Part shown: positions 1-39,634 of the stretch, piece by piece
How the letters are laid out: every line of letters begins with the position of its first letter
Position numbering within the stretch: the stretch's first letter is position 1
DNA from: Burkholderiaceae bacterium
GTDB taxonomy: Bacteria; Pseudomonadota; Gammaproteobacteria; Burkholderiales; Burkholderiaceae_C
Direction of reading: 5' to 3'
DNA: 39,634 nucleotides
Assembly: GCA_031253955.1 (NCBI GenBank)
Contig: JAIRVJ010000100.1
Coordinates: 1-39,634 of the forward strand
The notes under the pieces: model-generated
The model's database searches: none
Seen by the model: the letters and a program-made list of their open reading frames with translations, nothing else
Told to the model about the DNA's origin: nothing
Translations under genes and position numbers: made by a program

Positions 1-134
1 CATAGCACGGCTATGGCTGCGGTTTGCGCCTTGCAGCCCATCCCGAAAAGGTGCCTGCGCGACCCCGAAAAGACTATGAACAGGCTCTAAGCGCCGGTTT
101 TGCCCGTAGCGCCTGGCGCACGCAGCTAGCTTCT
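1..134. other. Window edge, no gene recognised
   Basis: I see no convincing gene here. A short plus-strand reading frame closes with TAA at 88-90 and could be the tail of a gene that begins before the window, but its translation matches nothing I recognise. It is followed by an AT-rich repeat and then by the stop codon of a minus-strand permease gene. Confidence 0.3.
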
Positions 135-226
135 ATATTCATAGCTGCACGCTTGGGTTGGATGTTTGTTTCCAACTATTTTGTGTTGAAAATGTATACT
201 GCGCATTGGTAGTTTGCTATTAAATT
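135..226. repeat. AATAGCT-type intergenic repeat, copy 1
   Basis: This is an AT-rich stretch bounded by ATATTCATAGCT on the left and GCTATTAAAT on the right, the two partly inverted ends shared by the other copies of this family in the window. It lies downstream of the minus-strand permease gene. It resembles the small intergenic repeats common in Comamonadaceae genomes. This copy is one of the weaker matches. Confidence 0.45.
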
Positions 227-274
227 TACAGAAAACGCGAACCGGCAGCACATCGAACGCCCAACGCCCAGCAT

Positions 275-1327
275 TTAGCCTTCTTCTTCTTCGTTGAACA
301 GCGACCAAGCGGCCATGAACAGGGCGGCGATGGTGGGGCCGATGACGAAGCCGTTGATGCCGAACACGCTCATGCCGCCCAGCGTGGAGACGAGCACCAG
401 ATAGTCCGGCATCCGCGTGTTCTTGCCCACCAGCAGCGGGCGCAGCAGGTTGTCCGACAGGCCGATGACCACCGCGCCCCAGAACACCAGCGCAATGCCC
501 TGCCAGATTTCGCCGGTGGCCAGCAGATAAACGGCCGCTGGCGCCCACACCAGCGACGCGCCCACGGCGGGCAGCAGCGATAAAAACGCCATCACCACGC
601 CCCAGAACACCGCCCCCTGAATGCCCAGCACGGCAAAGGCGATGCCGCCCAGCAGCCCTTGCAGCAGCGCGATCAGGATGTTGCCCTTGACGGTGGCGCG
701 CACCACGGTGGCGAATTTGCCGAGCAGGTGGCGCGTCTGCGCCGGCCCCAGCGGAATCGTGCGGCGCAGCAGCGCCGTCAACTGGGCGCCGTCGCGCAGC
801 AGAAAGAACAGCAGGTACAGCATCACCACGAAGCTGACCAGAAACTGAAACGCGTTCTGCCCGATGGCGATGGTGCGCGCGGCCAGAAACTGCCCGCCCT
901 GCGCCAGCGCGCCGGAGATGTTGTCGAGCACCCCGCTGGGGCTGGTCAGCCCCAGGTGCTCCAGGGCGCTGGTGGCCCAGCCGGGCAGCACGCGCAGAAT
1001 TTGCTGGCCGTAGGCGCTGAAGTTGATCTGCCCGGAGCGCACTTTTTGCGCGATGCCGGCGATCTCCCCAATCAGGTTGACCGACAGCAGCGCCAGCGGC
1101 AAGCACACCACCAGCACCACCAGCGCCAGCGTGAGCAGCGCCGCCACGTTCTGGCGCCGTCCCACGTGCGCCAGAATGCGCCGCTGCAATGGCGCGAACA
1201 CCAGCGCCAGCACCAAGGCCCAGAACACCGCGCCGAAAAAAGGCGCCAGCACCACCCACGCAAAGGCCGCCGTCACGGCGGCCAGCAAGCTCAGGAAAAC
1301 CGCGCGCTGGAGTTGGGGAGTGTTCAT
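275..1327 (-). CDS. AI-2E family transporter (PerM/YdiK-like permease)
   Basis: This encodes a 350-residue inner-membrane protein of the AI-2E transporter family (PF01594), whose members export or import autoinducer-2-like molecules or ions; the substrate cannot be told from sequence. Hydrophobic segments cluster in the N-terminal 90 residues, a polar, amphipathic central region follows, and at least four membrane segments occupy the C-terminal half, which is the usual layout. It ends with a glutamate run. The ATG at 1327 was chosen because translation starting with MNTPQLQ runs straight into the first membrane helix. An earlier in-frame start would translate the GC-rich hairpin repeat upstream. 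It is transcribed alone, diverging from ubiE. Confidence 0.85.
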   Translation of the reverse strand: MNTPQLQRAVFLSLLAAVTAAFAWVVLAPFFGAVFWALVLALVFAPLQRRILAHVGRRQNVAALLTLALVVLVVCLPLALLSVNLIGEIAGIAQKVRSGQINFSAYGQQILRVLPGWATSALEHLGLTSPSGVLDNISGALAQGGQFLAARTIAIGQNAFQFLVSFVVMLYLLFFLLRDGAQLTALLRRTIPLGPAQTRHLLGKFATVVRATVKGNILIALLQGLLGGIAFAVLGIQGAVFWGVVMAFLSLLPAVGASLVWAPAAVYLLATGEIWQGIALVFWGAVVIGLSDNLLRPLLVGKNTRMPDYLVLVSTLGGMSVFGINGFVIGPTIAALFMAAWSLFNEEEEG

Positions 1328-1361
1328 ATGCGTTGAGCGTTCTGCGTGAAGAGCGGTTTTG

Positions 1362-1467
1362 CTCCCTCTCCCGCAAGAGGGAGAGGGTTGGGGAGAAGGC
1401 AAGTGGCGCTGGTTAGCGTAACAACGTTCGTGCCGCGCACCCTCTCTCCCCCAAAGGAGAGAGGGAA
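1362..1467. repeat. Paired GC-rich hairpin repeat, copy 1
   Basis: Two hairpins lie about 50 bases apart, one around 1364-1387 (CCCTCTC arms with a CGCAAG-like loop) and one around 1440-1465 (CCTCTCT arms with a CAAAGG-like loop). They sit in the divergent region between the permease and ubiE. Similar paired hairpins occur at 23520-23638 and 27794-27912 and a single one at 4235-4260, so this is a dispersed REP/BIME-like family. It could also act on transcription or mRNA stability. Confidence 0.7.
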
Positions 1468-1545
1468 CAACAAAATCCAGACATCACCCCAATATACCGG
1501 AGCGGGCACAATCACAGCTTTGTTGCATTCAAACCATCACCCGCC

Positions 1546-2280
1546 ATGCCCACCACCCATTTCGGCTATGAAACCGTCGAGGAGCAAGACAAGGCGCGGC
1601 GCGTGCGCGGCGTGTTCGATTCCGTGGCCACGCGCTACGACCTGATGAACGATCTCATGTCGCTGGGCCTGCACCGGTGGTGGAAGCACTGCGCGGTGAT
1701 GGCCGCCAACGTACAGCCCGGCGCGCAGGCGCTCGACATTGCCGCCGGCACGGGCGATCTGGCGCACGCCTTCGCCAAACGCGCTGGTCCCACCGGCACG
1801 GTGGTGCACACCGACATCAACGAAGCCATGCTGCGCGTGGGGCGCGACCGGATGATCGACGCCGGCGCCGTGCAGCCCAGCGTCGCCTGCGACGCCGAAA
1901 AGCTGCCTTTTCCCGACGCGCGCTTTGATGTCGTCAGCGTGGCCTTCGGCCTGCGCAACATGACGCACAAGGACGTCGCCCTGCGCGAAATGGCCCGCGT
2001 GCTCAAAAAAGGCGGCAAGCTGCTGGTGCTGGAATTTTCCCGCGTGGTGCGGCCCTTGCGCAAAGCTTACGACCTGTACTCCTTCAACGTGCTGCCGCGC
2101 CTGGGCAAATGGGTGGCGGGCGACGAAGCCAGCTACCGCTACCTGGCCGAATCCATCCGCATGCACCCCGATCAGGAAGAACTGAAGGCGCTGATGAAGC
2201 AAAACGGCTTCGGGCACGTCGATTTTCACAACCTCACCGGCGGCGTCGTGGCGCTGCACGTGGGTATCCGGTGCGACTGA
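1546..2280 (+). CDS. ubiE: Ubiquinone/menaquinone C-methyltransferase UbiE
   Basis: UbiE is the SAM-dependent C-methyltransferase that methylates the demethoxy-ubiquinol ring (and demethylmenaquinol where present) in quinone synthesis. The 244-residue protein is of normal length. It carries the UbiE/COQ5 signature [17 protein letters not shown] at residues 31-47, the SAM-binding loop [12 protein letters not shown] near 62-73, and the family segment [21 protein letters not shown] in the second half. The ATG at 1546 gives the expected N-terminus (THFGYETV). The next gene starts 2 bases after its stop, so the two are probably co-transcribed. The ubiJ and ubiB genes that often follow this pair in related bacteria are not here. 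Confidence 0.96.
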
Positions 2281-2282
2281 AA

Positions 2283-3116
2283 ATGAACCAGAAACCAGTC
2301 CCGCGGCTGCTATCGCCGCCGATCCTGGCGCTGATCTTCGTGCTCATGGGCGCGCTAATGGCCGTCGCCATCATCCTGAGCGCCCAGGCCGCGCGCCCCG
2401 CCGCAAGCAAACCGCCGGACAGCGCCGCGCGGCATCAGGCCGCGGAATCCGCCGCGCCGGATTCCGGAAAGCCCCCAAACGCCGCCATGTGGGGCGTCCT
2501 GGCGGCGGGCGCGGGGCTGCTGATTGTGCTGGCGGGCGCGGGCGGCCTCGCGCTGCTGCGCCGCCGCGCCGCCCGGCAAAGCGCGCGCCGCCTGGTGGCG
2601 CTGCCCCAGTACAAACCCTCCAAAATCGGCAACGACGCCTCGGCCCGCCCTTGGGAAAGCGGCATCGCCCCGCTGGCAAGCGCGGCGGCGGACGGCAACG
2701 GCGCAACGCAAACCGGCGCGAGCTGGCGCGTTCCGCCAGGTTTCGACGTGGCGGGCTTCACCGCCGCCGCCGGGCGCAGCTTCATCGCCCTGCAAGCCGC
2801 CTGGGACCAAGGCGACCTGCCCGCGCTGCGCGGCCTGATGACCGACGAAATGCTGGCCGAAACCAGAGAACGCCTGGCCGAACGCGACCAGCGCCGCGCC
2901 GGCGGTCCGCCGGGCCAAACCGAAGTCGCCATGCTCGACGCGCACTTGCTGGGCATCGAGGAACTGTCAGAGCTTTACGTCGCCAGCGTGGAGTTCAGCG
3001 GCATGCTGCGCGAAAACTCCAGCGGCCTGCGCCCTTTCCGCGTCATCTGGAACATGACCCGCCAGCGCCGCGCCTTGGGCGACTGGCGGGTGGCTGGAAT
3101 GCAGGCCATGCAGTAG
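2283..3116 (+). CDS. Tim44-like domain protein
   Basis: This is a 277-residue protein with an N-terminal membrane segment (about residues 8-36), a second hydrophobic segment near 65-90 ending in an arginine-rich stretch, and a C-terminal Tim44-like domain (PF04280) from about residue 155. That domain contains a phenylalanine-rich helix (FTAAAGRSFIALQAAWDQGDL), a 'LRGLMTDEM' segment and a final beta-rich part with FRVIWNMTRQR. Bacterial Tim44-like proteins of this kind follow ubiE in many betaproteobacteria; their role is unproven. The start at 2283 lies immediately after the ubiE stop, fitting translational coupling. It faces tatB tail to tail across about 65 bases. Confidence 0.85.
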   Translation: MNQKPVPRLLSPPILALIFVLMGALMAVAIILSAQAARPAASKPPDSAARHQAAESAAPDSGKPPNAAMWGVLAAGAGLLIVLAGAGGLALLRRRAARQSARRLVALPQYKPSKIGNDASARPWESGIAPLASAAADGNGATQTGASWRVPPGFDVAGFTAAAGRSFIALQAAWDQGDLPALRGLMTDEMLAETRERLAERDQRRAGGPPGQTEVAMLDAHLLGIEELSELYVASVEFSGMLRENSSGLRPFRVIWNMTRQRRALGDWRVAGMQAMQ

Positions 3117-3181
3117 CTCCGCTCGCGCCGCATTCCCGCCTGGCGCGGCCATTCCGCGATGACACGCTAGGCGCCAAACAC

Positions 3182-3661
3182 TCAACTGAAGTTTTTGGGC
3201 CGGAAGCGCGCCACGCGCGCCGCGCCGGATTGCACTTGCCGGCGCACGCCTTGGCGCGCCTTGTACCACTGGGGCGTGGCGCCGCGCTTCACGCGCCAGT
3301 TTTTTTCGGGGCGCCGGTATTGCTGCGCGGGCGGTTCATCTGTGGGAGCTGCAGGCGATTCCTGGGCGGCGCCGGGAAGCTCACGCTTGACCTCGGCCCA
3401 GTTTTTTTCCAGATCGCGCTGCGCGTCGCGCACACCCTGCTCGACCACGCGCCCGGCCTGCTCAATGGAGGTTTTCATGCGCTTGAGTTCGTCCACGTCC
3501 ATGGCGCGGTTGACCTCGGCCTTCACGTCGTTGACGTAGCGCTGCGCGCGCCCCAGCAGCGTGCCGACGGTGCGCGCCACGCGCGGCAGCTTTTCGGGGC
3601 CGATGACGATCAGTGCGACCGCGCCGATCAGCGCCATCTTGGAAATGCCCAGATCCAGCAT
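3182..3661 (-). CDS. tatB: Sec-independent protein translocase subunit TatB
   Basis: TatB is the receptor subunit that, with TatC, binds twin-arginine signal peptides. The 159-residue protein begins [21 protein letters not shown], the single N-terminal membrane helix, followed by the [12 protein letters not shown] hinge and amphipathic helix that distinguish TatB from TatA. A long charged helical region (about 40-95) leads to a basic C-terminal tail. It lies 31 bases downstream of tatA. No tatC follows: the next gene is the convergent Tim44-like gene, whose stop is 65 bases away. This is unusual, because tatABC is normally one operon. Confidence 0.95.
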
Positions 3662-3692
3662 AGCAAAAGGTCCGCGTCCGGCGTGCCGGCTT

Positions 3693-3932
3693 TCAGGACT
3701 TCTGGGTGGCTTGCACGTCGATGGTAGGCGGCTCGCCCGCCGCCGCCTGGCTGGTTACCTGTTGCGGAACAACGGGCGGCTCGCCTTCAGTGGTGCCGTC
3801 TTTCATGCCTTCCTTGAAACCCTTGACGGCACTGCCCAGGTCGGCGCCGATGTTTTTGAGTTTCTTGGTGCCGAAAACCATCACCACGATCAGCAGCACG
3901 ACCAGCCAGTGCCAAATGGAAAACGAACCCAT
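3693..3932 (-). CDS. tatA: Twin-arginine translocase subunit TatA
   Basis: TatA forms the oligomeric channel component of the Tat export system in the inner membrane. The 79-residue protein shows the classical layout: [20 protein letters not shown] membrane helix, the [24 protein letters not shown] hinge plus amphipathic helix, and a short polar tail rich in proline and glutamine. The start is supported by an AGGAG ribosome site about 7 bases upstream. It is separated from the HIT gene upstream by roughly 330 bases that hold two repeat elements, so it may have its own promoter. Confidence 0.96.
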
Positions 3933-4049
3933 GCGATGCTCCTGGCGCCCAAGAGGAAATGTGGACGCAACTGTGCGGAATTTTAGGGCAACGCTTCAGT
4001 CACGTTGCACGTGGTTTTTTCTCCTGCCCAGGAACCTGCATCAAATTCC

Positions 4050-4144
4050 TCGTCATTCCCGCGCAGGCGGGAATCCACAGGGCCTTGGTAACTGCCGGAA
4101 GGCGGATGCGCTGTTTGGATTTTCGCCCGCGCGGGAATGACGAG
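4050..4144. repeat. REP-like inverted repeat, copy 1
   Basis: The element has outward-facing arms: a left arm beginning CGTCATTCCCGCGCAGGCGG at 4051 and a right arm ending in CGCGGGAATGACGAG at 4144, with about 45 bases between. Each arm is itself a small GGCGGGAAT/ATTCCCGC hairpin. A second copy with the same arms lies at 11109-11190. This 'CGTCATTCCCGC' family is widespread in proteobacteria. Here it lies between the HIT gene and tatA. Confidence 0.85.
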
Positions 4145-4234
4145 GGAAAAGTTGTGCCGCGCATGCAGGCCAGTTCCGGAGCGCAAGCAGACAGCGCGGC
4201 TCTTGCAGATGCACCGCTGCCGGCCTGCGGCCGG

Positions 4235-4260
4235 CCCCTCTCCCGTAAACGGGAGAGGGG
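4235..4260. repeat. Single GC-rich hairpin repeat
   Basis: This is a perfect hairpin with 11-base arms (CCCCTCTCCCG ... CGGGAGAGGGG) around the loop TAAA. It ends 3 bases before the stop codon of the HIT gene, so it lies where a minus-strand terminator would be. There is no strong T-run, and its similarity to the hairpins at 1362, 23520 and 27794 suggests a dispersed repeat. Confidence 0.7.
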
Positions 4261-4262
4261 AA

Positions 4263-4649
4263 TCAAAGCTCCGGGCCAAACCCCCACTTCCAGGGCCGCG
4301 GGCCGCCTAGCACGTGCACATGCAGATGCGGCACTTCCTGCCCGCCGTGCCGGCCGGTGTTGATGATGATGCGCCAGCCGCCTTCGGGGTACGGCGCGCA
4401 GCCTTGCTCTTGCGCCAGTTTGGGAGCCAGCAACATGATGCGGCCCATTAGCGCGGCGTGCCGCGGCCCAAACTGCGCGGTGGAAGGAATGTGTTCCTTG
4501 GGCACGAGCATGAAATGGATCGGCGCTTTGGGCGCGATGTCGTAGAAGGCGATCAGTTCGTCATCTTCATGAATTTTGCGGGCGGGCAGTTCGCCCGCGG
4601 CGATCTTGCAGAAGATGCAGCCGGGATCGCGTGGCAGGGGTGCGGTCAT
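4263..4649 (-). CDS. Histidine triad (HIT) family protein, HinT-like
   Basis: This is a 128-residue HIT-superfamily nucleotide hydrolase, of the kind that cleaves purine nucleoside phosphoramidates. It has the N-terminal CIFCKIAAGELPARKIHEDD segment, the central FYDIAPKAPIHFMLVPKEHI segment and the histidine triad HLHVHVLGG near the C-terminus (about 109-117). The length fits the HinT group. The ATG at 4649 is preceded by an AAGGAG ribosome site. It lies 22 bases after the patatin gene on the same strand, in a HisE-patatin-HIT run, and upstream of tatA. HIT genes next to tatAB are common in betaproteobacteria. Confidence 0.93.
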   Translation of the reverse strand: MTAPLPRDPGCIFCKIAAGELPARKIHEDDELIAFYDIAPKAPIHFMLVPKEHIPSTAQFGPRHAALMGRIMLLAPKLAQEQGCAPYPEGGWRIIINTGRHGGQEVPHLHVHVLGGPRPWKWGFGPEL

Positions 4650-4671
4650 GGAAAGGCTCCTTGGCGGTTTT

Positions 4672-5754
4672 TCAGAACAGGGCGCCGTCTGCGGCGCTTT
4701 CGATGCTTTCGACGTTTTCGACGCCGGCCTGCCGCCCCAGATCGTCCCAATGGTGCGCCAGCCATGCCTTGCCCGCGTGGCGGCCCAGGGCGCACAGGCG
4801 CTGCAAGAAGGCGGCGTCGGCGCGCATCTTGCTGGCCGCGCCAAATTGCGCCAGCGCCGCGCCGCCATCGACGCGGTGCAGCAGCACGGAGCGGTAGCGC
4901 GCGGGGTCGAGCCGCCCTTCGTCAAGCAGGCGCTGCACGAAGTCGATGGCGCGCATTTCGGCCAGCAGCGAGGCGTTGAAGGTGATCTCGTTGATGCGCT
5001 CCATGATGTCCTGCGCGCTCGCGCCGGGGCGCCAGGGCGACTCAATCGGGTTGATCTGCACCAGCACCACGTCGCGGCTGGCGGTTTTGTAGATCAGCGG
5101 GTGCAGCGCCGGGTTGCCGGAGTAGCCGCCGTCCCAGTAATATTCGCCGCCGATTTGCACCGGCTGAAACAGCATGGGCAGGCAGGCCGAGGCCATGACC
5201 GCGTCGGCGGTCAGGCTCTGGCCACTGAATACTTCGCCGCGCCCGGTGCGGATGTTGGTGGCTGAAACGAAAACCTGCACGCCCGTATGCTGCGCGCTGG
5301 CGTGCGCGAGCAGCCCGAAATCGACCTGCCGCTCGATCAGCCGGCGCAGCGGGTTGAGGCCCAGCGGATTGGCTTGCGCGGGCGAGAACCACTGCGCCCA
5401 CCAGCCGCCCATCATCGCCTGCATACCGCCCGGCATGGGCAGGCCGCTCATGAACGTGCCGATGACGCCCACCCCGTCCCAAAAGCGCGTCAGCGCCCGG
5501 CGCGCGGCCTCGTTGCGCGCCTGCCCGCGCAGCCCGTCGGCGTGCGCCCGCGCCAGCCCGTGCGCCAGCACCACGGCGTTCATCGCTCCGGCGCTGGCGC
5601 CGCTCACGCCCTCGAAGCGCAAGCGCCCGTCTTCCAGCAGCGCGTCCAGCACGCCCCAGGTGAAAGCGCCGTGTGCGCCGCCGCCCTGCAAGGCCAGGTT
5701 GGCCGTCTTGTGCGCGCGCGGGCCGTCCGGGTGGGAATGGCTGGTTTCGGTCAT
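4672..5754 (-). CDS. Patatin-like phospholipase family protein
   Basis: This is a 360-residue patatin-fold acyl hydrolase with a Ser-Asp dyad. The oxyanion-hole motif is [11 protein letters not shown] (about residues 20-30), the nucleophile elbow is [13 protein letters not shown] (GASAG, about 48-60) and the catalytic aspartate lies in the [11 protein letters not shown] motif. No signal peptide is visible, so it is probably cytoplasmic or membrane-associated. The ATG at 5754 overlaps the hisE stop by four bases (ATGA), indicating translational coupling; longer in-frame starts would run deep into hisE. Its lipid substrate is unknown. Its place between hisE and the HIT gene is one that other small membrane-protein genes often occupy in relatives (from memory). 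Confidence 0.9.
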
Positions 5755-6119
5755 GCGCGCCGCGCTTTTTCTTCCAAACCGGAAAGCCCTTCGCGGCGGG
5801 CCAGTTCCGCCGTCACGTCGGCGGCGCGGCAGCCGTAATACGCCAGCGCCACCATGCCGTGAAACCACAGATCGGCCATCTCGGCCACTAGCTTTTCGCG
5901 TGCTCCGCGGCCATGCTCGGCATCCTTGGCCGCCAGCAACACCTCGGCGGCTTCTTCGCCGATTTTTTTCAGAAATGCATCCGGCCCCTTGGCCAGCAGG
6001 CGCGCGACGTAGCTCGTCTGCGGATCGCCGCCGCGCGCGGGCAAGCGGCTCTCAATCACCTGCGTCAGGCGGGCCAGCACGGCGTCGGGGGCGGGAGAAT
6101 CGGTCAAGGCGGAAGTCAT
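5751..6119 (-). CDS. hisE: Phosphoribosyl-ATP pyrophosphatase HisE
   Basis: HisE hydrolyses phosphoribosyl-ATP to phosphoribosyl-AMP, the second step of histidine synthesis. The 122-residue all-helical protein carries the MazG-like metal-binding motif [15 protein letters not shown] (EExxE) and the second acidic motif [13 protein letters not shown]. It is first in a minus-strand run hisE-patatin-HIT. The hisI gene that usually precedes hisE is not adjacent: the next gene upstream encodes an unrelated secreted protein, so the his cluster appears to be broken here. Confidence 0.95.
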
Positions 6120-6154
6120 GGCGCAATCATTCTGGCGAGATGCGCCAGTGCTTT

Positions 6155-6214
6155 GATATTAATAGCTGCAAACCAAAGCAACACATGGGTTTGCAGCCGA
6201 TTTGGCTATAAATT
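6155..6214. repeat. AATAGCT-type repeat with perfect 10-bp stem, copy 2
   Basis: The element contains TTAATAGCT at its left end and GGCTATAAATT at its right end, with an exact inner inverted repeat GCTGCAAACC (6165-6174) and GGTTTGCAGC (6188-6197). It lies between the hisE start and the end of the secreted-protein gene, both on the minus strand, so the stem-loop could act as a terminator for the latter. Confidence 0.6.
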
Positions 6215-6253
6215 CCGCATTCAGGATTGAGCCGCCCTGACAGCGGCGGTGGC

Positions 6254-6820
6254 TCACCTCCTGCCGTGCTCGTCCTTGCCGCGAGGGTGCGTATTCACGG
6301 GACGCGGCGGCGGCGCGCTACGGCTTTCCATCCTGACCGGCGGGCGGGGGGAGTTGACGCGCGGCGCAGGAGGCGCGGACCGGTGCTCCACTCTGGCAGG
6401 CGAGCGATCCATTCTGGCGGGCGGGCGGTACGTGTAGCGCGCGAAGTTCGCCCGCCGCCGGTCGTACATGCTGCGATGGCTGCGGTAATGCGGCACGTAT
6501 ACACGCTGATACCAGCCGCTATCGACGAAGTACACGGACCGGTTGCAGGCGTTGTAGTAGCCGCAGTATGTTCCCCAGTTGGCATATTGATCGGGCGGCA
6601 CGTACAAATACAGCGGCGCCATTCCCACGGCCACCGGCTGGATAGCTACCGGCTGCTGATACACCAGCGCGGGCGGCGGCGCGCCGCCACCTATGTCGAT
6701 GGCCCCGTAAAACCCCGGCTGGCCGATGGACAGGGATACTGCCGTCTGCGCCTGACCCGTGACCGCGCCGGCGGCCAGGATCACGCCAAGAACAAGATGC
6801 GAAACGGTTTTGGCTTTCAT
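6254..6820 (-). CDS. Secreted basic protein of unknown function
   Basis: I do not recognise a characterised family. The 188-residue product starts with a clear Sec signal peptide (KAKTVSHLVLGVILAAGAVTGQAQ, cleavage expected after AQA), then a Tyr/Pro-rich region with a WGTYCGYYNACN segment holding two cysteines and SVYFVDSGWYQRVYVPHYR. The C-terminal 65 residues are low-complexity and very basic, with two imperfect copies of an 'R-x-E-x-RSAPPxPR' unit. It is probably periplasmic or surface-associated. The ATG at 6820 has an AAGGAG ribosome site 7 bases upstream, which lies inside a small perfect hairpin. It is transcribed divergently from the GntR gene. Confidence 0.75.
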   Translation of the reverse strand: MKAKTVSHLVLGVILAAGAVTGQAQTAVSLSIGQPGFYGAIDIGGGAPPPALVYQQPVAIQPVAVGMAPLYLYVPPDQYANWGTYCGYYNACNRSVYFVDSGWYQRVYVPHYRSHRSMYDRRRANFARYTYRPPARMDRSPARVEHRSAPPAPRVNSPRPPVRMESRSAPPPRPVNTHPRGKDEHGRR

Positions 6821-6827
6821 GGCTACT

Positions 6828-6840
6828 CCTTTCAGAAAGG
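6828..6840 (-). promoter_or_regulatory. Hairpin covering a ribosome binding site
   Basis: A perfect 6+1+6 palindrome (CCTTTCTGAAAGG on the minus strand) overlaps the AAGGAG ribosome site of the secreted-protein gene, with its 3' arm supplying the AAGG. A TTGACA hexamer lies just upstream of it. The stem could limit translation initiation, but it is short and no function is shown. Confidence 0.35.
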
Positions 6841-6920
6841 TTGTCAAGCTTACATCAAGCCAGCCGGCTCACGCGGGGTGATTTCAAAGATTCCCTGATT
6901 TTTTCATCCAAAGGAGCTTC

Positions 6921-6949
6921 TTCAAGGCCAAAGAACTTTTTGGTACAAT
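6921..6949 (+). promoter_or_regulatory. Candidate promoter for the GntR regulator gene
   Basis: An extended -10 element TGGTACAAT (6941-6949) is preceded at 17 bases by a poor -35 (TTCAAG). It would start transcription near 6956, about 70 bases before the GntR gene. The palindrome-like surroundings (GGTACAATTGG) could hold an operator. This is a motif match only. Confidence 0.25.
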
Positions 6950-7027
6950 TGGAAACAACTTCAGCCATGCGATGAGGTGATGTGTCTTGTCTTGACCCAT
7001 CGCCATTTTTTAATCGGAACGCCTCAT

Positions 7028-7840
7028 ATGTCTGCTCCTGCACCTGCCATCAATCCGCCCGTCTCCAACCCGTCGGCCGCGCTGCTCGGCCAGCTGCAAC
7101 TGGAAGCGCGCGTCTCCGAGCCTTACTACCTGCAATTGCAGCGGCAGATTGAGGCGCTGGTGCGTTCGGGTGCCTTGCCTGCGGGCACCGGCCTTCCTTC
7201 GGAGCGCGACTTGGCCGAGATGCTCAATATCAGCCGCTCCACCGCCAAGCGCGGCTACGACGAATTGCGGCGCGCCCGCCTGCTCGTCAGCAAGGGACGG
7301 CGCAGCGGCACCGTGGTGCAGGGCGTGCCGCACGTCGTGCCGGCGATGCGCGATCTCAAAGGCTTTAGCGACAACAAGCAGGAGCTTGACGGGATGCAGG
7401 AGCTTGGCCATATGTCATCGACCCGCGTGCTGGAGCGCGCGATCGTCAGCGACCGCATGGTGGCCTCGATGTTCAACCGCACGTCGGAAGGCGAGTTCTT
7501 GCGGCTGGTGCGCCTGCGTTTGGCCGATGGCGTCCCCATGTCGCGCGAAATCGCGTGGTATGACTTGGGTCTGGCGCCCAAATTGGCGAACTGGCCCGGC
7601 GAAGACTCCGCATATGCTTTTCTGCGCGAGCAATGCGGCCTGAACCCGACCTGGGCCACGCAGTCTATTGAGGCTGTGACCAGTTCCAAGGAAGAAGTCG
7701 CGGCCTTCGGCTTTGCCGCGCCCGCCCCCTGCCTGCTGCTCAAGCGCCAGACCTTCACCGCCGACAACCAGCAGGTGGAATACGTCGAAGGCACCTTCCG
7801 GGGCGACGCCTACCGCTACCAAATCAAGCTGGATTTATAA
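7028..7840 (+). CDS. GntR family (HutC/UTRA type) transcriptional regulator
   Basis: This is a 270-residue repressor-type regulator. The N-terminal winged helix (about 25-95) shows the GntR signature: PYYLQLQRQIEALVRSGAL, then PAGTGLPSERDLAEMLNIS, then RSTAKRGYDELRRARLLVS. The rest is a UTRA ligand-binding domain (about 115-268), with FLRLVRLRLADGVPMSREIAWYDL and the final YVEGTFRGDAYRYQIKLDL. UTRA domains bind small metabolites such as sugars or urocanate. ATG at 7028 was preferred over an upstream start because homology begins soon after. No metabolic target gene is adjacent: a membrane ligase follows and a secreted protein is divergent, so the regulon is unknown. Confidence 0.9.
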   Translation: MSAPAPAINPPVSNPSAALLGQLQLEARVSEPYYLQLQRQIEALVRSGALPAGTGLPSERDLAEMLNISRSTAKRGYDELRRARLLVSKGRRSGTVVQGVPHVVPAMRDLKGFSDNKQELDGMQELGHMSSTRVLERAIVSDRMVASMFNRTSEGEFLRLVRLRLADGVPMSREIAWYDLGLAPKLANWPGEDSAYAFLREQCGLNPTWATQSIEAVTSSKEEVAAFGFAAPAPCLLLKRQTFTADNQQVEYVEGTFRGDAYRYQIKLDL

Positions 7841-7959
7841 AAAAGCAAGCTGACGGCCCGTTTGGGCCGGGGCAGAAGAAAAGGAGCGCGGGCGTCTTGC
7901 TCGCAAAAGCGCCGCGCGGACGTGCTTCCGTCCGCCGCTTCTTGGCACAATCGCCCCCC

Positions 7960-9522
7960 ATGCTCATGCGACCGGCTCATGTCATGGCGGGGGCGCTGCT
8001 GGCGCTGCCTTGGCTGTGGCCTTTCACTTCGGGGCCGACGGCGGCGGTGGAACCTTATTTGGTGGCGGCGGCGGCGGCGGGGCTGCTGCTGGCGCTGTGG
8101 CCGCGTTCGGCGCAAGCAGCGGCGCCCACACCGAGCGCGGCAGGCATTGCCGCCGCCGGCTGGCTCGCGGCGGCGCTGGTCAGCAGCGTGATCGCGCTGC
8201 TTCAATACTTTCATCTTGAAGCGCGCTTGTTCCCCTGGGTCGATGGTTCCGTGCCGGGGCAGGCCTTCGGCAACCTGCGCCAAACCAACCTGCTGGCTAC
8301 CCTGTTGGTAATCGGCTTGTTTTCGCTGCGCTGGTGGTTTGGGCGTATGGCGCGTCCAAGTGTGGCCGTGCGGACAGCGGCGCTGGCAGCGGCGGCGCTT
8401 TTGTTGGCGGCGCTGGCGGCCACCGCGTCGCGCGTGGGGATAGTGGAACTGGCGTTCTTTGCGCTATTGGCGCTGGTGTGGGCGCGCGCCGAGGACCGCC
8501 TGCCCAAACAGGCGCTGGTGGCGGCAGTGGCGCTGACTTTTTACGTGCTGGCGACGCTAGCGCTGCCCTGGCTGCTGCAAAGCTGGCAGCACGAGGCCGG
8601 GCGCGATCTGTTCGATCGGCTGGAGCACGCCGAATCGACCTGCGGCAGCCGCCTGATCCTGTGGCGCAACGTGCTGCACCTGATCGCCCTGCACCCGTGG
8701 ACCGGCTGGGGTTGGGGCCAGCTCAAATACGCGCACTACATCACGCTCTTCGATGGCCCGCGCTTTTGCCACATTCTGGACAATGCGCATAACCTGCCGC
8801 TGCACCTGGCGGTAGAACTGGGCGTGCCCGTTGCGCTGGCCGCGTGCGCGCTGGCGCTGTGGCTGATCTGGCGCGGCCGGCCTTGGGCCGAGACCGACCC
8901 CGCCCGCCAGCTTGCCTGGGGCGTGCTGGGCGCCGTCGCGCTGCACAGCATGGTGGAGTACCCGCTGTGGTACGGGCCGTTCCAGATCGCCGCGCTGCTC
9001 GGCACAGGGCTGCTGTGGCGCCCGCAGGCGCGGACGGATTCGCGCCCGGCACCGGGGCGCTTGGGCGCATGGGCCGGCGGCGCGCGCTATGCGCTGGCGG
9101 CGCTGCTGCTGGCCGCTTGCGCCTATGCCTGGTGGGACTACGGCCGCATCAGCCAGATTTATCTGCCCCCAAGCGAGCGCGCCTCTGAATACCGCGACGA
9201 TCCGCTAACCCAGGCGCAAAACTCGTGGCTGTTTGCCGGCGCGGTGCGCTTTGCCGAACTGACCACGCAGCCGCCCACGCGCGCCAACGCCCAATGGATG
9301 CTGCCCGCCGCGCTGCAAAGCCTGCACTACTCGCCCGAACCGTCCGTGATCGAACGCGTGATTGAAAGCGCCGCCTGGCTCGGCCAGGACGATCTGGCGC
9401 TGGCGCACATGGCGCGCTACAAGGCCGCCTTTCCCAAGGACTATGAGGCTTGGACTGCGCGCAACCGCCAAGTGCCAGAGGGGGCGCAAGAAGGGGCGCA
9501 AGAGGATGAGCCGGAGCGTTGA
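7960..9522 (+). CDS. O-antigen ligase / PglL-type O-oligosaccharyltransferase
   Basis: This is a 520-residue polytopic membrane protein with about ten to twelve hydrophobic segments and a C-terminal soluble part. Features of the Wzy_C/PglL superfamily are GQAFGNLRQTNLLATLLVIG near residue 105-125, a large periplasmic loop with SRLILWRNVLHLIALHPWTGWGWGQ, the DNAHNLPLHLAVELGVP motif with the conserved His, and HSMVEYPLWYGPFQI. Family members transfer lipid-linked glycan to lipid A or, in the PglL branch, to serine of pilin-like proteins. The QTN motif and the HSxxEYPLW motif fit the PglL branch. No pilin or glycosyltransferase gene is nearby, so the acceptor is unknown. MLMRPAH at 7960 is the preferred start; ATG 7966 is possible. 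Confidence 0.85.
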   Translation: MLMRPAHVMAGALLALPWLWPFTSGPTAAVEPYLVAAAAAGLLLALWPRSAQAAAPTPSAAGIAAAGWLAAALVSSVIALLQYFHLEARLFPWVDGSVPGQAFGNLRQTNLLATLLVIGLFSLRWWFGRMARPSVAVRTAALAAAALLLAALAATASRVGIVELAFFALLALVWARAEDRLPKQALVAAVALTFYVLATLALPWLLQSWQHEAGRDLFDRLEHAESTCGSRLILWRNVLHLIALHPWTGWGWGQLKYAHYITLFDGPRFCHILDNAHNLPLHLAVELGVPVALAACALALWLIWRGRPWAETDPARQLAWGVLGAVALHSMVEYPLWYGPFQIAALLGTGLLWRPQARTDSRPAPGRLGAWAGGARYALAALLLAACAYAWWDYGRISQIYLPPSERASEYRDDPLTQAQNSWLFAGAVRFAELTTQPPTRANAQWMLPAALQSLHYSPEPSVIERVIESAAWLGQDDLALAHMARYKAAFPKDYEAWTARNRQVPEGAQEGAQEDEPER

Positions 9523-9546
9523 GCGGCGGGTGCGCTCACGCTTTCC

Positions 9547-11001
9547 CTACAGCAGCGGCGAAGCCAGCCGCGCCACCGCCTCGAACAGGCGCTGGTGCGG
9601 GGGCGCGTTGCGTTGCGCGGGGGCTTGGCGGCAGTGGGAAAGATCGGCCTCGAACATTTCGGCCAGTTGCTGGTTGAATTCGCGCTCCAGCACCACGGCG
9701 GCCACCTCGAAGTTCAGCCGGAAGCTGCGGTTGTCGAAATTGGCGCTGCCCACCATGCCGTACTGCTCGTCCACCAGCAGCGTCTTGGCGTGCAACATGC
9801 GGCCCCGATATTCGAACACCAGCACGCCGGCGTCTTGCAGTTCCTGAAAGTACGAGCGCGCGGCGGCGTCGACGATGCGTGAGTTGCTGCGCTCCGGCAC
9901 GATCAGCTTGACCTGCACGCCGCGCAGCGCAGCGTTGGTCAGCGCCAGCAGCGCCGCCTCGGTCGGCACGAAGTAGGGCGTGGTCAGCCAGGCGCGCTCG
10001 CGCGCCAGGTTGAGCGCGTCGATCATGGCGCGGTGAATCGCTTCGGCGTCCGAGTCGGGGCCGCTGGCGGCGATCTGCACCGGCAGGCTGCCCGGCGGCT
10101 CGCGCGGCAGCAGATCTTCATGCGGCGCGGGGGCGGCGCCATCGGCGTAATGCCAGTCCTGCAAAAACAGGTATTGCAGCCAGCGCACCGCGCCGCCGCG
10201 AATGAGCAGATGCGTGTCGCGGAAGGCCAGATCGGGGTTGATCTGCTCGTTTTCTTCGTCGGTGATGTTCACGCCGCCGACAAACCCGGCGTTCCCATCG
10301 ATCACCACAATCTTGCGGTGCGTGCGCAGGTTGACCAGCGGGCGCAGGCGGTCCAGCCGCGCCGGGTGAAAAACAGCCAGCTCGCCGCCCGCGGCGCGCA
10401 GTTCATCGAGCAGCGGACGGTGGCGGAACCAAAGAAGCCGCGCGGAGCCGACCGCATCCACCAGCAGCCGCACCCGCACCCCGGCGCGTGCACGCTCTGC
10501 CAGCGCGCGCAGCAGGCGCGCACCGGTCTGATCCGGCTCGAAGATGTAGTACTCCAGGTGCACGTGGCGCTCGGCGCGTTCGATCTCGCGCAGCAGCGCC
10601 GCCAGCGTGGCGTCGCCGCTGGGCAAAATTTCTACCTCCTGCGCGCTGGACATCGGCAGCCCGCAGGCGCGCTCGATCAGCCCGGCGTGCTGGCGCGCCC
10701 ACAGCGGTGTTTCGGCGTGCTCGGCGCGCAGCGCTTGCAGCTCCTGGCGCGACATCAGCGCCGCTTTGCGATGCCAGCGTTTCAGCCGCTGGCGCCGCAG
10801 CCGCTGCGGGCCGAAGGCGGCATACACCGCCAGGCCGACCACCGGCATCAGATTCAACGCGACGATCCAGGCCAGCGTGGACACGGGCGATCTGCGCTGC
10901 ATGACGATCCACACCGTCAGCACCACGCTGTACGCCGACCACACCCAGCCCAGCCAGAAGGTCCATGGATAGCCGGCGATGAGTAGGGCGGATTGGCTCA
11001 T
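9547..11001 (-). CDS. cls: Cardiolipin synthase (phospholipase D family)
   Basis: This enzyme makes cardiolipin from two phosphatidylglycerols at the inner membrane. The 484-residue protein has two N-terminal membrane helices (about 5-65), then two PLD domains with the HKD motifs HRKIVVID (His near 228) and HAKTLLVD (His near 404), each followed by a glycine/serine-rich GG or GSANFDNRS segment. YYIFEPDQTG in the first domain is also typical. Length fits ClsA-type enzymes. A start four codons upstream at 11013 is equally possible; neither has a strong ribosome site. It converges with the PglL-like gene with 24 bases between them. Confidence 0.93.
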   Translation of the reverse strand: MSQSALLIAGYPWTFWLGWVWSAYSVVLTVWIVMQRRSPVSTLAWIVALNLMPVVGLAVYAAFGPQRLRRQRLKRWHRKAALMSRQELQALRAEHAETPLWARQHAGLIERACGLPMSSAQEVEILPSGDATLAALLREIERAERHVHLEYYIFEPDQTGARLLRALAERARAGVRVRLLVDAVGSARLLWFRHRPLLDELRAAGGELAVFHPARLDRLRPLVNLRTHRKIVVIDGNAGFVGGVNITDEENEQINPDLAFRDTHLLIRGGAVRWLQYLFLQDWHYADGAAPAPHEDLLPREPPGSLPVQIAASGPDSDAEAIHRAMIDALNLARERAWLTTPYFVPTEAALLALTNAALRGVQVKLIVPERSNSRIVDAAARSYFQELQDAGVLVFEYRGRMLHAKTLLVDEQYGMVGSANFDNRSFRLNFEVAAVVLEREFNQQLAEMFEADLSHCRQAPAQRNAPPHQRLFEAVARLASPLL

Positions 11002-11108
11002 GCGGGCAATCATGCCATGCGGCCGGGGCAGCTTGCCCGCAAATTTCCCGGCGCGCCGCTGGTGCCGGAAAACCGTTGCTCATACGGTTCAGTGAAGGCG
11101 CTTCAAGC

Positions 11109-11190
11109 CGTCATTCCCGCGCAGGCGGGAATCCAAGCAACGTGGGTTTTGAGGTGACGCTCATGGATTCCCGCCTGCACGGGAATGACG
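11109..11190. repeat. REP-like inverted repeat, copy 2
   Basis: Arms CGTCATTCCCGCGCAGGCGG (from 11109) and its inverted partner ending CGGGAATGACG (11190) enclose about 28 bases. It is the same element as 4050-4144, with different inner sequence. It lies in the 380-base region between the cls start and the moaC end, together with the AT-rich repeat that follows. Confidence 0.87.
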
Positions 11191-11250
11191 AGATCGCAGG
11201 GGCGTGCGCTTGGCTGAACCGTATTGAAACCGTTGCTGAAACCATAAAAA

Positions 11251-11336
11251 TAATAGCTGAATACCTAAATTTTGTATAGTTTTACGATATAAACAATCAT
11301 AAAAATTATGCTGAAAAATGGCAGCAAGCTATCAAA
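11251..11336. repeat. AATAGCT-type intergenic repeat, copy 3
   Basis: An AT-rich element begins TAATAGCTGAATACC and ends AGCAAGCTATCAAAAA, the inverted ends typical of the family. It lies directly downstream of moaC. Apart from this element and the REP-like repeat before it, the stretch 11014-11383 holds no gene that I can support. Confidence 0.55.
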
Positions 11337-11383
11337 AATATATTTCACTCACTCGTGGCAGGCAAAATACCCGCAGTTTCGGG

Positions 11384-11896
11384 TCAGTCGCCCGGTGCCA
11401 CGTAGCGCCCCGACTTGCCGCCGCGCTTTTCCAGCAAGCGCACGCCCGTAATGCACATGGCGCGATCAACGGCCTTGCACATGTCGTAGATCGTGAGCAA
11501 CGCCACTTGCACCGCAGCAAGCGCCTCCATTTCGACGCCGGTGGGGCCGGTCGTTTCCACGGTGGCGGCGCAGGCGATGGCCGCGGCTTGCCCATCGCTG
11601 GCCGCAAGGGGCTGAAACGCGATCGCCACGCGGCTCAAGGCCAGCGGGTGGCACAGCGGAATCATCTCGCTGGTTTTCTTGGCCGCCATGATGCCGGCGA
11701 CGCGGGCGATGCCCAGCACATCGCCCTTTTGCGCGCCGCCGCTTTCGATGAGCGCGAGCGTGCCGGCCTGCATTTCGATGCGCCCGCCAGCCACGGCCAC
11801 GCGGTGCGTGGCGGGCTTGGCGCTCACATCGACCATGTGGGCCTGGCCCTGGGCATCGAAATGGGTCAGGGGCGATGGAAAGGATTTTTCGGTCAT
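11384..11896 (-). CDS. moaC: Cyclic pyranopterin monophosphate synthase MoaC
   Basis: MoaC converts 3',8-cyclo-7,8-dihydro-GTP, made by MoaA, to cyclic pyranopterin monophosphate in molybdenum cofactor synthesis. The 170-residue protein has all family landmarks: HMVDVSAK near the N-terminus, [13 protein letters not shown] (active-site region) in the centre, [23 protein letters not shown] and the closing KRGGKSG. Length is normal. ATG at 11896 gives MTEKSF..., and longer frames upstream have no support. It is divergent from the M48 protease gene with 72 bases between; no other mo genes are in the window. Confidence 0.96.
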
Positions 11897-11968
11897 GCAA
11901 GGCAGCGGCGGACGGGATTGCGGCATCATACGCGGCATGATTGCTTCGGCGGCTTCTTCCGGGTTTTT

Positions 11969-13582
11969 ATGAAAAAAGCGGTTAAAACCCTTGTACTGCT
12001 TGGACTAGCAGCTCTCATTAGCGCAGCAATAGCGGCGTGGAGCGGCCTAGCCCATGCGCAGCCGTGGCAGGCTCAACCGCCGCCGGCGCAAGGCGGCCTG
12101 CCTTCGCTGGGCGATGCGGGCGAGATGACGCCGCTGGTCGAGCGCAAGCTGGGCGACAGCATCATCGGCGAGCTTTACCGCGACCCAGACTATCTGGACG
12201 ACCCCGTGCTGGGCGAATACGTCAACGGCATCTGGCGCAAGTTGCTGGACGGCGCGCGCGCGCGCGGCGATCTGCCGCCGGAGCTCGACGAACGCTACGC
12301 CTGGCAGGTGCTGATCGGGCGCGACCACACCATCAACGCCTTTGCCCTGCCTGGCGGCTATTTCGGGCTGCACACGGCGCTGGTGGGCGCGGTGAGTTCG
12401 CGCGCCGAACTGGCCGCCGTGATGGCGCACGAGCTGGGCCACATTACCCAGCGCCACATCGCGCGCATGATGGGCCAGCAGGCGCGCCAGACACCGGTGC
12501 TGGTGGCCGCGCTGCTGGCCGGGCTGATTGCCGCCGGCAAGAACCCGCAGGCCGGCGCAGCCATGCTCGTCGGCGGCCAGGCGGCGGGCATCCAGCAGCA
12601 GATCAACTACACGCGCGGCATGGAGCAGGAGGCCGACCGCGTCGGCTACGGCATCGCCATCCAGTCCGGCTTTGCGGCCAGCGGCTTTACCGCCATGTTT
12701 GAAATCCTGCAAAAAGCGCAGCGCCTGATGGACGACAACGACTGGCCCTATTTGCGCACCCATCCGCTAACCACCCAGCGCATCGCCGACATGCGCCAGC
12801 GCGAAGGCGCCGCCGCCAACACCCCGCTGCCGGCCGATTTTGAAACGCTGCTGCTGGCCGCGCGCGCGCGCGTGCTCTCGCGCCCCGGCGTGGACGTGCT
12901 GCGCCAGTGGGCCGCCGAGCCGCACAGCGCCGGCTTTGCCGCGCAAAGCGCGCCGCAACGCGCCGCCGCGCTGTACGCCGCCGCGCTGGCGCAGGCCGAA
13001 CTGCAAGATTTGCCCCAGGCCCAGCGCAGCGCCGACGAACTGGCGCCGCTGGCCGCCGGCGACGCGCGCGCCGCCCGCCAGGTCCGTTTGCTGCAAGCCG
13101 AACTGGCGCAGCGCGCCGGCCAGCCGCGGCGCGTGCTGGCGCTGCTGCCAGGCGTGCTCCAAGGCGACGCGGGCGATGCGCCCGGCAACCGGGCCGAACG
13201 CCCCTCAAGCCAGGCCGGGCGGCCCGAACTGCTGCTGCGCGCCCAGGCACTGCTGGCCACCGGCGGCGCGGTGCAAGCGGCCAGCAGCCTGCAAAACTGG
13301 GTCGCCATCCACCCCGATGATGCCGGCGCCTGGCAGCAACTGGCCGCCGCCTGGGCCGCCCAGGGCCAGACGCTGCGCAGCCTGCGCGCCGAAGGCCAGG
13401 CGCGGCTGGCGCAAATGGATCTGCAAGGCGCCATCGACCGCTTTCGCGCCGCGCAAGACTACTCGCGCCAGCACCCCGGCGGCAGCGCCGATCTGATCGA
13501 AGCCAGCATCATCGACACCCGTATGCGCGAAACCCAGGCGGCGCTGCGGCAGCGGGAAAAGGACGAGAAGCAGTGGCGGTGA
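11969..13582 (+). CDS. BepA/YfgC-like M48 metalloprotease with TPR domain
   Basis: This is a 537-residue periplasmic zinc protease/chaperone of the BepA (YfgC) group, which takes part in outer-membrane protein assembly quality control. A signal peptide ends at AHA-QPW (about residue 28). The HExxH motif is [11 protein letters not shown] (H154, H158) and the third zinc ligand lies in [10 protein letters not shown] (E221). The region after about 300 is alanine-rich and helical, with TPR-like repeats as in BepA ([27 protein letters not shown]). Length slightly exceeds E. coli BepA. The ATG at 11969 was chosen as the start of the signal peptide; the longer frame runs antisense through moaC. Confidence 0.9.
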
Positions 13583-13597
13583 ACGGCAGGCTCACCG

Positions 13598-13963
13598 CTA
13601 AACGCTGTACGGCGCGCGCACGCCCGGCTCGTCCGGCGGAAAATCACGGACATTGCGCGTGACCAGCAGCAGACCATGCACTTGGGCCGTGGCCCAGATA
13701 ATCGCGTCGGGCAAGCGCACGCGCCACTGCCTGCGTAGCGTGACGGCGCGCTCGGCAACCGGGCTATCCAGCCCGATCAGCGTAAACGAGCGCAGCCAAG
13801 CGCGAATGTCGGCCTGCTCCTGCTCGGCAGCGCCGGCTAGCACTTCCATCCAGGTGATCGCGCTGATCGCCTTGTAGTCGTAGCGCGCAAACTCCTCGCC
13901 GGCTTGGGCGATACCGTTGAGGTAGTCGATCAGGATGTTGGTGTCGAACAGTCCTTTCACCAT
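13598..13963 (-). CDS. vapC: PIN-domain toxin, VapC family
   Basis: This is a 121-residue PIN ribonuclease, the toxin of a type II toxin-antitoxin pair. Acidic active-site residues are visible in order: GLFDTNILIDYL (Asp7), ITWMEVLAG (Glu), LPDAIIWATAQVHGL (Asp) and TRNVRDFPP (Asp). VapC proteins cleave specific RNAs, often initiator tRNA or rRNA loops. The ATG at 13963 overlaps the antitoxin stop by 7 bases, so the two are translationally coupled. The convergent M48 protease gene ends 15 bases away. Confidence 0.9.
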   Translation of the reverse strand: MVKGLFDTNILIDYLNGIAQAGEEFARYDYKAISAITWMEVLAGAAEQEQADIRAWLRSFTLIGLDSPVAERAVTLRRQWRVRLPDAIIWATAQVHGLLLVTRNVRDFPPDEPGVRAPYSV

Positions 13964-14175
13964 TCCGAGCGCAACTCTTGCTGGTAGCTCAACCCGTCTA
14001 CTCCACGGCGTTGCCACAGGCCGAACACGTTGCGTTCTGGCGCTTGCTGGCGCTGCGCGAGGTAGGCTCCGATAGCCTCGCGTACGACGGCGGCGCGCGA
14101 GCGCTGCTCACGCTCAGCCAAGGCCGCCAACTCCTTGACCTGGACATCGTTCACGTCGATCAGAATTCGGCTCAT
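13957..14175 (-). CDS. Ribbon-helix-helix antitoxin (VapB-like)
   Basis: This 72-residue protein starts with a MetJ/Arc/CopG ribbon-helix-helix fold: the strand SRILIDVNDVQVKEL, then the helices ALAEREQRSRAAVVREAIGAYLAQR. Its tail ends VDGLSYQQELRSEW and probably wraps the toxin. It should bind the palindrome just upstream (14189-14213) and repress its own operon. The ATG at 14175 was chosen because GGAG lies 6 bases before it; earlier in-frame ATGs at 14181 and 14187 lack this. Confidence 0.85.
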   Translation of the reverse strand: MSRILIDVNDVQVKELAALAEREQRSRAAVVREAIGAYLAQRQQAPERNVFGLWQRRGVDGLSYQQELRSEW

Positions 14176-14188
14176 TGCCATCTCCATA

Positions 14189-14213
14189 GTTGATATGCAT
14201 ATCATATATCAAC
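14189..14213. promoter_or_regulatory. Operator palindrome of the toxin-antitoxin operon
   Basis: GTTGATAT (14189-14196) and ATATCAAC (14206-14213) form an 8-bp inverted repeat, and inside it TGATATGCATATCA (14191-14204) is a perfect 14-bp palindrome. It begins about 14 bases upstream of the antitoxin start, where autoregulation by a ribbon-helix-helix antitoxin is expected. It also covers the stop codon of the EamA gene. Confidence 0.7.
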
Positions 14214-15135
14214 GAAAAAACCGCCGCAACCCGGCCCGCCAGGTGTCGCTTCCGAGCGCCATCAGCGCCAGCAGGATCAGCGCGATGCCGCAGCCTTCGG
14301 CCAGGTTGGGCCTTTCGTCCAGCAGCCACCACGCCAGCAGCACGCTCACGACCGGAATCACCAGCGTCGAAAGCCCCGCCACGCCCGCCGGCAGCGCGCG
14401 CAGGATGAACAGCCACAAGCCCCAGCCAAGCGCCGTCGCCAGCACTGCGTTGTAACCGAGCGCCAGCATCATGTACGGCGACCAGATGATCGGCGTCTGG
14501 TGCGTGGCTGCGGCCAGCGCCGCCAGCGCCGCCGCGCCGATCGTCATCTGCCACGCCACCAGACTGAGCAGGTCCACGGCCTGGTGGCGAAAGGCCCGCT
14601 TGGCCACCACCGACCCGCCCGCCCACGCCAGGCCGGCGGCCAGCGCCAGCAGGGAAGCCCGCAGGTTGCCGTGCCATTGCCACGGCTGGAGCACCAGCAG
14701 CAGGCCCAGCGCCGCCACCAGCCCGGCGGCGTACTGAGGCGGGCGGGGCTTTTCGTTCAAGAACAGCGCCGCCAGCAGGATCACCCAAAACGGCATCATG
14801 TAAACCAGCACTGCCGTCTTGCCCGCGTCGCCGCTGACCAGCGCCAGTTGCGACAGCCCCGTCATCCCGACCACCTGCAACAGCCCGATCGCCAGCACCG
14901 CGCGCCACGGCGGGGGTTTGAGCGAGCGGCCCGTCAGCGGCAGCAACGCCAGCAGCAGCAGCGCACCCAGCACGCAGCGCAGGGCGGCGAAATCGAGCGC
15001 GCCCACATAGCGCAGCACCGATTTGGTGACGATCCAGTTGTAGCTCCAGATCAGCGCCAGCGCGATCAGCGCGAGCACGGCAAGAAGGGTGGTGTTGCGG
15101 TTTTGCATGGCGCTGCTTGGCGTGCTCCCGGTCAT
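14209..15135 (-). CDS. EamA/DMT family transporter
   Basis: This is a 308-residue inner-membrane protein of the drug/metabolite transporter superfamily with ten predicted helices in two EamA repeats. The first repeat starts LALIWSYNWIVTKSVL (the WsxnwvxxK motif) and the second LALAAGLAWAGGSVVAKRA. YnaVLATALGWGLWLF and LVIPVVSVLLAWWLLDERP are also typical. The substrate cannot be inferred. ATG 15135 overlaps the hydrolase stop as ATGA, suggesting coupling; ATG 15108 (MQNRNTT) would give a more usual short N-terminus and may be the true start. Confidence 0.85.
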   Translation of the reverse strand: MTGSTPSSAMQNRNTTLLAVLALIALALIWSYNWIVTKSVLRYVGALDFAALRCVLGALLLLALLPLTGRSLKPPPWRAVLAIGLLQVVGMTGLSQLALVSGDAGKTAVLVYMMPFWVILLAALFLNEKPRPPQYAAGLVAALGLLLVLQPWQWHGNLRASLLALAAGLAWAGGSVVAKRAFRHQAVDLLSLVAWQMTIGAAALAALAAATHQTPIIWSPYMMLALGYNAVLATALGWGLWLFILRALPAGVAGLSTLVIPVVSVLLAWWLLDERPNLAEGCGIALILLALMALGSDTWRAGLRRFFR

Positions 15136-15176
15136 TCATCGGACGGCAAGGCTGCATCGAGATCGGTTTCGACATG
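15128..15176. repeat. Direct repeat copy A (PrlF-like gene tail)
   Basis: This copy matches 16041-16091 in the same orientation: 17 identical bases (CCGGTCATTCATCGGAC), a one-base indel, then GCAAGGCTGCATC, a 3-base indel and GATCGGTT. On the minus strand this copy encodes the last residues (VETDLDAALPSDE) and stop of the hydrolase frame and the EamA start. Confidence 0.8.
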
Positions 15177-16052
15177 GCCGACCAGCGCCCGCAGCCGTTT
15201 CACGAAGTCCGCATCCACGGCCTGCAAGCGTTCGGGATGATTGGAAATATCGCGTTCCAGGAAGCCGAGGAATTGCCTTGGCACAGGAGCGTCCCGCCCG
15301 GCGAGAGCGGGCTGGCCGTGTCCGCCTGCCGCCCCGATGCGCCGCGCGAATTCGGCCACGGCCTGCGCGCAATCTTCTGCTTTTGCCTGAAGCAGAAAGT
15401 GCGGGCCTTCGATTTCATGCAGCGCCGCCGTTGGAATCGCGGAAAGTATTTGCCGGCCCGCCGAGGCGGGGAGCAGCCGGTCGTGCGATGCGCGCAAATA
15501 CAGCAAAGGCATGGTGATCTCTTTCAACCGGGCCGACAGATCGGCGCGTAGCGCCTGCATGGCGCGAAAACGAAGCACCGGTGCCGGAACTTCCGAAAGC
15601 GCCTGCCCAAGCGCGGTCCGATGGCCCGCATTCGACCACCGGCCAAGCAGCAGCCAGTCAAGCAGGCCCTTGGGGACGGTGCCCAGCGGCGTGAACTGGA
15701 TCCAGGGCGTCAGCATCGCAGCCATGTGCGGTGGCCACGGAAAGCGGGCAAACGAAGCGGCCAGCACGACCGCGCAAAGACCCGGCGGCCGATCGAGCGC
15801 AAGGGACAACGCGATCGGGCCGGAAAACGATTCGCCCACGACGATGAAAGGGCCATCCCTGGGCAGCGCGGCGCGCACCAGATGCTCAAGCTGGGTGTAA
15901 TCCAGCGCCCGATCCGAAGGGTAGGAGAGCGCCGCCGCCTTGAAGTGCGGCTCCAGCGCGGCCACGAAAGCGGCCAGCAGGCGATCCGTTCCCGTCAGGC
16001 CGGGAAGCGCCACAATACCCGGCATGACGCCAGCGCCCGCCCGGTCATTCAT
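15132..16052 (-). CDS. Alpha/beta hydrolase with a PrlF-antitoxin-like C-terminal tail
   Basis: About 306 residues. The first 250 form an alpha/beta hydrolase: VALPGLTGTDRLL (oxyanion strand), nucleophile elbow VVGESFSGPIAL (Ser75), acid in RASHDRLLP and histidine in IEGPHFLLQ. The last 50 residues (FLGFLERDISNHPERLQAVD... to DLDAALPSDE) do not look like hydrolase; they match my memory of the C-terminal half of PrlF antitoxins (FLxFLxxDIxxxPxx...LVxxVxxDxD). The PrlF N-terminal DNA-binding part and a YhaV toxin are absent. The gene is flanked by a 50-bp direct repeat made of the tail's own end. Starts at 16025 (MPGIVALPG) or 16052 are both possible; 16052 is used here. Confidence 0.75.
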   Translation of the reverse strand: MNDRAGAGVMPGIVALPGLTGTDRLLAAFVAALEPHFKAAALSYPSDRALDYTQLEHLVRAALPRDGPFIVVGESFSGPIALSLALDRPPGLCAVVLAASFARFPWPPHMAAMLTPWIQFTPLGTVPKGLLDWLLLGRWSNAGHRTALGQALSEVPAPVLRFRAMQALRADLSARLKEITMPLLYLRASHDRLLPASAGRQILSAIPTAALHEIEGPHFLLQAKAEDCAQAVAEFARRIGAAGGHGQPALAGRDAPVPRQFLGFLERDISNHPERLQAVDADFVKRLRALVGHVETDLDAALPSDE

Positions 16053-16091
16053 CGGACGCAAGGCTGCATCATCGGGATCGGTTCGCACCTG
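16041..16091. repeat. Direct repeat copy B
   Basis: This is the partner of 15128-15176. On the minus strand it reads VRTDPDDAALRPMND, a degraded version of the VETDLDAALPSDE tail, and it supplies an ATGAATGACCGGG stretch at the hydrolase start just as copy A does for the EamA gene. No other PrlF-like sequence lies upstream of it. Confidence 0.8.
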
Positions 16092-16193
16092 TTCATTTTG
16101 ACATGCGGGGAAGGCCGCGCCGCCGCCGCCATCACGCGGGCGTTTACCGTATCGTCCTAAAATTCCCTACCAAAGTTATACATTTCTATTCAC

Positions 16194-17474
16194 ATGGTTC
16201 CTCATCTCGTTACCGCCCTGTCCGGCCCCATCAACGAGCTGGAGCAACGCATTCTCGACGCCACGCCGGTGATCGAGCGCTGGTTCCGGCTGGAGTGGAT
16301 GGAGCACACGCCGCCGCTGTACTGCTCGGTGGACATACGCAACGCCGGCTTCAAACTCGCGCCCGTGGCCGCCGAGCTGTTTCCGCGCGGCTGGCACAAC
16401 CTGTCGGAAGACGTGCTGCCGCTGGCGGTGCAGGCCGGGCAGGCGGCGATCCAGAAAATCTGCCCGGAAGCGCGCAACCTGCTGATCGTGCCGGCCAGCG
16501 GCAAGCCGTCCGGCCCGTATCTGGCGAACCTGGCGCAACTGGGGCGGATTTTCCGGCTGGCGGGGCTGAATGTGCGCTATGGCTCGATCGACCCGGCCGT
16601 CAAGCGCAGCGTCACGCACAAACTGCCCGGCGGCGCGGCGCTGGTGTTCGAGCCGGCGCTGCGCTCGCGCTACCGGCTGGGGCTTAAGCACTTCGATCCG
16701 TGCGTTATCCTGCTTGATGACGACCTGGCCCACGGCACGCCCGGCATTCTGGAAGACCTGCACGAGCAGTATCTGCTGCCGCCCTTGCAGGCCACTTGGC
16801 CGGTGCGCCGCAGAAGCCGCCACGCCAGCCATTACGAGGAAGTGAGCAAGCGTTTCGGCAAACTGCTGGGCATCGACCCTTGGCTGATCCAGCCGCTCAC
16901 GGCGCATTGTCAGGGAGTCGATGCGCGCAAAAGCGAAGGGCTGGAGCGCCTGCACGAAAGCGTCAACACGCTGCTGGCCAGGCTGCGCCGCAAGCACAAG
17001 GAGTACGGCATCGCCGACAAGCCGTTCGTGCTGCTCAAGCCCGATTGCGGCGCGGTCGGTGCGGACGTGCTGGCGCTGGGCTCGGCCGCCGAACTGGGCG
17101 CCGCCGGCGGCAAGCCGGCCCACAAGGCGCTGACGCAACTGGCGCGCGGCGGCGACGTGATTGTGCAGGAAGGCGTGCCCACCTGCGAGCGTCTGCACGA
17201 CATGGTGGCCGAACCGTCGGTGTACCTGATCGACCGCTACGTAGTCGGCGGCTACTACCGCATGTATGCCGATGCCGCAGCCAGCCTAGGCGCGCCCGCC
17301 GCCGGCTGCGTGCCGCTGGCCTTCGACGGCCGCAACCACCTGCCCCACGCCGCCGAACCAGGCGCCAGCGCGCCCAACCGCTTTTACATGTACGGTGTCA
17401 TCGCCCGTGTGGCGCTGGTAGTGGCCAGCTATGAGCTGGAAGCCACCGACCCGCAGTGGAACGAGGAAGCCTGA
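16194..17474 (+). CDS. gshA: Divergent glutamate-cysteine ligase homologue (GshA, ATP-grasp type)
   Basis: This 426-residue protein belongs to the proteobacterial GshA family (TIGR02049) that makes gamma-glutamylcysteine. Clear family segments are CSVDIRNAGFKLAPV, HEQYLLPPLQATWPVRRR, LGIDPWLIQP, DRYVVGGYYRMYAD and NRFYMYGVIARVAL...YELEATDP. However, several motifs that I remember as nearly invariant are altered: the glycine-rich KADxGTYGMG loop reads KPDCGAVGAD here (K282-D291), the PENHTRN segment reads PASGKPSG (100-107), and NNDLSAG reads DDDLAHG. It may be a paralogue with changed activity rather than the housekeeping enzyme. No gshB follows. It converges with the M23 peptidase gene. Confidence 0.82.
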   Translation: MVPHLVTALSGPINELEQRILDATPVIERWFRLEWMEHTPPLYCSVDIRNAGFKLAPVAAELFPRGWHNLSEDVLPLAVQAGQAAIQKICPEARNLLIVPASGKPSGPYLANLAQLGRIFRLAGLNVRYGSIDPAVKRSVTHKLPGGAALVFEPALRSRYRLGLKHFDPCVILLDDDLAHGTPGILEDLHEQYLLPPLQATWPVRRRSRHASHYEEVSKRFGKLLGIDPWLIQPLTAHCQGVDARKSEGLERLHESVNTLLARLRRKHKEYGIADKPFVLLKPDCGAVGADVLALGSAAELGAAGGKPAHKALTQLARGGDVIVQEGVPTCERLHDMVAEPSVYLIDRYVVGGYYRMYADAAASLGAPAAGCVPLAFDGRNHLPHAAEPGASAPNRFYMYGVIARVALVVASYELEATDPQWNEEA

Positions 17475-17520
17475 GAACGGCGTTTGGCGTTTCGCTCAGG
17501 GCGCGGGAGCAGTTTTGCCG

Positions 17521-18867
17521 CTATTGCGGCGTCTGGCTGTAGGCCGCGATCTGGCCTTGCATGTCCGCCGATAGTTTGGCAAACGCGGCCTTGCCGGCAG
17601 GCGAGACGGGGGTGTTGCCATGCTGGCTGGCCAGCACGACGGCGGGGTTGACCGGATTGTTGGCGACGCGGAACTCAAAGTGCAGGTGCGGGCCGGTGGC
17701 CATGCCGGTTTTGCCGACCGCGCCGATGGTTTGGCCTTGCGCGACGGCCTGGCCCTTCCTGACGCCGATGTGCGAAAGGTGCGCGTACACGCTGGAATCC
17801 TTGCCGTTGCGATGGCCGATGAAGATGACGTTGCCGTAGCCGCGCTGCACGCCCGCGAATTGCACCGTGCCGTCGCCGATGCTGCGCACGGGCGTGCCGA
17901 TGGGCGCGGCGTAGTCGATACCTTTGTGCCTGCGCTCGTAACCCAGCAGCGGGTGCTCGCGCATCCCGAAACCGCTGGCCACCCGTGAGAAGGCCAGCGG
18001 GGTAAGCAGGTAGGCGCGGCGCAGGCTTTGGCCGTCGAAGGTGTAGTAACTGCCCTGGGCCGCGCCCGCGTCCTTGAACCACAGGGCGGTGTAGGCGTGG
18101 CCCTTGTTGACGAATTCGGCGCTGAGCACGCGGCCAGTGCGGATCGGTTCGCCGTCGGCTTCCAGCGTTTCGTAGATCAGCGCGAAATGGTCGCCCTTGC
18201 GCAGGCTGCGGTGAAAGTCCACCGAACTGTCGAAGATGTCGATGAGCTGCCGGGTCACTGCGTCGGGCAGGTCGATGCTGTCGGTGGCCGCGTACAGCGA
18301 AGACTGGATCACCCCGTTGGCCACGCGCTGGCTGACCGTCAGCGGCGCGGTCTCGATCCGGCTGGTAAAGCCAGCTGCGGTCTTGCTGACCACCAGCCGG
18401 TCGAAGTGCCCGGAATCGGGGTTGGCGACCCAGTGCGCGCGCAGGGTTTGCAGGGCCTGCCGGTCGTCCACTTCCACGCTGACGGCGCGGCGCGCGGCGC
18501 CAAACAGCGCCTGCCGCGCTTGGGCGTCGGCGCGCAAAAATGCCGCCGCTGCCGGGTCGGCCACGCCCAGGCGTTGCAGCAGACGTTCGGGCGTATCGCT
18601 GGCGCCGAGGGTGCGCTCGCCCCGGTAGAGCGTGAATGTGAAGGCGTTCAGCGCGTCGGCCTGCTCTTGCAGGGAGACGGCAGGCTGCACGGATTCAGTG
18701 ACCAGATGCACCGGGTTTTGCGGCGTCGCGGGCGCAAGCTTGGCCACGGCATAGACGCCGCCGGCGCTGCTCATGAGCAAGGCCGCGATGGCAGCGGTAA
18801 TGCGGCGCGGATGGCGCTGGATGAAGTCGGCAAGAGCCAGACCGGAAGAAACGAGTTGTTGTTTCAT
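17521..18867 (-). CDS. M23 family murein endopeptidase (MepM/YebA-like)
   Basis: This is a 448-residue cell-wall hydrolase that should cut peptide cross-links in peptidoglycan. It has one N-terminal membrane anchor (about 20-42, after RHPRR), a LysM/OapA-like region around residues 75-110, a middle domain, and a C-terminal LytM domain with the zinc motifs GMREHPLLGYERRHKGIDYA (HxxxD) and GPHLHFEFR (HxH). All zinc ligands are present, so it should be active, unlike EnvC/NlpD-type activators. ATG at 18867 (MKQQLVSSG) starts just before the anchor. It is divergent from tyrS, an arrangement often seen in betaproteobacteria. Confidence 0.93.
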   Translation of the reverse strand: MKQQLVSSGLALADFIQRHPRRITAAIAALLMSSAGGVYAVAKLAPATPQNPVHLVTESVQPAVSLQEQADALNAFTFTLYRGERTLGASDTPERLLQRLGVADPAAAAFLRADAQARQALFGAARRAVSVEVDDRQALQTLRAHWVANPDSGHFDRLVVSKTAAGFTSRIETAPLTVSQRVANGVIQSSLYAATDSIDLPDAVTRQLIDIFDSSVDFHRSLRKGDHFALIYETLEADGEPIRTGRVLSAEFVNKGHAYTALWFKDAGAAQGSYYTFDGQSLRRAYLLTPLAFSRVASGFGMREHPLLGYERRHKGIDYAAPIGTPVRSIGDGTVQFAGVQRGYGNVIFIGHRNGKDSSVYAHLSHIGVRKGQAVAQGQTIGAVGKTGMATGPHLHFEFRVANNPVNPAVVLASQHGNTPVSPAGKAAFAKLSADMQGQIAAYSQTPQ

Positions 18868-19033
18868 AAGACCGGGCCGTGTCGGCATGAAGGTTGCGGG
18901 CGCGGCAGGCGAATGGCCTGCTGCGGCGGAAATGGCATGGGCGGCGTACACCTAAAATCAAGCGCGAAGGAATCGCCGCAAAGTCTTGAAGTATATCGAC
19001 TTACGGCAGGCGTTTGTAAAGTTGTAAAAAATC

Positions 19034-20281
19034 ATGTCCGAGCCATCTCAACCCAAACCTCCCGCCCACTTGCCCGAAAGCGTGCAGCATGCCTTGGAAG
19101 TATCGCTGCGCGGCGCCGAGGATCTGCTGCCCAGGCAAGACTGGATCGCCAAGCTCGCGCGCGCCGAGGCCACCGGCCAGCCGCTGCGCATCAAGCTGGG
19201 GCTGGACCCGACCGCGCCCGACATTCATCTGGGCCACACGGTGGTGCTGGGCAAGCTGCGCCAGTTGCAGGATTTGGGGCATACGGTGATTTTCCTGATC
19301 GGCGACTTCACCAGCCTGATCGGCGACCCCTCAGGCCGCAACGCCACGCGCCCGCCGCTTACGCACGAACAAATCCGCGCCAACGCCGAAACCTATAAAG
19401 CCCAGGCTTTCAAAGTGCTCAACCCGCAAAAAACCGAGCTGCGCTACAACAGCGAATGGAGCGACCAGCTCGGCGCGCGCGGCATGATCGAACTGGCCGC
19501 CCGCTACACCGTGGCGCGCATGATGGAGCGCAACGACTTCGCCGAACGCTACGCGGCAGGCACACCGATTTCGGTGCATGAATTTCTCTACCCGCTCATG
19601 CAGGGCTACGACTCGGTGGCCCTGAAGGCCGATCTGGAACTGGGCGGCACCGACCAGAAATTCAACCTGCTCATGGGCCGCCACCTGCAGCAGGAATACG
19701 GGCAGGAGCCGCAGTGCATCCTGACCATGCCGCTGCTGGAAGGCACCGACGGCGTGGAGAAAATGTCCAAGAGCAAGGGCAACTACATCGGCATCACCGA
19801 GGACGCCAACACCATGTACGCCAAGGTGCTGTCCATCAGCGATGAGCTGATGTGGCGCTGGTACACGCTGCTATCTTTCAAATCGCTGGCCGAAATCGGG
19901 GCGCTGCAAAAAGAAGTGGCCGCCGGGCGCAACCCCAAAGACGCCAAGGTCATGCTGGCCAAGGAGATCACGGCGCGCTTTCACTCCCCCGCCGCCGCCG
20001 AAGCCGCCGAGCGCGACTTCGCCCTGCGCAGCCGCGGCGGCGTGCCCGACGAAATTCCGCAAGTGCGCCTGGCGCTTGGCGAAGGCGGCGCGCTGGGCAT
20101 CGGCCTGGCGCTCAAGCAGTCGGGCCTGGCGCCTTCCACCAGCGAGGCCAACCGCCTGATCGACGGCGGCGGCGTGCGCGTGGATGGCAGCGTGGTCGGC
20201 GACAAGGCGCTTCAATTGAAGCCCGGCGTTTATGTGATGCAAGTCGGCAAGCGCAAATTCGCCCGCGTCACGCTGGCATGA
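19034..20281 (+). CDS. tyrS: Tyrosyl-tRNA synthetase
   Basis: TyrRS charges tRNA-Tyr with tyrosine. The 415-residue class I enzyme has HLGH (65-68, the HIGH box) in GLDPTAPDIHLGHTVVLGKL, the tyrosine-binding QGYDSVALKADLELGGTDQKFNL segment, KMSKS at 243-247 and a C-terminal S4 RNA-binding domain (about 345-412, with PSTSEANRLIDGGGVRVDG). Length is normal. The ATG at 19034 gives the usual short N-terminal extension. About 200 bases with an AT-rich repeat follow before the convergent Bug gene. Confidence 0.97.
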   Translation: MSEPSQPKPPAHLPESVQHALEVSLRGAEDLLPRQDWIAKLARAEATGQPLRIKLGLDPTAPDIHLGHTVVLGKLRQLQDLGHTVIFLIGDFTSLIGDPSGRNATRPPLTHEQIRANAETYKAQAFKVLNPQKTELRYNSEWSDQLGARGMIELAARYTVARMMERNDFAERYAAGTPISVHEFLYPLMQGYDSVALKADLELGGTDQKFNLLMGRHLQQEYGQEPQCILTMPLLEGTDGVEKMSKSKGNYIGITEDANTMYAKVLSISDELMWRWYTLLSFKSLAEIGALQKEVAAGRNPKDAKVMLAKEITARFHSPAAAEAAERDFALRSRGGVPDEIPQVRLALGEGGALGIGLALKQSGLAPSTSEANRLIDGGGVRVDGSVVGDKALQLKPGVYVMQVGKRKFARVTLA

Positions 20282-20345
20282 ACCATGCGCAGGAGCGCAT
20301 AGGTTAGATGACGGATGCGAACCTCAACGCTTGCAAGATCATCAA

Positions 20346-20440
20346 TCCTGAATTAATAGCTTTATACCAATTTGTTACATGTATTTACTACAAAAAAGCA
20401 TAAAAATACATATTAACACAGGGCATATAGCTATGTTAAC
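20346..20440. repeat. AATAGCT-type intergenic repeat, copy 4
   Basis: It begins CCTGAATTAATAGCTTTATA, continues ACCAATTTGTTACATGTATT and ends ATATAGCTATGTTAAC. The left half closely matches the copies at 24905 and 35198. It fills the space between the convergent tyrS and Bug genes, where no gene is visible, and may serve as a bidirectional terminator. Confidence 0.7.
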
Positions 20441-20478
20441 AATAGCGCAAATCAAGCCGCCGCGCCACCGCGCAACCT

Positions 20479-21444
20479 TCACTGCGGCGTGATGCCCGCC
20501 TTCTCGGCAATCTTGCGGAAACGCTCGATTTCCTCGTGATGAAAGCGCGCCATTTCCTGTGGCGGGTAGGCCATCAGTTCCACGCTGTGCGAGCGCACGT
20601 ACTGGCGCGCCTCGTCGGAGGCGGTGGCCTTGCGCACCGCATCAGCCAGCTTGTTGACGATGTGATCGGACGTTTGTGAACGCACGTAGAACGAAACCCA
20701 GCTGTACTGCACGTAATCCTTGAAGCCCTGCTCGCGCACGGTGGGCACGTCGGGCAGATCGGGATTACGGTTTTCGCCGCTGACAGCCAAGGCGCGCAGC
20801 TTGCCGCTGGTGATGAATCCGATGGCGCCGCCCAGATCGACCAGCCCGAAATCCAGATGATGGCCCATCACGTCGGTCGTAATTTGCGCCTGACCTTTGT
20901 AAGCAACGTTGGTGAACTGGCTGCCCGTGAGGTCGGCCAGCCAGTGTCCCGCCAGTTCATAGCCAGCCGAATAGGTACCCATCATGAGCGGCTGCTTGCG
21001 CGCGGCGGCCACCAGATCGTCGAAGGTTTTGTAGGGTGATTCGTTGGAAACGATGATCACGTTCATCGCGCGCGTCAGGCCGAACACCGGCTTGAAGTCC
21101 TTCGACGGGTCGTAGGGCAGGTTCTTGAAAACGAGGGGGTTGACCGCCATCGGCGAGTTGCTTGCCAGCAGCACGGTGTAGCCGTCGGCAGGCTGGTTCT
21201 TGACCGCTTGCAGGGCAATGAGGCCGTTGGCTCCAGGGCGGTTCTCCACGATCACGCTCTGCCCCAGCGCCCGGCTCATGTGGTCGCCAAAGAAACGCGC
21301 CGCGGTGTCCGATCCGCTGCCCGGCGTGAAAGGCACGATGATCTTGATGACCTGGGCAGGGTAATCCGCGCTCTGGGCATGCACGCCGGCCCATGCGCTT
21401 GCGGCGAGCGCGGCAAAAACGAAAGTGCGGCGATTGATCCTCAT
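20479..21444 (-). CDS. Bug/TctC-family tripartite tricarboxylate receptor, no. 1
   Basis: This is a 321-residue periplasmic solute-binding protein of the Bug (TctC, PF03401) family, which captures carboxylic acids for a TctAB-type transporter. The signal peptide is INRRTFVFAALAASAWAGVHAQ; its RRTFV stretch resembles a twin-arginine motif. Family features are YPAQVIKIIVPFTPGSGSDTAARF, VENRPGANGLIALQAVKNQPADGYTVLL, PYDPSKDFKPV and LPDVPTVREQGF. The ATG at 21444 has AGGAG 6 bases upstream; the longer frame is antisense to promoter DNA. No TctA/TctB genes are in the window. It is divergent from the crotonase gene across an operator-like region, suggesting co-regulation. Confidence 0.93.
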   Translation of the reverse strand: MRINRRTFVFAALAASAWAGVHAQSADYPAQVIKIIVPFTPGSGSDTAARFFGDHMSRALGQSVIVENRPGANGLIALQAVKNQPADGYTVLLASNSPMAVNPLVFKNLPYDPSKDFKPVFGLTRAMNVIIVSNESPYKTFDDLVAAARKQPLMMGTYSAGYELAGHWLADLTGSQFTNVAYKGQAQITTDVMGHHLDFGLVDLGGAIGFITSGKLRALAVSGENRNPDLPDVPTVREQGFKDYVQYSWVSFYVRSQTSDHIVNKLADAVRKATASDEARQYVRSHSVELMAYPPQEMARFHHEEIERFRKIAEKAGITPQ

Positions 21445-21523
21445 CTGGGCTCCTGTGGATATTGGTGGGGCAACCATGAGTTGCGTTGCCATTTCAGCAG
21501 AAAGAAAGGCAGATAGGCCATAA

Positions 21524-21561
21524 CATATCACAGATATGCTTCTTAAAAACATATCTATGTT
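21524..21561. promoter_or_regulatory. Double operator in the divergent Bug-crotonase promoter
   Basis: Two exact inverted repeats lie between the divergent genes: CATATC-aca-GATATG (21524-21538) and AACATATCTATGTT (21548-21561). They share the half-site ACATATC. The spacing of about 23 bases between centres places the sites on nearly the same face of the helix. A regulator such as the IclR protein of this cluster is the obvious candidate. Confidence 0.55.
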
Positions 21562-21590
21562 AAATTATCGGGAAGTTGAAGGAAGTTTCT

Positions 21591-22379
21591 ATGCCTGATG
21601 CCCCTCCCGAACCCACCTCGACGCCTTCGCCTCTGGCCGGCATCGAGCGCAGCGGTCATGTGGCGCTGGTCGAGATGCGCCGTCCGCCGCACAACTTTTT
21701 CGACGTGGCGCTGCTGGCTGCGCTGGCCGACGCTTTTGAGACGCTGGAGCGCGAGGACGGCTGCCGCGCGGTGGTGCTGGCGGCGCAGGGCAGATCTTTT
21801 TGCGCCGGGGCCGATTTTTCCGGGGGCCGGCGCAACGACCGGGGCGCGCTGTACGCGCAGGCGGCGCGGCTGTTTGCCATGCGCAAGCCGGTGGTGGCCG
21901 CCGTGCATGGCCCGGCCATCGGCGGCGGGCTGGGGCTGGCGCTGGCGGCGGACTTTCGCGTGACCTGCCCCCAGGCGCGCTTCAGCGCCAACTTCACGCG
22001 GCTGGGCTTTCATCCCGGTTTCGGGTTGACCCATACGCTGCCGCGACTGATCGGCGTGCAGCAGGCGGCGCGGCTGTTTTATACCGGGCAGCGCATTGAC
22101 GGCGCACGGGCGCACGCCATCGGGCTGGCCGATGAACTGGCCGAAAGCCCGGAGCAGACGCGCGAGCGGGCGCTGGCGCTGGCCGCTGAGATCGCCGCCT
22201 CGGCGCCCATCGCGGTCGAATCGGTGCGCGCCACGCTGCGCGCCGGGCTGCTCCAGCAGGTCCAAGCGGCCATCGCGCACGAAAGCGCGCAGCAGCAATT
22301 GCATTTCGAGACCGCCGATTGCCGCGAAGGGCTGGCTGCCGCCGCCCAACGGCGCGAGCCGGTTTTCACACGCTGCTAA
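21591..22379 (+). CDS. Enoyl-CoA hydratase/isomerase family protein lacking both catalytic glutamates
   Basis: This is a 262-residue crotonase-fold protein. The oxyanion-hole segments are present: RSFCAGADFSGG and AIGGGLGLALAADFRV, then LGFHPGFGLTHTLPRLIG and a C-terminal helical region. In classical enoyl-CoA hydratase one glutamate follows GGG (GGGCE) and another lies three residues before the LG of the next helix; here these positions are Gly115 and Phe135. Plain hydratase activity is therefore doubtful; isomerase, thioesterase, lyase or another crotonase chemistry is possible. ATG 21591 has an AAGGAAG ribosome site. The acyl-CoA dehydrogenase gene follows after 14 bases. Confidence 0.88.
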   Translation: MPDAPPEPTSTPSPLAGIERSGHVALVEMRRPPHNFFDVALLAALADAFETLEREDGCRAVVLAAQGRSFCAGADFSGGRRNDRGALYAQAARLFAMRKPVVAAVHGPAIGGGLGLALAADFRVTCPQARFSANFTRLGFHPGFGLTHTLPRLIGVQQAARLFYTGQRIDGARAHAIGLADELAESPEQTRERALALAAEIAASAPIAVESVRATLRAGLLQQVQAAIAHESAQQQLHFETADCREGLAAAAQRREPVFTRC

Positions 22380-22393
22380 AGGGAGGAGCGCCA

Positions 22394-23491
22394 ATGATCG
22401 ACTTCACCCTGGACGACGCGCTGGAGCTGGCCGTCGATACCGCGCGGCGCTTTGCCACCGAGCGGCTGGCGCCGATGCAGCGCGAATTTGAAGCCGCCCG
22501 CGCGCTGCCTGATGCCTTGCACGCGCAGGCGCGCGAGATCGGCTTTGACCGCGTGGACTGGCCCGAAGCGTGCGGCGGCGCGGGTCTGGGCGCGCAGGCG
22601 CGTGTGCGTGTGCTGGAAGAACTGGCCGCCGGCTGCCCCGGCGCGGCGCTAGCCTTGCAGACTATGGGCAGCGCAGCCCATGCGCTGCTGGCTTTCGGCG
22701 GCGAGCAGGCGTTGGCGGGGCAATTGAATGCGCTCGATATCGCGGGCGGCGCGCGCGCGGCGCTGGTGTTCGATGCCCGCGGCGCGCTCAAAAGCGATGC
22801 GGCGGGGCGCATCAGCGGGCGTTTGCCCTGGCTGCCGGCTGATCGCATCGGCTTGCTGGCGATTCTCGACCGCCAGGGGCTGCGGCTGGTGCGCGAAGGT
22901 GTAGCGCTTGCGCCCGTGCCCGGCAGCGGCCTGTGCGCGGCGGGGGCGAGCGAAGTCATGCTTGATAACGCACCCGTCAGCGCGCAGTGGCGCGATCCCG
23001 CCGCCGCCGCGCTGGCGCTGGCGCACGCCCGGTTGCACGGCGCGGCGCTGTTGGTGGGGCAAATGCACGCCGCCGCCGATTACGCGCGCCGCTACGCGCT
23101 GGAGCGGGTGGCGTTCGGCAAGCCGATTGCGCACCATCAGGCGCTTGCTTTCCTGATCGTGGACATGCACGCCGCCGTGGAAATGGCGCGCGAGCTTTTG
23201 CATGAAGCCGCCTGGCGGCTGGAGCAGGGCGCAGCCGGCGCTTGCGCCGCGTGCGCGAGCGCGTGGATCGAGGCGGCGGAAAGCGCCCCCTTCATCGGCG
23301 GCCACGCGGTGCAAATTCTCGGCGGGCCGGGCTTCATGCGCGACTATCCGGTCGAAAAATATCTGCGCGAGCTGCGCGCCTTGGGCCTGCTGCTGGGCGG
23401 CGCGGACGCAGCGCGCGACGATGCGGTGGGTGACGTTGAGGCCGGGGCAATGCCCGCGTATCTCGCTGCGGCAGCTGCGGTTGCGAACTGA
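22394..23491 (+). CDS. Acyl-CoA dehydrogenase family subunit, probably non-catalytic
   Basis: This is a 365-residue acyl-CoA dehydrogenase homologue with a helical N-terminal domain, a reduced beta-domain and a C-terminal helical domain. It keeps the FAD-contacting motifs of the C-terminal half: ALERVAFGKPIAHHQ (RxxFGxPIxxxQ) and QILGGPGFMRDYPVEKY. It lacks the TEPxxGSD flavin motif of the middle domain, and neither possible catalytic glutamate is seen: the C-terminal EGT segment is replaced by LLLGGADAARD, and the helix-G position reads ALAHARLHGA. These are the parts kept by the next gene, so the two proteins may form one mixed enzyme. A strong GGAGG precedes ATG 22394. Confidence 0.88.
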   Translation: MIDFTLDDALELAVDTARRFATERLAPMQREFEAARALPDALHAQAREIGFDRVDWPEACGGAGLGAQARVRVLEELAAGCPGAALALQTMGSAAHALLAFGGEQALAGQLNALDIAGGARAALVFDARGALKSDAAGRISGRLPWLPADRIGLLAILDRQGLRLVREGVALAPVPGSGLCAAGASEVMLDNAPVSAQWRDPAAAALALAHARLHGAALLVGQMHAAADYARRYALERVAFGKPIAHHQALAFLIVDMHAAVEMARELLHEAAWRLEQGAAGACAACASAWIEAAESAPFIGGHAVQILGGPGFMRDYPVEKYLRELRALGLLLGGADAARDDAVGDVEAGAMPAYLAAAAAVAN

Positions 23492-23519
23492 GATGAAACC
23501 GAATTGGAGCGAATCACTC

Positions 23520-23638
23520 CTTCCCCCGCGTGCGGGGGAAGGTTGGGATGGGGGCGATGGCGCATCGAAAAAGCCAAGCGTTTATGCGAATGCCGCACCC
23601 CCCACCCCAACCCTCCCCCGCAAGCGGGGGAGGGAGCA
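23520..23638. repeat. Paired GC-rich hairpin repeat inside an operon
   Basis: Two hairpins in inverted orientation lie between the two acyl-CoA dehydrogenase genes: TTCCCCCGC/GCGGGGGAA near 23521-23540 and CCCTCCCCCGC/GCGGGGGAGGG near 23611-23634. The flanks GGTTGGGATGGGGG and CCCCCCACCCCAACC are also inverted. In mRNA such a structure could protect or separate the upstream and downstream messages and so set the ratio of the two subunits. Confidence 0.8.
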
Positions 23639-23660
23639 AAGATAACTGAGGACATTGCTC

Positions 23661-24851
23661 ATGGACTATTCGATCAGCGCCCAAGACGCGCAACGCCTGC
23701 ACGCCCTGCGCGTCATTGGGCGCGAGGAAATCCGCCCCGCCGGTCTGCGCGCCGACCGTGCGGGCGAGCCGCTGCCGGTGGGCGATGCTTTCTTCACGCG
23801 GATGTTGGCCGCAGGCTTTGGCCGCACCCGCTGGCGTCCCGAAGGGCAGGCCGGGAGCCATCCAGTCATCGCGCCCAACAAGGGATCGACCGCAGTCGCG
23901 CAAGTGCTGCTGGCCGAAGAAGGGGCGTATTGGGATCGCGGCATCGGCGTGGCGATGCCCGGCCCCGGTTTGGGCGAGCCGCCGATTTTGTCGATGGGCA
24001 CGCCGGAGCAGAAAGCGCGCTTTCTGGGGCCGTTCGTCAATCCGGCCCAGCCGATCTGGGGCGCGTTCGCGATGACCGAGCCTTCGGGCGGATCGGACGT
24101 GGCCAACATCAAAACGCGCGCGCGGCGCGAGGGCGACGTGTGGATTCTGGATGGCGCCAAGTCGTTTTCCGGCAACTCCGGGCGCGCCGAGTGGATCGTG
24201 GTGTTTGCCACCGTCGATCCGGCGCTGGGGCGCGCGGGCCACCGCGCCTTCGCCGTCGAGCGCGGCACACCGGGCCTGGGCGGCTTTCGCATCGAAAAGA
24301 AGATGGGGCTGAAGGCTTACGAATCGACCTCGTTTTTCCTCACCGGCTGCCGCGTGCCCGCTGCCAACCTGCTTGGCGGCGAAGCGTATTACGCGCAGCG
24401 CGCGGGCTTCAAGGGGGCGATGGACACCTTCAACGCGGGCCGCCCGGCCATTGCGGGCATGGCCGTCGGCATTGGCCGCGCGGCGCTGGACGAGGCGGCC
24501 CGGTTCATGCAAGAAGACGGCCTGTGGGCCGACGCCCGCCTGCGCGACCGCTGGGAGCGGTGCCGCCGCAAGCTCAAGGCGGCCCTGCTGCTGGCGCTGC
24601 GCGCGGCCTGGCTGGCCGACCGCAAACAGCCCAACATGGTCGAGGCTTCGGCTTCCAAGGCGATGGCCGCGCCCGCCGCCTTCGAGGCCACGAGCTTGGC
24701 GATGGAGGCGCTCGGCCTGGCGGGCGGGCGGGGCGATCACCAGATCGAAAAACTGTTCCGCGACGTGAAGGCGATGGATATCGTCGAAGGCACCGGCCAG
24801 ATTCAGCGCATCGTCATGGCGCGCAAGCTGGTCGGGCTGCCGCATGGATGA
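23661..24851 (+). CDS. Acyl-CoA dehydrogenase family subunit with catalytic glutamate
   Basis: A 396-residue acyl-CoA dehydrogenase homologue. The middle domain has GAFAMTEPSGGSDVANIKTRA (flavin-binding TEPxxGSD) and GAKSFSGNSGRAEWIVVFA, and the C-terminus has DIVEGTGQIQRIVMARKLVG with the catalytic glutamate (Glu376) of medium/short-chain type enzymes. What is missing is the RxxFGxPIxxxQ motif: after NAGRPAIAGMAVGIGRAALDEA comes DARLRDRWERCRRKLKAALLLALRAAWL. That motif is present in the preceding gene. Complementary losses suggest a heteromeric dehydrogenase. ATG 23661 has GAGGA upstream; a TTG two codons earlier is less likely. Confidence 0.9.
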   Translation: MDYSISAQDAQRLHALRVIGREEIRPAGLRADRAGEPLPVGDAFFTRMLAAGFGRTRWRPEGQAGSHPVIAPNKGSTAVAQVLLAEEGAYWDRGIGVAMPGPGLGEPPILSMGTPEQKARFLGPFVNPAQPIWGAFAMTEPSGGSDVANIKTRARREGDVWILDGAKSFSGNSGRAEWIVVFATVDPALGRAGHRAFAVERGTPGLGGFRIEKKMGLKAYESTSFFLTGCRVPAANLLGGEAYYAQRAGFKGAMDTFNAGRPAIAGMAVGIGRAALDEAARFMQEDGLWADARLRDRWERCRRKLKAALLLALRAAWLADRKQPNMVEASASKAMAAPAAFEATSLAMEALGLAGGRGDHQIEKLFRDVKAMDIVEGTGQIQRIVMARKLVGLPHG

Positions 24852-24904
24852 AGAAGTTGTGCGCTGTGCGTTTGGCGTTGAGTGTGAAACGTTTGATTTT
24901 CTAT

Positions 24905-24998
24905 CAATTTAATAGCTTTTTACCAATACATTGTATGATTTATACATATAAAAAATATATAAAATCATATAATATACATGATATTAGCTATTAATTTT
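24905..24998. repeat. AATAGCT-type intergenic repeat, copy 5
   Basis: It begins CAATTTAATAGCTTTTTACC, continues AATACATTGTATGATTTATA and ends GATATTAGCTATTAATTTTAG. The 210-base gap it fills between the dehydrogenase and CoA-transferase genes contains no gene. It is very AT-rich (many TATA and ATAT steps) in a GC-rich background and could hold a promoter for the CoA-transferase gene. Confidence 0.7.
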
Positions 24999-25062
24999 AG
25001 AGCAACAGAAATTTTTTCGCTTCTGCAAACGCCACACGCTCAGCACACAACGCCACACTGAA

Positions 25063-26286
25063 ATGACCACCGCCTCTTCTCCCGCTTCCCCCGCCGCGGC
25101 CACCGGCCCGCTCAAGGGCATCCGCGTGCTCGATCTGACCGCCGTCGTGCTGGGGCCTATCGCCACCCAGATACTGGCCGACTTCGGCGCCGATGTCATC
25201 AAGGTCGAGCCCCCGGCGGGCGACATGATGCGCGCCAACGGCATCTCGCTGCATCCGGGCATGAGTTCGATCTTTCTGGCCGTCAACCGCAACAAGCGTT
25301 CGGTGTGCATCGATCTGAAATCGCCCGCGGGCCGCGCCGCACTGGACGCGCTGATTCCCACCGTGGATGTGCTGGTGCACAACATGCGCATTCCCGCCGC
25401 CGGGCGTCTGGGCCTGGGCTACGAGCGGGTCGCGCGCTTGCGCCCGGACATCGTGTACTGCGCGGCGCTGGGCTTCGGGCAAGACGGCCCGCACCGCGAC
25501 AAACCGGCATTCGACGACATCATTCAGGCCGGCTGCGGGCTGACCGGTTTGAGCGCCATCGGCCAGGCGCAGCCGGACTACGTGCCCAGCCTGATCGCCG
25601 ACAAGACCGCCGGAATGGCGGTGAGCAACGCCATCATGGCCGCGCTGCTGCACCGCGCGGCAACCGGGCAGGGCCAGTACGTCGAAGTGCCGATGCTGGA
25701 AACCATGGCCGCCTTCGTCATGGCCGAGCACATGGGGGGGCTGACGTTTCGCGGATCGGGCATCAAGGCGGGCTACCCGCGCCTGCTCGAAGGCGGGCGC
25801 AAGCCCGCGCGCACCAGGGACGGCTGGATCGCCATGCTGCCCTATACCGGCAAGCACTGGCACGCCTTCTTCGAGGCCGTGGGCCGCAAGGATTTGAGCG
25901 CGCGCTACGACATCGAAGACCGCCACCAGCGCAACGCGCGCATCCGCGAGCTGTATGCGCATCTGCGCGAATTGGCGACCGAAAAAACCACCGCGCAATG
26001 GATGGCTTTGTGTGAGCAGCTGGACATTCCGGCCACGCCCATCTACATGCCCGACGATCTGCCCGCGCACCCGCACCTGCAAGCGGTCGGCCTGTTTCAA
26101 GACGCCGAACACCCGACCGAAGGCCCGATCCGGCAGGTGCGCCCGGCCACGCGCTTTTCGGCCACCCCCGCTAACGTGTACCGACAGGCACCCGCCGTGG
26201 GGCAGCACACCGAGGAGGTATTGCGCGAGGCGGGTTTGGGCACCGATGAAATTGCGCGCTTGAAACAGCAGCGGGCGATTGTTTGA
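25063..26286 (+). CDS. CaiB/BaiF family (class III) CoA-transferase, no. 1
   Basis: A 407-residue class III CoA-transferase moving CoA between acyl-CoA and free acid through an aspartyl-CoA intermediate. Family features are GIRVLDLTAVVLGPIATQIL with the following DFGADVIKVEPPAGDMMR, AVNRNKRSVCIDLKSPAGR, VLVHNMRIPAAGRLGLGYE, and the catalytic aspartate in KPAFDDIIQAGCG (Asp151). RASG-like elements and the C-terminal GxxP region (PRQ... HTEEVLREAGLG) are present. It probably activates the acid taken up by a Bug receptor, using a CoA ester from the pathway as donor. The IclR gene overlaps its stop. Confidence 0.92.
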   Translation: MTTASSPASPAAATGPLKGIRVLDLTAVVLGPIATQILADFGADVIKVEPPAGDMMRANGISLHPGMSSIFLAVNRNKRSVCIDLKSPAGRAALDALIPTVDVLVHNMRIPAAGRLGLGYERVARLRPDIVYCAALGFGQDGPHRDKPAFDDIIQAGCGLTGLSAIGQAQPDYVPSLIADKTAGMAVSNAIMAALLHRAATGQGQYVEVPMLETMAAFVMAEHMGGLTFRGSGIKAGYPRLLEGGRKPARTRDGWIAMLPYTGKHWHAFFEAVGRKDLSARYDIEDRHQRNARIRELYAHLRELATEKTTAQWMALCEQLDIPATPIYMPDDLPAHPHLQAVGLFQDAEHPTEGPIRQVRPATRFSATPANVYRQAPAVGQHTEEVLREAGLGTDEIARLKQQRAIV

Positions 26287-27116
26287 TCGCCGCGCCCGCC
26301 GCCGCACCAGGCCAGGACGGGCAAAATCCGCCCCTTGCTTCAAGAAAATCCAGCGCGGTGGAACCATCGGTCATCAAAACGGCGGGGCGGGTATTCGAGG
26401 TGCTTGAATACATGGGCGAGGTGCGCCGGCCCGTGACGGTGCGCGAAATTTCCGAGCGCCTGGGCTATCCGCTGTCCAGCGCCCAGGCGCTGCTCAAGAG
26501 CATCGCCACGCTGGGCTATCTGCGCTACGACTCCCTGCTGCGCGCCTACCTGGCCACGCCCCGGCTGGCCTCGCTAGGCGAATGGGTGGTCGATTCGATG
26601 TTCGCCGGCGGCCAGTTGTTCGGGGCGCTGGAGGACATCGCGCGCAAGACGGGCTTCAAGGCCATCCTCGCGGTCGAAAACGGCATTTACGCGCACTATG
26701 TGCGCGTGATCGTCGGCAACCGACCCATGGTCTTCAACGTCCAGCCCGGTACGCGGCGGCTGCTGTGCATGTCGGGGCTGGGCTGGGCGCTGCTGGCGGC
26801 CAGCAGCGACGAGCACGTGGCGCGCATCATTCATCGCACCAACCTGCGGCTGGGAGACGGCGGCCAGGCCGTAGCTCCCGATTACGTGAAAGCCCAGGTG
26901 CGCGAAACCCGCGAGCGCGGCTACGCCTTCTCGCGCGCCGTCGTCACCGAGGGCATCGGCATCGTCGCGGTCAGCGCGGCAGCTTCCCACGCGCCCGATA
27001 CGCGGCTGGCCATCGGCGCAGGCGGCCCGGTGGCCGAACTGGAAGCCACACTCGACGCCGTCCTGCGCGTCCTGCGCGAACACGCGGCGGCAGCCGGCCC
27101 GGTGACCAGACGGTGA
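26283..27116 (+). CDS. IclR family transcriptional regulator
   Basis: A 277-residue regulator of the IclR type. The N-terminal winged helix (about 30-95) has VIKTAGRVFEVLEYMGEVRRPVTVREISERLGYPLSSAQALLKSI, and the C-terminal effector domain (about 110-265) has GFKAILAVENGIYAHYVRVI, LLCMSGLGWALL and ERGYAFSRAVVTEGIGIVAVS. IclR proteins commonly control catabolism of aromatic or other organic acids next to their own genes, so it may sense the substrate of this island. The start is uncertain: TTG 26283 overlaps the CoA-transferase stop (coupling) while GTG 26358 would remove a non-conserved N-terminus; no clear ribosome site marks either. Confidence 0.9.
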   Translation: MIAAPAAAPGQDGQNPPLASRKSSAVEPSVIKTAGRVFEVLEYMGEVRRPVTVREISERLGYPLSSAQALLKSIATLGYLRYDSLLRAYLATPRLASLGEWVVDSMFAGGQLFGALEDIARKTGFKAILAVENGIYAHYVRVIVGNRPMVFNVQPGTRRLLCMSGLGWALLAASSDEHVARIIHRTNLRLGDGGQAVAPDYVKAQVRETRERGYAFSRAVVTEGIGIVAVSAAASHAPDTRLAIGAGGPVAELEATLDAVLRVLREHAAAAGPVTRR

Positions 27117-27204
27117 GCGTTTGGCGTTATCTATGTCCTCCCGATGAATCGTTGTTCAGCCACGCCCAAGGCGGCCCACCAGCGCGGTTCGCTCCCGAAG
27201 CAAG

Positions 27205-27250
27205 ACTCCTGAATTGATAGCTTTGGCTGCTCTCTAATTTGATAGCTCAT
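27205..27250. repeat. Partial AATAGCT-type repeat, copy 6
   Basis: CTCCTGAATTGATAGCT (27206-27222) matches the left end of the repeats at 39285 and 20346; after about 13 bases a second TTTGATAGCTCATTG follows. The normal right arm is missing. It lies downstream of the IclR gene and next to a MITE-like element, so it may be a damaged copy. Confidence 0.5.
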
Positions 27251-27257
27251 TGCGAAG

Positions 27258-27366
27258 ATATAGCGGCTCCCAAAAATACTCAGACGCGAAGACGAGCCGC
27301 AGACAGTGCGAGTAGCACGGTAAGACGAAGGCGACAAAGTATGAGAATTTTTGGGAACCGCTATAT
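27258..27366. mobile_element. 109-bp MITE-like inverted-repeat element
   Basis: Terminal inverted repeats of 25 bases match at 23 positions: ATATAGCGGCTCCCAAAAAT... at 27258 and ...ATTTTTGGGAACCGCTATAT ending 27366. The interior is CG-rich and codes for nothing recognisable. The outer TA steps resemble the TA targets of IS630/mariner elements. It lies about 80 bases before an IS630 transposase remnant. Confidence 0.65.
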
Positions 27367-27445
27367 GAGTTTTTGTGTATTTATATAGTTGACTCTGTAA
27401 TAAATTAGACATAGATTATACGTCATGCTCAACCAGGAGATCGTC

Positions 27446-27787
27446 ATGGCCTACAGTGAGAACTTCAAACAGCGCGTACTGGCCTATATTGCTGGAGGCG
27501 CCAACAAGGTTGAGGCGGCCAAGTGTTCAACCAGTGGCTGGAGCACATGCTACTGCCGCAACGGGCCAGCGGTAGCACCATGGTGCTGGACACCCGCCAG
27601 CTTTCACAAGGCAGAGTACACGCGCCGCCTGGTGGAGCACGCTGGCTGTCAACTGCTGTACTTGACGCCCTACAGTCCTGATCTCAACCCAATTGAAAAG
27701 CTCTGGGCCAATCTCAAGCGCCGCTGGCGCAAAGTTGGCGGCGCGCTGGAGGAGATGATCGTAACGTCCGATTATTTTGGGGATTGA
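27446..27787 (+). pseudogene. IS630-family transposase remnant
   Basis: Pieces of an IS630 transposase survive. The N-terminus AYSENFKQRVLAYIAGGANKVEAA (helix-turn-helix start, after CAGGAG and ATG 27446) is followed directly by a FNQWLEHMLLPQRASGSTMV piece in the +2 frame (from about 27526). The DDE end then returns in the first frame: SFHKAEYTRRLVEHAGCQLL, then YLTPYSPDLNPIEKLWANLKRRWRK. About two thirds of the transposase centre is deleted, including two of the three catalytic acids, and frameshifts lie at both joints. Possible inverted ends are near 27395 (AATAAATTAGACAT) and 27766 (GTCCGATTATTTT). It cannot move by itself. Confidence 0.82.
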
Positions 27788-27793
27788 CTATGG

Positions 27794-27912
27794 CTCCCTC
27801 CCCCGCGCGCGAGGGAGGGTTGGGGTGGGGGCGCACGGCGCTGAAACAGGCGCGGGGTTTGCAATGTGCCGCTGCCCCCATTCCCGCCTTCCCCCGCGAG
27901 CGGGGGAGGGGG
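27794..27912. repeat. Paired GC-rich hairpin repeat, copy 4
   Basis: Two inverted hairpins: CTCCCTCCCCCGC...GAGGGAGGG near 27795-27819 with the flank TTGGGGTGGGGG, and CTTCCCCCGC/GCGGGGGAGG near 27888-27910. The arrangement is the same as at 23520-23638. It lies between the IS remnant and the end of the minus-strand CoA-transferase gene. Confidence 0.75.
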
Positions 27913-27964
27913 CAAAAACCAAGCACGCTCCCGCATACCTTGCGCCGGGATCGTAAACACGTTC

Positions 27965-29182
27965 TTAGATCACGGCCCGCGCCCGCAGCTCTTCCAGGCG
28001 CTCTTGGCTCAACCCAAGTTCCGCCGCCAGCACTTGGGCGCTGTGTTCGCCGAGCATGGGCGGGGGGCGGTGTTCGACGGGGGTGGCCGAGAAGCGCAGG
28101 GGGCTGCGCAGGCTGGGAACGTTCACGCCGCGGCTGTGCGGCAGGTTGACCACCAGGTCGCGGTGGCGTATTTGTTCGTCCTGAAAAACGTCGGCCATGT
28201 CGTTGATGGGGCCGCAGGGCACACCCGCGCTTTCAAAAGTCGCCACCAATTCAGCGCGGGTGTGGCCAGCCAGCGCTGGGGCGAGTATTTCGCGCAGCGC
28301 GGCGCGGTGGGCGATGCGCAGTGTGTTGGTGCGAAAGCGTTCGTCCCGCGTCCATTCCGGGTGCCCCAGGGTTTCGCATATGGCCTTGAACTGGCCGTCG
28401 TTGCCCGCCGCCACAATGATGGAGCCGTCGGCGCAGTCCAGCACTTCGGAAGGGGAAGCCACCGGGTTGGTGTTGCCTGCACGTGGGGGTATCTTGCCGG
28501 TGATGAGGTAGCCGAGCGCGACATGGCCGTTGAGGGCCACGGATGAATCGAGCAGGGACGCATCCAGATACTGACCCTGGCCGGTCTTTTGCCGGTGGTA
28601 AAGCGCGCCGACGATGCCGACGGCGGCATACAGGCCGGTTACCACATCGGTGATGGGAATGGCGGTGCGCATGGGGCCGGCGCCGGGCGCGCCTTCGGGA
28701 TGGCCGCAGGTGCTCATCAGACCGGCCATTCCTTGCAGGATGAAATCGTAGGCCGGGCGGGTGGCATAGGGGCCGGTTTGACCAAAGCCGGTGATCGAGC
28801 AGTAGATGATGTCCGGGCGGCGGCGGCGGATGCTGGTTTCGTCCAGGCCGTATTTGGCCAGCGAGCCGACCTTGTAGTTTTCCACCAGTACATCGCAGCG
28901 CGCGGCCAGATCCTGCACCAGCGCGGCGCCTTCGGGCGTGGCGATGTCGATGGTGACCGATTGCTTGCCCCGGTTGTAGGCCAGGTAGGTGGCCGATTCG
29001 GCGCCGTGCGCGTCGTGCGGATCGGACAGAAAGGGTCCCATGCGCCGGGTGTCGTCGCCCTCGCCGGGCTTTTCGATCTTGTAAACCGTGGCGCCCATGT
29101 CGGCCAGGGTCTGCGTGCACGCAGGCCCGGCGACGATTCTGGAGAGATCCAGAACCTTGATGCCTTCGAGAATTGCGGTCAT
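27965..29182 (-). CDS. CaiB/BaiF family (class III) CoA-transferase, no. 2
   Basis: A 405-residue class III CoA-transferase, last gene of the minus-strand arm. It has GIKVLDLSRIVAGPACTQTLADMGATVYKIE, the LAYNRGKQSVTIDIATPEG segment, VLVENYKVGSLAKYGLD, and the catalytic aspartate in RPAYDFILQGMAG (Asp146). It is only distantly similar to the first CoA-transferase (25063), with differences through the central region, so the two probably use different acids or donors. ATG 29182 is preferred because GGAG lies 8 bases upstream; GTG 29191 overlaps the Bug stop. It replaces functionally the acyl-CoA synthetase AtuH of the Pseudomonas pathway (inference). Confidence 0.92.
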   Translation of the reverse strand: MTAILEGIKVLDLSRIVAGPACTQTLADMGATVYKIEKPGEGDDTRRMGPFLSDPHDAHGAESATYLAYNRGKQSVTIDIATPEGAALVQDLAARCDVLVENYKVGSLAKYGLDETSIRRRRPDIIYCSITGFGQTGPYATRPAYDFILQGMAGLMSTCGHPEGAPGAGPMRTAIPITDVVTGLYAAVGIVGALYHRQKTGQGQYLDASLLDSSVALNGHVALGYLITGKIPPRAGNTNPVASPSEVLDCADGSIIVAAGNDGQFKAICETLGHPEWTRDERFRTNTLRIAHRAALREILAPALAGHTRAELVATFESAGVPCGPINDMADVFQDEQIRHRDLVVNLPHSRGVNVPSLRSPLRFSATPVEHRPPPMLGEHSAQVLAAELGLSQERLEELRARAVI

Positions 29183-29187
29183 GTCAC

Positions 29188-30174
29188 TCACTCCAAATGA
29201 ATGTTGGCTTTTTTGATCACGCCAGCCCAGCGGGCGGACTCGCTGCGCATGAAGGCGTCGAACTGCTCGGGCGTGCCGCCCACGGGGTCGATGCCGAACT
29301 CGATCAGCTTGCCGTGAATTTCCGGCGCTTGCAGCGCCTTGCGGACTTCGGCGGAAAGCCTGTCCACGATCGCCTTGGGCGTTTGGGCCGGCGCGAGCAG
29401 GCCGATCCAGCTGCCGCCGGTCATGCCGGGGTAACCCAGCTCGGCCATGGTCGGCACTTCGGGCGCGGCGGGCCAGTGCTGGCCGCTGGTCATGGCCAGG
29501 GCGCGCAGCTTGCCGGCTTTGACCTGCGGCATCATGGTCTGCACGGAATCGAAGACGATGGCGATGCGGCCCGAAAACAGATCGGGCAGCGCCGGCGCGA
29601 TGCCTTTGTAAGGAATGTGCGACATCTTCAAACCCGCCGTCTGCGCGAACAATTCGCCCGCCAGATGCGCGCCGGAGCCGGCGCCGCTGGAAGCAAAGGT
29701 CGCCTGATCGGGATTGGCCTTGGCCCAGGCCACGAACTCATGAAGGCTGACCGGCGGCAAGGCCGCGCTGGAAACCATCAGCAGCGGGATGGCGCCGAAT
29801 TCGCTCACGCCGCGCAGGTCTTGCAGCGGGGAGTAGGCCATTTTCGGATACAGGCTCGGATTGATGACGTGGGCCGCCACGACCACCAGCAGCGTGTAGC
29901 CATCCGGTGCCGCGTGCGCCACGAAAGCCGAGCCAATTTGCCCGTTGGCGCCGCCCATGTTGTCGATGATGACCGGTGTCTTCAATTGTTCGCCGAGCTT
30001 GCTGGCGATCAGCCGCGTGACCGTGTCGGACACTCCGCCGGGCGTGTAGGGCACCACGACATGGATCGGCCTGTTCGGGTAGGTATCTTCGGCGCAGGCC
30101 GTGCCCGCGCCGCCAGCCAGCGCGGCGGCGGCCAGGGCGGCGGCCAGGAACTTGCGGCGACAGTTGAAAATCAT
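29188..30174 (-). CDS. Bug/TctC-family tripartite tricarboxylate receptor, no. 2
   Basis: A 328-residue periplasmic binding protein of the Bug family. The signal peptide CRRKFLAAALAAAALAGGAGTACA contains a good twin-arginine RRKFL motif; cleavage is expected near CAE-DTYP. Family segments include YPNRPIHVVVPYTPGGVSDTVTRLIA, IIDNMGGANGQIGSAFVAHAAPDGYTLL, YSPLQDLRGVSEF and APEVPTMAELGYPG. It is located between atuA (34 bases upstream) and the CoA-transferase (5 bases downstream), so it should be expressed with the degradation enzymes. AAGGAGA precedes the ATG. Only the receptor is encoded here, and no TctA or TctB permease gene is visible. Confidence 0.93.
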   Translation of the reverse strand: MIFNCRRKFLAAALAAAALAGGAGTACAEDTYPNRPIHVVVPYTPGGVSDTVTRLIASKLGEQLKTPVIIDNMGGANGQIGSAFVAHAAPDGYTLLVVVAAHVINPSLYPKMAYSPLQDLRGVSEFGAIPLLMVSSAALPPVSLHEFVAWAKANPDQATFASSGAGSGAHLAGELFAQTAGLKMSHIPYKGIAPALPDLFSGRIAIVFDSVQTMMPQVKAGKLRALAMTSGQHWPAAPEVPTMAELGYPGMTGGSWIGLLAPAQTPKAIVDRLSAEVRKALQAPEIHGKLIEFGIDPVGGTPEQFDAFMRSESARWAGVIKKANIHLE

Positions 30175-30208
30175 GGAAGTCTCCTTGGGTTGGTTGAAAC
30201 GAAAAATT

Positions 30209-32014
30209 TCAGGCCGCGCCTGGCTCCAGCAGGCCGCTTGCGAGCCAGCTCCGGGGGACGCGCACCGGGCAGTCGAGCAGCATCTGCGCGAAGGACTTGC
30301 CCAGCGGGTCCGAGCGCAGGCTGGCCACCCCGCCGCCGCCGAGCGCGCGGTGCAGAACGAAGTTCAGCGCGCCCAGGCCCGGCAGGTCATAACGCTCGAC
30401 CTCACCTTGCACCAGATGCGCAAAATATGCGCGCACCCGTGCGGCATCGAGCTGCACGCGCAGCAGCGGCAGAAATTCGGGCCGGCGGGCAATGACGCCG
30501 ATGTTTTCGTCGTCGCCCTTGTCGCCGCTGCGCGCCCAGGCAAGCGCGACCAGCGGCACGGGTACGGCATCGCCGCCTGGTTGCATGTCAGGCGGCATGG
30601 CGGGCAGTTCGGCGGCGGCGGTGACCGGCCCCGCTGCGGGAGGCGCGACCGGCTCGGCCATATCGCCAAGCGCCACTTGCAGCGCCACCTGATCCTTGGG
30701 CACCAGAAACGAGAACACCTTGATGACCGGCTGCACATCCGCGCGGCCCGAAAACGTCGAGCGCGTGCCCGGCCCCATCGACGTGCCGGCGGATGCGCAT
30801 TCGCGCTGCAAGAAGGCCAGCGCCTTGGGGTCGGCATGGCGGGCGGCGATGCGCAGCACCACTTCGCGCGTGGGCAGGGGGCGGGCGTGGGCGCCGTACA
30901 GCGCTTCGCAGCCGAGCAGTTCGACGCAGGTTTCGCTGTAGCCGGCCATGCCGCGCTGGCGCATCTGGGCGCGCGTGCGCTCAAGCAGCGCATCGGCGGT
31001 TTTGCGCGCTTTGGCGGGCGCGTCGATGCCGCGAATGGCCATCATGATCTGCAACTGGTAGCCGTCGCGCCATGTGCCGTTGGCCTTGTAGCTGCCGGTG
31101 GGCGGGCGTCCGCGCGCGCCTTGAATGCGCACCGCGTCCGGCCCTTGTGCCCGCACGCGCACCTGCCGGAAGTCGCAAGTGACGTCGGGCATCAGGTAAT
31201 TGGCCGGGTCGCCGATTTCGTAGAGCACCTGCTCGGCCACCGCGCCCGGATGGATCAGTCCGCCGGTGCCTTTCGGCTTGGAGAGCGTAAAAGCGCCGTC
31301 TTCTTCGCAGTCGATCACCGGGTAGCCCATGTTCGCCCAATCGGGCACCTGTTGCCAGTCGGTGAACAGGCCGCCGGTGGCTTGTGCCCCGCACTCGATC
31401 ACGTGGCCCGCGAGCGTGCCGGCGGCCAGGCGCTCCCAGTCGTCCCAGCGCCAGCCGAATTCATGCGCCAGCGCGCCCACCACCACGGCGCTGTCCACAC
31501 AACGGCCCGTGATGACGATTTGCGCGCCCAGCGCGAGCGCCTGCGCGATGCCGCGCGCGCCGACGTAGGCGTTGGCCGAAACCAACTGCGCCGGAGGCGG
31601 TTCGCCCGTGTGCAGGTCGCGCAGCCCTTGCGCGCGCAGGCGCTCGAACTGCGGCATCACGTCATCGCCCGTGACCACCGCGATGCGCGGCGCCAGGCCC
31701 TGCTGCGCGGCCACGGCGGCCAGCGCGTCGCGGCAGGCGTGCGGGTTCAGGCCGCCGGCGTTGGCAATCACGCGCACGCCCTTGGCGCAGATCGCCGCCA
31801 GGTGCGGGGCCATCGCGGCGTGCACGAAATCGGTGGCGTAGCCCAGCGCCGGGTCCTTGGCGCGGGCGCGCGCCAGAATCGACATGGTGGTTTCGGCCAG
31901 ATAGTCGTAAACCAGATAGTGCAGGCCCGGCACTTCGAGCAGTTGCGGCGTGGCGATGGCCGAATCGCCCCAAAAGCCGCTGGCGCCGCCGATACGCACG
32001 GCTTTCCTGTTCAT
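30209..32014 (-). CDS. atuA: Acyclic terpene utilization family protein AtuA
   Basis: A 601-residue protein with the AtuA domain (PF07287, former DUF1446) in residues about 5-450 and a C-terminal AtuA-like ferredoxin-fold domain (about 490-595). Typical segments are RIGGASGFWGDS at the N-terminus, IANAGGLNPHACRDAL, TGRCVDSAVVVGALAHEFGW, YEIGDPANYLMPDVTCDF and, in the C-terminal domain, ALAWARSGDKGDDENIGVIARRPE. AtuA is required for citronellol/geraniol growth in Pseudomonas but its reaction is unproven. ATG 32014 has GGAG upstream. The 200 bases between it and the carboxylase gene hold a degenerate AATAGCT-like repeat (about 32081-32110) and no gene. Confidence 0.92.
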   Translation of the reverse strand: MNRKAVRIGGASGFWGDSAIATPQLLEVPGLHYLVYDYLAETTMSILARARAKDPALGYATDFVHAAMAPHLAAICAKGVRVIANAGGLNPHACRDALAAVAAQQGLAPRIAVVTGDDVMPQFERLRAQGLRDLHTGEPPPAQLVSANAYVGARGIAQALALGAQIVITGRCVDSAVVVGALAHEFGWRWDDWERLAAGTLAGHVIECGAQATGGLFTDWQQVPDWANMGYPVIDCEEDGAFTLSKPKGTGGLIHPGAVAEQVLYEIGDPANYLMPDVTCDFRQVRVRAQGPDAVRIQGARGRPPTGSYKANGTWRDGYQLQIMMAIRGIDAPAKARKTADALLERTRAQMRQRGMAGYSETCVELLGCEALYGAHARPLPTREVVLRIAARHADPKALAFLQRECASAGTSMGPGTRSTFSGRADVQPVIKVFSFLVPKDQVALQVALGDMAEPVAPPAAGPVTAAAELPAMPPDMQPGGDAVPVPLVALAWARSGDKGDDENIGVIARRPEFLPLLRVQLDAARVRAYFAHLVQGEVERYDLPGLGALNFVLHRALGGGGVASLRSDPLGKSFAQMLLDCPVRVPRSWLASGLLEPGAA

Positions 32015-32215
32015 GTCAGTGGCTCCAGGACCTGCCGCGCAACGCGCGGTGCATGCCACGGCCCAGCCCCTTCTTCGCTATGATTTGCATAGCTGTATGC
32101 CATTGCCATGCCTACGATATAGGCCGATTTGCATTCAGATTCTTGCCGGCTGGACGGGCCTTGCGCGGTGCAGGGTAAAAAGAAAGTGCGCCTGTTCATC
32201 TGGGGGTGTTCCCTC

Positions 32216-34234
32216 TCAAGCTTCGATGCGCAACAGCAGTGCGCCTTTGGCGGCCTGGCCGCCGGATGACACACACACTTCGGCTACCGTGCCCGCCACG
32301 GGCGCGGCCAGCAGGTGTTCCATCTTCATGGCTTCAAGAACCACGAGGCGCTGGCCGGCTTGCACGGTTTCGCCCTGGCGCACCGCGACTTCCACGATGC
32401 GCCCTGTCAGCGGGGCCGTGATCGCGCCGCTTGCGCTTTCGGCCATGCGGCTCTTGCGCCTGCTCACGCGCTCCAGGCTCCAGGCGCGGCCGGCGTGGAA
32501 AAAATGGAGCGCATCGGCCTGCGCCGCGAGCGTCAGGCTTTCGGCGATGCCGTCGCATTCGACGCTGAAGGCGGCGCGGTCCGCGCCGTGCCACCGGGCA
32601 TCGCGCAGCGTGAAGGTCTGGCTGGCGTGCTCGCCGCCGGCACCGGCGCAGCGCACGCTCACCTGCCATGCCCCGTCCTGGGCCAGCAGTTGCGCATCCC
32701 AACGGCACGCGCCTTGCGCCAGTTCGAGCCGCGCGGCTTGCCGGCCCAAGGTGGGGGCGCCAATCGAAAGCTCGCCGTGGCGGCCCGGCACTTCGGCGGC
32801 CAGCGCGCCGAAGGCAGCCAGCGCCACGGCGCCAAGCGCGGGCGCCGCCTGCTCCGCAAGGCGCGCGCCAAAGCGTTCCTGCACGAAGCCGGTATGAACG
32901 GCCTGGCCTTGCGCGAATACGGCGTCGCTCAGGCAGTCGGCCAGAAAACCCTGATTGGTCGGCAGGCCCAGCAGCACGCAGTGCTCCAACGCGCGCAGCA
33001 ATTTGCGGCGCGCCTGGTCGCGCGTGGGGCCGTGCGCGACGAGCTTGGCAATCATCGAATCGTAGTGGGGCGACACCGCGCCGCCTTCATGCAAACCGTG
33101 ATCGACGCGCACGTCATGCTCAGGGCCGGGCGGGCGCCAGCGCAACACCGGGCCGGTTTGCGGCAAAAAACCGCCGGGCACGTCTTCGGCGGTCAGCCGC
33201 ACTTCAATCGCGTGGCCGTTCAGGCGCACCTCGGACTGCGGCAGCGCGAGCGGCTCACCGGCGGCCACGCGCAACTGCCACTCGACCAGATCGAGTCCGG
33301 TGACGGCCTCGGTTATGGCATGTTCGACTTGCAGGCGCGTGTTCATTTCCATGAAATAAAAACGCCCTTCGCGGTCGAGCAGAAATTCCATCGTGCCCGC
33401 GCCGGTATAGCCGATGGCCAGGGCGCTCTTGACGGCGGCTTCGCCCATGCGCGCGCGCAAGGCAGCATCGACCGCGGGGGAGGGCGCTTCTTCAATCACC
33501 TTCTGGTGGCGGCGCTGCACCGAGCAATCGCGCTCGCCCAGATGGATGGCGTGCCCGTGGCTGTCGGCCAGCACCTGGATTTCGACATGGCGCGGCGCGA
33601 TCACGGCGCGCTCCAGAATCAGCTCGCCGTGGCCGAAGGCAGCTTCGGCCTCTGAACGTGCGGAAGCCAGCGCCTGCGGCAGAGCGCCGCCGTCGTGCAC
33701 CAGCCGCATCCCGCGTCCGCCGCCGCCGGCGGCGGCCTTGACCATGACCGGAAAACCGATTTCCGCCGCCGCGCGCATGAAAGCCGCCTCGCTCTGGTCT
33801 TCGCCTTGATAGCCGGGAATGCACGGCATACCGGCGGCCAGCATCAGCCGCTTGGCCTGCGCCTTGTTGCCCATGGCGCGGATCGCTTCAGCCGAAGGGC
33901 CGATAAAAACCAGCCCGGCGGCATCGACGGCTTGCGCGAAGTCCGCGTTCTCGGCCAGGAAGCCATAGCCGGGGTGCACCGCATCGGCGCCCGCGCGGCG
34001 GGCCGCGTCGAGAATGGCCTGGATGTTCAGGTACGAGTCGCGCGGCGCCGCGCCGCCGATCAGCACGGCGCGGTCGGCGGCCCACACGTGCGGGCTGGCG
34101 CGGTCGGCTTCGGAATAAACGGCCACCGCGCCATAGCCCATGCGGCGCACGGTGCGGAAGATGCGAAGGGCGATCTCGCCGCGATTGGCGACGAGCACGG
34201 TGTGAAAGGGGCGGATTTGCTGGCGGATCGTCAT
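32216..34234 (-). CDS. Biotin carboxylase/BCCP alpha subunit of an acyl-CoA carboxylase (AtuF/LiuD-like)
   Basis: A 672-residue alpha subunit that carboxylates biotin with ATP and bicarbonate. The biotin carboxylase part has VLVANRGEIALRIFRTVRRMG, the ATP-grasp loop KAAAGGGGRGMRLV, HIQVLAD-type EIQVLADSHGHAIHLGERDCS, and EMNTRLQVEHAITE. A BT-type linker domain follows, and the biotinyl domain ends VLEAMKMEHLLAAPVAG with biotinyl Lys637. Gene order next to a carboxyltransferase, dehydrogenase, hydratase and atuA indicates a methylcrotonyl-CoA or geranyl-CoA carboxylase; I favour the latter. The hydratase gene ends 21 bases upstream. Confidence 0.93.
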   Translation of the reverse strand: MTIRQQIRPFHTVLVANRGEIALRIFRTVRRMGYGAVAVYSEADRASPHVWAADRAVLIGGAAPRDSYLNIQAILDAARRAGADAVHPGYGFLAENADFAQAVDAAGLVFIGPSAEAIRAMGNKAQAKRLMLAAGMPCIPGYQGEDQSEAAFMRAAAEIGFPVMVKAAAGGGGRGMRLVHDGGALPQALASARSEAEAAFGHGELILERAVIAPRHVEIQVLADSHGHAIHLGERDCSVQRRHQKVIEEAPSPAVDAALRARMGEAAVKSALAIGYTGAGTMEFLLDREGRFYFMEMNTRLQVEHAITEAVTGLDLVEWQLRVAAGEPLALPQSEVRLNGHAIEVRLTAEDVPGGFLPQTGPVLRWRPPGPEHDVRVDHGLHEGGAVSPHYDSMIAKLVAHGPTRDQARRKLLRALEHCVLLGLPTNQGFLADCLSDAVFAQGQAVHTGFVQERFGARLAEQAAPALGAVALAAFGALAAEVPGRHGELSIGAPTLGRQAARLELAQGACRWDAQLLAQDGAWQVSVRCAGAGGEHASQTFTLRDARWHGADRAAFSVECDGIAESLTLAAQADALHFFHAGRAWSLERVSRRKSRMAESASGAITAPLTGRIVEVAVRQGETVQAGQRLVVLEAMKMEHLLAAPVAGTVAEVCVSSGGQAAKGALLLRIEA

Positions 34235-34255
34235 CGGCGTTTTTCTTGGAAGCGT

Positions 34256-35107
34256 TTAGGGCGCAACCGGCACGGCCTGAGCCGCGCGGATTTCGCCGGC
34301 GCTGAACTGGCAGCGCCAGGCGGCGGCGCGCTTTTCCCGGAAGGCGGCGATGCCTTCGGCGCCTTCGCCGCGCATACAGGCCGCAAATTGCCGCGCCGCA
34401 TCGTCGAGCAGGGCGGCATCGGCCTCATGCCCGCAGCGCCGCAGCAGGGCTTTGAGCGCGCGGTTGGCGCGCGGGCCGCAGGCGCCGATGCGGGAAAGCC
34501 AGTGCGCGAGCAGTTCGTCCAGCGCCGTGCTGTCGGCGGCCAGTTCGTCCACCAGGCCCAGGCGCAAGGCGGCCTCGCCGCTCACGCGCTCGCCACTCAG
34601 TCCCATGCGGCGCGCCACGCGCTGACCCACCCGCGCCACCACGAAGGGCGCGATCTGCGCCGGGATGATGCCCAGCGAGGTTTCGCTCAGAGCGAATTGG
34701 GCGTCTTGCGTGGCCAGCACGATGTCGGCGGCGCAGGCCAGACCCATGCCGCCGCCCATCGCCGCGCCCTCGACGGCGGCCACCACCGGCACTGGCAGCG
34801 CCGCCAGTTGCTGCATGAAATGGCCGAATTCGCGGTTGCGCGCGGCCACCGGATCGCTGCCCTCCACGGCGTGGGCGTCCAGCCGCGATTGAAAGCTGCC
34901 GACATTGCCGCCCGCGCAGAAAAAACCGCCCGCGCCGCGCAGCACCAGCGCGCGGCAATCCAGATCCGCTTCGGCCAGCGCCAGCGCGCCGGCCAGCGCG
35001 TTCACCACTTCGGGAGCCAGCGCGTTGCGCGTGGCCGGCCGGTTGAGCGTGACAAACAGAACACCGCGCTGTCGCACGGCGAGAACGGAGGCGGCGGCAG
35101 CGGGCAT
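34256..35107 (-). CDS. Enoyl-CoA hydratase/isomerase family protein (AtuE/LiuC-like)
   Basis: A 283-residue crotonase-fold protein. CAGGNVGSF and AMGGGMGLACAADIVLA form the oxyanion hole, and SETSLGIIPAQIAPFVVARVG carries the catalytic glutamate (Glu142). The position after GGG is not glutamate, as in LiuC/AtuE-type glutaconyl-CoA hydratases, whose LGxxPAxIxPFV motif it shares. In the Atu pathway this enzyme hydrates isohexenyl-glutaconyl-CoA after carboxylation. ATG 35107 has GAAAGG upstream. It lies directly before the alpha carboxylase gene, as atuE precedes atuF. Confidence 0.92.
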   Translation of the reverse strand: MPAAAASVLAVRQRGVLFVTLNRPATRNALAPEVVNALAGALALAEADLDCRALVLRGAGGFFCAGGNVGSFQSRLDAHAVEGSDPVAARNREFGHFMQQLAALPVPVVAAVEGAAMGGGMGLACAADIVLATQDAQFALSETSLGIIPAQIAPFVVARVGQRVARRMGLSGERVSGEAALRLGLVDELAADSTALDELLAHWLSRIGACGPRANRALKALLRRCGHEADAALLDDAARQFAACMRGEGAEGIAAFREKRAAAWRCQFSAGEIRAAQAVPVAP

Positions 35108-35197
35108 TACGGGCCTTTCATTTGTGTTGGGTGCTCAAGGCTGTTCATGGCGCTCATGCGGGGAACGAAAATTTCTTTACCCTACGGTAAGCTATTA

Positions 35198-35287
35198 AAT
35201 TCATAGCTTATTACCAATGAAAAACATGTATTTTTGAATTTTTTATATAGTAAATGCATATTATGCATTGGCAACGAGCTATCATTT
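35198..35287. repeat. AATAGCT-type intergenic repeat, copy 7
   Basis: It begins AAATTCATAGCTTATTACC, continues AATGAAAAACATGTATTTTT and ends ACGAGCTATCATTTTT. It includes a perfect 17-base palindrome AATGCATATTATGCATT (35253-35269). It separates the Bug no. 3 gene from the hydratase gene on the minus strand, in a 220-base gap without a gene. Confidence 0.7.
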
Positions 35288-35326
35288 TTCAGGTTACCGC
35301 CTTCTTGAGAAACACAACACCCCGCT

Positions 35327-36328
35327 CTAGGATTGCGGCTGCACGCTCAGGCCCAGCTGCTTGAGAAGCTCGCCTTGAGATTTGTAACGCTGGCGCGCGA
35401 AGCGGTCGTAGCTGGCGCTGTCGAGGTAGGCGGCTTCCATATCCAGTTGTTCCAGCAGCTTGACGGTGGCCGGTTCGGTCAGCGCCTGCTTGAAGGCATC
35501 GTGCAGCGTCTTGACCACCTGCGGGTCCATGCCCTTGGGGCCAGCGATGCCGAAGGGGGAGGTGGAAACGATGTCCAGCCCCACCTCGCGCAGCGTCGGC
35601 ACGTCGGGCCAGCGTTTGGAGCGGGCGGCGTTCCACAGCACCAGCAGGCGCACCCTGCCGGAATCGACGAAGCTGCCGACGGTGCCCGCGGAGCAGCCCA
35701 CGTCGATGTGGCCGCCCATCAGCGCCGACATGATTTCGCCCTCGCCCTTGAAGGGCACGTGCACCCATTCGATGCCCAGCTTCTGGGCGATCTCTTCCAT
35801 CGTCAGGTGCATCGTGCCATTGGTGCCGGTGGTGCCGTAAGTAATTTTGCCGGGGTGGTTTTTGGTGTCGGTCACCAGGTCGGACCATTGCTTCCACGGC
35901 GCGTCGGCGCGCACGGCCACGCCGAAGGTATAGCCGGTCAGGTGGATGATGTAGGTGAAGTCCTTGAGCGGATCGAAACTCGTCTTTTGCAGGTACGGCA
36001 GGCGCAGCGCTGGCTCGTTGATGAGCGTGATCGCGTAGCCGGTGGCCGGCGCGCGCACGATTGCGTTGGCGCCCATGGTGCCCGCGGCGCCGGGTTTGTT
36101 GTCGATCACCACGGGCTGGCCCAGCGTTTTGCTGGCCGAGGCGGCCAGCGCGCGCATCAGGGTGTCGGTGGTGCCGCCGGCCGGGAAAGGCACGTACAAA
36201 GTGATGGGCTGACCCGGAAAGACGGGTTGGGCGCGCGCCAGGGGAGCATGGACGCCGGCATACGAGGCGGCCAGGCTGGCGGCAGTCAGCGCCAGCAGGC
36301 GGCGGCGGTTCAGATGGGGGTTGGTCAT
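35327..36328 (-). CDS. Bug/TctC-family tripartite tricarboxylate receptor, no. 3
   Basis: A 333-residue Bug-family periplasmic receptor. The signal peptide NRRRLLALTAASLAASYAGV ... ARA-Q carries an RRRLL twin-arginine-like motif. Family segments are PGQPITLYVPFPAGGTTDTLMRALA, VIDNKPGAAGTMGANAIVRAPATGY, FDPLKDFTYIIHLTGY and RWPDVPTLREVGLD. It has no close resemblance to the other two receptors in the window beyond the family signature. It lies within the carboxylase operon between the dehydrogenase (36 bases upstream) and the hydratase. AAGGAG precedes its ATG. Confidence 0.93.
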   Translation of the reverse strand: MTNPHLNRRRLLALTAASLAASYAGVHAPLARAQPVFPGQPITLYVPFPAGGTTDTLMRALAASASKTLGQPVVIDNKPGAAGTMGANAIVRAPATGYAITLINEPALRLPYLQKTSFDPLKDFTYIIHLTGYTFGVAVRADAPWKQWSDLVTDTKNHPGKITYGTTGTNGTMHLTMEEIAQKLGIEWVHVPFKGEGEIMSALMGGHIDVGCSAGTVGSFVDSGRVRLLVLWNAARSKRWPDVPTLREVGLDIVSTSPFGIAGPKGMDPQVVKTLHDAFKQALTEPATVKLLEQLDMEAAYLDSASYDRFARQRYKSQGELLKQLGLSVQPQS

Positions 36329-36364
36329 GGTTGATCTCCTTGAAGGTTTCTCTGGGGTTGGTGT

Positions 36365-37528
<1,164 letters not shown>

Positions 37529-37567
37529 GGCGGTCTCCTGTTTTCTGGTGTCGGGGCGGCCGGCGGG

Positions 37568-39187
37568 TCAAAAACGCGCGACGCCGAATTGCACGGGGCG
37601 CGGCTGGCGCCGTTCGGTCTCGCGCGCGGTGGCCAGCACGAAGGCTAGCACGGCGCGCGTTTCGCGCGGGTCAATCACGCCGTCGTCGAGCAAATGGCCG
37701 CTGGTGTAAAAGGCGCTGGCCTGGCGCTCGAAGTTGGCGATGATCTCATGCTTTTGCGCGGCCAGTCTGGCTTCGTCCACCGGATCGCCTTTACGACCGG
37801 CCTGTTGCCGGGCGACGATTTCCATGGTGGCGGCGGCCTGCTCGCCGCCCATCACGGCGGTGCGCGCGTTCGGCCACGAGAAGCAAAAGCGCGGATGAAA
37901 AGCGCGCCCGCACATGCCGTAGTTGCCCGCGCCAAACGATGCGCCGCAATGAATCGTCACCTGCGGCACGCGCGAATTGGAAAGCGCCTGAATCATCTTG
38001 CTGCCGTGCTTGATCATCCCTGCTTCCTCGGAAGCGCGGCCCACGATGAAGCCGGTGGTGTTTTGCAGATAGACGATGGGCGTGCCCGACTGGTTGCACA
38101 ACTGGATGAACTGCGCCGCCTTGGCCGCGCCGGACGGGTCGATCGGCCCATTGTTGGTGACGAAGCCGGCTATGTGACTTTCGATGCGGCCGTGGCCGCA
38201 GACCGTGGCGCTGCCGTAGTCGGGCTTGAAGTCCATCCAGCGCGAGTCGTCCACCAGGCGCGCGATCACCTCGCGCATGTCCATGGGTTTGCGGTGTTCG
38301 AGCACCATCACGCCCGCCAGTTCTTCCGGGTCCAGGCGCGGGTTCTGAAATGCCGCCGCCGCGCCATCATCGCCGCGCGGCCAGTCGAGGTGGGTCATGA
38401 TGTCGCGCGCGATGGCGATGGCGTGCGCGTCGTCCTCGGCCACGTATTCGGCCAGGCCGCTGATGCCGGCGTGCATGTCGGCGCCGCCCAGTTCTTCGTC
38501 GGTGGCAATCTCGCCGGTGGCGGCCTTGAGCAACGGCGGCCCGGCCAGGAACGCCTTGGCGCGGCCGCGCACCATGATGACGTAGTCGGACAGACCCGGC
38601 ATATAAGCGCCGCCGGCGGTCGAGGAACCATGCACCACCGTGACCACCGGCAGCCCCGCCGCCGAAAGGCGCGCGAGGTTGTAGAACATGCCGCCGCCGT
38701 TGACGAACTTTTCGACCCGGTACTTGCGCAGGTTGGCGCCCGCCGATTCGACCAGGTGAACAAAGGGCAGCCTGTTTTCCAGCGCGATCTCCTGGCAGCG
38801 CCTGACCTTCTGGTTGCCAGATTCGGTAAGCGCACCGGCATCGATGCCCGAATCGGTGGCCACCACCATGCAGCGCGCCCCGCTGACAAAGCCGATGCCG
38901 GCAATCTGCGCGCCGCCCGGAACGCAGGTTTGCAAGTCGGGGTGATCCATGCCGTAGCCGGCCAGATTGGCGATTGGCAAAAAAGGCCGCCCCGGATCGA
39001 GCAGCCGGCTCACGCGCTCGCGCGGCAGCAGCGCCCCGCGCCTGGCAAAACTGGCCGCCGCCCGCACCGACGCATCGGCGGCGCGGCGCTCCAGGGCGCG
39101 CAGTTCCTCAACAAGCGCCAGCATCCCCGCGCGCTGGCTCTGGAAAGCTTCGGACGCCGGATGAATGTGGGTCTGAAACGCAATCAT
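37568..39187 (-). CDS. Acyl-CoA carboxylase carboxyltransferase beta subunit (AtuC/LiuB-like)
   Basis: A 539-residue carboxyltransferase that moves CO2 from biotin to the gamma-carbon of a branched 2-enoyl-CoA. N- and C-terminal crotonase-type halves are visible: LVESAGANLRKY, HGSSTAGGAYMPGLSDYVIM (188-204), FLAGPPLLKAATGE, then IVYLQNTTGFIVGRASEEAGMI, HCGASFGAGNYGMCG and FSWPNARTAVMGGEQAA. Where methylcrotonyl-CoA carboxylases have FGRIFYNQ this has GGGMFYNL (164-171); loss of that phenylalanine is reported for geranyl-CoA carboxylase (recollection). First gene of the minus-strand arm, with a palindrome 30 bases upstream. No strong ribosome site is visible. Confidence 0.93.
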   Translation of the reverse strand: MIAFQTHIHPASEAFQSQRAGMLALVEELRALERRAADASVRAAASFARRGALLPRERVSRLLDPGRPFLPIANLAGYGMDHPDLQTCVPGGAQIAGIGFVSGARCMVVATDSGIDAGALTESGNQKVRRCQEIALENRLPFVHLVESAGANLRKYRVEKFVNGGGMFYNLARLSAAGLPVVTVVHGSSTAGGAYMPGLSDYVIMVRGRAKAFLAGPPLLKAATGEIATDEELGGADMHAGISGLAEYVAEDDAHAIAIARDIMTHLDWPRGDDGAAAAFQNPRLDPEELAGVMVLEHRKPMDMREVIARLVDDSRWMDFKPDYGSATVCGHGRIESHIAGFVTNNGPIDPSGAAKAAQFIQLCNQSGTPIVYLQNTTGFIVGRASEEAGMIKHGSKMIQALSNSRVPQVTIHCGASFGAGNYGMCGRAFHPRFCFSWPNARTAVMGGEQAAATMEIVARQQAGRKGDPVDEARLAAQKHEIIANFERQASAFYTSGHLLDDGVIDPRETRAVLAFVLATARETERRQPRPVQFGVARF

Positions 39188-39217
39188 GAAATAACTTTCG
39201 CGGTAAAGATGCGAAGG

Positions 39218-39234
39218 GTCAATTCGGAATTGAC
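39218..39234. promoter_or_regulatory. Operator-like perfect palindrome upstream of the carboxyltransferase gene
   Basis: GTCAATTC-g-GAATTGAC is an exact 8+1+8 inverted repeat centred 39 bases upstream of the ATG of the first gene in the minus-strand arm. Its position fits a repressor site (TetR, MerR or GntR type). It is unlike the operator at 21524-21561, so the two arms may be under different regulators. No regulator gene is adjacent. Confidence 0.55.
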
Positions 39235-39284
39235 GAAGGGGGACTTTAGGCCACGCTGAACAAGCTTTTCACGAAGCCGCAACG

Positions 39285-39386
39285 CTCCTGATTCAATAGC
39301 TCATTGCAAAATACGGCACATCTTTGTACATATAGAAGCCACTCAAATAAATTAAATAACTAGAAAATAAGCTATTGAATCAGGAG
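39285..39386. repeat. AATAGCT-type repeat with perfect 17-bp ends, copy 8
   Basis: CTCCTGATTCAATAGCT (39285-39301) and AGCTATTGAATCAGGAG (39370-39386) are exact inverted copies, enclosing a 68-base AT-rich centre. This is the best-preserved copy and shows the full-length ends of the family. It lies just after the stop codon of the tonB-like gene on the minus strand and could terminate it. Confidence 0.88.
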
Positions 39387-39391
39387 TTGAC

Positions 39392-39634
39392 TCATTTCAG
39401 AATGAAATCGACGGGCGCGTTGCGCCATGCTTCTTGCGGTACGCCGTCGCGCATGACGGGCTGGCAGCGCCAGTGGCGCACGGCTTGCAGGGCCGCGTTA
39501 TCGAGACGGGCGTAGCCGCTGGAATTTTGCAGGCGCGTTTCACGCACCCGGCCATCGGCGCCGATCAGCCCTTGCACGATCACACGGCCTGTTTCGCCCA
39601 GCCGCGTGCTTATGGCCGGATAGGGCGGCGGCGA
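39392..39634 (-). CDS. TonB C-terminal domain protein (5' end outside window)
   Basis: The last 80 residues of an energy-transducer TonB-like protein; the start lies beyond the window. YPAISTRLGETGRVIVQGLIGADGRVRETRLQNSSGYARLDNAALQAVRHWR... is the TonB C-terminal fold (PF03544) with the YP start, the GxVxVxxxIxxDGxV strand and a final WRNAPVDFILK. Such domains contact outer-membrane receptors to deliver proton-motive energy. It is on the same strand as, and upstream of, the carboxylase operon but is separated from it by a repeat and a palindrome. Confidence 0.9.
   Translation of the reverse strand, partial: SPPPYPAISTRLGETGRVIVQGLIGADGRVRETRLQNSSGYARLDNAALQAVRHWRCQPVMRDGVPQEAWRNAPVDFILK

Follow-up and report, generated by a model that had tools for sequence, protein, structure and literature searches.

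Which acid is broken down by a gene run that resembles the Pseudomonas atu cluster but carries its own periplasmic receptors and a CoA-transferase? The run lies on the minus strand of the window (the whole 39,634-nucleotide stretch of Burkholderiaceae DNA analyzed here), and all eight genes listed in an earlier, sequence-only reading were found there with the domains it had named. In order, they encode the carboxyltransferase (beta) subunit of a GCC-type carboxylase (37568 to 39187; Carboxyl_trans, 389 bits), an acyl-CoA dehydrogenase with Glu246 at the aligned position of the long-chain ACAD helix Glu (36365 to 37528), Bug/TctC periplasmic receptor A (35327 to 36328), an enoyl-CoA hydratase of the crotonase family (34256 to 35107), a biotin carboxylase joined to BCCP (the alpha subunit, with biotin site EAMKM; 32216 to 34234), an AtuA-family lyase (30209 to 32014), Bug/TctC periplasmic receptor B, whose gene adjoins that of AtuA (29188 to 30174), and a class III (CaiB/BaiF) CoA-transferase (27965 to 29191). 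For AtuA, we chose the ATG at 32014 as the start; the open frame extends to a GTG at 32059 (30209 to 32059). Because 219 bp separate the Bug gene from the hydratase gene and 201 bp lie between the BCCP and AtuA genes, it is uncertain whether the run is transcribed as one unit; no remnant of a lost SDR or second dehydrogenase was found in the 219-bp gap.

Like the Pseudomonas atuABCDEFGH cluster, the run combines GCC-type carboxylase subunits with an acyl-CoA dehydrogenase, a hydratase, and AtuA, and the atuC-D-E-F order proposed earlier is retained apart from a Bug gene that separates D from E. Unlike that cluster, it has AtuA downstream, includes Bug receptors and a class III CoA-transferase, and lacks atuB, atuG, atuH, and atuR; the reported absence of the first three was confirmed, as the run contains neither an SDR nor an acyl-CoA synthetase. 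Further differences are the type-specific basic residues described below and IclR genes upstream of the operon in five relatives. The neighboring IclR gene of the window (26283 to 27116) was rejected as the operon regulator because it is not an orthologue of these upstream genes (22 to 29% with four of them and no match with the fifth, versus 37 to 63% among those five). In P. aeruginosa, terpenoic acids are activated by the synthetase FadD4, which is encoded outside the atu cluster (PMC8637051), and our search for acyl-CoA synthetases covered the run only, so that the absence of atuH from it is weak evidence.

The same gene set recurs at 16 loci, window included, indicating that it is not a chance assembly; cultured carriers include Diaphorobacter caeni. 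Runs in three relatives (G001, G360, and G337) carry genes 56 to 65% identical to receptor A, together with one SDR and a second dehydrogenase, both missing from the window. Because these three relatives have the SDR, its absence here looks like loss; a close copy was sought in the window's genome and not found (best, 36%). The constant partner of the operon type is Bug, which is present at every locus. The CoA-transferase was rejected as an invariant partner, since none occurs in the stretches read at G727, which extend roughly 15 kb downstream and 9 kb upstream; there, an ADP-forming synthetase lies beside the run and an AMP-binding match upstream. An ADP-forming synthetase also adjoins the L069 run, and G028 has an AMP-binding ligase upstream of the operon. 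In G006, Bug and CoA-transferase genes occur upstream, with the Bug gene some 2.4 kb away from a carboxylase that lacks the basic pair discussed below. Across the 61 loci tabulated, proximity to a CoA-transferase gene did not make synthetases scarcer (3/9 versus 15/52 elsewhere), and requiring Bug and CoA-transferase together within 10 kb, the criterion first set for out-of-sample loci, yielded 1/3 versus 1/23 (p 0.22). The AMP-binding genes, the G006 arrangement, and these two counts weigh against the pathway proposed below. The proposal of uptake plus activation by CoA transfer is supported in that Bug import and CoA transfer form a recurring partner set. Among the matches listed in a literature search by title or abstract start, with most subscription journals outside its scope, we found no atu-type operon with Bug or a class III CoA-transferase.

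AtuA is a genuine member of its family, as had been claimed, with PF07287 at 473.9 bits, above the gathering cut-off, and the C-terminal AtuA_ferredoxin domain PF23544 at 100.8 bits. VIA-align 2 matched its predicted model to the AtuA-family protein CmlA (citramalate lyase subunit A; 9erq and 9evf) at 16% identity over the structural alignment. That alignment is confined to residues 2 to 452 of the 601-residue AtuA model (the solved CmlA chain has 456 residues), suggesting that this chain has no ferredoxin-like domain; the solved protein was crystallized in the presence of ADP. CmlA reportedly acts on the free acid rather than a CoA ester. The hydratase scored 163 bits against the AtuE equivalog NF004227, below its cut-off of 426. 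For the CoA-transferase, PF02515 gave 413.7 bits, above the gathering cut-off; its best solved matches were an unspecified CaiB/BaiF protein (337 bits) and succinate--hydroxymethylglutarate CoA-transferase (310 bits). Succinate--hydroxymethylglutarate/glutarate CoA-transferase is its closest specifically named solved relative as well as its closest NCBIfam model, NF052585 (succinate--glutarate CoA-transferase), of which it is not an equivalog because it reached 422.9 bits against a cut-off of 750. Both receptors exceeded the PF03401 gathering cut-off (244 and 257 bits), with receptor B closest to a terephthalate-binding protein and receptor A to an uncharacterized one. These relationships offer at most a family-level hint of diacids; both Bug receptors and class III CoA-transferases serve monocarboxylates too.

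Carboxylases of this family are frequently misannotated, and GCC (geranyl-CoA carboxylase) beta subunits have been distinguished by Gly in place of Phe191 of MCC (methylcrotonyl-CoA carboxylase), the lack of a 3-residue insertion before that site, and a long N-terminal helix (PMC4673880). Of 399 genomes sampled from the same bacterial family as the window, 170 gave a match when a strict threshold was applied. The window beta subunit has G164 at the Phe191 site, no such insertion, and a long N-terminal helix (13 to 41), whereas the MCC hallmarks of pocket Phe, insertion, and placement in an MCC clade are all missing. Neither subunit falls among the MCCs in the alpha or beta tree, so that the result named in the earlier reading as its refutation did not appear. 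Pocket residues and both trees support a GCC-type rather than an MCC-type enzyme and led us to reject an MCC, or leucine pathway, identity. The closest solved enzyme to the beta subunit is PaGCC beta (5ikl; 52% identical), which nevertheless belongs to a separate clade in the beta tree, has Asn and Ile at the positions of R154 and K160, and reads GGAQ where the window protein reads GGEQ. The terpenoid Atu pathway requires MCC for the 3-methylcrotonyl-CoA that it produces. MCC was sought in the window's genome and not found, and an HMG-CoA lyase gene is present. The genome's second fused alpha subunit (C84), which the alpha tree places within the Liu clade but with a long branch, was rejected as an MCC because it carries the propionyl-CoA carboxylase BT domain PF18140, whereas the LiuD of G023 carries the MCC BT domain PF21139.

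Type-specific basic residues of the run's enzymes include R154 and K160 in the beta subunit, at the acyl pocket region with G164 and Y169; K241, R253, and R254 in the dehydrogenase; and R75 and R257 in the hydratase. Their excess over control clades is modest (9/34 versus 9/88, p 0.04, with rows that share ancestry); leaving out AtuA, an exclusion chosen afterwards, gave 7/15 versus 7/71 (p 0.002). Acidic residues showed no enrichment (2/34 versus 8/88), and one control clade was also basic at two of 23 positions in the beta subunit and two of 9 in the dehydrogenase. Sequence distance and secondary structure suggest that R154 and K160 may contact the acyl group, with R154 in a low-confidence loop of the beta model. 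In a 109-row quick tree built without the pocket columns, the basic pair arises by one change (support, 22); a more carefully built tree, restricted to 52 of these rows, has two changes, with one change in 9% of bootstraps. In the AtuA tree, the 8 operons then known form one clade (100/99), apart from rows L107 and L031, whose loci have the order AtuA-C-D-E-F. With basic residues near the acyl pocket, citronellate and geranate become less likely substrates than an acid bearing more charge. The description of the locus as an Atu-like branched acyl-CoA carboxylase operon is upheld for the carboxylase and AtuA, and the changes shared among the enzymes suggest a branched acid other than those of terpene breakdown, one that carries more charge.

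We propose, with a probability of roughly 0.55, that these genes specify the catabolism of an external beta-methyl-branched carboxylic acid, probably with a second carboxylate. A Bug receptor would capture the acid, and the CoA-transferase would add CoA, likely from succinyl-CoA. The dehydrogenase, judged by its family, would yield a 3-methyl-2-enoyl-CoA whose gamma methyl carbon would be carboxylated by the GCC-type biotin enzyme, with R154 and K160, conserved beside the pocket, perhaps pairing with the distal carboxylate. Hydration would give a 3-hydroxy-3-substituted glutaryl-CoA, which AtuA, by analogy to related lyases, would cleave to acetate and a 3-oxoacyl-CoA ready for thiolysis.

Three other accounts share parts of this evidence. 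The operon might serve the standard Pseudomonas route for acyclic terpenes, in which imported citronellate or geranate would receive CoA through the CoA-transferase and then be broken down by way of GCC and AtuA, leaving the basic residues with another role. The pocket glycine, the AtuA family, the C-D-E-F order, and the nearness of PaGCC beta fit this account, but the two basic residues flank a pocket that in GCC has been characterized as mainly hydrophobic (PMC4673880), the operon type separates from GCC_5ikl and its AtuA from rows L107 and L031, and the MCC that such a route needs was not found in the window's genome; we consider it unlikely. A leucine or isovalerate route replacing a lost MCC would suit a genome with HMG-CoA lyase in which no MCC was found. 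It is highly improbable given the placement of both subunits outside the MCC clades, the pocket Gly instead of Phe, the coexistence of the operon with a Phe-type beta subunit in G028 and with a Liu-like cluster whose alpha subunit bears the MCC BT domain in G023, and the very weak activity of GCC on methylcrotonyl-CoA (PMC4673880).

Instead of activating the imported acid, the CoA-transferase could shift CoA from one carboxylate to another of the same intermediate, the role of ThnP in the anaerobic breakdown of naphthalene, in which case the substrate would be cyclic or made inside the cell. The thn operon likewise unites a CoA-transferase, acyl-CoA dehydrogenases, hydratases, and the AtuA-like lyases ThnQ and ThnS (PMC12016498 and PMC11659651), its lower pathway includes AtuA-like cleavage at a tertiary hydroxyl (PMC12016498), and some class III enzymes transfer CoA within a molecule (PMC11659651). 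However, ThnP is a class I enzyme (PMC11659651), and the thn genes considered here include no biotin carboxylase. The thn system belongs to anaerobic sulfate reducers. The ADP-forming synthetases adjoining the L069 and G727 runs fit activation of a free acid, and the Bug gene at every locus of the operon type indicates import; we judge intramolecular transfer slightly less probable than the terpene account.

Within the proposed catabolism of an external branched acid, a more specific and tentative possibility is that the operon degrades dicarboxylic acids with a beta-methyl branch, for instance the water-soluble compounds in which isoprenoid omega-oxidation ends, by a pathway not described before. 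Added arginines and lysines would then have adapted the four acyl-handling enzymes in concert. 3-Methyladipate, for example, would be imported by Bug, receive CoA from succinyl-CoA, and undergo dehydrogenation, gamma-carboxylation, and hydration before AtuA cleaved it to acetate and 3-oxoadipyl-CoA, thiolysis of which would return the succinyl-CoA that began the cycle. The link between AtuA and the solved fold of citramalate lyase subunit A makes the AtuA mechanism testable, and positions R154 and K160 could become sequence markers for substrate class if this reading is true. In that case, the GCC/AtuA chemistry of terpene utilization would belong to a broader repertoire for the removal of methyl branches, with the version present here acting on charged acids that the cell takes up from its environment.

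Eight minus-strand genes, read from 39187 to 27965 of the window, encode a carboxyltransferase (beta subunit), an acyl-CoA dehydrogenase, Bug receptor A, a hydratase, an alpha subunit (biotin carboxylase and BCCP), AtuA, Bug receptor B, and a class III CoA-transferase. The expected domains were found in each, bearing out all eight gene positions and domain assignments of the sequence-only reading. The gene set, the protein classes, and the AtuA fold are established, as are the Bug linkage and the type-specific residues described below. The closest solved relative of the carboxyltransferase was the Pseudomonas aeruginosa geranyl-CoA carboxylase (GCC) beta subunit (592 bits versus 468 for methylcrotonyl-CoA carboxylase, MCC), and an EAMKM biotin site is present in the alpha subunit. 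Dehydrogenase Glu246 aligned with a helix Glu of human long-chain acyl-CoA dehydrogenase and would be the catalytic base, the role of this residue in isovaleryl- and long-chain enzymes; a second PDB sequence of the human enzyme has Gln there in the aligned stretch.

Upstream of the operon, at 39285 to 39386, lies an inverted repeat with exact 16-base arms ∼70 bases apart and AT-rich sequence between them; related 11-mers occur at 35190 and 24907. A second acyl-CoA gene cluster adjoins the operon at 20479 to 27116, comprising a minus-strand Bug receptor gene followed by plus-strand genes for a hydratase, two acyl-CoA dehydrogenases, a class III CoA-transferase, and an IclR regulator. A DDE_3 transposase fragment (27425 to 27787) lies between the two, and no close copy of the second cluster was seen beside the operon at loci L041, L042, or L069.

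Judged from its sequence, the window carboxylase is of the GCC type and is not an MCC. In PMC4673880, MCC beta subunits are described as having Phe where GCC beta subunits have Gly, plus a three-residue insertion before that site. The window beta subunit follows the GCC pattern, with Gly (G164) and no insertion. A 98-row beta tree placed it with the P. aeruginosa GCC among 65 rows (clade support, 100), separate from the 13 MCC rows (support, 99). By the alignment listing, the insertion was absent from 65/65 rows of the GCC-type clade and Gly was present in 62/65 (exceptions, L097, L098, and L100), versus Phe plus insertion in 13/13 MCC rows. In the alpha tree, 12 rows of this operon type lay on one side of a branch and 7 leucine pathway (Liu)-type rows on the other, and across all 88 rows the operon-type sequences did not form one clade. 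G164, the missing insertion, and both trees thus rule out an MCC, and the earlier class assignment stands for both subunits.

Four carboxyltransferase-domain matches were found in the window's genome: the window's own, a long one grouping with propionyl-CoA carboxylase (PCC)-type rows from the same genus, and a pair of short ones taken for AccA and AccD. The sole other fused alpha subunit has a PCC-type BT domain. No MCC was found by carboxyltransferase-domain search or among fused alpha subunits; because the assembly is incomplete (2.6 Mb, 167 contigs including the window as one entire contig, 97% complete), this absence is evidence rather than proof. An HMG-CoA lyase gene (contig C124) is present although no MCC was detected, and LiuA of a genus-mate had a best match of 57% in this genome. 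PMC4847356 gives 3-methylcrotonyl-CoA as the end product of the acyclic terpene (Atu) pathway, feeding the Liu pathway.

The search for this gene set in relatives proposed by the sequence-only reading yielded 16 loci, window (G000) included: G001 (spread over two contigs), G023, G028, G360, G337, G415, G045, G364, G423, G296 (L096, Diaphorobacter caeni), Polaromonas sp. AER18D-145 (L090), Alcaligenaceae CGII-64 (L069), G189, G652, and G727. A Bug gene lies within the run in all 16, and a class III CoA-transferase gene lies downstream on the same strand in 14; an opposite-strand gene (LysR in L096) separates the two in L090, L096, G045, G364, and G423. At L069, an ADP-forming acyl-CoA synthetase gene overlaps the carboxyltransferase start, and a CoA-transferase and a Bug gene lie upstream in opposite orientation. 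G727 has an ADP-forming synthetase gene convergent to the run and an AMP-binding match upstream on the run's strand, with no CoA-transferase in the stretches examined around it. An IclR gene (37 to 63% alike) is directly upstream in five relatives (G028, G360, G337, G415, and L069) and was not found in the window's 0.4 kb upstream of the operon. G360, G337, and G001 have an SDR in addition, plus a second dehydrogenase. At G337, the CoA-transferase is followed by a gene for a class I acetyl-CoA hydrolase/transferase (L209, 294 to 1568), which might recover AtuA-released acetate. The eight operons known when the trees were built formed one clade in the AtuA tree (support, 100/99) and one side of a branch in the beta tree (support, 68).

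Among 61 GCC-type loci other than the window's, whose rows are not independent, a Bug gene occurred in 6, and a class III CoA-transferase gene in 6/6 with Bug versus 3/55 without (Fisher P = 1.5e-6). Restricting the count to the 37 loci flanked by 6 kb or more in each direction gave 3/3 and 1/34. Acyl-CoA synthetase genes were not rarer near CoA-transferase genes (3/9 versus 15/52). At 13 of the 61 loci (L072, L073, L076, L077, L079, L084, L101, L103, L114, L115, L118, L119, and L133), some with short flanks, a gene for a beta-keto acid cleavage enzyme (BKACE) was located no more than 10 kb away, in a neighborhood where AtuA was not found, suggesting an alternative finish to the pathway. The stretches examined in six genus-mates (L047, L048, L049, L051, L053, and L054) hold a cluster of class III CoA-transferase, Bug receptor, and AtuA genes without a carboxylase, with a hydratase gene adjoining AtuA in 5/6; such clusters could serve acids already bearing the extra carboxylate.

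In the beta subunit, residues specific to this operon type concentrate around G164. Comparing 13 operon-type beta subunits with 68 other GCC-type sequences, 5 of 539 positions were kept in at least 90% of the former and at most 15% of the latter (six at a looser cutoff). Four lie at 154 to 169, around the acyl-pocket G164 (chance of four of five falling within 10 residues, 8e-6). Position 154 is Arg in 12 rows and Lys in 1, and position 160 is Lys in 7 and Arg in 6; both are basic in 0/68 elsewhere. In the predicted structure, K160, G164, and Y169 share one helix (158 to 176), with K160 one turn before G164, and R154 lies in the preceding, lower-confidence loop. In an extended set of 109 rows, which added 25 of 26 order-sample rows and left out actinobacterial and 10 of 13 MCC rows, the R154/K160 basic pair occurred in 16, all of the operon type, and in 0/93 others, one of which has one of the two residues.

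Basic residues also mark the other acyl-handling enzymes: dehydrogenase K/R241 (12/12 versus 1/38 elsewhere) and R253 and R254 (12/12 versus 0/38), each within 8 residues of Glu246; hydratase R75 (10/11 versus 0/26) and R257 (11/11, one as Lys, versus 2/26); and AtuA R343 and R433 (10/10 versus 0/24, omitting L041, L043, and L210 for length limits or duplication). Biotin carboxylase does not contact the acyl group, and none of its type-specific positions is basic, although with only two such positions it is a weak control. Over the four acyl-handling enzymes, 9/34 type-specific positions were basic, versus 9/88 for other nonoverlapping clades of the same trees (P = 0.04); without AtuA, a split chosen after the data were seen, the shares were 7/15 and 7/71 (P = 0.002). 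A control clade of L133 and its kin was basic at 2/23 beta and 2/9 dehydrogenase positions, and acidic gains were not enriched relative to other clades.

The association of the basic pair with Bug also appeared out of sample. Among 399 genomes from the order, some already met in earlier searches, 26 further GCC-type loci (passing E 1e-180) with previously unread neighborhoods included 3 with the pair. By our first criterion, Bug and CoA-transferase genes both within 10 kb, the two groups did not differ significantly (1/3 versus 1/23; P = 0.22), whereas our second criterion, AtuA then Bug on the same strand, held in 3/3 basic-pair loci versus 0/23 others, several on short stretches (Fisher P = 0.0004). 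At three of the 23, a Bug gene does occur within 10 kb, though on the opposite strand. Reading further downstream revealed a CoA-transferase gene in G189 and none in G727. Outside the sample, G006 (L223) is an exception: its GCC-type beta subunit lacks the pair, yet Bug (∼2.4 kb) and class III CoA-transferase genes lie upstream.

The best solved match of receptor B was a terephthalate-binding protein (232 bits), and the closest specifically named solved relative of the CoA-transferase acts on hydroxymethylglutarate; as family-level hints, these names point to diacids. Taken with the basic residues added by the acyl pocket, these relatives are most simply read as pointing to a beta-methyl-branched acid that carries a second carboxylate and would be imported. 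The reactions and the direction of CoA transfer are likewise what we infer from the genes. For 3-methyladipate as an example, the chemistry on paper would close a succinyl-CoA cycle via 3-oxoadipyl-CoA; among the 12 matches listed of 35 in a literature search, none appeared to be a study of its bacterial degradation. The earlier idea that the operon's acid is imported holds up, and the terpenoid label does not follow. We see the operon as a novel form of the branched-acid pathway built on GCC and AtuA.
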